A DNA stretch of 64,000 nucleotides, from contig NC_083338.1 of NCBI RefSeq assembly GCF_019175385.1, forward strand, positions 88,185,777-88,249,776, given 5' to 3'. The number at the start of each line of letters is the position of its first letter. The stretch's first letter is position 1. Made by a program: the position numbers and the translations under genes. Below, in pieces: positions 1-64,000 of the stretch. The stretch comes from Lycium barbarum (lineage: Eukaryota > Streptophyta > Magnoliopsida > Solanales > Solanaceae). A model generated the notes under the pieces. It was not told the DNA's origin. It was given only the letters and a program-made list of their open reading frames with translations, and searched no databases.

Positions 1-1
1 T

Positions 2-742
2 ATGATAGACTTTAGAGGGAATTGGGATGATCATTTTCCACTCATTGAATTTGCTTACAATAATAGCTATCATTCTAGCATTCAAATGGCACCGTATGAG
101 GCCCTATATGGGCGGAAGTGTAGATCCCCGATTGGGTGGTTTGAAACAGGAGAGACTAAATTGATAGGGCCATACTTGGTCCAGTAAGCTATAGAAAAAG
201 TCAAGCTCATACAAGATCGGCTGTTAGCAGCCCAAAGTCGTCAAAAATCCTATGCGGATAATCGTCGAAGAGACTTGGAGTTCGAAGTGAAAGATTGGGT
301 ATTCTTGAAAGTGTCACCTATGAAGGGTGTAATGAGATTTGGCAAAAAGGGGAAGCTTAGTCCCTGGTATATTGGGCCATATGAAATTGTACGAAAGATA
401 GGCAAAGTGGCCTATGAGCTAGACCTACCTCCAGAATTGGAGTCGGTCCATCCTGTATTTCATGTCTCGATGCTTCGAAAATGTATTGGAGATCCTACTA
501 GGATCGTCCCGGTAAATGATGTGCAAGTGACAGAGAAATTGACTTATGAAGAGATGCCCATTGCCATATTAGACAGGCAAGTACGGAGGCTTAGAAACAA
601 AGAAGCAGCCTCTGTTAAGGTTCTGTGGAGAAGCGGTAAACGAGAGGAAATGACGTGGGAAGCGGAAGAAAGTATGCGATCCAAATATCCCCATTTATTT
701 CAGCCCTTGGAAGAAGTCCAAGATGAGACGTCAAGGTCCTAA
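2..742 (+). pseudogene. Ty3/Gypsy (Tekay/Del-type) integrase C-terminus and chromodomain, partial
   Basis: This is the 3' end of a chromovirus pol gene; it runs in from beyond the left edge. The frame opening at position 2 encodes the end of the integrase core (FAYNNSYHSS, then YEALYGRKCRSPIGW). A TAA at 185-187 interrupts the frame, and the same frame continues to the stop at 740-742. The second part carries the GPY/F-type module (SPWYIGPYEIV, near 360-395) and a C-terminal chromodomain-like stretch (VKVLWRSGKREEMTWE, near 615-665). In this family these parts bind DNA and steer integration to chromatin. The single stop makes the copy probably dead, though the rest of the frame is intact. A polypurine tract and 3' LTR follow. 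I am confident of the family and less sure of the exact clade. Confidence 0.85.
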
Positions 743-909
743 GGTATGTATGTTTTCCTTTTATGCTTTCGGATCGTGTGTGGCCAAATTTTATGCTATT
801 ATGTTGTGGCCCTGTGTGGCATCGATATTATGGGTTGTTGTGACAGGGCGATAGTGCCATATTATAGGGGACACTCTGGCGAAATTTTTACAGAATTCCC
901 GAACACTTT

Positions 910-945
910 AACATTCGAGGACGAATGTTCTTAAGGGGGGAAGAA
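910..945 (+). promoter_or_regulatory. Polypurine tract with an upstream inverted repeat
   Basis: The purine run AAGGGGGGAAGAA (933-945) ends directly at the 3' LTR, so it is the plus-strand priming site of reverse transcription. Just upstream, 910-929 is a perfect inverted repeat: AACATTCG, loop AGGA, CGAATGTT. The same inverted repeat precedes the polypurine tract of the unrelated-looking gag-only element at 53461-53480. Confidence 0.75.
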
Positions 946-1257
946 TGTTACACCTCGAAAAAATTTTCGTTGGTACGCAAGTAAACGAACTAGTGAGAAA
1001 TGGCATTTGATGACCCTAGTTGAGATTCTAAAGATGTTAGAGATGAGGGAAGAGGATTGCCAAGAGAAGGAAAAAGTATTTGATAAGTATCGGAAAGGAA
1101 TTACGAGCAACGAGTTAGCCAGGACTTAGTGATGTCTTGTAGAAGAGTTATAATGTCCCTTAGATTGGTATTGAAGTGTTGAACAAGTGTTAAGAAGGTT
1201 CCGCAAGGATCGGAGATCAAACGAAGTGATGAGAATAAGTTCAGTGAACTGATGAGT

Positions 1258-1502
1258 TTTACGGCTCATTATACGGACCGTATAATGTTTTACGGACCGT
1301 ATAATGGACCGTAAAACCATCACAGTGGAGGTTGGTTGCTGGTGGAATTTTACGGTCAGTTATACGAACCGTATAAATTTATACGGACCGTATAACGAAC
1401 TGTCAAATGGTCGCAGTGAAGGGGTGCAGGCAGACCCATTTCACGGTCTATTATAAGGACCATATAACCATTATACGGACCGTATAATGGACCGTATAAC
1501 GG
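1258..1502 (+). repeat. U3 palindrome cluster (TATACGG A CCGTATA type)
   Basis: About eight full or half copies of an inverted repeat made of TATACGG and CCGTATA lie in this 245 bp, just upstream of the TATA-like sequence of the LTR. Their position suggests an upstream promoter or enhancer module. That role is inferred from position only. Confidence 0.7.
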
Positions 1503-3035
1503 AACCCGACAGATCAGTGGAATGTTATTAAATAAAGGACCAAGTTCATGAAATCATTTCAACATTTCCTTCCTCTCTCTAAAACATCTCTCTAAATTTA
1601 TTATACAAGTTTTCAAGGATTATAAGCCATTAACAACATTAAGTAAGTGAATCAAGAGTAAGAACCCATCAAGGATCATCTAAAGTCAAGAAATCCAAAT
1701 GGAGAAAAGGTAGGGTTTTACTCAAAGTGGAATATTATCAACTAAGGCTCGTCCCTACAACATCTAAGGTAAGATTCATGCTATTTATATGTTGTTTAAG
1801 GTATTTGAGAGTTGAAATGCTTGGTCACTAGGAGAGTATAGCAAAATGGGTCATGAATGATGAATAGTGACGTTTTGAGAAATAGTTTGAGTTGAATCAT
1901 GAATGTTGTTGCGTTGTGATATGAATATGTTATAAATGGTGTTAAGATCATGATCTAGACATTTCGACGAATGGACGAAGTGGGGTATTATGACCATGAA
2001 AATGGGTGAATAAGAAGAAAATTGAGGAATCTAGATAATGTGAATAATATGGATGATTAATGACTATTCTTACGATATTGTGAATGTAATATTGACGTTT
2101 GGGAAATAAATCACGATATGGGCAAATGTTGTATAAATAAAGGAGATGCTGTCCGATTTTCTCCAGCTTTAGTCATATATGCTAGTTGTCGATTCTAATA
2201 ATGGTATGCCCTTAATGAAGGAGGAAACGTGAACATCGGAGAAATACGCGCGAGTGTAGAATAGTGCGACGGAAAGGTATGTAAGGCTAACCCTTCTTTC
2301 ATAAGGCATGGTTCTTTGGCCAAATTCCTAAATTCTCTATATGGGTATGTTGTCTCCAAATGATTGATATTCCGAGCTCGTAAGCTCGTGATCCTTGATA
2401 TGTACTACGATTGTACTACGCACCTCATATGACGAGTAAGCCTATGATATAGACGTAACGATAATGATGATGATAGTAATGATGATGATATAATAATGAT
2501 GCTAAAGGTGCCTACGGGCTATTATACTTATATGTGCTTATGAAGGGCTATAATGAACCCCCGAGCTTATACGCCAGGTAGAATATATGTATATGAATAT
2601 GTATAAAGTATGTATACGATTACGAAACGCGCGCACACCTCTGCAGATGGTACGGATAACCCTGAAGCCTTGGTAGGGCCAGGTATGAGTAACCTTGAGC
2701 CTTGGTTGGCCAAGTATGTAGGAAACACCGATCCTATGAGGTCGGGTATGCTATGTAAATGCTATGTATATGAAATGACTATGTGTATAAAAATGAATAT
2801 GAATGTGATAAGACTATGTATACGAATACGAATAAGGACATATATACGAATATGAGCACAAGTATGGTACGAGTACTATTATGAAATACGGATGCTGATG
2901 TAGGTGTACAAATACGTATGAAAAATGGAAAATCCCTAGGAAAGGCAGGTAAGTGCTATGACGATGATATTATTGTCTCCCCTCCTATGATATTTCATAT
3001 GTTGTTCATTATGCTTATACATCGATGTTGATCAT

Positions 3036-3106
3036 GCTTTACATACTCAGTACATTCTTCGTACTGACGTCTTTTTGTTTGTGGACGCTGCGTCATGCCC
3101 GCAGGT
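3036..3106 (+). promoter_or_regulatory. Conserved LTR hairpin core, copy 1
   Basis: This runs from GCTTTACATACTCAGTAC to CCCGCAGGT. It contains TCAGTAC...GTACTGA (7 bp stem), CGTC...GACG and CTGCG...CGCAG, i.e. three successive potential hairpins. The same block is present in 11 other LTRs of the window on both strands. Confidence 0.75.
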
Positions 3107-3549
3107 GCACAGGGAGACAGACTTGATCCATAGCTGCCTATTCAGAGATTACATAGAGAGCTCCATTTCCTTCGGAGCCATATCTTTTGGGTACTTACTC
3201 TTTTGTGTATATAATTATGGGCATAGCGGGGTCCTGTCCCGCTCATGTGTTATGTCATACACTTCTTAGAGGCTCGTAGTCACGTGTATGTGGTTAGATA
3301 TGTCCGGCCTTGTCGGCCTATGTTTTGTATATCATTTTGTTGGCCTCGTTGGCCCATGTATATTGATGTGGCATAGACGCCTATGATGATTAAAGATGTT
3401 GTCGTCCAATGGGGCTAGTTTGGCGAATGAATGGAAATGCATGTATAATTATGTGGCTCACCTAAATGTAAGAATAAGAGTAAGCTAAGAGGGTGCCCGA
3501 GTGGGCTAGCACCGGGTGCTCGTCGCGGCCCCCTAGTCGGGTCGTGACA

Positions 3550-4215
3550 GATGTAGTCTCCATTGAAGTCGGATGCCGGAAAGTGTGTTGGTCACGTTTT
3601 CAACTTGTGGAATGTTGGGTGGCTGTCTCTGTGGTGGTTCAGGTGTTGGGTTTGGAGTTACTATTTCATTCTGGTAATGTGGTATCCCAACGTTCTATTC
3701 AATAGTGTTGGGTTGTTCCACATCAAAGTCAACTACATCCATGTCTTCTTCATAAGTAAGACAAAGTTGTCTTTCAATTTCTTATATGGTTTTCCCTTTC
3801 ATCCTTTGCATAAACTTGTTATGATGTGTTTGCAATGTGTTCTGCTCCACATCAGATGTATGAAACTCTCCTATGAAACGGGAATTTTTGAAGCTTTTGT
3901 TGTTGTTGAGCAAATACAAGCAAGTGTTAAGCTATTTGTCGTTTGTTAACCGCATTCCTTTGGATGTTTTCTCACTAGTGTCAAATCAGATGGTGGCCTC
4001 TTTCTCCTGAGTATGTTGTGTATGTGTCTCAAATATCTGCTGAGTTAATTCTTTGAAGGTTACACCATCTTTGACAAGTATTAGCTTGGTCTCATGGTCG
4101 ATATAGTTGTAGGTGGCGTTCCATTTGTCGTCGAAAGCTATGTAGATGCAGCTTGGCACCATTTGTTTAAATTCCTACATAAAGAAATTGACTTATAAGT
4201 CAGACAGTTGCGAGA
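3550..4215 (-). pseudogene. Possible MULE (MuDR-type) transposase N-terminal remnant
   Basis: On the minus strand the best open stretch is 4162-3986 (58 codons). It starts MVPSCIYIAFDDKWNATY and continues through LILVKDGVTFKELTQQIF. The pattern resembles the N-terminal MuDR-type domain of plant Mutator-like transposases (a short beta-rich segment followed by 'F.EL...I'). Further minus-strand coding-like sequence with stops follows toward 3563 (an acidic EEDMDVVDFDVEQP-like stretch and proline-rich text). No terminal inverted repeats or target-site duplication were found. The assignment rests on resemblance by eye only. It could also be an unrelated degraded gene. Confidence 0.3.
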
Positions 4216-4220
4216 CATAA

Positions 4221-4500
4221 TTTGTTCAAAAATGTCTAGGTCTAAGTGTTCCTTATTGGGCAGAGTTTATACTATACTTATGCCTTAAGGCATAACTTGT
4301 TCAATACTCTCTAGGTCTAAGTGTGCCTTCTTAGGCAGATTTTATGCTATACTTATGCCTTAAGGCATAACTTGTTCAACACTCTCTAGGTCTAAGTCTG
4401 CCTTATCAGGCAGAGTTTATGCTATACTTGCCTTAAGGCATAACTTGTTCAAGACTCTCTATATCTAAGTATGCATTATTAGGCAGAGTTTGTTGTTTTT
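4221..4500 (+). repeat. Tandem repeat, about 75 bp unit with internal palindromes
   Basis: The anchor CTTGTTC recurs at about 4221, 4296, 4371 and 4444, so the period is 73-75 bp. Units carry the perfect palindrome TATGCCTTAAGGCATA (4279-4294 and 4354-4369) and a second potential hairpin of the type CTGCCTTATCAGGCAG. Diverged copies continue, dispersed, to about 5250 on both sides of the LEA-like fragment. Confidence 0.75.
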
Positions 4501-4656
4501 TCTCTATATATAAATATAAATTAGTGTAGGCAGGTGATTATTATAAATATACATGAAGGCGTAACTTGTTCAAAACTCTGCCTTATCCTATAGTGTAGGA
4601 AAGTATTATATAGCTACTACTCTATATAGTCAACTGAAGTTACTACAATTTCAACA

Positions 4657-4866
4657 ATGGGGAAATCCAGTGAGTACAAAGACTATGCTGCTGATAAAGC
4701 TAAGGAAGGGAAAGAAGCTAGGATGCCAAAAGCCAGTGAGTATAATGATTATGGTGTAGAAAAAAACAGGAGAGAATAAGGATTCAATAACTGATAAAGC
4801 AAAGCAAATAAAAGACAAAGCAATTGAGCATAAGACTATGCAACAGAGAAAGCTGAAGAAGTGTAG
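4657..4866 (+). pseudogene. LEA (group 3 / LEA_4-like) gene fragment, frameshifted
   Basis: The frame opens MGKSSEYKDYAADKAKEG and continues with KASEYNDYG. After a one-base shift near 4760 it reads DKAKQIKDKAIEHK, and after a second shift near 4834 DYATEKAEEV, then TAG. The Lys/Ala/Asp-rich 11-residue periodicity, with repeated 'DKAK' and 'EYKDYA' elements, is typical of group 3 late embryogenesis abundant proteins, which protect cells during drying. The piece is only about 70 codons, much shorter than a whole gene, and needs two frame corrections, so it is a gene fragment or dead retrocopy. It sits inside the palindromic repeat region: the sequence CAACTGAAGTTACTA occurs just upstream (near 4631) and again near 5259, so it may have been captured by a mobile repeat. 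Confidence 0.6.
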
Positions 4867-5905
4867 GCAGGTGATATATACCTATGCCTTACGACATATT
4901 TAACTAGTTGATATTTATAATTTCACTAGTTCATATTATGAGGCACAAGTCTGTGCTTTTAATTTCGCACACAAGTTAGTAGCTAGGTATAGTCATGCTA
5001 TACTTAATCCTTAAGGCATAACTTGTTCTAAGACTCCCTAAGTCTAAGACTGCCTTATTAGGAAAAGTTTGTTCTTTTCTTCTCTATATAAAAATTAGTG
5101 TTGGCAGATGATTATAAATATGCCTTAAGGCACAACTTGTTCAACACTCTGCCTTATTAGGTAGAGTTTATGTTTTTCTTTTTTTCAGTACATTTATAGG
5201 ATTTTAGGTAGGTTATTATACTAGTGTTGTCTTATGCGGTAGAGTCTGTTCTTTTTCTGTCAACTGAAGTTACTATAGTTTCAACTCTAACACAATAAGC
5301 ATTGTATACTAATAAAAAGGAACGTATAAACTACTCAAAATAAGAACAATGCAATAGATTTGATCAATTCTATGTTGTTGAGTAAAATTATCATCCACAA
5401 TGTTGAATTTCAACTGATTTTCACTGGAACATCAGTTGTTTATGAACAATTAGGTCAGAATAAACTAAACGAAGATGATTTGTTGTTATTTTCAAATATT
5501 AACAAATATGAACTCAGCTAAACTTAATCAAAGCGATAAAGTGATTTGAATTACGTTCAATTGAATTGGTAAATCTCATGTATTTACCCTTTCAGACGTT
5601 GTAGCAGCAAAAACGATCGCTATTTCGCTAGTGAAACGTCAGAGAGGTTAGTTTTTGCCGTTGAAATGATGGAGAGGTTTAGTTGGAGCTATGATTGATT
5701 TTGGGGTTCGTTGTTGACGTTGACGCTTTTATTTGTTTTGGGATCGGGGTAAAATTGTCTTTTTATTATGTGTTAATAGTGCAGAAGGGAAAACATTAAA
5801 GATCACGTATAACAGGGGCAAAAATTAAAGATCAGCACGTTTGAAGGGCATTCGTGCCAATTGCTCGCTGAATTGGGGCAGGTCAAATGGATTGAGTTAA
5901 TAAAT
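4867..5905. other. Intergenic DNA with dispersed copies of the 75 bp repeat
   Basis: Diverged pieces of the CTTGTTC / CCTTAAGG repeat recur to about 5250. From 5250 to 5905 I see AT-rich sequence without a credible reading frame; phrases such as CAAAAATTAAAGATCA occur twice (near 5790-5840). Confidence 0.5.
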
Positions 5906-6213
5906 ATGCGGGGTCATTAACCCGCTCAAACTTAGGCGGGTTGGACGAGTCATATTTTCTTGGGTTAATTTTACCAACCTAATATGCGGGTCATTAACCC
6001 GCTCAAACTTAGGCGGGTTGGACGAGTCATATTTTCTTGGGTTAATTTTACCAACCTAATATGCGGGTCATTAACCCGCTCAAACTTAGGCGGGTTGGAC
6101 GAGTCATTTTTTCTTGGGTTAATTTTACCAACCTAATATGCGGGTCATTAACCTGCTCAAACTTAGGCGGGTTGGACGAGTCACATTTTCTTGGGTTGAT
6201 TTTACCAACCTTA
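5906..6213 (+). repeat. 77 bp tandem repeat, four units
   Basis: Unit starts (ATGCGGG) lie at 5906, 5984, 6061 and 6138; the spacing is 77-78 bp. Units are nearly identical, with single-base changes such as ACCCGC to ACCTGC in the last. Each contains the inverted repeat GCGGGT-CATTA-ACCCGC. Reading frames through the array on either strand only reflect the repeat. Confidence 0.9.
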
Positions 6214-7650
6214 GATACTTCGAGATTCCTCAATGCTCCATCAAGTACTAGTAAGGATTCAATATGTATGGGTCACCAAAAAGCAAAAAAAGAAAAGTGG
6301 GAATTTCAGTTTATATGTTTAATCTTCAATTAAAATTGCAGAACCGGCACACCTTTGAAAATCCTGTCAAGATACACAACTGAGGTTTAGTAATGCACCA
6401 CGCCTCCAATGGCCCTAGCGTATGCCCCTCCATGCTAGAAGGGCATTGTTAAAGTTGAGAGCTGTGGAATGACGACGAGAGGAAGGTAGAGAAGTGGAAT
6501 CAACATCATTCAGTTGCATAAAGGGTACTTACCTCTGTTTTCTCCAGGTGATTTTCTTCAGTTTAGGCTATTATTCTTCGATATGGTCGGGTAAGCGAAG
6601 TTTGTACTTGCTCCTTTCTTTGTAGTTAGGATGTATGCTGTTGAGGCAACTTACCTTTTTACTGTTGGATATACCCATAGAACTCACTCAGGAGTTCTCC
6701 AGGTTTCAAAGAAAGACAGTTTGAGGTGGAATATATACTTAGGAGATATACTATTTTCTCTCTCATATGCACTCACAATGCTGCTTCCACTGTTGTAAAT
6801 GGATGTGAAGAAAATGATATGCAGTTAGCTTCATCAACTCCTTTGCATACTCTTCTTTTAGTTCTGACATTTTAGCTGTGTTCGTCCAATGAAACAAATC
6901 TGACTTGCAAGCAGTTTGATAAACTTAATCTTCTGAGATCGATAATCCATATTTAATTGTTTCTTATGGTGATTATTTGGTCGTCTCTTTTGTTCTGTTT
7001 CTGTTGAGTCCTCTTTGAAGCATCTTGAAAACAAAAGGAGGGAATTGCTATGCAGTAAATCAGTGCCGGGGATAAAAGCATGACATATTCTTTCACGCAT
7101 CAAGTACATCAACTACATTGATAATGGTTCTGTTTATGCGATATTTAAGGAGTAAATCATATAAAGATATCAAGAAATTTGCTCTCAGAGACTACACGAA
7201 TATGGTAATATGATATGCAATACGAAATCAATGTATTGTGCACCTCACTATCGTATGGTACGTGACAAATACGGGACTTTTAGAGGTGCAATTTAGGGGG
7301 AGATTAGAGAGGTCTGATCCCTTTTTCTATTATTCTGCTATACTTGGTGAATTGTTGTTATGTTTTATAATTAAGTGCACGTACCCTAAACAGTTGCTAT
7401 TAGGACTTATATCTCTCTGTGTAAAATTCTCAAATACTATATCTATTATCATAATAACAATTTAAACAATAATTTGAAATAAAAACGACTGATAGAAAGC
7501 ATACTTACAATATCAACTCCATACATATTTAACAAGGAAAGGAGGGAGGGAGAGGAAGGACATTCTGCACCTACACCCTATTGCACATCCTGAGCTTGCA
7601 GGAATTTCTTACACCTAAACTAGCAGCAACAAAACTTTTTACACCAAATT
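6214..7650. other. Intergenic region downstream of the USP gene, no recognised gene
   Basis: This AT-rich DNA lies 3' of the minus-strand USP gene. A short plus-strand frame starts at 6631 (MYAVEATYLFTVGYTHRT...) and runs 55 codons after a pyrimidine-AG sequence, but I recognise no domain. The part nearest 7650 probably contains the USP 3' untranslated region. Confidence 0.4.
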
Positions 7651-8829
7651 CTATTTAGGAGACTCTTTAGTTGGCTTCACAATAAGCACAGGGCATTTTG
7701 CATGGTGGGCGCAGTAGTCGCTAACACTTCCCAGAAACGCCCTGCAATATAATAAAAGTTACTAATATCAGACACAGTTTGCTTCCTGAATTTGAAATTT
7801 CCAACTAAAATCACTCATGTACTTGTGTCCTCTATTACTAACAAGGTTCACCTTTTACTTTATGTTTAACTTAAACGTAACCAAAGAGTATCCAAATGCC
7901 ACTTGGCCGAAGTAAGCTAATTAATAAGAAATTCAAAAAAGACATTGAATTCTAAACCTCTTAAAGACAAAAAATTAAAGTGTACAGCACACGGACCAAA
8001 GCAAATGTATACAACAAAAAGCATTAAAGGAATTAAGGGGAGATTTTGTTTTCATCCCGAGTTCATTCATATGAACTAAAAAGTGATTGGCTGATTAGTG
8101 AGGTCTTAAAAACATCATAGAATTTATGATCGGCCATTCCATTTTTTATTCAACAAGTAAGCGATGCGAATCTATGCTTTTCTAGTCGGAGATAGAGGAA
8201 AATAGAAAGATATCGACTTTCATTCAAGACTTTAGGGAAGTTTGAAGTGACCTTTTAATTTGGCCGAGTCCGCGGCTAGCAATTGCAAGAAGATCGACGT
8301 TCATTTTCGCTGTTGCTTCACAGAGCAGGTTCTTTGGATCACCCTCAAGAATTAGACTTTCTGCATTGATCTAAACATGACAATGTCAATTTACTGAACA
8401 AAAAGAAACAAAGCATTATATATTGCACATGTATAGCAGCAAAATATGGGTCATAGAGCACAATATATCACGGAAGTTGACCTTGTTTAAATTTTTAATT
8501 GGTGATATCAAGTGGATCGTACTTCACCTTTGTTTTGTTTTCAACTTTTATCTAATAAAACATTTTATTTATTGAAAAAATATCATAAATTTGAGTTGCT
8601 ATATGCCTGATAGATGAGAGAAACCAACCATTTTTGCTTTGCACATTTCAGAGGCACGTGCCAGTATTCTTGCTGCCTCTTGTGCTTGCGCCCGACTTGC
8701 TGATTCTACACCTAAAGCACAAACAAATCAACAAGTTAGGAAGCAAGAAACCTAACTTAAATGTTCAACCAATTAGTTGACGAGTTTCTTGTTGAAAAAA
8801 GTAGAGAACCTGCTTAAATGTTCGGTTTA

Positions 8830-8862
<33 letters not shown>

Positions 8863-9715
8863 CAAAGCCAACCTTTTAAGAAAAAAACTATAAACTAATA
8901 TGATAAAGGGTTCACTTTTTCTAGAGAAAAAACCTTAATCAGTTGAGGAAGTTCAGTTACGGATCAGAGGAACTCTATATATAATCAAACTAAGAATCGT
9001 TTTCCGAGCTTATTACCGCATGAAACAACTTGTAGTCACGGAGGGAGCTTGTAAGAATTTGTTAGATTTAGCCCAAGCCCTTCTATTATATTTCAAAAGC
9101 CACCTTATATGTATAAATAATTTATTCAGAACTTAGTAAATCATTTTTTTAGAATCTAGAACCCATAAATTTAAAATTTTAGATCCAATCTCTACTTGAA
9201 ATATGAATCTAGCTTATCAATATGTTCGAAAATCGAAACAACTCTACTTGAATTCATTTAATTTCTTTTGTGACAAACCTCTATGCTCGAAATTCAATAT
9301 ATGGTTTGTTAACGACTCTGGCTCTTCAATATATTGTCAAAATGAAAAAGTCATCCGTGAATTTAAAGAAAATGAATCCTCAACATGAGTCTAGGTATGA
9401 ATAACTCAAAACTTTTTAATTGTTTTAGACTTTTATCGAAGGAATAAACAAAGACTTTGTAATAAATAATATGTTTATGAAATACATATCTTTGACCATC
9501 ATTGATTTGATATATATCAAGCGCAATTTTTAAAATTTTTTTACCGTAGTTAGAAAGAGAGAAGAGAGGAAGTACAAACCATGAAAAGGAGGGAGGGGCT
9601 CCATGACATGAACAAGAGTGAGTTTAGTAGATGGTTGAGTAAGGAGATAATCAAGAATCCATTTTAGAGCATTGTAGCTCTCTTCACTGTTATCAATGGC
9701 CACCGCCACTCTCAT
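7651..9715 (-). CDS. Universal stress protein A-like protein (four exons)
   Basis: Exons on the minus strand are 9715-9580, 8711-8629, 8370-8252 and 7741-7651. All three introns are GT-AG (868, 258 and 510 nt) and phases join exactly, giving a 142-residue protein that ends at TAG (7653-7651). It begins MRVAVAIDNSEESYNALKW, with the Asp of the nucleotide pocket, then LTLVHVMEPLPP, then LILEGDPKNLLCEA, then SRGLGQIKRAFLGSVSDY and HHAKCPVLIVKP. This is the single-domain plant USP fold, implicated in stress responses and often ATP-binding. Two oddities: the usual first Gly of the G-x2-G-x9-G(S/T) loop is Ala here (AIASRGLG), and the stretch between exons 1 and 2 is some 15-20 residues shorter than in many plant relatives. 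A TATAAATA lies at 9754-9747, close to the ATG. Intron 1 contains a run of about 25 T (8838-8862 on the plus strand). The gene looks intact and is the only complete host gene I recognise. Confidence 0.88.
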
Positions 9716-10369
9716 CTTCTCCTTTCTTACTTTTGGTTTCTCTAGATATATTTATAGATTTACTCCGTTTAATATCCCGCAGTATCATAGCCCTATTCTT
9801 ATACTTAGTTTTATTTTGCCCGTGTTAAGACCGGACTCAAATTAATGTTAAAAATTAAATTTATAGATTTATTTTAAACTTTTGTTTTGCTTTTACTTCT
9901 TTATTTTTGTAATATCAATTTGACACTTTCTAAAGAATTTTAAAATATTAGAGTACAAAAAGGCATCTGAAAGTTAAAGGAAATATTTTTTCTTAGTTTA
10001 TTTTACACTTTTTTAAAACAAAAAATAAAATATATAAAAGCTTTTCTTATTTCTATTTTACTGTAGTTTTTAAATCTTTTAAGATTGTAGTCTATGATGA
10101 TCCAATTTGGGTTTTTCATTTGTTAAATTAATTTCATTTATTTCTCCGAACTGAACGCATATTAGCTACAATTAATGTCAAAATTATTTAATGCTACAAT
10201 AATGTTGTACGACGTAATGAATAAAGCTAACCTATAAATAAATAAATCATCAAAAGCCTTGATATTCAAAATACTTTTGTAGATGTTCTTGTGGACGATG
10301 AAATTTTATTAAAAGTAAATCCACAATAAATTCGGATTCTATTAAATTGAAGATATACTAGTCCAAATA
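9716..10369. other. AT-rich intergenic DNA upstream of USP
   Basis: This is about 650 bp between the USP start codon and the LTR-like fragment. It is very AT-rich with no credible frame. It would contain the proximal USP promoter. Confidence 0.4.
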
Positions 10370-10973
10370 AATTATGGGCTAATATAATTGGATCAATTAT
10401 CTGAGTCCAATAAATATGGATTTAATTAAAACGGTTCAAATGCATTGGGTTAACCCATTTAATTGGGTTATAAATGACGAGCCCACTTTGCGAACCCCAA
10501 GATATTCCCTTATTCTAGAGGCCCACTTTGGTACCACGCGTCACATGGCGTGGCAAGCCAAGTCAAATGAAGGAGCCAATAGGATCATGCCACGTGTCAA
10601 AATGATGCACCATGCTTAGTCAAATCAAATGCCTATGAAGATGTGCCACGTGTACAAGTGACATATTCTGGCTAATCAAATATCGCCATGTCAGCTTAAC
10701 TCTAATTGGCCAAAAGGAGTCTGCCCTTATCACAACTCCTCCATCCTACAACTATAAATAGGGGTCCCATAATTCAGAAAAGGGACTAAAAATTCTAACA
10801 AGAGGCCAGAAAGAGCTCGTTGATCAAAGGCTGCAAATTTCTCTACAAACAAAAAGCACTCAAGTATTTCTCTAGAAGTTCTAGAGATCAAGACGAAGAT
10901 TTAAGATCAAGCTTAAAGCCCCTGAATCCAAGTACAAGTTTAAGTTCAAGACCACTAGATTCAAGATCATAAA
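10370..10973 (+). mobile_element. Truncated LTR-like promoter fragment
   Basis: The sequence has LTR promoter character: a clear TATA box CTATAAATAGGGG (from 10752), followed by purine-rich leader repeats of the AAGTTCAAGA / GATCAAGA type. It stops abruptly at about 10973, where minus-strand RT coding sequence begins. Neither terminus is recognisable, so the family is uncertain. The frame at 10416-10619 lies in its promoter part and is not credible as a gene. Confidence 0.5.
10591..10652 (+). promoter_or_regulatory. Two G-box/ABRE-like CACGTG motifs
   Basis: CCACGTGTC occurs with CACGTG at 10591-10596, and GCCACGTGTAC with CACGTG at 10647-10652; a related CCACGCGTCACATGGCGTGG lies near 10536. 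CACGTG with flanking GTC is the core of plant ABA-response and G-box elements. They lie 100-160 bp upstream of the LTR-like TATA box and 870-940 bp upstream of the USP start codon. Confidence 0.5.
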
Positions 10974-12470
10974 CCCCTTGCTCAACAGATCCTGCAATTG
11001 TTCCTTTAATTCTCTCAACTCGTCTGGAGCTATACGGTAAGGTGGAATAGAAATAGCCTAAGTTCCTGGCTCTAAATCGATACAGAAATCAATATTACGG
11101 TCAGGTGGCATACCAGGAAAATCCGCGAGAAAGACCTCCGCAAACTCGCTTACAATGGGAATCGACTCCAAAGAAGGAGTATCCACACTCGTATCTTAAA
11201 TATATGTCAAATAGGATAAGCACCCTCTTTCCACTAACTTCTTCGCTCAGAGGTACGAAATGATCTTCTTAGGAGCAGGGCTGGGAGTACCCTTCCACTC
11301 CAAACGCGAAATGCCGGGCATAACTAATGTGACTGTATTGACATGACAGTCTAAGATCGTATGGTATAGAGATAACCAGTTCATGCCCAAGATAATATCA
11401 AATTCCACCATACTAAGGATCACCAAGTATTCCCACATATCATAGCCCATAAAAGTAATCACACAAGACAGATAGACTCGATCAACTACCACAAAATCTC
11501 CAACCGAAGTAGACATACGTATGGGCACATTAAGAATATCACAAGTCATATCCAATCCAGTAGAAAAGTAGGTAGACACATATGAGAAGGTAGAACACAG
11601 ATCAAATAAAATCGAAGTTGCTCGATGACAAACAGAAATGGTTCCTGTGATGACAGCATCAGAAGCCTCCACCTCTGGTCTCCCAGGGAAAGCATAACTA
11701 TGGACCTGTCCGCCACCGGACTGCGGATCACCACAGCTACTCTGGCCTGACTGGGCTCATCCTCTACAGCCTTGAGAATCACCCCTGCCGGGCTGATAAC
11801 CTCTTCTAGCACACTGAGAAACATCTCGGCCTGTCTGAGCACTGCCCCTACCGGAGTATTCACCTCTGCTGACTGAAGGCGTTGGAGTCCTGAGAGTCTG
11901 AAATCTTGAACCTTGCTGGGCCCTACTCTGGCTAAACCTGGGACACTCTCTGGAAAAGTGCCACAAGTCTCCACACTCATATCATCTAACCTCCCGGGGC
12001 TGTGACACGGAAGCTGAAGAACCAGTATAACCACCACAGTCTGCAGGTCTATAATAGGAACCCCTAGAAGTCTGCCCTGCACCAAATCCACTCTGCCTCT
12101 AAGGACCACTAGCTGAAGCCCGGAGCGCTAATTGGATGGAGCAGCCAGGATAATGTTGGTGAGTCCCGCCCGACTAGCCCCCACTCCTCGAAGTATAACT
12201 ATTGAAACAACAAACCTCACAAGACCTCTTATCACTACCCTCACCATAAGCTCGGAGCCTAGCAGACTCAACAATCATAGAATGATCCACTACTGACTAG
12301 AACGATGACCCTATAGCAACAAGCTGAAGACAAGCCAAATGCAACAGAAGTACCAACCCTACGACGAACCTCCTAACCCTCTCGGCCTCGGTGAGAATCA
12401 ACTGACCAACATAGCGAGCCAAGGAAAATCACCTTGAGAATTCCATTTAGTAGTGATATAGCAGGAATTG
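10974..12470 (-). pseudogene. Degenerate gypsy gag-protease-RT segment
   Basis: Read on the minus strand, gag comes first: LARYVGQLILTEAERVRRF near 12430-12370, then a zinc-knuckle remnant YECGDLWHFSRECP near 11975-11935 whose first Cys codon is now TGA. Next is an aspartic protease (11672-11247). Its catalytic site reads LFDLCSTFSYVS where DSG/DTG-type residues are expected, so the active-site glycine is lost; FDIILGMNWL follows. The RT N-terminus (RDTSV-type linker, ISIPPYRIAPDELRELKEQ) ends at about 10974, where it is cut off. Several frameshifts and stops are present. It is the distal part of the element whose gag start, PBS and 5' LTR lie at 13916-22079. Confidence 0.75.
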
Positions 12471-13915
12471 AGGTATGTCACTTTTTTTAACATACTTTTC
12501 AAATGTTTTAAGTGGTTCTTTGGTAAGGTTTGTGTGCGTCAGGAACAAGACTGCATTAAACCTTTGTGTGTATTATGTTATATATATCTATTGTGATTTT
12601 CCCTTATAAAAGGATGATTTAAATTGAAATATAAAGCTTTGACCTTTGAACATAAATTACCCCATAAGGGATGCCTAAACTTGATTTTAAAAAATCTTGG
12701 ATATTTCATGTGTTTTGCTCTATGAGTGGATTGTGTTGAAATTGAAACTTGCTTAATGACTTAAACTTTGTTTCTAAACCCATTAATGATTTGATGCACC
12801 TCAACTAACGGGATGATGAACATAATCCATAATGAGTGATTCAGCTTTTATGCTCTGATTGTGATTTGGCTATTTGCCATGACTTCTATTGTTTCTGTTT
12901 GGCCGGGAAGAAGGGTAGTAACTATGGATCCTAGTGGGATTTTCCTAGCCATTCAGGAGGAAGAGTGGCCGTCGAGGGTCGATAGCCTCGGTGTGGTTCA
13001 TACCTAGCCATTCGGAGAGTGGTCATTGAGGGTTGGCAGCCCAGGTGTGGTCTTTGCCTAGCTATTTGGGGGGAGGTAGCCATCGATGTGGTGTTTCTAT
13101 GTAGTTTTGGGAATGTTAAATGGATATCCCTTCATTATATTGATTTGGGTCTCTATTGGCATGCGATATACTTTGGTTGCATGTGAGTGGCTTGTTGATG
13201 ATCTTGGATTCATGATTGAAAAAACTTAACATGATAAACTATGTAATAAGTTGAAATTGATATATTTCTATGTTATTGGCTTTTAGTGGTGATTTTACTA
13301 AGGCTACTGACTTACTCTATATGTGGATTTCAAACTGGTTTTGAAAGAACTTAAGGTAACGATAATGACTTAAGGATTGAAAGTGATTATCTTTATCATT
13401 TACTTATATCGGATGTTCATGAGATGTTATCAATTGTTTTAAACTGTTTCTCAATACTGTTGTCAATTACACTAATTAATTATATTTTTTGATATTAACT
13501 ATTGTCCTGGAGACACTCACTGAGTATGCAGTATTCAGGCATACCATTGTTGTTTTTTATGGTATGTTAGGTAACGAAGAAGAGCAGGTTCGTGATACGC
13601 GTACAGAGTAGGAGAACTTGCTACTTTCCAGACTTATTGGTGAGCCCACACCCTTGTTTGTGAGACACCACTCTATCTTTATTTATTTATTTATTTCAGT
13701 TTCCAAGCTGCATCCCGAAGATAGATACTAATTTTTTATTATCTTAGAAACTCCATAGATAGTTGTCAAATTATGGGTAGGTGTTGAAAGTTTCGTATGA
13801 CTTATTGAGGCATTTGCCACGTTTTATGATTTAGTGTCCCTATTAGACTTTCGCTGATTTGTTTTTTTTTCTAAGTATGAGTATGTTTTCATTTAGCCAT
13901 AAATAACGGGGAGCC
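12471..13915 (+). mobile_element. Unclassified LTR-like fragment, plus orientation
   Basis: This sequence interrupts the minus-strand gag. It is not coding and is organised like the second half of an LTR. A degenerate tandem array near 12945-13085 has units containing CCTAGCCATTC, GAGTGG and CAGGTGTGGT. It is followed by CACTGAGTATGCAGTATTCA (near 13520), analogous in position to the TCAGTAC core of the other LTRs but not the same sequence. No termini or target duplication were found. Confidence 0.4.
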
Positions 13916-14130
13916 ATACTAGCAACAGGCTGAATCTCCCGAGTCTGGCCCTGCTTTAGAGTCTGTGCTCCCATTCTAGTCTAAGACCTTCCTGGAGTGG
14001 CTGGAAGCCACCCACTACGTGCAACCCATCAAGATAGTGCAGAATACGGACCATGGTGTCTTGAAGAACAGGAGTAGCGGTCATCTCGAGCAGAATACGG
14101 ACCATGGTGTCTTGAAGCACAAGAGTAGCG
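13916..14130 (-). pseudogene. gag fragment with an in-frame 51 bp duplication
   Basis: The minus-strand frame reads EMTATPVLQDTMVRILHYLDG, typical of the N-terminal gag region of gypsy elements. The segment is duplicated: AGAATACGGACCATGG starts at 14041 and again at 14092, so 17 residues are repeated in frame. It continues the gag of the element with its PBS at 19537, separated from it by two LTR insertions. Confidence 0.55.
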
Positions 14131-14502
14131 GTCATCTCGACCTGACTAGGGGCCATGATGGGTACCCGGAGCTGATTACCGAACACCTCTTATTAGGCTA
14201 ATCATCATACTCAACCTGAACATACATAATCTCCAAAGCAACCCATATCTATATACATAAGCCCTCACGGCTACAAAAATGATATACAAAAGTACAATGT
14301 GTTCATCGTGGGACACCAACAACCCTCATGTACGTATCTACGAGCCTCTACTAGAGTACTAGACATAAGGACGGGACAGGATCCCGTCGTGCCCGAAATA
14401 TATACACAAAAGAATATGATCATAAGTAGCACCTCCGGAATAATGGAGTGCTCCTGTGAATCTGCTGATAAGCTCCTACGGATCCACACCGTCTCCCTAT
14501 CT

Positions 14503-14574
14503 ACCTGTGGGCATGGACACAACGTCCAAAAAAGAAAGGACGTCAGTACGAACATTGTACTGAGTATATAAGGC
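14503..14574 (-). promoter_or_regulatory. Conserved LTR hairpin core, copy 3
   Basis: On the minus strand it contains CTCAGTAC...GTACTGAC, then CGTCC...GGACG as a 5 bp stem, then CCATGCCCACAGGT. The middle stem pairs different bases from those in the LTRs at 42440 and 47078, which use runs of C and G. Confidence 0.7.
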
Positions 14575-14720
14575 ATGAATAGTAATAGCATAATAAAGAA
14601 ACAATGAAACATGAGCTGAAGATATAACCTGCTTAACCTTTAAAGGAAAACACATGTATGCATATCATATATACCATCATCGTTAACCTGCGTCCGGGTG
14701 ACCATCATAACACCGCCCTA

Positions 14721-14863
14721 GTGTCATGTCCGGTGCTCTAGGCATGGTATAATCATAAGCAGCCCGCATTAGCGGTGACATGTCCGGCCATCTAGGCACG
14801 GTGGAATCGTATGCAGCCCGCCTTCGCGGTGACATGTCCGGCCATCTAGGCACGGTGGAATCT
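14721..14863 (-). repeat. 54 bp tandem array in LTR
   Basis: Units start at 14721, 14775 and 14829 (GTGACATGTCC on the plus strand); about 2.7 copies, each containing GGCCATCTAGGCACGGTGG. Confidence 0.85.
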
Positions 14864-16013
14864 CATCATCATATACATCTCACAAAGCATACTTTAGAAA
14901 CCAATTAAATGCTACAACTCTATCGGGGTGACGTAAGGTCGAGAACCCCCGATTCCATTATGGAGTAGACGTGATCATCATGTCTCACCTTGAAGGAACT
15001 AGCATTATAAGGTGAGTATAGTAGCAATGAATACCATTCAATAGACATATAAAGATCATTAGCTTCGTAGAAATATCATATTATGAGCTTTAGAATCTCT
15101 AGACTTAGACTCGTCATCATCATTATTATATTCATAACATAGCATAAGCCTTAAAATCTTTGTAAACATGGACTCGTATTTTTCGGAATGTAAAAAGGTC
15201 ATTGAAAATAAGGATAGTCATGTCATAAGAATCATGCCTTAGAAAAGAAGGGACTGGCCTTACATACCTTTATGCCCTTCTAACTTGCTGACTATACGTT
15301 CTCTTCCGAGTTCGTAATTCTACATTCAAAGGAATTCATACTAGAATTAGATAATCGAAAACATACTTAAGCTTAAGCTAAGCTAACGAAAATTGGGCAA
15401 CATCCCCTTTATTTCGATGACTTCTTCCACGCAATAAGCAACTCCCGACATAAATAACAACACCCGCAATATTTTAATCAATAGCTTCATCAGGCTAGAC
15501 ATTATTAATCCTCAACATTCCCTATCCAACTCCTTTATAACCCTAACTATAGCACCATACCATACCCGTCCTCATACAATGCCTCTACAACATCTTTAAT
15601 ACTATTTATAGCAAGATCATACTCATTACATATCAAGAACTATAATTCAAGTGAAGTCATGATTCAAGAATATCATTATTTTCATATTTGCACTCCATAT
15701 TCTCCTCCCTTCCATAATCCAAGTCTTTTAACCTCTCAATACTTTAATATCAAGAAATAAACATAAAACTCACCTTTGATGATATAGGAATGGACTTTGA
15801 ATGGAATTAATTCACTTGGAGAAAACCCTATTTCCACACCAAAAGATTCTTAGTTTCCCACAAACTAAGAATATTCCACACTTGATTCCACAAATTTCTT
15901 GGTGTTTAATCCTTGATTTCTCTTGGGTATATGATGGTATAATGAGAGAATTTTTCTAGAACCTTCAACACTTGGAGAGAGAATAAAATCTGAAATTTTG
16001 GGGTCCAACTCGT

Positions 16014-16235
16014 CTATTTATAGCTGGGACTGGAATATTCCAGATAAGTGGTGCAACGAGCGGGTCGACGGTCACCTCGACGTGTTGACAGTTTGTCGAC
16101 CAGCTTCTGCAGATCAGAGGTTGCAGAGGCATATTGACGGCGGCGATCAACGGCCCGTCGACGTGTCTCATCGATCGGTTTCTGCAGACTAAAATTCTCA
16201 GAACATAACGACGGTCCGTCGACGGTCCGTCGATA
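16014..16235 (-). promoter_or_regulatory. TATA box and GTCGAC-rich U3 cluster
   Basis: The minus-strand TATA box CTATAAATAG (16023-16014) lies just downstream of a cluster with repeated GTCGAC, CCGTCGAC and GACGGTCCGTCGA motifs (16060-16235). Organisation matches the palindrome clusters of the other class I LTRs, with a different motif. Confidence 0.6.
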
Positions 16236-16443
16236 ATGTCAGGTGTCTGCAGATTTCCTGAATCTGCTCAGCCTGCGTCGGTTCAATCCGTTCAACATCT
16301 AATCCTGTAATATACCTGCCAGTACCTTCATACACGGGGTAAAATACTTAGCATCTCAATACTCGGGTACAAATCTCCATTTCGAGGCATACTTGACTGG
16401 AAAGCCATAATTGTTTCCTGCCATAAAAACGAGAGGTGTAACA

Positions 16444-16524
16444 CTGAGCCTGGGCTGGTCCCAGCTCTCCCTTATCCATGGCTCGTGCTCAGGCTGATGC
16501 TCTGGCTCTGGAGATAAGAATCTG
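16444..16524 (-). pseudogene. gag N-terminal fragment between two LTRs
   Basis: Eighty-one bases lie between two inserted LTRs. Together with 19163-19536 they form the start of gag of the minus-strand element. The sequence rejoins 19163 onward when the solo LTR and one copy of ATCTG are removed. Confidence 0.5.
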
Positions 16525-16981
16525 TGTCACGACCCAACCTAGGGCCATGACAAGCGACCGAGCTTAACCTGCCCGATAACCCAACTTATGTTACCTGTAC
16601 TCAAATATGGCATTCAACAGGGTTTATTTAACTAAGTCTGAAAGCTGTAAATTAAATACCGAAGTCGACCTGTAGCTCAAAACATCCCAAAGCATATTTA
16701 TATATACATAACACATGACAAGGCAAGCCCACGAGGCTACCAACACTTCTGTACAACAAAATAATGGCCGACAAGGCCAAACAGTAACCATGACACCCAC
16801 GCTGTTCGTAGACTACTAAAAGAGTTTGACCGTGCATAGGTGATGGGACAGGGCCCCGTCGTGCCCGCAATATATACACAAAATTATACCAGAACAGGAA
16901 CAGTCTCCAAAGCAAGTGGAGCTGTCTGACTCTCAGTGCTGACTCCTCCTAGGTGGCTGGATTGCCGGACCGCGTCCCTGA

Positions 16982-17067
16982 ACCTGCGGGCATGAAACGC
17001 AGCCCCCCCCCCCCCCCCCCCCCGAAGAAAGGGGGTCAGTACGGAATATGTACTGAATATGTAAAGC
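16982..17067 (-). promoter_or_regulatory. Conserved LTR hairpin core, copy 4, with expanded homopolymer
   Basis: The middle stem (CCCCC...GGGGG on the minus strand) has a pure run of 21 C on the plus strand at 17003-17023. The flanking TCAGTAC...GTACTGA-type arms are still recognisable. Confidence 0.7.
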
Positions 17068-17248
17068 ATTACTGAATCATAAACAAGGAAAAGCGTAACA
17101 GTAAACAAGTTGAGAAGCAACCCGGGGATAACCTGGAACAACATTTTGAACCATGCCATATAATACCTTGCACAAATTCTAGCATGCACAATATAAATAC
17201 AGCATACACAAATTCTAGAACACACAGTATAAATATAGTATCACAATA

Positions 17249-17418
17249 GTCCCTTCGGACGGCCGCTTCCGGCATAATAATGATGGCCCCTTCGGGCAGC
17301 CGCTTCCGGGTTAATAATAATGATGGCCCCTTCGGGCAGCCGCTTCCGGCTTAATAATAATGATGGCCCCTTCGGGTAGCCGCTTCCGGCTTAATAATAA
17401 TGATGGCCCCTTCGGAGT
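17249..17418 (-). repeat. 40 bp tandem array in LTR
   Basis: TGATGGCCCCTTCGGG starts at 17281, 17321, 17361 and 17401, with a diverged copy before; units contain CAGCCGCTTCCGG. Confidence 0.9.
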
Positions 17419-18176
17419 GGTTTTGAAAATCAAACTTTATGTTTCCTTTAGTATAAAACTAATTTTCTCGAAATCATTAGTAAAACCATAAACACGTTTC
17501 AAGTCAATCCGAGTTAGCATAAGAAAGTTATGGACATTGTTCATTACGTAAATCTCTACGAACGTTTCAGAGCAATCCGAGACCGCCTATGAAAGTTAGG
17601 GACATTAATCCTTATAGAACCCTCTTTGGAATAGGGACTCTTTATGCTTTGCTCGTTATTCAATCATACAATAGGCTCGACTAAACCAAGTATGCTCATG
17701 TCAAGAAGTGAATAAGAATCGTAAACAAGCTCGGAATTAAGGAATAGAGTTACCCCAAGATGCGTGTCATACCTTACTTAGCTCTAGGACATGCCAAAAG
17801 AAAGAAAGGGGTAAACCTTACATACCTTGCCCGCTTCCTAAGCTAATTCGAACTTAAGTCTCGGCTTTCGCAAGATCTACAACAATGTTAGTAGATACCA
17901 AACATTAGCTATAGATACTTAAGAGTCCAATCCTAAACTAACACTTCATTTACAGAAATTTCGGCAGCATTTCCCCTGTAAATTCAACCAACCCCGAGAA
18001 TTTCACTCGGCCAAATCATCAACAACAATACCACAACCACATTGACAACTTCAACGACTAATTCAGAATGCATTCTAACGTCGGTAACCATTTCTACACA
18101 TTTCGACGGCATTTCATTTATGTTCAAATTAACCACAACAACACAATCTGAAATCTTCCAACTCAACAAGAAGAAG

Positions 18177-18219
<43 letters not shown>

Positions 18220-19162
18220 CATTCTTTTCTTCCAAATTCATGAACTACACCAACAATCTACACATTAGCAACTTCATTCTCATAATTACAAGAAATCATA
18301 TTAAAATCACATTAACTCCTACAACAACCCACAAACACTTACAATGCCAACTTGAACCATTAAACCTTCATTTGCATCATAGAATCCACAACAACAACAA
18401 CTAAAATACTAAGTAAAATTAATTCATCCCTTCTACACAACACCAACACCTACACGGCTACAACACAACACACATTATTTCATGAATTTCATTCATTTCT
18501 ACATACTACAACATGTACAAATCACCCATAACACATGTAAAAGAATATTAAACCTTACCTTCCCATTTAACTTCTTAGCTTGGCTAGGGTTGTAAGTTAC
18601 AAAGAGATGAGTGGTTTGTTTGCTCCAACAACTACTCCACGTTAATAAGGACCTTCCAATTGGTTGAAATGCTAGAAGAAAATAATTTTTTGATCAATTT
18701 TTCAAGGTGCTTGGTTTGGCTAGGGTGTGGCCGAATAGCTTTTTTTTTTCAAGTTTCTTATGTTGTGGAAGAAAATGAAATGTCTAGATGATTCTCTCTT
18801 CTTCATATATATATATATATAGACACTCCTACAAATATGAGAGGAACACATGCCCCTACTCATGGCTTGAGTCAATTGGCCAAGCCATGGGTGGGACCCA
18901 TACCAAGCCACACGACCAAGGTGGCTTTCAAAACCATTTTTTTTTTGCTTTTGTTCTTCCCTTTTTACCCCTAGCCTTTCCTCAATATCTCCATGAACCA
19001 CCTTGTGAATTTCCCTTTTTACTCCTAGCCTTCCTTAATATTTCCATACCAATATTATCCCTAAGTAACTTATGTGTTAAACAAGATAAAAAATGTAGCC
19101 TTACCCTTAACTTATCGCGATTATCTTGAAATATCCGAATGCACAAAATACGGGATATAACA

Positions 19163-19536
19163 ATCTGGCTAGTCTCTAACCAATCGTAGCGGCCTTACCT
19201 CTGGCTGGTGCTGCTCCATGGCTGCGGCCTTTCGTTCGTCCTCGTCTTCATGCTCCATCCCTAGCAACGGGCTCGGGCACCTCATCCCTCGCAATAGTAG
19301 CACAGGTCCTCATTATCTGTGAGAGAATAGAAGTAAGGTCAGATAGCAATTTGACCATCTTAGATACTAATTCGAATATCCTAGATACCAATTTCAATAA
19401 GGTAGCATGAAAGAATGAAAGAATTTGATGTTTTTGAAATATCCTATAGCCTCTCGCAGATAAGTACGGAGCTCATCATACCGAACCGCAAGAATCTACC
19501 AGACATGCTCTTGTAATTGTAAGACTGACAACCTAG
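19163..19536 (-). pseudogene. Leader and gag start of the minus-strand gypsy element
   Basis: This lies between the PBS and the solo LTR. Minus-strand text includes GACGAGGACGAACG and gag-like Gln/Ala-rich codons, but the frame is broken. It is the 5' leader and gag N-terminus of the element whose protease and RT remain at 10974-12470. Confidence 0.5.
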
Positions 19537-19549
19537 GGCTCTGATACCA
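19537..19549 (-). promoter_or_regulatory. Primer-binding site, initiator-Met tRNA type
   Basis: On the minus strand TGGTATCAGAGCC follows the LTR end after a short AAAGT spacer. It is complementary to the 3' end of plant initiator-methionine tRNA, the usual primer of these elements. Confidence 0.85.
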
Positions 19550-19554
19550 ACTTT

Positions 19555-22079
19555 TCACAACCCAACTCGTGGGTCGAGCGGGCACCCACACTAACTCCCT
19601 TAGTAGGCGAACCCTTCCCTAACTCTACCATTTTTAAGATTTAACATGCGGAAGATTAAATAATACAAGCAGTCTCAAATCATATCATAAATATCTAAAG
19701 TGCTGAAGTACACACGAAACTCTAAGAATTTGGTCAAGACATAAGTGTGAATATAAGAAATACATAAGTGTCTGAAATACTGTCTCGAAACAAAAAGTAA
19801 GATACCATAAGAGAGGAGTTTTTTGGGCTGCAGATCTGGAACATGGCTCACCCTGGAAACTCAAATAAGAAGCCTCGGGACTCACCCATGAGGTGCTGAC
19901 GTGGATTCTGTAGCAAACTCTGCACTCAGAAAAGAGTACCGCAATGTAGTATCAGTACAAACACTATGTACTGGTAGGTATCATAGGTCGACAACAATTA
20001 GTTCACATATATGAAGAAAGAGATCAACAAGTAGACATGTAAACAATCAAGTATATTCACGAACCAATTCAATATAAGATCAATTCAAATATCAAGTGCC
20101 ATGTATAAAATCAAGCAATGAAGAATGAATGTATGCGTGAATGCAAATGCGATGCACTGGCCAACTGTCCATACCGTACACACATGCTAAGGATGGAAAC
20201 CTCCACGTCTCAATAGTCATGATCCATGGGGGACTCGTGAAATCCATGTACACCCTTGTCCCGACAAGAAACCTTGGGCAGTGAGTAAAACACATTCCGC
20301 TTCGGTAACAATCTCGGATCAAAGATTCTCATCTCTCTTTTACACGATCCGCCAAAGACCTAAGATGTTCCTTTGTCTCACTTATCATCATTAGTACTAA
20401 GTCCTAATGCATCGTATGAAATGAGAATGTATGCCATGCATGATATCATAATCAACAAAGACTCATAATCAAGATCTCATCCATGTCTTATCATAAGCAC
20501 ACATCATGATTCATGCCTAATCTCATTAACCTTCCTTTTTCCGATAATAAGTGACACAATAAGAGAGAGATGAATGCATACACAAGTCATAGCAAAACAA
20601 ATAAGGCGACAAGCCAATCATAACAACAAGACGACAAGCCCACAACAATCAACAAAACCAACCTAATAGGATTTCACATCCACACCATACTCGAAGGCCT
20701 AACATATTTTCCCCGCCAATATCTAACTCCTACATATGCTTCACTAATTGGAGTCTAACCGAAAGGTAAACCGTAACCTACCTCGATACCGAGCGGGTGC
20801 CACAAACTATCTAACACGAGCCTTCCCCTTCCGAAGAGCTTCTGAATGTTCGAAGTCTATTCAACAACGTAATGTACATTAGAAACTAAGACTAACAATA
20901 CCCATATTACTACAATACTATTCGAATCGAAAACCACCTTTTTAAAGAGGGAACCGGGCCCATAAGAGTAAAATAGGAATTTTAAGTTACAATCGATTAA
21001 TCAATGCTTAGGTAGTCCAATACTATACATCAATTACTAATTAAACTCATTTTATCATCAATTCCAATATTAGAATGACAACCCCTAAATTAGAGAAGAG
21101 TCGTAATTTCCATGACTTTGATTCTTGAAATAGAGGAAGATTCAAACCTAGAAACAAATTACTCAATGATTCGATGGTAGAAATCAGTAAATTTGACCAA
21201 TAAAACTCAATTAGATTGAAAGAGATTTATGATCATCATCCTAGGGTTCATGAACCCATCTTCCCCAAATAGCTAGCTAAAACTACCATGGATTCCATTC
21301 TTAAGCATAAGAAAATCACAAAGAGAGGAGTAGAAACTTACCCAAGGAAGAATTTACCCTAAAGCTCTGCAAATCGCCCACACAAACACTCTCTAGATTT
21401 ATAATTTGAGAATGGAAAGAATGGTTTGAAATTGGGAAATATAAGGTCACTTATTCAGCGATTTTTGCATCCGTGGACACCTTGTCCGCAGATGCAGACT
21501 CACTCACTTGCACAAAGGACCCGCAGAAGTGGAGTGACTTGACACCTCATGCTCTCGCGTCTGCGGGCCTAGTCCCGCAGAGGCGGAAACACACCCGCAT
21601 AAACGGAACATCAGAAAACCAGAAAATTTGGTTTTCACCAAGTTCCACCCAAAATTCCGCCATCCATCCGAGACCTCCCAGATACAAACCAAACATGCAG
21701 ACACATTTAAAAATGCGCTACGAACTCAACTGTGGCCTCGAAATTCTCAACGGAGGTCACCTTGACTCGGTCAACCCCCAAACGACCAAAACCAAGTTTC
21801 CAACCAAGGGTACAAAATGCTCCTGAATGCCTCGAGAACTGAACCAAACATACCACCAAGTGATAATCGACCCTCCGGACCTCATGGAATCGACGGAATT
21901 CTCGAAAAACTCCGTTTACGCAAAAGTCAACTATTCATCAAATATTTTTCACTCTAAAGTTCTAAGTTCCTCAAATCTCACCAAGACTCACCCGATGACC
22001 TCGGGAACCGAGTCACCCATGAAGGGTCAACGGTGGTAAAAGGGTCAAAACGCACATAACGACCAAACGGGTTGTTACA
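19555..22079 (-). mobile_element. 5' LTR of the decayed minus-strand gypsy element
   Basis: On the minus strand it begins TGTAACAACCCG at 22079 and ends GGGTTGTGA beside the PBS (about 2525 bp). U3 carries a palindrome-rich cluster with GTCCGCAGATGCAGAC-type motifs near 21475-21600. The R-like region (near 19940-19980) has TCAGTACAAACACTATGTACTG, related in design but not identical to the core of the other LTRs. This LTR family is distinct from the TGTTAC families. Confidence 0.8.
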
Positions 22080-23729
22080 ACCTCAAAACAATTTTTCTTT
22101 GCGTAAAAATAGTTATATGATGAATACTATTATTTGTCTATTCATTTAAAAAAGTTATAATCGTAATACGTTATAAAAAGTGAATCAATTTGTGGGAATC
22201 TCCTAAAATCTGTTATATAAAAAGATCTTAATTTTATACTATTTTAAAAAAAGTTTAGATGTGGCATCCATCTGAAATTTTTATAAACATCTCATTTAAT
22301 AAAAATAGAAACATTTTAATATAGAAACAACATTTTAACACAATATGAAAAGCCATGACTTTAGAAATGCACCAAGATTTATCAATTTTGAGATTATAAT
22401 TTTGTCTCAATGAACCTATTAATGTAAACACAAACTTATCACATATAGGTCCATAACAATAACGCTTAAACTTTCCATGATTACTGACATATAGAACTGC
22501 ATATATATATATAGAGATTAATTTACTCATGCATAAATCAGCAACTCATCATTTATCTCCTAATTAATCATCTCCTAATTAATCTCCTTATTATACATAT
22601 TTGATATAGGCTCCAAGATTTTGAAAATAGCTGAGATATTTTTTTTATTTTTTTTGAAAATCGGCGAATCATTTTCTGCTCAATAATATAGCTGTATAAA
22701 CAATGATCCCCACTCATCCCATCAGCTTTTGTGAACAACTTCCATGAGAATCAAAATATATTATGCCTAAAAGTAAATGAACATTTCTAGGGGTGCTTTA
22801 GGAAAGGAAATAGATATAAATGTATTTCAATGCAAAGCGTACAAATTTTTAATGCGCTTTACTGTTGCTGTAACAGTATGAGAGAAAAATCAAGCTAAAC
22901 AATGACAACACATTTAACCAGGTATAACACAACAAAATTTTAGAGTATATATCATGACAAGAGATATTAATAAATGTATACAAGTGCATAAATGATAAAA
23001 TTGAAGAACATGATAAAAAAGTCAAGCAAGAGATTGAATATATCAAAATAGATGCTCAAATTCTATTACTCTGCCACTATGTAAAAGCAAGAAACTATTA
23101 ATATTTTAGGATTGAATAGAATCTTGATGAAAGAAAAGAAACCATTGATTTGTGAAATATAAATCCAAGAAAGAAGATGAAGGAGGAACGTGGTAATTAA
23201 GATAATTTAATTAGTATCTTTTGGGTTCATATGTGGAGTAATAAAGATACGTTCATAAGCTAACGGAAAAAGTCCGTTAATTGAATTAAAAGTTTTTTTG
23301 ATCTATTTTAAAAATAAAATAAATAGAGAAATGAGTAATTAAAATTCAAAAAGAAAAGAGAAAAAAATATAAATAGCATTCTAGGCCATAGAGAGGTGCC
23401 ACATCAGCTTGTTTGTGCCTAGCTTTATATTATAAATATATGATTAATTATACTGCATAAATGTTTGGCTTAGACCATGACCCAATTACATGCACAGATT
23501 GATCAATCTTTCTTCTTTGAAAAGGGTATACTAATAGATATAATTATATAATATTAATTTTGTAAATAAATTAAAAAGGATAATATGATTATATAATTTA
23601 GTTTCCTAAAAAATAAAAAAGAACCTAAAACAGCAAAGCCTCTAATTTTAAAGTCTATTATGAATTTATAATAATTCAAGAAAAAGGAAAAAGAGGGAGA
23701 AACATTTTCCACAATAATGCAGATGAGAA
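22080..23729. other. AT-rich spacer, no gene recognised
   Basis: About 1.65 kb of strongly AT-rich DNA with many A and T runs and short frames full of rare codons. I see no exon-like conservation, RNA gene or element terminus. It may be old unmasked intergenic DNA. Confidence 0.5.
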
Positions 23730-24206
23730 ACGTTTAAATGCCTAATAAGTCGTGGATTTTAGGACTATTTGCATCCACTGCTTATACTTTGTAGGAGTCT
23801 TTTGAGTCTTTTCTCTGTTTTTATTTTGTTTTCTCATGTTTTTAGGATATCGCGTGTCTAAGGACAAAAAGGGAACAAAATAGCAGAAAAAGGCCAGAAA
23901 TCATCAGATGCGACGAAAATGCGGTACCACAAAGTGCAGATGCAATTGCAAGTCAACCGCATGTGCTGAATAGAGAGAGTGACAAAACGAGCTGGAATGC
24001 GTGACAAATGCAACAACCCAAACTCTCAAATGCGACCCCAAACTCACAGCTCGAGCAACCAGTGAGCTTGACAAAATGGAGGGAATTACGACGCATATGC
24101 GACACCCCATATGCAGTATGCGGCCACATACTTGAAGTCTGTGCAAAACAGTGAAGATCTACAAATCATAGAAGATGCGGCGTTTCCTGGGGAATGAGGG
24201 TGCATA

Positions 24207-26611
24207 TGTTATACCTCGGAAAATTTTTCGTTGATGCACAGTGAATAGACTAGCGAAGGACACGAAGTATACGATATTTTAATAAGTAATAAATAGCATT
24301 TGATGACCCTAATTGAGATTTCAAAGACATTCGAGGTAAGAGAAGGAAGTTTGCCAAGAGAAGGCAAGGCATACATTAAGTATCGGAAGAGAATTGCGAG
24401 TAACAAGTTAATGATGACTTAATGATATTTCGGAGAAGAGTTATAGCATTCCTTAATTTGTTAATGAGGTGCTAAACAAGTGTCAAGAAGGTTCCATAAG
24501 GATTGGAGATCAAACGAGTCGACGAGAATGAGTTCGGAAGAACTGGGCAATATACGGCCCAACATACTGGCCGTATAAAATATACTGGCCGTATGTTAGG
24601 CCGTATATTCATCCCAGATGGCCAGCCTCACTGGACCAAATCTACGGCCAGCCATACGGTCAGTGAAATTTATACGGACCGTATGTTGGTCCGTAGAAAT
24701 TGGTTGGGACAGATGGAGTATTATTAATAGGGGATCAAGTTCATTTCATTTCATTTCCTCTTCACTCCCCTTCTCTCTAGAACTCTCTAGAATATTTCTC
24801 CACACAAGAATTTAAGAGATATTAATGATCAACTTCATCAAACCAAGAGAATCAAGTGTAAGAAACTCATTAAAGCTCATCCAAAACAAGAAATTCCATT
24901 GGAGGTGAGCTACGGTTTTGGTTCAAGTAAAGTATCTCCACTCAAGGTTCATTCCTACCCCATCTAATGTAAGTTTTACGTTCTTTCTGTGTTGTTTAAG
25001 GTATTGAGAGGTTGAAAGACTTGGATTGTAGAAGGAGATAGAAAATGGGTCATGAATGTAAGAATAGTGATATTTGTGAGTAGTAGCTTAGATTGAGTCA
25101 TGAGTCCTGATATGTTGTGATTATGATTATGTTATAAATGACATTTGGAACATGGGATAGACATTGTATAGGAGTGAACATAATAGTATGCTATGACCAT
25201 GGATATGGATGATTTGAAGTAAATTGGGAAATGTGGATAATGAAGGTGAATAAAGACTATTGTTATGATATTATGAATGTTATTATTGATGTTTGGGAGT
25301 TGATATATGATATGGAGGAAGTCATATAAATAGAGGAGATGCTGTCCAATTTTCTCTAGCTTTAGTCAAGTATGCTAAGCTATCGATTTTCTAATGTTAG
25401 TATAACTCTAATGAAGGTAGAAACGTGAGCATTGAAGGAGAACGTTCAAGCGATAGAATAGTTGAACGAAAAGGTATGTAAGGCTAACCCTTCTTTCAAT
25501 AAGGCATGGTTCCTTGGCCATATATCTATTCTTTTATGAGCCTATTATGCCCTCCAAATGATTCCATCTCTAACGCTACTAGAGCTCATGATTCTCGTTA
25601 TGTTACGATTCTATTAAATTCCTTAATTGATGAATAATTCTCCAAGGGCAGATGTAACAAGACGACGATAGTAACGATGCCAAGGATGCTTATGAGCTCT
25701 TATGTATATGCGTCTATGTATGACTATTATGTCACACCGAGCTTATATGGGCGGGTATGATATGTATCGCGCGCACACCATTGCAGTTGGGTACGGATAA
25801 CCCTGAGCCTTTGTAGGGCCAGGTATGTATAACCACCGAGCCTTGCCATGGCCGGGTATGTGAAACACCGATCCTTCATGGTCGGGTATGCTATGAATAT
25901 GAATATGAATATGAATATGTAAATGAGTACGAATACGAATACGGATACGGATATGGATGTATGTACACAATCACGTATTAGAAATGGAAGGTCCCTATGA
26001 AAAGCAGGTAAGTGTTTATGACGATAGCTCTACTACCTTCTATCTTATGCTATTTCTTATGTTGTTTACTATGCTTCTATAATGATGTTGATCATGCTTT
26101 ACATACTCAGTACATTCTTCGTACTGACGTCCTTTTATTTGTGGACACTGCGTCATGCCCGCAGGTGGCCAGGGAGACAGGCTTGATCTATAGCCTTATT
26201 ACTCAAGGACTATGTAGCGGAGCTCCATTCCATTCGGAGCTACAACTTTTGGTATCTATTCTTTTGTGTACATACTTATGGGCATGGCGGGGTCCTGTCC
26301 CGCCTATATGATATGACATACTCTCCTTAGAGGCTCGTAGACATGTGTATATGGTTAGATGTATTTGGCCTTGTCGGCTTATATTTTGGATATCATCTTG
26401 TTAGCCTCGTCGGCTTATGTACATTGTTGTGGGCATAATTGTTGATGGGAATATAAATGTATTGTTGCCCAATGGAAATAGTATGAATGATGGATAGAAA
26501 GAATGATTTAGCTATGTGGCTCACCTAGATGTAAATGTGTATGCACGTTGAGAGGTGCCCAGGTGGGGTAGCACCGGGTACCCGTCATGGCCCTCCGACT
26601 GGGTCGTGACA
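24207..26611 (+). mobile_element. Solo LTR, plus strand, perfect TSD GCATA
   Basis: It begins TGTTATACCTCGG and ends GGGTCGTGACA (2405 bp), flanked by GCATA at 24202-24206 and 26612-26616. It is the same family as the LTR at 946-3549: a CCGTAT/ATACGG palindrome cluster near 24545-24705, TATTAATAGGGG near 24720, a roughly 33 bp three-unit array at 25785-25890 and the hairpin core at 26096-26166. Confidence 0.93.
26096..26166 (+). promoter_or_regulatory. Conserved LTR hairpin core, copy 2
   Basis: It contains TCAGTAC...GTACTGA, GTCC...GGAC and CTGCG...CGCAG arms in series, ending CCCGCAGGT. Confidence 0.75.
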
Positions 26612-27701
26612 GCATACCAAGAATGCCACGCCACAACTAAGGCTGTATAAATCATGGGAGAGTGAATTCAAGATTTAGGGCTTCAGAAAGCGGCTAGAAT
26701 GCGACTGCATACTCCCGATGCGACAACATCTAGTTAGCGCAATTTGTCATTTAAGCCATTTTTGTTCCTTTTGTCCTTTCCCTATAAATAAATTGTCTAG
26801 CTTTTTGAGCTCATCATTGGAGATTCTTGACTCTGAACTTTATTTTACCATTTAGTATTGAAGACAAGGAATCATTGTTCTAGGAACTTTCGAGATATTC
26901 TCTTTCGTTTCTTCTCCAATCAGTTTGTAAGCACATGAATACTTTATTTATTATTGCTTTTATCTTATTGAATATGAGTAGCTAATTTCTTTAGCTAGGT
27001 TTGTGGGACCTAATGGTGTAGTTGTGTGATTGGGGATATTATCTTAAGTTACTTAGTTGCCATGAATGTTTTCTAGTAACTCTTCAAACTTACTGACATT
27101 TCATGGTAGCCAGCATTAATAGTGCCTAAAACCTTTGTTTTGCTTGGAAAAGAAGATAAGGAGTAGGAAAAGAGTTATTAGAAAGGATTTGGGGCTTTAA
27201 ACCCTAGCTAATAGCTAGAGCTAGGAATAGAATAGCTAACTTGAAACTAAAAATGGGTGTGCATATTCTTACATCCTAAGGCTTGGAAAAGCTTAGTGAT
27301 GAAATTTATCAAATTGGTTGGAAGACTTTTGATAAACCTAATTAGTCGATTGTTAATTACATTTAGGCATCTAAACTAAGTTAAGTTTATTGCTCATTAC
27401 ATTTCTTAAGTTAAGTTTATTCTTCATTACATTTCTTTCCGTGGTGCCACAACCCTACTACTTTTATTAATCTTGTAAAATTAGTCATTTACTACTCCAA
27501 TAATTAGTGTGATAATTTACCAAACAAACAATATTTTTACCCCTTTCCTAGAAATTAAGACTAAACGTTGAGCATTGCATTTAATTTATATTTTTCTCGT
27601 CGTATTTCCTATGGGATTCGACTCTAACCTTGTTGAGTTCTATATTTGATACAACGACCCTTTGCATCTTTTAAAGGGTGTAATTTGGGCGTATCAAATT
27701 T

Positions 27702-27719
27702 TGGCGTCATTGCCGGGGA
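27702..27719 (+). promoter_or_regulatory. Primer-binding site, Asp-tRNA type
   Basis: TGGCGTCATTGCCGGGGA lies five bases after the LTR end. It matches, with two differences, the PBS class complementary to plant tRNA-Asp that is characteristic of the Athila clade. Confidence 0.8.
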
Positions 27720-27817
27720 ATACAGTTTAGAAATTTACTGATTAGTGTAAAACTCCACCTTTAGTCTTTATTTCTTCTATCACTTTTTTTGTTGTTTGTG
27801 TTGTCCAGGTTAAATGT

Positions 27818-29431
27818 TTGACTCCGAATATGACGATGGACTTGTGGGGGCACATGGGTATGCAAATTCTATCGACCTCCCCCACTTCAAGGAAACACAA
27901 GTTTTCATCTCAACACCACCATGTTGCATCTTCTCAACACCAAGGGCCTATTCAGAGGTCTAACCCCCTGATGACCCAAATAAGCACCTTAAGAACTTTC
28001 TTGGAGTGTGTGCCACCAATGTTCAACCTAACTTCTCGAGCGAGGTCGTCAAGGTGAGGCTTTTCCCGTTCTCTCTCAGGAGAAATCTACCGCATGGTTG
28101 GATGATCCGTCCGGGTCTATTACTACATGGGCGGAATTGACTGAAGAATTCCTCAAGAAGTTTTTCCCTCCATCTCGAATGTTGCAACTCCGTGATGAAA
28201 TCAACAACTTTCGTCAACTTCCAAATGAGGCTCTTCGTGAGCTTGGACTCGGTTTAAAAAGAAGATGAAGAGTTGTCCTAAGCATAGGTTGCCCGATAGT
28301 GTTCTCCTCCAAACATTTTATAGGTCACTCGACTAGGTCAATAAGTAGCTGGCTAATAGTATTGCGGATGGGTCCGTTAAGGACAATTCATTCAATGTGG
28401 TGAGTGCTCTACTCAACAAGTTAACTGAGATGAATGAGACTTGGAATACTAGAGAAGCAGAAGTCATTGGAGGAGGTCCTTCTAAAATATTATTGTCTCA
28501 GGAGGTAAGTAAGAAGGAAGAGGAGAGAGATGAAGAAGTGGAAAAGTTAATCATTCAAATGGAGCTTCTCACAAAACATTTAATGGGAGCGGGTTCAAAA
28601 AAGGTGAATGCGGTAGGGTCTTGTGAAGGAGGCTCTCAAGAGGAACAATGCTACCAAACTTATGAGGAGGAAGCCCATTTTGTCAACAATCATGTGGGTG
28701 GTTCCCGACCTAACTACCAAGGTCCTAATCAAGGGCCTTGGCGGCAAGGTCAAGGGAATCATGTTTGGAACAAAGATCAAGTAGGCTCAAATTAGAGGGA
28801 TAACAATCAAGGGGGTTACAAATTATAACAATCAACTAAACTCTAATCCATATGTCCCACCAAAGGGTAACCAACAAATTTCAAGTTAACATCCACTAGT
28901 GATCCCACTAGTTCAAAGATTAAAGATATGCTATCAAAGGTATTGAGAAAAGTTGAGTCAACTGACTCTTTTGTCAAAGAGGTAGAAGATGACATGAAGA
29001 ACATGAGGGATGGTATGAAAATCATGGGGAAAATTGTGAGCTCTCACTCAACTTCTATTAAGAAATTGGAGTTCCAACTTAGCCAAATTTCAGTAACCCT
29101 AAGCCAAAGGCAAAAAGGTACACTTCCTAGTGACACGATGATGAACCTGAGGAATGATGGTGAACATGATTTCAAGGAAATAACTACTAGGAGTGACAAG
29201 ATACTTGGGGAAGAAAATTTGGTGAAAGAAGATGCAGTGGTTGATGATGAGACACCTATTGTGGAACCCTTTGTGGTAGAAGAAGAGAGAATTCCCAAAA
29301 AGAAGCGGGCTAGTGTTGAAAAGCCCATTGTCATTGAAGAGGTGCTCGCAAATGAAAAGATTCCAGAGGTGTTAACACTCGCCTCAAAGCCACTTGTCAT
29401 TTCCTTAAAGGTTAGCAAAGAAAGCGGATGA
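27818..29431 (+). pseudogene. Athila-type gag, frameshifted
   Basis: The capsid-type region starts near 28040 (VRLFPFSL, then after a shift TAWLDDPSGSITTWAEL, FFPPSRMLQLRDEINNF), continues through FKKKMKSCPKHRLPDSVLLQ, and stays open at 28397-28795 (NVVSALLNKLTEMNETWNTRE). A Lys/Glu-rich coiled-coil-like region follows at 28928-29431. At least four frame breaks are present. Gag would package the element RNA. The order and motifs match Athila/Calypso elements. Confidence 0.8.
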
Positions 29432-29459
29432 GGGGAAATTTATCAAGTTCATCAAAAAG

Positions 29460-29861
29460 TTGAAGCAACTCTCAATCAACATTTCATTGGTAGAAGCCCG
29501 TGAGAAAATGTTGAGCTATGCTAAATTTATGAAAGATCTCGTTACCAAAAAGAGGCAAGCTAGCTTTGAGACAGTGGATGTTACACATCATTGTAGCTTA
29601 ATTGTCACTAAGGCTTTGGTTCATAAGAAAAAAATCCCGGGGCCTTTACTATTCCATGCACCATTGGGGTATAAATTTGCTAAACGTTTTGTGTGACCTT
29701 GGTGCAAGTATCAACTTGATGCCACTTGCAATATTCAACAAGTTAGGTGTGGGAACTCCCCGACCCACAACAATACGACTACTAATGGTGGATCGAACTG
29801 TAAAGAGGCCGGTGGGGATTCTTCTTGATGTGTTTATGAGGGTGGACCGATTCATATTTTC
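29460..29861 (+). pseudogene. Athila-type protease region, interrupted
   Basis: The frame reads KQLSINISLVEAREKM, YAKFMKDLVTKKR, then after a shift LCDLGASINLMPLAIFNKLG, where DLGAS (near 29695) is the aspartic protease active site, and RTVKRPVGILLDV. It ends at 29861, where a minus-strand LTR begins. The rest of the protease is missing, since coding resumes past it at about 31872. Confidence 0.8.
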
Positions 29862-30253
29862 TGTCACACCCCACCCTTGGTAGGGCGTGATTGGCACTCG
29901 GCACCTTATGGAAACCGAGCGAACCAACTTATAACTTACATCCTTCGTCTCAAATGGAAACAATAAGGTCGAGAGACTAAATCCAAACATAATATCATGC
30001 ATAGTATACGTACATTGGACCCATGGTGCCAACAATACTATCGTCACACTATGACTAAGCTGTACACAGGAACTGTCTGCAAAGCCTCTATGAACATGAC
30101 TGAAGTATAAAAGTCGGGACAGGGCCCCCGACATACCCTGAACAAAATCATATATCTATACTCGGCAGTGCTCCAGGAAGAGATGGAGCTCACTAATCAG
30201 AACTGGTACCTGAAGGCAGCCTACTATGGAAGATCCTTGTCTCGTCTATCTAC

Positions 30254-30323
30254 ACCTGCGGGCATGAACACAGCGTCCACAAGAAGGGAGGTCAGTACGA
30301 GCAATGTACTGAGTATGTAAGGC
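30254..30323 (-). promoter_or_regulatory. Conserved LTR hairpin core, copy 5
   Basis: On the minus strand it contains CTCAGTAC...GTACTGACC and ends CATGCCCGCAGGTG. The middle stem is weak in this copy. Confidence 0.7.
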
Positions 30324-30571
30324 ATGAATAGTAACATATTAAGAAATACCGAACATGGAAAATTAATATAATGAACGTATGGGGATAAAGTAATATAAAC
30401 AAGATCAACCTTTGCCTTTGAATGCCCCTTTAAGGCGAATGTCGTGCATGCTTAACTTTTTAAGAATTTTTTTCCATACCTATCCATACATATATAGTAT
30501 CTCGTCCGGTCGTTAAGGCGCGGTAACATATATATAGATACATATATTTATATACATATAGCATTTTACAT

Positions 30572-31045
30572 GGTGTTATCTTACCCAGCCCTTTCGGGAC
30601 TCGGTGTCATCTTACCCGACCCTTTCGGGACTCGATGTCATCTTACCCGGCCATTTCGGGACTCGGTGTCATCTTACCCGGCCATTTCGGGACTCGATGT
30701 TATCTTACCCGGCCCTTTCGGGACTCGATGTTATCTTACCCGGCCCTTTTGGGACTCGGTGGTATCTTACTCGACCCTTTCGGGACTCGGTGTCATCTTA
30801 CCAGGCCCTTTCGGGACTCGGTGTCATCTTACCCGGCCCTTTCGGGACTCGGTGTCATCTTACCTGGCCCTTTCGGGATTCGGTGTTATCTTACCCGGCC
30901 CTTTCGGGACTCGGTGGTATCTTACCCGGCCCTTTCGGGACTTGTTGTTATCTTACCCGGCCTTTTCAGGACTCGGTGTTATCTTACCCGGCCCTTTCGG
31001 GACTCGGTGGTATCTTACCCGGCCCTTTCGGGACTCGGTGTTATC
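30572..31045 (+). repeat. 31 bp tandem array, about 15 copies
   Basis: The unit is GGTGTTATCTTACCCGGCCC followed by TTTCGGGACTC. Copies differ by one to three bases. Because 31 is not a multiple of three and the unit has no stop in any frame, all three plus frames stay open for 140-180 codons; these are not genes. Confidence 0.95.
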
Positions 31046-31871
31046 CCCAACTGATCAATGGGATGCAATGCATACATACATGCATACACATAAAATTACA
31101 TAAATGAAATCAACATCGTCATTAGCATTACCATTATCATTATATCAATCCTTGAAGGATCAACCATCGCAAGATGAAATCGATGATGTCACGGGAGTCT
31201 CGAGAATCATGAACTTAGGTAGCACTGGAAATAGAATCGTTATCATCGCTATATCTCACCTCGAAGGAACAAGTAACATGAGGTGAGACCATCAACAATA
31301 AGTACGGTTAAGGGATTCATGGAATGGCTCAATAATCTCATAATGCCCTCAATCATAGCTTCGGAGTTTCAAAGAAGAGAATCATCATCATCGTCACGAT
31401 CATCACAGAACATATTCCATTTAACATCATAAGAGGCTTTAAGAGTCATGAATTTCGAGCTTTTGAAAACAAGGCTATTATGGAAACATTTATGGAATCA
31501 TAACATAGGAATCATGCCTTTGAAAGAAAGGGGACGAGCCTTAACATACCTTTTTGGTCGCCTTAACTCTAATTGTTCAACGCTTGGCCTCCCAGGCTCG
31601 TAAATCTACATTCAAGAAATTTTATACTATTGTTAGACTCATCTTCATAGGCCTGTCTTAAGCCCTCAAACTAACTCTTTCTAGAATCTGCTGAAATTTC
31701 GGCAGCATCTCCCCTGTTTATATGCCTAGCCTGAAATTATAATTCAACAACCAACAATAACAACAACAACGACGACAATCACATCATTTCCAACACCAAT
31801 ATGTACCATAAAACATCCCACACGATGTTTTCCCAATTTCCACAACCAACCAACTCGCTGTACAATTAAAC

Positions 31872-33066
31872 AATGTGGAAATCACATTCCATATTTGTAA
31901 GTCAATGAAACAACCAGCGGGTATGAGTGTCGTGTCGATTATTGACACTATTGATGAGGTCATAGAGACCACCATTGCACATGCATATGTTGGTGAAGTA
32001 TTGATGGCGGTTTTGATAAATTATGAATGGGAAAACTATGGAGAATGCGAGGATATGGTTAATGCATTGGTTGGATTAAGGTCATACAATTACTACCCCA
32101 AGAAGCTTGATCTTGATTTAGAAAATCGAGAAACTCCTCTCGCAAAGCCATCCACCTACTTTAGATCTCAAACCTCTCCCTTCACATTTGAGGTATGAGT
32201 TTCTTTGGCCAAACAACACCTTTCTCGTCATAATGTCCGCTCGGTTGACAGAACCACAAATTGAGAGATTGTTGGTTATTTTGTGGAGGTTATAAAAGGC
32301 TATTGAGTGGTTTATTGTGGATATCCAAGGAATTCCTCCTAGCATTTGTACTCATAAAATTCAACTTGATACAGATTGTGTCCGTAGTGTTGAGCATCAA
32401 AGGAAGTTGAATTCCCCCATGCAAGAAGTTGTGAAAAAGGAAATCATTAAATGGTTAGATGCCGACGTTGTGTACCAGATCTCAGATAGCCCATGAGTAA
32501 GTCTGGTTCAATGTGTCCCTGAGAAAGGTGGTATTACTATGGTTCCAAATGAGAAGAGCGAGTTAATCCCAACTTGTACAATCACCGATTGGAGGGTTTG
32601 CATGGATTATCGAAAGTCTAACCATTGGACAAAAAGGGATCATTTCCCAATATCGTTCATGGAGCAAATACTCAATAGGATTGCGAGGAGGGACTTCTAT
32701 TGCTTTTTAGATGGCTACTCGGGGTATAATAAAATCATTATTGCCATCGATAATCAAGAGATGATGATCTTCACATGTCCTTATGCTTTGCTTTCAATAG
32801 AAGTCGCTTCGGCCTATGTGATGCTCCCGCCACTTTCCAACGATGCATGATTTCCATATTCTCCGACATGGTGGAGGAATCCATTGAAATCTTCATGGAT
32901 GACTTCTCCGTAGTTGGATACTCCTTTGAGAATTTCTTGGGAAACTTGGCCCAAGTGTTGAGATGTTGTGAAGAAACCAACTTGGTCCTAAATTGGGAAA
33001 AATGTCACTTTATGGTGAAAGAGGGCATTGTTTTTGGGCATAAAATCTCGGAAAAGGGAATAGAGG
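31872..33066 (+). pseudogene. Athila-type pol: linker and reverse transcriptase, first half
   Basis: ITFHICKSMKQPAG starts the protease-RT linker. After stops and shifts the RT reads WRVCMDYRKSNHWTKRDHF, FYCFLDGYSGYNK, then in the next frame LCDAPATFQRCM and the catalytic-site FMDDFSV (near 32892; the Athila form of the YxDD motif), VLNWEKCHFMVKEGIVFGH. The frame is cut after EKGIEV at 33066 by an LTR and resumes at 38938. Multiple stops and frameshifts make it inactive. Confidence 0.85.
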
Positions 33067-33524
33067 TGTTACACCTCGCACTTTCAGAGCATGATCACAA
33101 TATGTATTTCATCATATTAATGGAGTATCGAAGACGTCCCATGAAGTTTTAAAAGGTACAAGCCATGGGAAGTATGTAACAATGAAGTAAAGGATGAATT
33201 ACGATCTCGTAAGTCATAACCTGGAAGGACAACCTTGGAACCAAAGGAAATGACCAGTATCAAGTATAATTAATGATAAATATCATGTATAGAGAGTTTC
33301 GGGAGGTATCTGGACCAAGCAAAAATCGAAGAAAGTAAGTTTGTTGAAAATTTGGAAAAAGTTGGCAAAATGTTGGACAGAAATTTTGGGTCAACTTTGG
33401 AGGGTTATATCTCCTAGTATATCCGGAGTTTTGAAGTGAAACAAAAGCCTAAATTAAAGTTCAGGAAGTCTAGTTTCCAGCTCAACAAACTGTTCATCAA
33501 TACGACATCAGAGTAGGAAATTGT

Positions 33525-36500
33525 TGTCACGACCTAACTAGGAGCCGCGACGGATACCCGATACTTGTACCGAGCACCCCCTAACTCGTATCTCATTCTT
33601 ATTACTAAGTGGGCAAGATTGGTAATACCGTTGTTTCGTTACTTATTCCTATCATTAATAGCATAACCATAATCAGGTGTTAATAAAATCTGCTAGCATG
33701 TTATACAACCCCAAAACGAACAAAAGTACAAACCATCTGACTGTACATATCTGTCTACGAGCCTCTAAACATAGCACACATATATATACAAGAAGGGCCG
33801 GGTTCTACCGCGCCCGAATATGTACACAAAAGTAGTACCCAGAAGCTGAGGCTCCGGAACAACTGGAGCGCTGACACAGTACTGCAGATGGAGCTTCTAG
33901 GAGTCAAATCTGTCTACCTGCTGACCTGCGCGGCATGAAACGCAGTGTCCACAAGAAGGGACGTCAGTACGAATAGTGTACCGAGTATGTAAGGCGTGGA
34001 AGATAATACAAACGGAAACATAAGGTATGATTAACAATATCATGGGATCATAGGACATATAGTGAGACAAGAAAGTAACCTGTACATAGGAATACCCTTT
34101 CAGGCCGGATACCATGCATGCTTGTCTTTCCCTTTTAAAAAAAACATTTCTTTTTCATAGACATAGAAAATAGAACTTATATCATGTCATGTCTTATCAT
34201 ATCATATCATATCGTATCATATCATATCATATCATGTCATATCATATCGTGTCATATCATATCATGTGATCTCATAGCATGTCATATCGTAGCACCGAAC
34301 AATGTCGGCTCGCCCACATAGCACCAAAATACGTCGGCTCGCCCATATATCCCGCGTCCGGGATGATAACGCCAGCTGACCAGGTGGCAATGAAACATGT
34401 GTCCCTTCCCATTCCCCATATACATATACATATCTCGTATACATATGTCATATAAGCATGCAGGAGAACCCAAATAAAATCATGTATCCATCGGAGTGAC
34501 GTAAGGTCGGTGACCTCCGATTACATTATGGAATAACCGTGATCGCTTTGTCTCACCTCGAAGGAACGAGTATTTTAAGGCGAGACTATCAACGGAGAAT
34601 AGCATTAAAGGAAACATAGAATGGAATCATGGGCATCATAGACGTCAATTCATATGCTTTGTAATCTTTAGAAAAATAATGTCATAACTAAGGAATATAA
34701 TTAAAGATCAAGAACTAGTTTAACACTTTCATACTCATATTGAATCCTTGGCTTAAGACTCTTAGTCATGGAATCATTCTTGTCATACTTATCATAGACA
34801 TATTCTCTTTCTTAGCATCATCGTTATCATTGTCATCATAGACATATTTCCATTAGAATAGTTACAGTACTTAACGTTTGATAAACGGAACAAGGATCAA
34901 AAGTTTCATTTGGATTCTACTTCAAAATAAGTCATACGGAACAATAAGGAAAATTCGGGAACAATGGGCCCACCTCGGGCCGAGTGAGGCGGCGTACACA
35001 ATTTACGTACATTACATTTCATGACGTCACTTGTGAGAGTTTTAAGGTAGTCGGGTCTCATTTGCACAAGTTCTAGATATCTAGGCTATTCTCCCAACTA
35101 TTCATGAATATCTAAATCAATTCTACTGAATGAAAAAGGGGTAACTTTAGGTGCGGATTCCGGAGAATAGAGTTGTCCCCGAGGCTCGTATCCAACCTAG
35201 TATGCCTAAGACATGCCAAGGAAGAAAGAGTAAAACCTTACATACCTTTTTCCGCTCCTTATGCTATTCCAAATTCAAGTTGCAAATCCGCCAAAATCTA
35301 CAATTTGGTCACATTCACCAAACATTGATTAGAGCATTTAGAAGTTGAATCTTAAGATAACACTTGTCTACCGAAATTTCGGCAGCACTTCCTCTGTAAA
35401 TACACCATCCCCAAAATTCAACTTAACCAATTTTTAATCAACAACAATCCGGGAATTCAACCCAGCCAAACTATCAACATAATGTCAACAACCATACTAA
35501 CAATTTCCATATTCAATCCAAGATACATTATCACAACTCAATCAATATACTACTTCCTTCAAAGCCTTCCAACTCCAATAAAAACAATAACAACTTAATA
35601 ATATATATTCCAACAACACCATACTAATATCATTGTCTTCCATACATGTAAAAACATAATATTCAATTTACATAAACTTCAACCACAAGTCTCCAACTTC
35701 TACCATTTCACTAAGATTATTAAGCTTTTATTAGAAATATAGAATCCACACAACAACAACCAATATACTAAATAAAATTAACTCATGTTCCTCCACACCA
35801 CACCACAACTACACGGCTACCGCACACACAACACTCACGGCCAACATCATGCATACACAACTACAACCTCTCCAAAATCATTCAACTTCCATTATCAACA
35901 TAGCATCCACAACAATAACAACCAAACACTAGATAAAATAATTAGAACATAATTTCCACACACACACATACATGCACGGCCACACCCCCATGTTCATATT
36001 CCATATGAATTTCATCCATTTTTGTACACTACAACATACATAAACATCCATGACATATAAAAGAGTATAAGTTCTTACCTTGTCTCCTTGACTTCCCACT
36101 TAGCTATGCCTTGTAGCTTGCAAGAATATGAATTTTTCTTGCTCCAAGAACCTCTTCACTTTACTAAGGACCCTTCAATTGGTAGAAAATGATTTTTGAA
36201 GGAATTATTTTTTCTTGGTCTTGAGCTTGGCCGAAAATGGCCCTTAGGTTTCTCCCTCTCTTTTGTTCTTCAATGTTCTTGAAATTTCTAAGAGATAATG
36301 TGAGAAATAAGATGACTTAGTCATCTTTAAACCTTGTCCATTAAGCTTTCATGTGGGCTTAAGCCCACTATCATTTGGACGGCCAACATGGCCCAAATGA
36401 CTCAAGCCCACTTTTTTTTTGTTCTATTTTGCTCTTCATGAAAAATAAATTTTTCCGAATTCCAAATTTACCCTTCGTCTTCCTCTATTTTTCCACGAGT

Positions 36501-36666
36501 CATGTTGCGAATTTCCCTTTATACCCTTGACCTTTCTCAACATTCCCACTTCAAAATTCTTCATAAACAACTCATATGCCAAACAAAAATAAAAATGAAG
36601 CCTTGTTTGTCATCTTCCCGCGATTATCTTGAGTTATCCGATTGCACAAAAATGCGGGATATAACA
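33525..36666 (-). mobile_element. Solo LTR, minus strand, perfect TSD ATTGT
   Basis: On the minus strand it runs from TGTTATATCCCGC (36666) to GGTCGTGACA (33525), 3142 bp, flanked by ATTGT at 33520-33524 and 36667-36671. It is nested inside the solo LTR 33067-38937. It carries the hairpin core (33924-33995), an ATATC-type microsatellite (about 34190-34275), a GTCGGCTCGCCCA duplication (34303-34350) and a near-perfect palindrome CTACCGAAATTTCGGCAG (35368-35385). Confidence 0.93.
33924..33995 (-). promoter_or_regulatory. Conserved LTR hairpin core, copy 6
   Basis: On the minus strand: CTCGGTAC...GTACTGAC, GTCC...GGAC, then CTGCG and GCGCAGGT. Confidence 0.7.
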
Positions 36667-38452
36667 ATTGTGGGCATTTTAAGATAAGCCTCCAAACTGC
36701 CAAATGGCTTCCCGCGGGCCCCACTTAAAAAATCGGTGGAACCAACTTTCAAAGGGTACAAATACCCTATTATTCCCCTTTTTTCATCATTTACACTTCT
36801 ATTGAGCTCTAGAAACATCCATACTCTTCTCTTAAACACTTATAGCCCTTAGATCAAGAATTTAACAAGATTACACCAAACTAGTTCATGAAAAGTGATT
36901 GTTCTTGCTCCTACTTGATGTTGTGGTGAGTTTGGTCTTGAAGAAAGTTGGTGTGGCTAAAGTTCTTAAAGTATAAGGTATGTTATTCATCCTATCTCTT
37001 ATGTTGAGTTGATTTGAAGGTTTAACAAGTCTTTAAAATGAAAATAGTTATGGAGAAAAGGTCATAAAGTGTTGTGTTGTAGTTGTTGAGTTGATGGACT
37101 GTTTTGAGCATGTTATGGCTGTGTCATTGGGATAATTTCCATGTATATTGATGGTATCTAATGTTGTTGGTGTGTTGATGAGATTATGCTCCTTGATTGG
37201 GAAGAAATGAAGTTTATATTATTATTGTATGTTGATAAACATCGTGTGGGATGTTTTATGGAATAATTTTGTATTGATGATGATGCTGTTGGTGTTAGTG
37301 TTGTTGTTGGTGTGTTGGTTGTTAGTATTGTGATTTCGGGCTAGGAATAAAAATAGAGGAGATGCTGCCCTAATTTTGGCAGATTTTAAGGGGATTTAAT
37401 TTGAAGGCTTAAGACAAGCATAGACGATAAGCCTAACAATAGTATGACTGGTTTTATATGTAGATTACAAGACCATGAATGATCTTATGTAGATTGCAAG
37501 ATAGGAAGTAAGTTGGAAAGCCGAGAAATAAACTTCCAGCTATGTAAGGCTAACCTTTCTTTCTTAAGGCATGATTCCTTTGTTGTGAACCTATACATGA
37601 TATCTTCAATAACCATATTTCTAAAAGTACCAAAACTTATAGTTCCTGATGTGCTTATGATATCATTGAGCTTGTTTCATGACTATAGATGTTATTCATT
37701 GTTGTTGATCTCATATTATGATCTTGTTCCTTCAAGGTGAGATATGTTTATGATGATAGTTCCATAATGTTAATTTGAGGTTTACCAACCTTCTGTCACT
37801 CCGATGCGTTTAGAAATGTGTAATTAGGTAATGTTTTATGGGACATGAATAGAGTGCTAGCAGAGGATCCCCAATAAGGTATTTGATGCTAGAAGAGAGG
37901 CTTATGATTTATCTCAGAATTTGGTTAATGTTCAGTTAAGTGGTAAGAGGTCCTTATTGCCTAGAACTGTGCTTATAAGACTTATGTGACCGTGTATGCT
38001 ATAACGGATAAGTGATGACCATGAGAAGTGCATAGAGATTACTCAGGGAGGCCAGGTCATGATGTTGATTACATTTACCACTGGTTTACGACCAGTTGGG
38101 AAGCTATGTATTTACTACCATGCTACGGCTGGTTGGGCAGTTATTACCACCGTGCTACGGCCGGTCAGGAAGTTACCAACTGATCAGTCGGGCAGTTGCG
38201 CTCTACTGTCGAGCGATAATCGGACGGGCAGTTACCACCGTGCTATAGTCGGTCGGGTAGTTACCACTGATCAGTTGGACAGATAGTACCAAGAGGATAC
38301 GTAGGCCAGGATCACAGTATTATACATAGATGGAGTTAAAGATATAAGAGTATAAAGAGACATGCGTACTGGATTCTCATTAGTAAGTCAGATGTGCCAA
38401 GTTGGTTTTTATCCTTCTTATTTGCAGTATATGTTTATCATGTTACATTTCC

Positions 38453-38524
38453 GCCTTACATACTCGGTACACTATTCGTACTGACTTCTTTTTGCTTGTG
38501 GACGCTGCGATCATTCCTGCAGGT
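38453..38524 (+). promoter_or_regulatory. Conserved LTR hairpin core, copy 7
   Basis: It runs from GCCTTACATACTCGGTAC to CCTGCAGGT. TCGGTAC...GTACTGA arms (one G-U pair) are intact; the middle stem is weakened. Confidence 0.7.
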
Positions 38525-38937
38525 ATAGACAGATGAGACAAGGACCTTCCATAGTAGGCTATCTCCAGGTACTAGTATTGATTGGTGGGCTCCACTTCTT
38601 CTTGGAGCATTGCCGAGTTTGGGTTCGTATGTGTATTTTTGTGTGTTACGGGTATGTCGGGGGCCCTGTCCCGACTTGTATACTTCAGTCATGTTCATAG
38701 AGGCTTTGCATATAATTTCTTATATCCAGCTTAGTTATGTTTTGTTAGTAGTTATGTTGGCATCGTGGGCCCATTGTACATATACATATGTATGATATTA
38801 TAGTCATAGATAGCCTCCCTGTCCTTATTTTGTCATTCGAGACATAGAAGATGCAAGGTACAGCTAGTTCGCTCGACCCCAGTAAGGTGCCGGGTACCAG
38901 TCACGCCTTACCAAGGTTGGGGCAAGACGAGGTCGAC

Positions 38938-40916
38938 AAAGCCAAAATCGAAGTCATTGTTAAACTTTCCCCTCCCATTACCATCAAAGGTGTTCTAAGT
39001 TTGCTAGGCCATGCCAAAGTTTATAGAAGGTTTATCAAAGACTTCTCCAAAGTGGCTAACCCCTTATACAAATTATTGGAAAAAGAATCCAAGTTTGTGT
39101 TTGATGATGCTTGTCTCAAATCTTTTGCGTGTTTGAAAGAAAATATCACTTCAGCACCCATTATTGTTGCTCCAGATTGGTCGAAACCATTTGAACATAT
39201 ATGTGATGCAAGTGGTTTTGCTATGGGAGCTATTATTGGCCAAAGGTGTTAGAAGATTTTCTACCCCATCTATTGTGCAAGTAAAACTCTCAATGGGGCT
39301 CAAATGAATTACACCATCACCGAACAAGAGTTGCTTGCAATCTATGCTTTCAAAAAAATTTGACCCTATTTGTTGGGGACTCATGTCATTGTCCACAGTA
39401 CATGCCGCACTCTGGTATCTCATGGCAAAGAAAGATGCTAAGCCTATGTTGATACGTTGGGTCCTTCTTTTGCAAGAGTTTGACTATGAGGTCAAAGATA
39501 GAATGGTGTGTGAGAACCAAGTGGCAGATCATTTGTAATGACTAGAAGAAGGAGGGAGACTAATGGATGAGCTTGAAATTAATGAATAATTTTTAGATAA
39601 ACAAGTAATGTCGGGTTCACATGTCATGATTCCATGGTATGCCGATTTTGCAAACTATCATGCTTGTGACATCATGCCGGAAGATTTGAGCTTCCACAAA
39701 AAGAAAAAGTTCTTGAGTGATACCCGAAGGTTTTATTGGGATGAGCCTTATCTTTTTCAGATTTGTGCCGACAACATGATAAGATGGTACGTCCCCGAAG
39801 TTGAGATGATTCCTATAATTGAAGCGTGTCACTCTTTCCCCGTTGGTGTTCATCATAGTAGTTCAAGGATCGTAGTTAAAATTCTTTAAAGTGGTTATTA
39901 TTGGCCGACTAGCTATCAGGATGCCCATGATTATGTGAAATCTTGTGACCAATACCAAAGACACGAGGCCATCTCAAGGAAACATGAGCTACCGTTGACA
40001 CTAATTCTTGAAATAAATTGTTTGATGTTTGGGGCATTAACTTAATGGGTCCATTTGTGCGTTCCAATAGCTACAAATATATCCTTGTGGCGGTTAACTA
40101 TGCATAAAAATGGTAGGAGTCCGTAGCATTTCCGAACAATGAAGGTAGAAGTGTAACCGCATTTTTGAAAAAAAAAACATCTTCTCGAGGTTCGGCACTC
40201 CTAGAGCAATCATTAGTGATGGAGGTTCTCACTTTTACAATAGGTTGTTCAAAACTTTTCTATAGAGATATGGGGTCAAGCATAAGGTAGCAATGCCGTA
40301 TCACCCCCAAACAAGTGGACAAGTTGAAGTGTCCAATAGGGAGATCAGAGCATCCTATCCAAAATGGTAAATGTTGCTAGAATCGATTGGTTAAGGAAGT
40401 TCGATGAAGCACTTTGGGCTCACCAGACCGCCTATAAAACCCCCATTGGCATGTTTCCTTATCAGTTGGTGTTTGGGAAGGCATGTCATCTCCCGGTGGA
40501 ACTTGAGAATAAGGCCTTGTGGGCATTGAAAAAGTTAAATCTCGATTGGAATTCTGCCTCTAACTTGAGGATGGAATGGAATAATTGAATGAGCTGGATG
40601 AATTCCAACTTAGAACTTATGAGAGCTCTTCCCTCTGCAAGGCCCGCATGAAGTATTTCCATGACAAGAAAATCCTGAAGAGAAAGTTTAGCCCAAGGGA
40701 TCGGGTCTTATTGTTCAACTAAAGACTCCGGTTATTCTGCGAAAAGTTATAATCGAAATGGTTGGGTCCTTTTGAAGTCACTCAAGTGTTTCCATATGGT
40801 TCCATTAAGATAGCCTGCCCTAGTAGCAACTGATAAAGTGAATGGGCAACGGGTTAAGCATTACTTAGTCTTGCCTGGTGAAGTGAAGTTTATTAAGGTG
40901 ATCTACCTCGACTGAT
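38938..40916 (+). pseudogene. Athila-type pol: RT end, RNase H and integrase
   Basis: Coding resumes with EVDKAKIEVIVKLSPP, GHAKVYRRFIKDFSK and the RNase H start FEHICDASGFAMGA (near 39195-39235). RNase H is then broken by stops. Further frames give [12 protein letters not shown] and the integrase: VHHSSSRIVVK...SCDQYQR is the HHCC zinc region (39845-39960), the core is heavily broken near 40000-40330, and the C-terminal part reads [26 protein letters not shown] (40400-40480). At least ten stops or shifts are present. Confidence 0.85.
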
Positions 40917-42383
40917 CATAAAAAAGGGTATCACCGTCATGCTGTGACGTTAAATCAAACACTTTATGGGAGGCAACCCAAGTATTTACTTTTCTTTTAT
41001 GTTTTTAATGTTTGTTTAAGTCTGTAGGACAAAACGTTGCATGGAACACTGATGAAAAAGAGAGTTTGAAGCACCCAAAAATGCCGCGTATGCTACGTAA
41101 ATGTAGTCATATATGAACAAATGCGGTCAAGAATGCCGTCGCATTTACGTCCCATGAATGACCAGTTAGTAAGGTAAAAAGGCTAAGCATGCGAGGAGTA
41201 TGCGAGGTTACATTTCAAATGCGGTCCTAAATGCAACCACATTCTACCTGATAGCATCAGGTCAGGTAAGGGTCAGATGCGATGAGTATACGACTCCGCA
41301 TATCACACAGGCGACCGCATTCTTGTCGTATCATAGGAAAGTATAAATTCTGAAGTTAAAACTCAATTCCTCACTTTCCGTCTTCGAAGGACTCAACAGT
41401 TGCACTCTCCCCCTTTCTCAAATCGATGGTTTTAAGTGACAATCTTTCCTAAACCATCCTTAAAACGCCTCATCTCCCTCTAAATTCTCACTTTCACTCT
41501 GTAAGAACCACAATTTTCACAAGAATCTAGTCTTCTTTCAACCCTAAAGGTATGTGAATTCTTGCACCATGATTATCTCAGTTTTGTGGAGTCTTAACTT
41601 GATGAGAATGAGTATCAACCTTTTAGGGATCTATTTGTGTGAATATTGTGTGGATAGCACAAATTTTGAGTATGAAATCATGATTATGGTGTCATTCCAG
41701 GAAGGGGTGTGGGAGGTGTTGTGTTTGATGATTTTCAATGATCTTCTCTCTTTGATAATGTGTGCACTACGTTAATGCATGTCATTGTGGGTAGGAAACT
41801 AGTTGGGGGTGGTTTTGGGGTTAATTGATTCAAAAATTGAACTCTGCGTTTGAATATGAGAAAGGCGATGCAAAAGCGTCATAAACTGAGTATGCGGACG
41901 CGTACTGGGCATGCGACGTCACATTTACATCACATATCCCAAGCCATCTGATAGTGTAAAGTTATAAATGCCAGAGTATGCAGCCAAATTGCGACATCGC
42001 ATCTCATGGATGCGATCGCATTTTGCCTCGCATACTCGACTACTAAAGTAGACATTGTAGGAGGACATTTTGATAAGTTTTTGGCAGGTATGCAACATCG
42101 CATATCGCGTATGTGGGGTTTAATTCGGTGAATACGGTCACATTTCACCAGATGCGGCATCGCATCTTCCTTATGCGACCGCATACTCTCCTCTGCTGTA
42201 ACTTGCCATGCTTTCAGTCTTTTCCCTGTACCTTTGTATCATTTATAGTTTCTCTTTTTGTTTGTGCTTTCCTTTAAACTAAAACTACCAAAATATTTCC
42301 TTGCTTTCCTTTCTAACAAAATTAACAAAAAAAAATTACATTTCATTTCGTTTAAAAATGTTGATGGGTGATACTTGTGCAGC
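40917..42383 (+). other. Athila pol-env spacer with ATGCG/CGCAT-rich DNA and splice-like signals
   Basis: GGGAGGCAACCCAAG (near 40969) is typical of the spacer after pol in this clade. The spacer holds two clusters of ATGCG, CGCAT and related motifs (41080-41330 and 41860-42190), often in inverted pairs such as ATGCGACCGCAT. A donor-like AAAG|GTATGTG (GT at 41550) and an acceptor-like CTTGTGCAG (ending 42382) bracket 0.8 kb just before the downstream ATG. Confidence 0.6.
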
Positions 42384-43880
42384 ATGGTTCGGGGGAAAGC
42401 AATCGCTCAAAGGAATACGTCCAAAGCGGGGAAGAAAATTGTTATAACCCGTGTTTTTACACGTTTGGAAAGACTTGAATTATATTGGATTCTTGAGATA
42501 TAAGGTCAATTTGATATTTTGTTGAACCTAGGAGTTATGCACGAAAGAATAGAGTCATGAAAGTGTGGGACAAGGCTAAGGGTAATTTTGGAATTTTGGA
42601 AATTTGTTCCGGGAATTACAAAATACGATCCACAAATTATTGGGCTTGTAAAATAATAAGCAAATTTAAGGCCCAATGCATTGTAGTGGCCGGCCATGGT
42701 GCCCAAGCCCAAAACTTTGTATTAAATTTCCATAAGATTAATTGGCATAATGGCCTTGATCCAAGCCCATTAAGTGGTCATGTGCCTGGTCATGTGACCA
42801 AGTCATTATAAGATATACATTTGAAGGTTCAAGACTTATAAGCAAGATCAAAAAAATCAAGAACAACACAAAGAAAAAAAAAAGAGGCTCTCGGGTTTGG
42901 CCATGGAAAAATAGCTATCCAAAATATTATTCCAAAAATTTATTTCTTGTTGTTTTCCTACTAAGTTAAGGTTCCTTTGTAACTTGGTATAGTTGGTTTG
43001 GAGTGGGGAGCATCCAATTCACCGAAGTGATCATATATCCAAGTGAAGAGAACTTGAAGAAAAGGTAAGAATTTCTACCTTTTAATTGTGTTATGAAGTT
43101 TTGATTGTGTTGTAGTTTATGGAAATGTGTTGATTGTATGAAGAAATGGAAGTTTGCAATGTGGGTTTGGTATATGGCTTGTAGCCGTGTGTATATGCAT
43201 GTTGTATAGCCAAATTGTATTGTAATTATGTTATATTCTAGTTATGATTGTGATGAAATGCATATGGGAATTGAAAGTTGGATGAATTTAGTTGATATGG
43301 AAAAATAGCATATGGCCGTGTGGTATGTTGGCTATGGAATGGAATTGATTAAGTTGTTTAGTGTATTGGAGTGTTGTTGTAATGCTTGATATGTAAATGA
43401 AGTTAGAATGATATAAGTTTGTATTGAATTGGAATGTAGAAACTTATGTCGTTTTAGTATGATTTTCCGACATTAAGGAAATGAAGTTGTTTGGTTGTGA
43501 ATTATGGTGATCATTGATGAATTTGGAAGTTGGAAACTTGTTATGAAGTTGGATGCCAAAGATTTGATGTTTTGCATAAGTTATGATTTTGGCGGAAAGT
43601 TGTATATTATGTATATCGAGTGTATATCTTAAGGCAAACGATATGAAATGTATCTAGAACTATATGGTGATGATCTTGATTGTTGATGAATGTGAAATTA
43701 TTGATATTAGTGGAAGTTTGGATTGAAATGAAGGTTATGTCAACTTGTGAGAAAAATGTCTAGTTGAAGGATATTTGTGTTCTTAATGTTCTTTGTTGAT
43801 GTTAATGTTGTCGTTTGGGTTGTTGTTGATGATTTCTAGCCGATTTGAATTTTCGGGGTGCCATATGTATAGGGGAAGTG

Positions 43881-43898
43881 CTGCCGAAATTTCGGTAG
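43881..43898 (+). repeat. CTGCCGAAATTTCGGYAG palindrome
   Basis: An 18 bp near-perfect palindrome. It recurs in at least five other LTRs (17950, 31688, 35368, 48436, 54860), always about 1 kb or more upstream of the hairpin core. Confidence 0.7.
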
Positions 43899-45016
43899 CC
43901 AAATATGCTTAAAGTTGTAATAATGGCATTAATAACTCACAATTGGTAAACTTGACCAATTGCAGTTTTTCGACGAAACGGGAAGTGAGTTTGGAAAGGC
44001 TTAAGGGGCGTGAAAGGTATGTAAAGCAAACCCAATTCTTCCCTTGGCATGCCCTTAGTGTATTAGGGTCGGATCCGGGCCTCGAAGGACCTCTTGGCCC
44101 TCGGAATCCGCAAGACAAAATTTCAGTTTTTCCTTCAGTAGAATTGAACCATTTTGATACGCTTTTTCTGAAATTATGCAATTGTGCTCTAAATTACTCA
44201 GAAAGTCATAGAATGTCTGTATAACCTTCGTAGATGATATTATATGTTTAGAGGGCACAATTTGAGCCCGCCGCCTTATTTGTTCTGAGGCGGGCCCACT
44301 ATTTCCGGTTTTGCCCCTAATGTGTTAAAGCTTCCTTTTTAAGCGATTTTTGAAAGAAATGTTTTAATTACCCTACTAATCCCTTAACGAATATTATTTT
44401 AAATATTCTGTTAAATATTATAAATTATCTTGACACTCGGAATGACTTCGGGAAAGTTATACTTCTGTAATTTATTATGATATCCGAAATACATGTATTA
44501 TGAATCCGTCCGACCCCATTGGATTTGTTTGTCTTTGATACGCTTCATCGAGTCTTTGAAAACATTTATTATATTTTTAAATTGCATTAGTCTCTCACTA
44601 CTCCATTCGTGGATGTCCCAATGTTTCCCACACTGAGCCCGGGCCAGGATATGTTGTCAAGCGTAATTCTCTGCATTGTTCGCCGCGTCCCGATGTGAGG
44701 GGGCAGGTATACGCGTACATGGGTCTGTGGAGTATGATGTGCCATGTCCGCCTATTCTGATCTGATCTGATCTGTTATGGCCATTTTGATACGATATTAT
44801 ATGATACGGGGCCACGCCCCTCTTCTAATTCCTCTGTATTGTGGCACCAGTGTTGGGAGGGTGACCACGTTCTGTCTGCCGAGTCCCGTGGCAGGGATCG
44901 GATATGATATGACATATGTTTCTGTACACATTCTGTCTGATTTGGAAATATGCATTTGACACTCTGGAGTTTGTACCCATCTTCTGTAATTATTATGATT
45001 TGACTTCTGTGATTCC

Positions 45017-45088
45017 GCTTTACATATTCAGTACATATTTCGTACTGACCCCCTTTCTTCGGGGGCTGCGTTTTCATGCCGCGCAGGT
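45017..45088 (+). promoter_or_regulatory. Conserved LTR hairpin core, copy 8
   Basis: GCTTTACATATTCAGTAC start; GTACTGA arm; CCCCC...GGGGG middle stem; ends GCGCAGGT. Confidence 0.75.
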
Positions 45089-46489
45089 ACAGACGACAGG
45101 TTTGCTGATCCGCACGTTTAGGATCCCATTTCTGCTATTTTGGGGCGCTCTATTCTACAGAGCCCATCTTTTGGTACAGTTTGTCACTGCTATCTGGATA
45201 TGTACTTTGTTCAGGGTATGACGGGGCCCTGTCCCGTCTTATGATTATGATATGTTCTGTAGAGGTCTGTGGATACATCTGTGTGGGTTCTGTACATATG
45301 TTTGGGATGTTTTGTTTTATGATAGCCTTATCGGCTTCTGTGTGCCAAGTCTGCTCTTCTGCTAAATTCTGTAGCATCCACTAATGTTATTATTATATTA
45401 TTATTATTCTGATAATATGCTAATTTGGGTATCGGGTACGTATAGGTGCCCAGCTAGGGCACTGGTCGCGGCCCACGGGGTTGGGTCGTGACAAAAATGG
45501 GAAGAAAAGGAAAGCCCCAGCTCAGTCTGAAGAGCAGGGGAATTGGACCCATGTGGATGGGCAATCCTTACCTCCTGCCGAACTACAAATTGCAACCACT
45601 ACTACGGGATAAGGTGATGCCACCGCTCAACTCCTTAGAGAAGAATTAGAAAAAAGGGTTCGGTATGAAAATAGCCTTTGATTCAAGGATAACGGGGTAA
45701 AGGAGCGCTATGATCAAAAGCGCACCTTTAACTTCAAAAAACAAGTCAGCCTGAGGGGATTAGAGGAATCCTTTCCTCGTATTCTTGAGCAATTAAAGAA
45801 GAGGAACTGGATGGTTTTCACAAAACCTCCAGGTGTATTTGTTCCTACACTTGTGAGGGAATTCTATGCATGTCTAATAGTGACCATGGGAAAAAAGAAA
45901 GCGTATATTAGAGGTACTGTGGTTCGGGGAGTGAGTGTTGCCTTGTACCATGAGCGGATCAACCACCATTATTTTAGCAACCATGGGTCACCACTCCAAG
46001 AGTATGAGAAAAAATCCAGAAAGACAACATTGAGAGTCAGCGAGCGTGGGTGGATGAACTAATTGCTGCTCCGGGTACTACTCCACCTTGGATTTAGCCG
46101 CACATACCAATTCAAGAGGCCATCCCGAACATCAAAGCTATGTTTTGGCTATCATTCATCAACAGTCGATTTTGACCGTCACAAAATGAAACATTGGTAG
46201 GCCTTCCCAAGACGGTTCTTATTGCACGTATCATGGCTGGGATCCATTTGAATATGGGCAGGATTATGTACTACCACATCATTGAAAGAGCGTGGCAGAC
46301 TACTCGGGCCCTACCATTTCCTTGTTCAATCACCGCTATATACCGAAGGGTAAAAGTTCCTACTTTTCACCCGGTGGATAAAGATTGCACACTGAAGTTA
46401 TTCCTTCATTTACTAATTCTTGCCTTATTGGGTTGATAAAAATGGAGTCTTGCAAATTGTTTCCACCCTAGGAATGTGAAATGTATAAT

Positions 46490-46962
46490 TGTTACACCCC
46501 GTAGTTTTATACATTGAAATTCGTAAGTGTCGGTCGCCCCAAGTGTGGAGTTACTTTCAAGGGCATGTATGGTTGCATCATTTAATTTACGATCATGAAG
46601 ATTTAGTTCAGGTAATTAGCCATGAGAGGATTGGAAAGTGGGGGAATTTTGAAAACTAGGGCTGATGGACCGACTTCGAGGGAGGATATCTTTTGGAACA
46701 TGACGAGTTTTGAGACAAAACAAAAGCCCAAAGTGAAGTTCATGAAGTCCAGTTTCCAACACAACAAACCACTCCACAATAGGACATTGGGGTAAGGAGA
46801 TATGGACGTTACAAGTTGGGATGGAAGGCCAGGAAAATAGCTTGCGCGAACGTGCCAGGGAGTGGTGCGAACACGTAGGAGGCCAAAGGCCAACTCAGCG
46901 CGAACGCGCTGAGAAAATCTTAGGCTCAGGTCAGGGATGAAGATTATATGATCTGAGCACAA

Positions 46963-47000
<38 letters not shown>

Positions 47001-47077
47001 CATGTGGAGACTGTATGGTGTAAATTAGTTCATACGTTACTTGATAAGAAGCCCTCATAAACATAAGCTAAGGTCGG
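46490..47077 (+). mobile_element. 5' fragment of an LTR inserted in the Athila env region
   Basis: It begins TGTTACACCCCG at 46490 and resembles the U3 of the solo LTR at 33067 (shared text near AAACAAAAGCC and TCCAGTTTCCA). It carries a GCGCGAACGCG palindrome cluster (46842-46910) and an (AT)n run (about 46965-46997). It stops at 47077, where the gag-only element begins. Its remainder is not found to the right of that element, where a different LTR starts. Confidence 0.7.
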
Positions 47078-49539
47078 TGTTACATCCGACATTTTTGTTT
47101 ATTCGAAAGATTCAAGATAAATTGATTTGTGATGAATAAGGCCACAATTGGACCTTACTTGGTATGAATGTGTAGGTTATGAATTCAATGGTGTGGAATT
47201 ACGAAAGGTGGCCAAGGGCAAAATTGGAATTTTGGAAACTTGCCCATGAACTACAATATGTAGCCATCAATTTTGGGCTCAAAAAAAAATAATAAAGCAA
47301 GGCCCAATAATGGAAGGCCCAACCGGCCATGGTGTGAAAAAAAGGGGCCCAAGTCCATGATTTTAATTAGGTAATATTATATATGGTTATACATATCCAT
47401 AGAAGGTTCAAGAAAGCAAGAAAAATCAAGAAATAGAGAACAAGACCATTTCGGGTTTGAGAGGAGAAAAAGAAAGAAAAGAAAGAAAATTCTTGGAGCC
47501 TAATCCTTGAGTTTATAATTCAATTCTTGTGGGAATACTACTAAGTGCAAAGTCCTCTAAAACTTGGTACAATTAGTTTGGCAAGAGGACAAGTTTAGTG
47601 CAAAGTGAAGAACTTGAAGAAAGGTAAGGATTTTATGCTTTTGTTATGTTATGGAAGGTATATGTATGTTGTAGTATGTGTGAATGAATGAAAAACATGG
47701 AAATTTTATGTGTTGAAAAGTATGCTTGTTGGCCGAATACATGTACATGTATTACATGTCTTGGATGATTTGAATTCATGTTGTAATTTAGTTGTAGTGT
47801 GGTGGAAATTGTATTAGAAATGAAAGTGGAATGAATTAGTGAAAATTGAAGAATGTAGGAGGTGGCCGTGTGGTATGGTTATGTGTTGATGGAGTATGAA
47901 TTTGATCTTGTTTGTATGTTAAGTGTGTTATGGTGAAGTGAATGGAAAGATAACAATCCTTGTTGTCTTGGAAAAATGGTTATCAAGTTGTTGTAGGAAA
48001 GTATGCAACTTTGTTATGGTTTATGTAAAAATGGAAATGAAAGTATCAAGAGGCAAATTATGATTATTGTTGATGAATTTGGAAGATGGAAATGTATAAT
48101 TAACTTGTATGTTGAAAGTTAGGAAAAATTGGATAAGTAGTGGCTTAATGGAAAGTTGGTATGTTTCGCATATCTTGTGTATATTGTGTGGAAATGGTAT
48201 GATATGCCTCCGACGTATGTTGTGATGATTTTGATGGTTGATGAATATGAAAATGATAAGTTTGGTTTGGAAATGTAAGTTTGAAACGAAAGATGTTTCG
48301 TTATGTCGAAAGATGGCTAGTGATGCCATAGTGTATGTTTTAATGTCTATTGTTGTTTTGATGTCATTCTGGGTTGTTGTGTTGATGAATTGAGCCGAGC
48401 TAAGTCTTGGGGATGTCTTATATACAGAGGAAATGCTGCCGAAATTTCGGTAGGCAAGTATGTGTTAAGTTGGATTATTGAAAAGTTTGAAACTAACAAA
48501 TGGTAAACTTGACCATTTCTAGATTTTTGACGAAATTGGGATTGACGCCAAGCGAGCGTAAGGCGCTATCGAGGTATGTGAAGCATTTCCCTTTGTTCCT
48601 AGGCATGTTCTGGATGTGATAGGCTCGGCCGCGAGCCTTAAGTACGACTCCGTTCCCCGGAATTCGAGACGGAAAACCGTTCCAATTCCTTCAATTCATT
48701 TGAAGCTATTTTCTTGCAAATTGCCTTTAAAGTGAGTTTTTGTACAAAACCTCCCTAAACGGAGTCGGAACACTTCCAAACGATTATGGATGACCTCATA
48801 AGGTCTATTAGCGATAATTTACATATGTTTCCTCGAGTTGGTCCGAGGCGGGCCCACAAGGCCCGATATCTTCTGTAATACTTTAAATACTTCCCTTTTG
48901 TCCGATTTTCTCAGAAAACAATTGAACTATTATTTTGATTATGATACAACTATTTTTACGCAATTCTTACAAAATGATTTCTGAACATCTGAGAATCTGA
49001 TTCTGCTAATAATATGTCGTGCCTTCCCAAGTAGGATATAGGCGCGTACTATGCATACTATCTGGATACTCTGATTTTGACTCGCCGTTTGGCACCCTTC
49101 AGTTTGATTGAGTCTGTATGTTGAGTCTGTATGTAAGTAGTTTCTCATTTATCGGTTCGTGTCTGTCTCAATGCATTCCTTCACTGCGTCCCGGGCCAGG
49201 TTCTGTTATCGTGCATATTTCTCTGCATTGTTCACCGCGTCCCTCGGCGTGCGGGCCGAGATCTGTATGTCTGTATGATATTATGATCTATGTATGGGGA
49301 TGGCGGCCAGGATGGCATATGATCTGAGCTGATTCTGTCTGTCCACCGCGTCCCGTACTAAGAGGGCCGGGTTCTGTTACCGCGCCCCCAGACAGGGCCG
49401 GGATCTGTATGAATGTATGCGTGTGCTATCTATATTTATATAAGCACATGCCTCTGTATGATTCTGTATGACTCTGTACTACTCTGCATGCATAATTCTG
49501 TCCGACATACTTCTGTCTGTCCGTCTGAAAGACGACTAC

Positions 49540-49625
49540 GTCTGTATGTCCGTATGGATTCTGATTCTGTATGTCCGTATGGATTCTGATTCTGTGTGTC
49601 CGTATGGATTCTGATTCTGCTCGTC
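49540..49625 (+). repeat. 26-28 bp tandem repeat in LTR (second copy at 55965-56050)
   Basis: TGTCCGTATGGATTCTGATT occurs three times in direct succession within a longer TCTGT-rich stretch. The 3' LTR carries the same array. Confidence 0.85.
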
Positions 49626-49797
49626 TGTCCGTATTATGATTCCGTTGCCTGTCCGAACCATAATTCTGTTTATTTGTATGGGACTCGGTTCTGTATGTCT
49701 GTCTGGATCATGACTCTGTCCGTCAGTCTGATTTATGGTTCTGTTCGTTATATTTCTGTGACTCCGGTTCGGACTATGTTTATATCTGTTATGTTCT

Positions 49798-49867
49798 GCT
49801 TTACATACTCGGTACATTTTTTGTACTGACCCCCGTTCTTCGGGGGCTGCGCCACATGCCCGCAGGT
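49798..49867 (+). promoter_or_regulatory. Conserved LTR hairpin core, copy 9
   Basis: TCGGTAC arm, GTACTGA arm (here with a T change in the loop side), CCCCCG-TTCTT-CGGGGG perfect stem, ending CCCGCAGGT. The 3' LTR copy is at 56222-56291. Confidence 0.8.
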
Positions 49868-50293
49868 ACCGACGCACCAGGTGATACGCCGCCAGCGTAG
49901 GGTTCTAATTCTGCTGTTTGAAGAGCTCCTTTGATCCGGAGCGTATACTTTTGGTATATATATCTTCTGTCTTCTGTATACTCTGTATGTATGGATATTC
50001 TGGGTACGGCGGGGCCCTGTCCCGTCATATGATTCTGTATGTCTGTAGAGGCCTGTAGATAGATGTGTGGGTTACGGGTTTCGTCTGTATGTCAGCCTTA
50101 TCGGCTTATCTGTATGTTTCTGTATGTTCTTATATATATATGTTTGCGCGCGTGCCGTAGTTGTATCGGCCTACTTCTGTAACTTCTGTTTAAAAAAAAA
50201 AATCCGTATGATTCGAAAGTCAGTCGGGTAGGTATGTACGGGTACCCAGTTAGGGTACCAGTCGCGGCCCACGGGGTTGGGTCGTGACAAAAG

Positions 50294-50305
50294 TTGTATC
50301 AGAGC
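50294..50305 (+). promoter_or_regulatory. Primer-binding site, initiator-Met type, one mismatch
   Basis: TTGTATCAGAGC follows the 5' LTR after AAAG; the expected form is TGGTATCAGAGC, as in the second element at 58793. Confidence 0.8.
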
Positions 50306-50489
50306 GGTTAGTCCTCGGTATGTCTACAGGCCGTGTCTAGTAGAGTCTTGTTTATCGATGTGTTGTGCACCATATCTATAAACAGGAAGCTACAGGGCAT
50401 TTAGGATGTTACCCTTCTTTGGATTCTTAGATCGTGCGATAGAACTGTATTAGTAGGATGATCCTCTCCTAACGATATGCTATGTTTCA

Positions 50490-51965
50490 GTGATGCCTCC
50501 GAAGAAGGCAGCAGCTGCCCAGAAGGGCAAGGCGAGGATAGAGGCAGGAGAGACCAGCCGGGCCCCGCGGGTTACCAGGGCCAGTGTGCAGCCTGCATTT
50601 GAGGATGTGCCCCCGTCGTTTGGATCGGTTACACCCCCTTTGCCGGAAGATATCAGAGCAGCAGAAGCTGCTAATCGGGAGACGGGTCCACCGCAAGCTC
50701 CTGAGGTTCCAGTGCCCGAGCCTCCAGCTCCACAGGCAGGGGCGGAGGGTAGGGCCATGCGAGATGCGGTTCAGTTATTGACCACGTAGATGACGGAGCA
50801 GGTTCGCAGGCATGGATTTGGGGCTGGTCGTGCGGACAGGTATGAGAGCTCCAGGGCTCGTGAGTTTTTGACATGTAATCCTCCAGAATTCTCCGGGACA
50901 AAACCTGAGGAGGACCCCCAGGAGTTCATTAGAAAGATGGAGAGCACACTACGATTGATTAAGGCTTCGCCGACTGAGTCTGTGGAGTTGGCTTCGTATC
51001 GATTATATGAGGTGGCGGCAAATTGGTATGAGTCTTGGCAGCTCTCCAGGGGTGACGATGCTTCCCCAGCGGTATGGGCCGAGTTTACTAAGGCCTTTCT
51101 TGACCATTTTCTACCACCAGAGCTACGGAGAGCTAGGGTTGATCGGTTCTTGAACCTGAGACAGAATGGTAGAAGTGTTCGCGAGTACAGCCTAGAGTTT
51201 GACTCACTGGCTAGGTATGCGCCCGCCATAGTAGCCGAGATGGCCGACAGGGTGCACAGGTATGTGATGGGACTAGACTCTTATCTGATTGACGGTTGCT
51301 TGGCCATGGCTTCTCAGCCAGGGATGCATGTAGCCCGGGTACAGGCATACGCCCAGGGCATGGAGGACCGACGTAGGGAGCGTCGGCCTGATAGGGGTTA
51401 CGATAGGGGCCGACCTAAGAGAGCCAGATCGGCTGGATATTCAGGGGGATTTCAGGGTGAGCCTTCCCAGCGGCAGGGTAACAGGTATTCGTCCCAGCCA
51501 GCCTACAGTACACCACCACAGTTCTCGGGACAGAGCTCCAGAGTCCCAGGCCCACAGCTGAGCAGAGGTCCCGGTCAGTCGAGGCCACCCATACCCCCAT
51601 GTTCTTACTGTGGGAGACCCCACCCGGGGGAGTGTTATCGCGCTACGGGCGCTTGTTATTTTTGTGGGAGCCCAGACCATCGAGTCAGAGAGTGCCCGCT
51701 TAAGGGCAGTTCAGGTTCAGCCCGGCCTGCTGGGTCCGTTGCAGGCTCATCTTCTCCTTCAGTAGCTATACACCCCACGGGGCGAGGAGCACCAGCACCA
51801 GCACCAGCGCCAGCGGGTCGTGGCAGAGGACGCGGTGCAACTTCTGGTTACAGCGGTCCTTCAAACCGCGTGTTTGCTTTGACCGGCCGGCAGGACCCAG
51901 GAGCGTCTTCGAGCGCACGCCCAGGTACGCCAACGATTCTTTTTGAGAGATATATGTGTGGATAA
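50490..51965 (+). CDS. Gag protein of the non-autonomous element (one in-frame stop)
   Basis: The frame starts MPPKKAAAAQKGKARIEAG at 50490 and runs 99 codons to a TAG (50787-50789), then 391 codons to 51965. The N-terminal part is Pro/Ala-rich. The capsid (retrotransposon gag) domain follows: FSGTKPEEDPQEFIRKME, LASYRLYEVAANWYESW, FTKAFLDHFLPPELR, VREYSLEFDSLARYAP. A basic linker precedes two zinc-binding motifs: CSYCGRPHPGEC (variant), then CYFCGSPDHRVRECP, a canonical CX2CX4HX4C knuckle (near 51650-51695). The C-terminus after ALTGRQDPG differs from that of full elements, where protease follows. Conserved gag with a single stop suggests recent activity; the TAG would need readthrough, or an internal start (an ATG follows at once). 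Confidence 0.85.
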
Positions 51966-52185
51966 GTCTGTATTTTGCTGCATTACGTGATCTTATACGT
52001 CTGGGTATTAGAATTTGTAAGGTAAATGTTAACTTGGTAGATACCGAGATTCAAAAGGCGACATGGTAATTGTACGATTTAGCCGGGGATGGGACCCGCT
52101 ACAAATTTTTTTTTGAAAATTTGTTAAGACCCCGATTTGCCCAAAAATTACGTGACAGAGGTCGTGCGGGGCGATCGACGAAATT

Positions 52186-52278
52186 ATATCAGCCCTAACG
52201 CGTCGAAATGCATGAAAGTTTCGGAGTTAAGCGTGCTCAAGCCAGAGCAATTCTGGGATGGGTGACCCCCTGGGAAGT
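52186..52278 (+). pseudogene. 5S rRNA-derived block, copy 1 (positions 11-103 of 5S)
   Basis: Aligned without gaps to plant 5S rRNA as I recall it, about 69 of 93 positions match. The match is perfect across GTTAAGCGTGCT (A-box region) and across GGATGGGTGACC and CTGGGAAGT (box C), whereas the 5' half is diverged. Positions 1-10 and the last 17 bases of 5S are not recognisable. A TTTT lies at 52287-52290. This is not a normal 5S gene, since it sits alone inside a retrotransposon. Confidence 0.85.
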
Positions 52279-52744
52279 AATGCAAAGTTTTGCACAAGTG
52301 TAGGTATGATGGATATAAATGAAAATTTGGGGTAATCTAAAGGAAAAGAGAATGTGTGGAGTAATTAGTGCCTTTACAGAAGCCACACAGACCGACGCGG
52401 ATTAAATGGGCAAAAAGGAAAGGTGCGACACCGTTCGGGAAATTGAGCGAATCTGAATAACAGTCAGAGACGTCCGCCAGTAAGACATTAGTAGATATAT
52501 CTGTATGTGTGTATGTGTATGTGTGTATGTATGATTTTCGTTTGGTGCCCATATGGGTTAAGAACCGAGTCCCGGCAACTAACGTTGTGATAGACGAAAG
52601 ATAAGAAGTGCGAATAAGCGGAATCTTTGAAAAAGTCGATAAGCGACACGCGAGACGATTTGTGAGATAACTTGGTTGACCAGGGTACCAATAAGGGAAT
52701 TTTCCATAAAGCACTGGAGCCTTACTAAGAGTGATCTGATTCGG

Positions 52745-53165
52745 CTTCAGATTTTATCTATTATGCTTCTGCACTTCGATTCTGCTAAGGCTCTGTCTAT
52801 TACGCCTCTATGCTTCTGAACTCGATTATGTCCCCACCTGATAAATCTTTGTACATCTGATCCTGAATATGTTTCTGGTCGACATACTTCTGTATGATTG
52901 ATCCTGAATACGTTTCTGTCTGACACACCTCTGTATGTCTGACTCCGGATATGAATCCGTCTGATATGCTTCTGTGCGTCTGATTTCGATCGTACGCCTG
53001 TCTGATACATCTCCGTATGTCTGATCTTGATTACGACCCTATCTGATACATTTCTGTCCGCCTGACTTTGACTACGAATCCGTCCGCCATGGTTTAGTAC
53101 GTCTGCCTCCGATTACGAATCCGTCCGATATGCTTCTACGCGTCCGGTCCTAGTTCTGAATCTGT
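52745..53165 (+). repeat. Degenerate tandem repeat, about 45-50 bp period
   Basis: Repeated words such as TCTGATCCTGAATA, GAATCCGTCTGATATGCTTC and GATACATTTCTGTCCG recur roughly every 45-50 bp, eight or nine times. It lies between the 5S-like block and the polypurine tract. Confidence 0.7.
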
Positions 53166-53460
53166 TTGGTATGAAGTGTCTGGTTTGAAGTGGGACTATG
53201 ATAGCGTGGTAGGGAACTCAGCAGTGTCACAAGAAATGATATGGACTATGACGTCTGGAAAGCATTCGTTTGTTACGAGAATATAGTTTATGGTCCGATA
53301 ATTATGTGGGGTATAAAAATATAGATTATGAAGTTATTTGAATCAGTGACGAGAAGAATTACCCCCTCATGTAGGCGAAGAAACCATGTCGGAAAGTCCA
53401 CGAAGGACAATTATAAAGAGGACCCTCCCGAAGTAGTATGATGCCCCATAAGGTCAATTT

Positions 53461-53502
53461 AACATTCGAGGACGAATGTTTCTAAAGGGGGGGGGGGGAG
53501 GA
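53461..53502 (+). promoter_or_regulatory. Polypurine tract and upstream inverted repeat
   Basis: AACATTCG-AGGA-CGAATGTT (53461-53480) is followed by AAAGGGGGGGGGGGGAGGA (53484-53502), directly before the 3' LTR. It is identical in design to 910-945. Confidence 0.85.
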
Positions 53503-56500
53503 TGTTACATCCGACATTTTTGTTTATTCGAAAGATTCAAGATAAATTGATTTGTGATGAATAAGGCCACAATTGGACCTTACTTGGTATGAATGTGTAG
53601 GTTATGAATTCAATGGTGTGGAATTACGAAAGGTGGCCAAGGGCAAAATTGGAATTTTGGAAACTTGCCCATGAACTACAATATGTAGCCATCAATTTTG
53701 GGCTCAAAAAAAATAATAAAGCAAGGCCCAATAATGGAAGGCCCAACCGGCCATGGTGTTAAAAAAAGGGGCCCAAGTCCATGATTTTAATTAGGTAATA
53801 TTAGATATGGTTATACATATCCATAGAAGGTTCAAGAAAGCAAGAAAAATCAAGAAATAGAGAACAAGACCATTTCGGGTTTGAGAGGAGAAAAAGAAAG
53901 AAAAGAAAGAAAATTCTTGGAGCCTAATCCTTGAGTTTATAATTCAATTCTTGTGGGAATACTACTAAGTGCAAAGTCCTCTAAAACTTGGTACAATTAG
54001 TTTGGCAAGAGGACAAGTTTAGTGCAAAGTGAAGAACTTGAAGAAAGGTAAGGATTTTATGCTTTTGTTATGTTATGGAAGGTATATGTATGTTGTAGTA
54101 TGTGTGAATGAATGAAAAACATGGAAATTTTGTGTGTTGAAAAGTATGCTTGTTGGCCGAATACATGTACATGTATTACATGTCTTGGATGATTTGAATT
54201 CATGTTGTAATTTAGTTGTAGTGTGGTGGAAATTGTATTAGAAATGAAAGTGGAATGAATTAGTGAAAATTGAAGAATGTAGGAGGTGGCCGTGTGGTAT
54301 GGTTATGTGTTGATGGAGTATGAATTTGATCTTGTTTGTATGTTAAGTGTGTTATGGTGAAGTGAATGGAAAGATAACAATCCTTGTTGTCTTGGAAAAA
54401 TGGTTATCAAGTTGTTGTAGGAAAGTATGCAACTTTGTTATGGTTTATGTAAAAATGGAAATGAAAGTATCAAGAGGCAAATTATGATTATTGTTGATGA
54501 ATTTGGAAGATGGAAATGTATAATTAACTTGTATGTTGAAAGTTAGGAAAAATTGGATAAGTAGTGGCTTAATGGAAAGTTGGTATGTTTCGCATATCTT
54601 GTGTATATTGTGTGGAAATGGTATGATATGCCTCCGACGTATGTTGTGATGATTTTGATGGTTGATGAATATGAAAATGATAAGTTTGGTTTGGAAATGT
54701 AAGTTTGAAACGAAAGATGTTTCGTTATGTCGAAAGATGGCTAGTGATGCCATAGTGTATGTTTTAATGTCTATTGTTGTTTTGATGTCATTCTGGGTTG
54801 TTGTGTTGATGAATTGAGCCGAGCTAAGTCTCGGGGATGTCTTATATACAGAGGAAATGCTGCCGAAATTTCGGTAGGCAAGTATGTGTTAAGTTGGATT
54901 ATTGAAAAGTTTGAAACTAACAAATGGTAAACTTGACCATTTCTAGATTTTTGACGAAATTGGGATTGACGCCAAGCGAGCGTAAGGCGCTATCGAGGTA
55001 TGTGAAGCATTTCCCTTTGTTCCTAGGCATGTTCTGGATGTGATACGCTCGGCCGCGAGCCTTAAGTACGACTCCGTTCCCCGGAATTCGAGACGGAAAA
55101 CCGCTCCAATTCCTTCAATTCATTTGAAGCTATTTTCTTGCAAATTGCCTTTAAAGTGAGTTTTTGTACAAAACCTCCCTAAACGGAGTCGGAACACTTC
55201 CAAACGATTATGGATGACCTCATAAGGTCTATTAGCGATAATTTACATATGTTGCCTCGAGTTGGTCCGAGGCGGGCCCACAAGGCCCGATATCTTCTGT
55301 AATACTTTAAATACTTCCCTTTTGTCCGATTTTCTCAGAAAACAATTGAACTATTATTTTGATTATGATACAACTATTTTTACGCAATTCTTACAAAATG
55401 ATTTCTGAACATCTGAGAATCTGATTCTGCTAATAATCTGTCGTGTCTTCCCAAGTAGGATATAGGCGCGTACTATGCATACTATCTGGATACTCTGATT
55501 TTGACTCGCCGTTTGGCACCCTTCAGTTTGATTGAGTCTGTATGTTGAGTCTGTATGTAAGTAGTTTCTCATTTATCGGTTTGTGTCTGTCTCAATGCAT
55601 TCCTTCACTGCGTCCCGGGCCAGGTTCTGTTATCGTGCATATTTCTCTGCATTGTTCACCGCGTCCCTCGGCGTGCGGGCCGGGATCTGTATGTCTGTAT
55701 GATATTATGATCTATGTATGGGGATGGCGGCCAGGATGGCATATGATCTGAGCTGATTCTGTCTGTCCACCGCGTCCTGTACTAAGAGGGCCGGGTTCTG
55801 TTACCGCGCCCCCAGACAGGGCCGGGATCTGTATGAATGTATGCGTGTGCTATCTATATTTATATAAGCACATGCCTCTGTATGATTCTGTATGACTCTG
55901 TACTACTCTGCATGCATAATTCTGTCCGACATACTTCTGTCTGTCCGTCTGAAAGACGACTACGTCTGTATGTCCGTATGGATTCTGATTCTGTATGTCC
56001 GTATGGATTCTGATTCTGTGTGTCCGTATGGATTCTGATTCTGCTCGTCTGTCCGTATTATGATTCTGTTGCCTGTCCGAACCATAATTCTGTTTATTTG
56101 TATGGGACTCGGTTCTGTATGTCTGTCTGGATCATGACTCTGTCCGTCAGTCTGATTTATGGTTCTGTTCGTTATATTTCTGTGACTCCGGTTCGGACTA
56201 TGTTTATATCTGTTATGTTCTGCTTTACATACTCGGTACATTGTTCGTACTGACCCCCGTTCTTCGGGGGCTGCGCCACATGCCCGCAGGTACCGACGCA
56301 CCAGGTGATACGCCGCCAGCGTAGGGTTCTAATTCTGCTGTTTGAAGAGCTCCTTTGATCCGGAGCGTATACTTTTGGTATATATATCTTCTGTCTTCTG
56401 TATACTCTGTATGTATGGATATTCTGGGTACGGCGGGGCCCTGTCCCGTCATATGATTCTGTATGTCTGTAGAGGCTTGTAGATAGATGTGTGGGTTACG

Positions 56501-56713
56501 GGTTTCGTCTGTATGTCAGCCTTATCGGCTTATCTGTATGTTTCTGTATGTTCTTATATATATATGTTTGCGCGCGTGCCGTAGTTGTATCGGCCTACTT
56601 CTGTAACTTCTGTTTAAAAAAAAAAATCCGTATGATTCGAAAGTCAGTCGGGTAGGTATGTACGGGTACCCAGTTAGGGTACCTGTCGCGGCCCACGGGG
56701 TTTGGTCGTGACA
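53503..56713 (+). mobile_element. 3' LTR of the gag-only element
   Basis: 3211 bp, nearly identical to the 5' LTR. Differences seen by eye are scattered single-base changes, mostly transitions, plus short homopolymer length changes. Confidence 0.93.
56222..56291 (+). promoter_or_regulatory. Conserved LTR hairpin core, copy 10
   Basis: As copy 9 but with ATTGTTCGTACTGA, which restores the first stem. Confidence 0.8.
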
Positions 56714-57014
56714 GTGCGGCCGACATTTAGGGGTTTTATAAAGGACATATGAAAAATCATAAGAGTAGTACATGGGAAGTTGAGCAAGTCTTAAGAAGGA
56801 CCCTTAAGCCAAATGTGGGCATAAGCTCTCCAAAAGGATGATTTAAGGATACGTTTTCGGATGATCTGACTTGGAGAGGCTAAAACGCCATAATAAGTTG
56901 GGAATTTGGAATCACACCAAAAATGAAAGTTATATATAATTGAATTAGCTTTCCAACCATAGGTCGTGGGCCCTCACATGATATCGAGATCAAAAGTTAT
57001 GACCCTTTTATTGA

Positions 57015-57125
57015 ACGAACGCGTAGGCAGTGGAATAAGCCAGCGCAAACGCGCTAGGAAGCAGCGCGAACGCGCTGACCATTTCTTAGGTCGGTGCAAC
57101 CCGAGCCTAAAATTTATAAAAGGGG
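57015..57125 (+). promoter_or_regulatory. U3 palindrome cluster and TATA box
   Basis: AGCGCGAACGCGCT (57063-57076) is a perfect inverted repeat. AGCGCAAACGCGCT (57042-57055) and CGAACGCG (57016-57023) precede it. TATAAAAG lies at 57115-57122. Confidence 0.65.
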
Positions 57126-57945
57126 CTTTACCTCCTTAACAGAAACCAAATATCCTCTAAGCCTCCTCCAAACCTCTAGAAACTTCCACCAACTTCCACT
57201 CATCAATTTTCACGCAAATCAAAGTATAATTTCCGAATTTCAGTCCAGACAGCGTATAGTTGTGATTATAAAATCGTAAAGCAGCGCGCTTTGGCTTTAG
57301 TCCAAGAAGGAAAGTGATGATATAACAATAATATTGGGAGTAAGGTATGAATCTCTTATCATTAATGTTAATTTCGATTTATTTACGGAGGTAAAGTCGT
57401 TAAACAATTGTGTAGCAAGTTGGTTAATTATTGAAATTGAAAAACACCGTGTGAGGTGTTTTATGGAATATTTTGGTGTTTATAATGATGTTATTTTTGT
57501 GGTTGTCGTTGTTGTTGTTGTGGGTTGCTGAGTTATAATTTCGGGCTGGGCATATAAACGGGGGAGATGTTGCCCGATTTTTGGCAGGATGTAGAACAGT
57601 TTAACTTGAAAGCTTAACACAAGTATTCTACGATGAGTCTAACGATAGTGTAAATCCTCTTAAATGTAGACTTACGAGCTCGGACGAATAAGTGTAGATA
57701 ATTGGAGGTTGAACCGGTACGTAAGGCTATCCCTTCTTTCTTTTTTTGGCATGAATTATATAAAACAAGCGAACGATGAACATACATGACTCCAATGAAT
57801 TCTAGTTCTCAGTGGTACATAACATGACAGTTGTCTTTGATTCTCAAGTGTTGATTCATTATAATTATTCTATTGAGTCTCAGATGATGATTCATTTTGT
57901 ACATGATTGTTCCTAATATCCTACTCGTGCACAGTTTTATTGCAT

Positions 57946-58185
57946 TATTTCACCGAGTCCATCACTAGAGGACAGGGTACGGTATATATGATTATTTCAC
58001 CGAGTCCCTCACTATAGGGTCGGGTACCGTATATGTATGATTATTTCACCGAGTCCCTTACTAGAGGGCCGGGTACGGTATATATATGATTATTTCACCG
58101 AGTACCTCACTAGAGGGCTGGATACAGTATATATGTATATGACTTCATCCACCGAGTCCCATAATGGGCCGGTACGGTATATTAT
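57946..58185 (+). repeat. 47-54 bp tandem array in LTR, five units
   Basis: TATTTCACCGAGTCC starts at 57946, 57993, 58042 and 58091, with a fifth diverged unit near 58141. Units include AGAGGGCCGGGTACGGTATA. Confidence 0.9.
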
Positions 58186-58298
58186 ATATATGCATGACTC
58201 TCATCTCATAAGGTACAGATGCATTGGTATCCTTGATTATCATACTTGCCTCCTGTCATCTTTTACTCAGTCATGATCTTCTTTATTGTACTTCACAT

Positions 58299-58369
58299 GC
58301 TTTACATACTCAGTACATTTTCCATACTGACCTCCTTTCTTCAGGGGTTGAGTTTCATGCCCGCAGGTA
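58299..58369 (+). promoter_or_regulatory. Conserved LTR hairpin core, copy 11
   Basis: GCTTTACATACTCAGTAC ... ATACTGACC ... CATGCCCGCAGGT. The first stem retains six pairs. Confidence 0.7.
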
Positions 58370-58792
58370 TAGATACTCAGTTTGGTGATCCTCTAGCTTA
58401 GGACTGCTACTCAGCTGCTTGAAGAGCTCCACTGTCCCGGAGCTTGAGTCATTTTGGTACAAATCCTTTTGACATAGATGTTGTTATACTCTTAGAGGTC
58501 TGTAGACATGTGTGGGTGGTATTTATGGATGGTCAGCTATACAGATGTAGTTCGTTTTGGATATTCCAGTGTATAGTGGCAGCTTTGTCGACTTGCATAT
58601 TTATGATGTTTTGGTTAACTGTGCCTTCTCAGGAGACAGGTTCATTTTGATATATGACATGATGAGTTTACAGCATGCTTTTACAGATTGCCATATTGTT
58701 TTTAGTTTCAGTCTAATTATGTTTAGCAGGTTCGTATACGAGTGTCCAGCTCGAGCACTAGTCATGGCCATCGGTTTGGGTGGTGACAAAAG

Positions 58793-58804
58793 TGGTATCA
58801 GAGC
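58793..58804 (+). promoter_or_regulatory. Primer-binding site, initiator-Met type
   Basis: TGGTATCAGAGC follows the LTR end after AAAG. The leader that follows is similar to that of the first gag-only element (GTCTACAG.CCGTGTC, GCAGGGCATTTAGGA). Confidence 0.88.
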
Positions 58805-59010
58805 AGTTAGTCATAGGGATTGTCTACAGACCGTGTCCGGTATAGTCCTATTTATGGGTGTGAAGATGGCTACGCTTATAAACAAGAGGCTGCAGGGCAT
58901 TTAGGAATCATTGCCCTTTCTTTCTATCTTAGATTGTGCGGTAGAGCCAGAGTCTAGGGGAGATTGTTTCTGACCCCTTTTTCCTGTAGGTAGGTGCGAA
59001 CTGACGAGAG

Positions 59011-59490
59011 ATGAAGAGATCAGCCTCGGATAGTGGGGGTGCTAAGAAGGCCCCCAGAGTAGATCCAGGACCCCAGGCTCCAAGACCGAGCAAAAAGAGC
59101 CTCAGTTATTCCATTGAGACAGATCCCTTGGAGGACCCAGCGACGATTCCTCCAGAGTTTTTGACTTCCAGGGAAGAGGACCCCTCGGGTGACAGTTATG
59201 ACACGGACCCATCTGAGGGTTTGTCTGGGACACCGGAGAAGGAGATCCCCGATGCCGCACCAGCTGCGACGTCTGACCAGCTACCCCGGTGAGTGTTACG
59301 GATTACTCTATCCCTTTATCCTGGCCGTCGGTAAACTAGGAGTTGCTCGATTATCCATATCCCTCAGACTCATATGAGAGAGATGATGAAGGCCAGACTA
59401 GCAGATGGTGGGTAGACAATGGCGAAGAGCACACTTCACTTTATAGTCCACCAGATCAGACTAGAGACCGATCGACTACAGGTATGTGAG
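59011..59490 (+). pseudogene. Degraded gag-position ORF of the second element
   Basis: It starts MKRSASDSGGAKKAPRVDPG, is acidic and Pro/Ser-rich, and ends at 59292. After shifts the reading SDSYERDDEGQTSRWWVDN and HTSLYSPPDQTRDRS follows (59364-59480). It occupies the gag N-terminal position, but I see neither the capsid domain nor a zinc knuckle, so most of gag is lost or replaced. It ends at ACAG|GTATGTGAG, a splice-donor-like sequence. Confidence 0.45.
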
Positions 59491-61357
59491 TCTTTATTGG
59501 AGATTCCTATGTATGTGCATTTGTTGTAGATTATTACTTAATAACGACGATCAGAAATCCTAAAGGGATCGATAACCAAGTATTTATAAGTAACGGCGAT
59601 CAAGGTGTTTCGCCACCATTGGTAATTTTGAAATCTAGGATGGAAGGTAGTTATACGCGCAGATGAAAGATGAATATTGAGGATTGAAAAGGCAAAAATA
59701 GTATTTGCGTAATCGGAAGAGTAAGAGATCCTTTCAAATTCGGAGGGAGATGCATTACGAGAATGTATTGGAATCTGTTCGAACTTCAACTTGTTCTAGG
59801 TCGTGTGAGGAAGGTCACACAGAAAGGTGGATGCGACCATACCGGTACTAATGCACCAGATATCATTAGAGCTTCAAGGTTAAGCGTGCTGGGGTGAGAG
59901 AAATACTAGGATGGGTGACCCCCTGGGAAGTATATTAAGAGCTCTACAAATTCAGACATAAGAGGCAGATGAGAAATTAAAGTAACCTAAGGGAAATTGG
60001 AGTATGAGGAGTGGTTGGAAACCCTAAAAGATCGCGAATGATGCGACGAACTAAACCGGCAAAGAGAAAGAAGGTGCATCACCGCTCTAGAACTAGGATA
60101 AGTTTGAAAGGTATTCGGACTTTGGAAGCGGGGTATTAGTAAATATATGTATGTATGTGTATGACATCCCATATGCGGCAGCGTCAACCGATATGTGTGC
60201 CCCAGCAACCGACGATGCTATATACTGAAAGCATTGATCGAACAGGGTATTGAAGTTCAAGTGACAAATGCTACCAGGTAAGTTGATGTTATTTTACTGC
60301 AGGTTAGATTTGGAAAGTCCTAATGCAATGACATCCGGGAAAGGAAGAAAGTGAGTATACAGAAATTAAGGAGACCAAAATGTTATGAAAAAAAAATGTA
60401 AGGAACAAGGGTGAGTGAATCTTCCAAGAGAGACGACGGGAAAGGCAAGGGACTATTGGATAAGATTTGAAAGTAGGCATGTGAAAAGGATAAAGTGTGG
60501 TAGTATGGAACAAAAGAGGAATGTGTGGGGTCAGATAACAGACTTCGATAAGTGGGACTAAATGATAGTGACCACAATAAGGAATGTAAAGTAAGAGAAA
60601 GAATGATCAGGCCTTGTAACGATGCTAAGAGATTTCCAGCTCTTGAGAAGTATATAAAGGGATAAATGTGTAGTCATATTGACATGGTTTCCTCAGACAT
60701 GGAGAAGCTTTCCTAAAAGATGACTTAAGGATAGAACGGATTTGCACGTTTAAAGGAATATTTCACGAACCTCAGGGTCGATACTGTAAATAACAAGAGG
60801 AGAAGGGCGCTCGAGGAAGAAGGAACCCAGGGAAGGTTGAGGATGAAGGTAGGAAAGGTATATTAATGGGCTGATCGAAAGGAGAGAGGAAAAAGGGAAA
60901 ATTGGGAAATCACCAAAGGCAAGCGAGAGGATAATGAATTAGCAAACTAACCGGAAGGTAGTACATTAATAACTTAGGATGAGGATAAAACAATTACCGA
61001 GATTCGATTATAGAGGAAACAAAAGAGTGTATGGGAAATATTCATTAGTATGGACTAGCCTTGGAGACAGGAAGGAGAAGAAAGAAGAGAGTATATTGCA
61101 GGGATTTCAAGACACGAACAAGAAGATGCAGGATACTGGAAGAATTACAACGCATAGATGGGATGCAAATAAGTAGTCAAGAATTTTTTTGGATAAGTGA
61201 GCTAAGTGAGAAAAAGGGATTGATAGTGGGAACAGAAGAGTGTAGTATATTAATTTTCAATAGTACACTGTAAACGTAAGGTGAAACTAGCAACTCAGAG
61301 TAAGAAGAATTCCAGTGATAATAGTTGTGGAGGAAAACGAGGACAAACGGAGCAAAG
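59491..61357 (+). other. Non-coding internal domain of the second element
   Basis: It contains the 5S-derived block and a segment homologous to the first element. The remainder to 61357 is purine-rich with no credible gene; short frames at 60979-61273 show no domain. No polypurine tract or 3' LTR is seen, so the element is truncated, probably where the minus-strand LTR starts. Confidence 0.55.
59829..59931 (+). pseudogene. 5S rRNA-derived block, copy 2 (positions 1-103 of 5S)
   Basis: It begins GGATGCGACCATACC and aligns without a gap to the first 103 bases of plant 5S rRNA as I recall it; about 87 of 103 match. GTTAAGCGTG and the box C region GGATGGGTGACC plus CTGGGAAGT are unchanged. The last 17 bases of 5S are missing and no T-run follows closely. 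It sits alone, at the position equivalent to copy 1. Confidence 0.9.
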
Positions 61358-61770
61358 TGTGACCAAACGCTCTAAAAAACATTTTGACGGGTATCCGGAG
61401 CTAACTACCGATCACCACTCGTTCTACTACTCATCAAACTTAACTTGCCTTCATTTATTATTCCTGACACAACTAGCCATGAGGAGGAATCATTTTCACT
61501 TTCAAAACATATCTACATTTATATACATAAGCCCTCCGACTATCAAAATGATATACAAAATTACAACGTAGTCATCATGGGACATCTACTACCCACATGT
61601 ATGTATCTACGAGCCTCTACTAGAGTACTGAACATAAAGACGGGACAGGACCCCGTCGTGCCCAAAACATATATACACAAAATAGTAAAACAAATGGCAC
61701 CTCCGGAATAATGGAGTGCTCTCGTAAATCTGCTGATCAGCTCCTATGAATCTGGGTCGCCTCCCTGTCT

Positions 61771-61844
61771 ACCTGTGGGTATGAACACAGCGTCCAAAAA
61801 AAGAAAAATACGTCAGTACTAAATATGTATTGAGCATGTAAGGC
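61771..61844 (-). promoter_or_regulatory. Conserved LTR hairpin core, copy 12
   Basis: A degraded copy: on the minus strand CTCAATAC...GTACTGACG, ending CATACCCACAGGT. Confidence 0.6.
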
Positions 61845-62010
61845 ATGAGTAGTAACATAAATAAAACGTGAAGGACAACATAAGATAAAAAACCAAGTAA
61901 TACCTTTTGAGATATTCGTCATACTTGCTTTACCTTTTCTCAGGAATCGTGGAATGCACATACATATACATATTATAATACCGTATCTGCTCATACACAT
62001 TAAACATTAT

Positions 62011-62170
62011 CCGTATTCGGCCACGTAGTGGCTCGACAGTACCCGTATTCGGCCACGTAGTGGCTCGACAGTACCCGTATTTGGCCACGTAGTGGCTCGA
62101 CAGTATCCGTATTCGGCCACGTAATGGCTCGATAATATCCGTATTCGGCCACGTAGTGGCTCGACAATAT
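62011..62170 (-). repeat. 32 bp tandem array in LTR, five units
   Basis: CCGTATTCGGCCACGTAGTG starts at 62011, 62043, 62075, 62107 and 62139. Unrelated in sequence to the 54 bp array in the sister LTR at 14131-16443. Confidence 0.93.
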
Positions 62171-64000
62171 CACATACATGTCATCCATACCCGCCATAAC
62201 AAGGCTCGGTATATCTCATTATCATCATTGCCATCACTACGGAAGTCTTTAATCAATATCATTTTAAGAGTCTTGGAAGTCGCAAATTCTAGGTTTTCTT
62301 AGGAATAAGACATTTTAACTGAATTCGTAATAAGGGTATTATGCTTCTATATCTCTTGGAAGGCATAATCATTTTCGCTATCATGATCGTTATTACTGGC
62401 ATATCTCCCTTTTGAAGAAAACAATGACATAAGAGAAGGCCAACTATCATGAATGTGATGGATACTCATACGGTATGCTCAATCATCCCATGAGGACATA
62501 TGGAACTTTAGTCTTTGGGTATCACTGGGAGGGGAATTACCATCATAATCGTTGTCATGAAGAACATTCATCAACATCATCATAATGGCCTTAAGAATCA
62601 TGGAAGCCTAGCATTTTAGGAGTAAGGACAATATGGAAAACAAGCGTGGGGTCACAACATAGGAATTACCATTATAAAGATCCTTATCGTTTATATCGCA
62701 AGGTTCATGAAAGTTGTGGGTGTCGTATGTAGTTTGAAAACTATGGAATCATCATCGTTATCATAGGACATATCTCATCTCTGGCTCACAAGAAAACTCT
62801 TAATAATCATGGAATACATGGGAGATACAATACAGGGGTCATGCCTTAGGAAGGAAAGGGGCTAGCATCATAAGGTGGGTCTAGCAATGATGAATAACAT
62901 CAAGGAGTCGTACAAGGATCATTAGCTTCGTAGAATTCCATGTCGTATTCGTAGCATGAATTTCGTGAAGACATCATATCATAGGCTTTAGAATCTCTAG
63001 TCTCAGGCTCGTCATTGCCATTATCGTATTCATAACATATGTCTTATTCTTTTATCTCATAAGAAACTCTACATAACGTTGACTCATATTTTCCGGAATG
63101 TAAGAAAGTCATAGAGAGATAAGGGAAGTCATGTCATAAGAATCATGCCTTAGAAAGAAGGGACTAGCCTTACATACCTTTATGTCTCTCCAACTTTATC
63201 AATTAAACGCTTTTCTCCAAGGTTCACGATTCTACCTTCAAGAGAATTCGTACTAAGATTTGATAATTGGAACATAGTTAGGCTTAAGCTAAAGCTAACG
63301 AAAATTGGGCAGCATCTCCTTTGTTTCTACAACTTCCTCCATATGCTATAACAACTCCCAACATCAATAACAACATTCATAATATCATAATCATTTACTT
63401 TGTCAAGTTCGACATTATTAAATTCCCACAATTCCTTACAAAAATGATTCATGACCATAGTTATGGCATAACATCGTATTTGTTCTCATATAATACCTCC
63501 TTACCATCGTTTGTATCATTTACAACAAGATTTCACTCATAATACCTCAAGAATCATGATCCATGTCAAACTTGTATTCAAGAATACCACTATTCTTATA
63601 TTTGTAACCCGTTTTCTACCCTTTCCATAATCCAAGTCTTTCAACCCTTCAATATTCTAAATAACATGAAATGATCATAAAACTCACCTTTGATTTTATA
63701 GAAATGGGGTGAGTTTTAGATGGAAATGCTTCACTTGAAGAAAACCCTAGCTCTACTTCCAAAGAAATTCTTGACTTCTAGCAATCCTAAAGAGGTTCTT
63801 TGCACTTGATTTCCTTGGATTAATGATGTTGATCTTTGATTTGCCTTGGATTTATGTAAATGGAGTGTGGAGAAGGCTCTAGAGGTGTGTAGAGGGTTTT
63901 TGGGAGTGTTTGGGGTCTGTTGGTGAAGAAAAATGGGAAAAAAACGAAGTGGGACAAATATATGTAACTTGGAACTTTTCCACCGACAGCAACTTACGGT

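What the first reader, a model, noticed from the sequence alone, without database searches (positions are those of the whole stretch)
52186..59931. Gag-type non-autonomous retrotransposons carry a 5S rRNA-derived block in the internal domain
Two related but clearly diverged elements each contain, between the gag region and the 3' end, a block aligning without gaps to plant 5S rRNA (52186-52278, about 74%; 59829-59931, about 84%, both counted by eye against a remembered consensus). In both, the intragenic promoter boxes (GTTAAGCGTG and GGATGGGTGACC) are unchanged while the rest diverges, and both lack the last 17 bases of 5S. Flanking non-coding DNA is also homologous, so the block was inherited in a family. 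5S sequence is established in the LTRs of Cassandra TRIM elements; a 5S block in the internal domain of long gag-type gypsy elements is not something I know to be described. It could recruit TFIIIA/Pol III, aid RNA export, or act in packaging or dimerisation. These roles are inference.
Basis: partly seen in the sequence, partly recalled or inferred. Interest (0 to 1): 0.88.

Follow-up and report, generated by a model that had tools for sequence, protein, structure and literature searches.

The report
5S promoter inside goji gag retrotransposons
In this plant genome (goji, judged by matching contig lengths) thousands of repeat copies carry nucleotides 1-103 of 5S ribosomal RNA, the sampled ones inside LTR retrotransposons that mostly lack a detectable polymerase gene, and because the 5S promoter boxes stayed nearly unchanged while the sequence around them drifted, they likely serve as landing sites for the Pol III factor TFIIIA.

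Summary
Rfam 5S hits lie at 59829-59947 (46.5 bits, above cut-off) and 52179-52293 (35.2 bits, just below; E 5.7e-4). Both correspond to host 5S nt 1-103. The first-listed element (47078-56713) has gag, then the block, then the 3' LTR; the second has no detectable gag or pol, so "gag-type" fits one of two. All 30 loci taken from the head of that list have the element's downstream flank. In 39 copies sampled by upstream flank, blind to the block, the internal control region varies 2.8-4 times less than the rest of the block and the flanks, chiefly at G/C sites. RNA-structure evidence is mixed, and many copies carry TTTT inside the block, so a DNA-level TFIIIA/TFIIIC docking site is my preferred reading (about 50%); no binding or transcription data exist. 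The end at +1 suggests capture of 5S RNA by template switching. Cassandra and Ajax carry 5S in LTRs; eight searches of the held open library found no internal-domain case. New variant of a known kind.

The parts
47078..50289 (+). 5' LTR of element 1
   Evidence: 99.4% identical to 53503-56713; TGTTACATCC...GTCGTGACA ends
50294..50305 (+). primer-binding site TTGTATCAGAGC, one base off TGGTATCAGAGC (initiator-tRNA-Met type, recalled)
   Evidence: sequence
50493..51965 (+). gag frame with one in-frame TAG at 50787; open part 50790-51965
   Evidence: Retrotrans_gag E 1.5e-17, Ty3_capsid, zf-CCHC; frame checked; relatives in Lycium, Solanum and Nicotiana
52176..52278 (+). 5S-derived block 1, host 5S nt 1-103, 210 nt after gag and 1,224 nt before the 3' LTR
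   Evidence: RF00001 35.2 bits; 76/103 identical to host 5S; distances
52226..52237 (+). box A core GTTAAGCGTGCT of block 1 (host 51-62)
52256..52267 (+). box C core GGATGGGTGACC of block 1 (host 81-92)
53485..53502 (+). polypurine tract before the 3' LTR
   Evidence: sequence
53503..56713 (+). 3' LTR of element 1
58793..58804 (+). primer-binding site TGGTATCAGAGC of element 2; its 5' LTR ends at 58788
   Evidence: PBS region 75% identical to element 1 over 158 bp
59829..59931 (+). 5S-derived block 2, host 5S nt 1-103
   Evidence: RF00001 46.5 bits; 87/103 identical to host 5S
59879..59890 (+). box A core of block 2
59909..59920 (+). box C core of block 2

Best explanation
Both blocks are copies of host 5S rRNA nucleotides 1-103 carried in the internal domain of a large family of mostly pol-less LTR retrotransposons, and their conserved promoter boxes likely work as a docking site for TFIIIA (with TFIIIC) on the integrated DNA. 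Shown: the homology, the ends at +1 and 103, the place between gag and the 3' LTR in gag-bearing copies, inheritance through the family, and lower variation in box A and box C than in the rest of the block and the flanks. Inferred: the block was probably captured from 5S RNA by template switching during reverse transcription, because a copy that runs off the RNA's 5' end would start at +1 and break inside at its 3' side; selection on active copies would then have kept the DNA-binding boxes. The docked factors would keep a silenced copy accessible, or recruit Pol III locally. Unlike in Cassandra, the block could not start the genomic RNA, because it lies downstream of the 5' LTR and gag. No binding or transcription was measured.
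For: 7,993 exact box pairs in the genome, reversed control 0, spacer 18 nt in all listed places but one; 252 have the host-type spacer. 30 of 30 loci from the head of that list match a reference element downstream, 29 of 30 upstream. In 39 copies chosen by upstream flank only, mean pairwise difference is 0.063 in the control region (box A 0.050, IE 0.132, box C 0.050), 0.174 in the rest of the block, 0.197 upstream, 0.249 downstream; 0 of 10,000 column permutations and 4 of 102 circular shifts reach it; for difference from host 5S 13 of 10,000 and 6 of 102. Ends: mean identity to the host is 0.37 at -12..-1, 0.76 at +1..+12 and 0.21 at 104-119 in the 39; 0.21, 0.86 and 0.18 in the 17 of element 2's group. 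TTTT inside nt 51-103 in 30/39 and 11/30 copies speaks against a full-length Pol III RNA as the point. The two window blocks do not fold better than shuffles (z +0.46, +0.36).
Against: The contrast is strong at G/C sites (kept 0.93 vs 0.55, p 2.6e-6) and slight at A/T sites (0.81 vs 0.80, p 0.03). Circular shifts, the fairer control for related copies, give only 4/102 and 6/102. IE is little conserved, and its CpG at nt 67 is gone in all 39 while the CpG at nt 24, outside the boxes, is kept in 92%. Indel rate is the same in nt 50-97 as in 1-49. Double-sided pair changes exceed shuffles, which would favour an RNA role. A gag-only group without the block has many copies. Box positions are recalled.
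Confidence: 0.5

Rival explanations
1. The block is a passive relic: captured once and carried along, with the boxes looking conserved because of mutation bias or chance of shared ancestry.
For: The contrast sits mainly at G/C sites, as expected if loss is driven by cytosine deamination; indel rates do not differ between nt 50-97 and 1-49; circular-shift support is modest, 4/102 and 6/102; block-less gag-only elements are numerous.
Against: Bias alone does not explain why G/C sites are kept at 0.93 in the promoter boxes and 0.55 beside them in the same block. Gene conversion by 5S genes would have renewed the whole block, which is not seen.
Confidence: 0.2
2. The block acts as RNA in the element's transcript: a 5S-like fold that binds TFIIIA or ribosomal protein L5 and helps export or packaging.
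For: Over 62 sequences, cells with changes on both sides of a pair are 25 against 14.7 shuffled (0/500), covariation score 3/500, paired cells 83.3% against 82.7% (11/500), at most 62% when the partner is slid; with an alternative helix III 80.0% against 78.3% (0/500). The helix II-III arm is in the predicted fold of L107 and L049.
Against: The tool warns that related sequences can exceed these shuffles. Pairs are often broken: 29-48 in 29 of 62, 30-47 in 23, 33-42 in 48. GC-to-AU double changes are also what deamination on both strands gives. Loop E's 5' strand (73-79) has changed while boxes have not. Window blocks fold no better than shuffles, and the family examples only z -0.17 and -0.65 (5 sequences folded). 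Helix I partners (104-119) are missing.
Confidence: 0.17
3. The block is an active Pol III promoter that makes a short, roughly 110-nt RNA from each copy, acting in trans.
For: Boxes intact; TTTT within 25 nt after the block in 15/30 and 22/39 copies against 0.05 and 0.08 in shuffles; block 1 has one at 52288-52291.
Against: No such TTTT in 0/17 of element 2's group, and TTTT already inside nt 51-103 in 30/39 and 11/30 copies. Upstream sequence differs from the host gene's.
Confidence: 0.1

Closest known systems
Cassandra TRIM retrotransposons (PMC10853983, passages seen; PMC7215508, listings only)
   Same: Non-autonomous plant LTR elements with a 5S-derived sequence and conserved 5S promoter boxes.
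   Different: Cassandra is about 600-900 bp, without genes, and has the 5S part in its LTRs, so 5S can start the genomic RNA. Here the element is 9.6 kb with 3.2-kb LTRs and a gag frame, and the 5S part is internal and ends at nt 103.
Ajax, a TRIMp3 of nemerteans (PMC10886601, outline and passages)
   Same: LTR element holding only part of 5S with the promoter.
   Different: Ajax has it in the LTR of a miniature animal element; the paper favours SINE3 as its source. Here the 5S part is internal and starts at nt 1.
Gag-only or large non-autonomous derivatives of Ty3/Gypsy chromoviruses (Tekay/Del type; recalled)
   Same: Gag, PBS, PPT and long LTRs but no pol; an element with a pol end lies in the same window (1-742).
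   Different: Such derivatives are not known to me to carry a 5S block; the P0022-type gag-only group of this genome lacks it.
5S-derived SINEs (SINE3; recalled, and in PMC10886601 passages)
   Same: 5S-derived head with conserved boxes.
   Different: Here the block is bounded on both sides by element sequence shared across the family; I saw no tail or target duplication, and block-less relatives share the downstream flank.

Membership tests
Cassandra | 5S-derived sequence in the LTRs | tested here: not met
   Both 5S hits are internal; no 5S hit in the element 1 LTRs among matches up to E 10
Cassandra | miniature element without gag or pol | tested here: not met
   Element 1 spans 47078-56713 with gag
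Cassandra | conserved 5S promoter boxes | tested here: met
Non-autonomous Ty3/Gypsy element | paired LTRs, PBS, PPT, Gypsy-type gag, no pol | tested here: met
   Element 1. For element 2 only 5' LTR end and PBS were seen
Tekay/Del lineage | placement by reverse transcriptase phylogeny | not tested
   No RT in the elements; the lineage name is recalled
Functional 5S rRNA gene | full 5S with helix I and 5S array context | tested here: not met
   nt 104-119 missing and flanks differ from the host array
Pol III type-1 promoter (TFIIIA site) | box A, IE and box C at 5S spacing | tested here: met
   Boxes A and C and spacing met; IE less conserved
Pol III type-1 promoter (TFIIIA site) | TFIIIA binding or Pol III transcription | not testable with these tools
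   No occupancy or RNA data on hand
5S-derived SINE | own 3' tail and target site duplication around the 5S part | tested here: inconclusive
   None seen by eye; downstream flank is shared with block-less relatives

The most novel reading that the evidence does not exclude
A non-autonomous Gypsy lineage captured 5S rRNA from the RNA pool and turned its gene-internal promoter into an element-internal TFIIIA/TFIIIC landing pad, spreading thousands of intact 5S control regions through one plant genome, some thirty times the host-type ones in the assembly; this network recruits Pol III factors that keep the elements open and may draw TFIIIA away from the 5S genes.
Probability: 0.3. Interest if true: 0.88.

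Novelty: new variant of a known kind. Interest (0 to 1): 0.72.

Why it matters
The cases of 5S promoters in LTR elements that I found described lie inside LTRs of miniature elements, where they can start the genomic RNA. A conserved 5S control region downstream of gag cannot do that, so it asks what else a Pol III factor site is good for in a retrotransposon: chromatin opening, insulation or a TFIIIA decoy. It also warns that 5S-like hits, probes and read counts in this plant may come from retrotransposons, since exact box pairs outnumber host-type ones about thirtyfold in this assembly (collapsed 5S arrays would lower that ratio).

Tried and rejected
Chance similarity: rejected. Independent insertions: rejected. 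5S gene arrays: rejected, since spacer and flanks differ from the host array. SINE insertion: not supported, because block-less relatives share the downstream flank from about the block's 3' edge (score above all 1,000 shuffles against L107, L049 and L118, but not L043, 49 against 51). Whether the block was inserted there or deleted from the block-less group stays open. RNA role: mixed. Gene conversion with 5S genes: would renew the whole block. Exact-pattern scans of viral and bacterial collections found nothing, as expected for a plant sequence. A search for autonomous copies (gag-protease protein P0006) did not complete, so whether any autonomous element carries the block is untested genome-wide; P0006 itself runs from gag into protease without a break, and no 5S hit lies in window 1-42000, which holds the pol-to-LTR gap of another element. 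The label 'gag-type' was dropped for element 2.

Literature: eight answered searches of the held open-access library listed no report of 5S in the internal domain of an LTR element; most subscription papers are not held, and I read no paper whole. Seen: PMC10886601 outline and passages; PMC10853983, PMC7076952 and PMC5672077 passages; all others listings only.
Full report
What is there. The covariance model of 5S rRNA hits the window twice, at 59829-59947 (46.5 bits, E 5.7e-7, above the family cut-off of 38) and at 52179-52293 (35.2 bits, E 5.7e-4, below it). Positions 1-42000 have no 5S match, and the box C string occurs only at these two places. Against the host's own 5S gene, taken from the tandem array on contig 6 of the same genome (L070), block 1 is identical at 76 and block 2 at 87 of the first 103 positions. 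Between the blocks, the control region agrees at 33/39 and the rest at 38/64 (Fisher p 0.008).

Element 1. Two 99.4% identical LTRs, 47078-50289 and 53503-56713, enclose a primer-binding site, a gag frame (Retrotrans_gag E 1.5e-17, Ty3_capsid, zf-CCHC) with one in-frame stop at 50787, the 5S block 210 nt after gag, 1,224 nt of further DNA and a polypurine tract. No pol match was seen in the matching locus L010. Element 2 has a 5' LTR ending at 58788 and an exact TGGTATCAGAGC primer site; its internal DNA has no gag or pol similarity (best E 0.08), and its 3' LTR is not seen in the window, where an LTR on the minus strand fills about 61380-64000.

The genome. The window lies at G000:C2:88185777-88249776 of a 1.67-Gb assembly. 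Of eleven contig lengths seen, five (C4, C7, C8, C11, C12) equal those printed for Lycium barbarum proteins, five (C1, C2, C3, C6, C10) differ from listed ones by 3-15 kb, and C9 is not among them; I take the species as goji, perhaps in another assembly version. The exact pattern box A, 12-22 free bases, box C occurs 7,993 times (4,065 forward, 3,928 reverse; reversed control 0); the spacer is 18 nt in all listed places but one. 252 places have the host-type spacer; of the 100 listed there, 80 lie in the contig 6 array. Block 1 has 40 scored relatives out of 2,054 candidates, at 99-100%; block 2 has 40 out of 2,334, at 90-100%. Both counts of 40 are caps.

These are elements. Of the first 30 loci of the pattern list (all on contig 1), 30 match one of four reference elements downstream and 29 upstream. 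Within the 1.5 kb held on each side, 8 of 30 show gag, 16 of 30 the CATTCGAGGACGAATG string that precedes the polypurine tract, and 2 of 30 (L066, L068) pol-like matches. Of the 30 loci nearest to block 1 (the window's own copy included), 18 show gag, 27 a polypurine-LTR junction or that string, none pol. The 8 loci nearest to block 2 show none of these. Between block-bearing gag subfamilies dS is 1.3-2.2 and dN/dS 0.12-0.18 (five such pairs of the 12 computed; two others, against the block-less group, are saturated; 4 of 14 copies carry one stop), so gag is under protein-level selection. Non-coding distances for those loci are smaller, 0.14-0.50 outside the control region (four of the five pairs), so the 3' part has either been exchanged between gag lineages or is itself constrained; I did not resolve this.

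Inheritance. Twenty loci chosen by element 2's downstream flank, from the 40: 17 carry the block, some with small indels, one a partial block, two none. Forty loci from the 275 places of an upstream-flank pattern, picked for different spacer text: 39 carry the whole block, one is cut inside it by what looks like an LTR start. Borders: in the 39, mean identity to the host is 0.37 at -12..-1, 0.76 at +1..+12 and 0.21 at 104-119; in the 17, 0.21, 0.86 and 0.18.

Conservation. In the 39 copies, mean pairwise difference per column is 0.050 in box A, 0.132 in IE, 0.050 in box C, 0.198 in nt 1-49, 0.111 in 73-79, 0.108 in 98-103, 0.197 upstream of the anchor and 0.249 downstream. No column permutation of 10,000 and 4 of 102 circular shifts reach the contrast; for difference from the host 5S 13 of 10,000 and 6 of 102. 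Box positions are recalled. The copies are related, so the shifts are the fairer control. The effect is strong at G/C sites (0.93 against 0.55 kept, p 2.6e-6) and slight at A/T sites (0.81 against 0.80, p 0.03). The CpG at nt 57 in box A is kept in 92%, those at 6 and 67 (the latter in IE) are nearly or fully gone, but one at 24, outside the boxes, is also kept in 92%; indel rates are alike in nt 1-49 and 50-97. In nine locus pairs the control region is always nearer than the rest of the block, but several of those loci were found by their exact boxes.

RNA or DNA. The 5S fold is kept in 83.3% of pair cells over 62 sequences against 82.7% shuffled (11/500), with more double changes (25 against 14.7, 0/500) and a higher covariation score (3/500) than shuffles, which related sequences can give without structure; pairs 29-48, 30-47 and 33-42 are broken in 29, 23 and 48 of 62 (alternative helix; predicted consensus keeps parts only). 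Of five sequences folded, the host gives z -1.66, the window blocks +0.46 and +0.36, L107 -0.17 and L049 -0.65, the last two with the helix II-III arm. TTTT follows the block within 25 nt in 15/30 and 22/39 copies but 0/17 of element 2's group, and lies inside nt 51-103 in 11/30, 30/39 and 0/17. A short Pol III RNA as the general product is thus unlikely, and a DNA-binding role fits best. This is inference.

Origin. A block that starts at the RNA's first base and ends inside it is what template switching onto 5S RNA during minus-strand synthesis would leave (inference and general knowledge). A more distant gag-only group (51% gag identity) lacks the block in 5 of 5 loci read, with the LTR about 275-285 nt after the gag match; its sequence resumes similarity to the block-bearing family at about the block's 3' edge, significant against three of four loci tried.

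Known or new. Cassandra and Ajax carry 5S in LTRs (PMC10853983, PMC10886601, passages). Eight searches of the held library listed no internal-domain case. I call it a new variant of a known kind, with the mechanism open.

Noticed in passing
47073-47077 and 56714-56718: Element 1 has no perfect target site duplication (GTCGG against GTGCG) although its LTRs are 99.4% identical; perhaps recombination between two insertions.
   Followed up: partly
42440-45493: A solo LTR of a related family, flanked by AAAAT on both sides.
   Followed up: partly
1-940: The pol end of another element (Tf2-1 SH3 domain, weak chromo domain below cut-off) with the same polypurine-LTR junction as element 1.
   Followed up: partly
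59011-59292: A 93-residue open frame where gag would begin in element 2, without gag similarity.
   Followed up: no
L010, L040, L049: Gag synonymous distance (1.3-2.2) far exceeds the distance of the non-coding part with the block, as if the 3' part had moved between gag lineages.
   Followed up: partly
60 nt upstream of the blocks in L104-L143: The non-coding stretch just upstream of the block (GACCCCGA ... AAGGTCGTGCG) is also recognisable across subfamilies; its role is unknown.
   Followed up: no
62004-62169: A 32-bp tandem repeat in the minus-strand LTR region.
   Followed up: no
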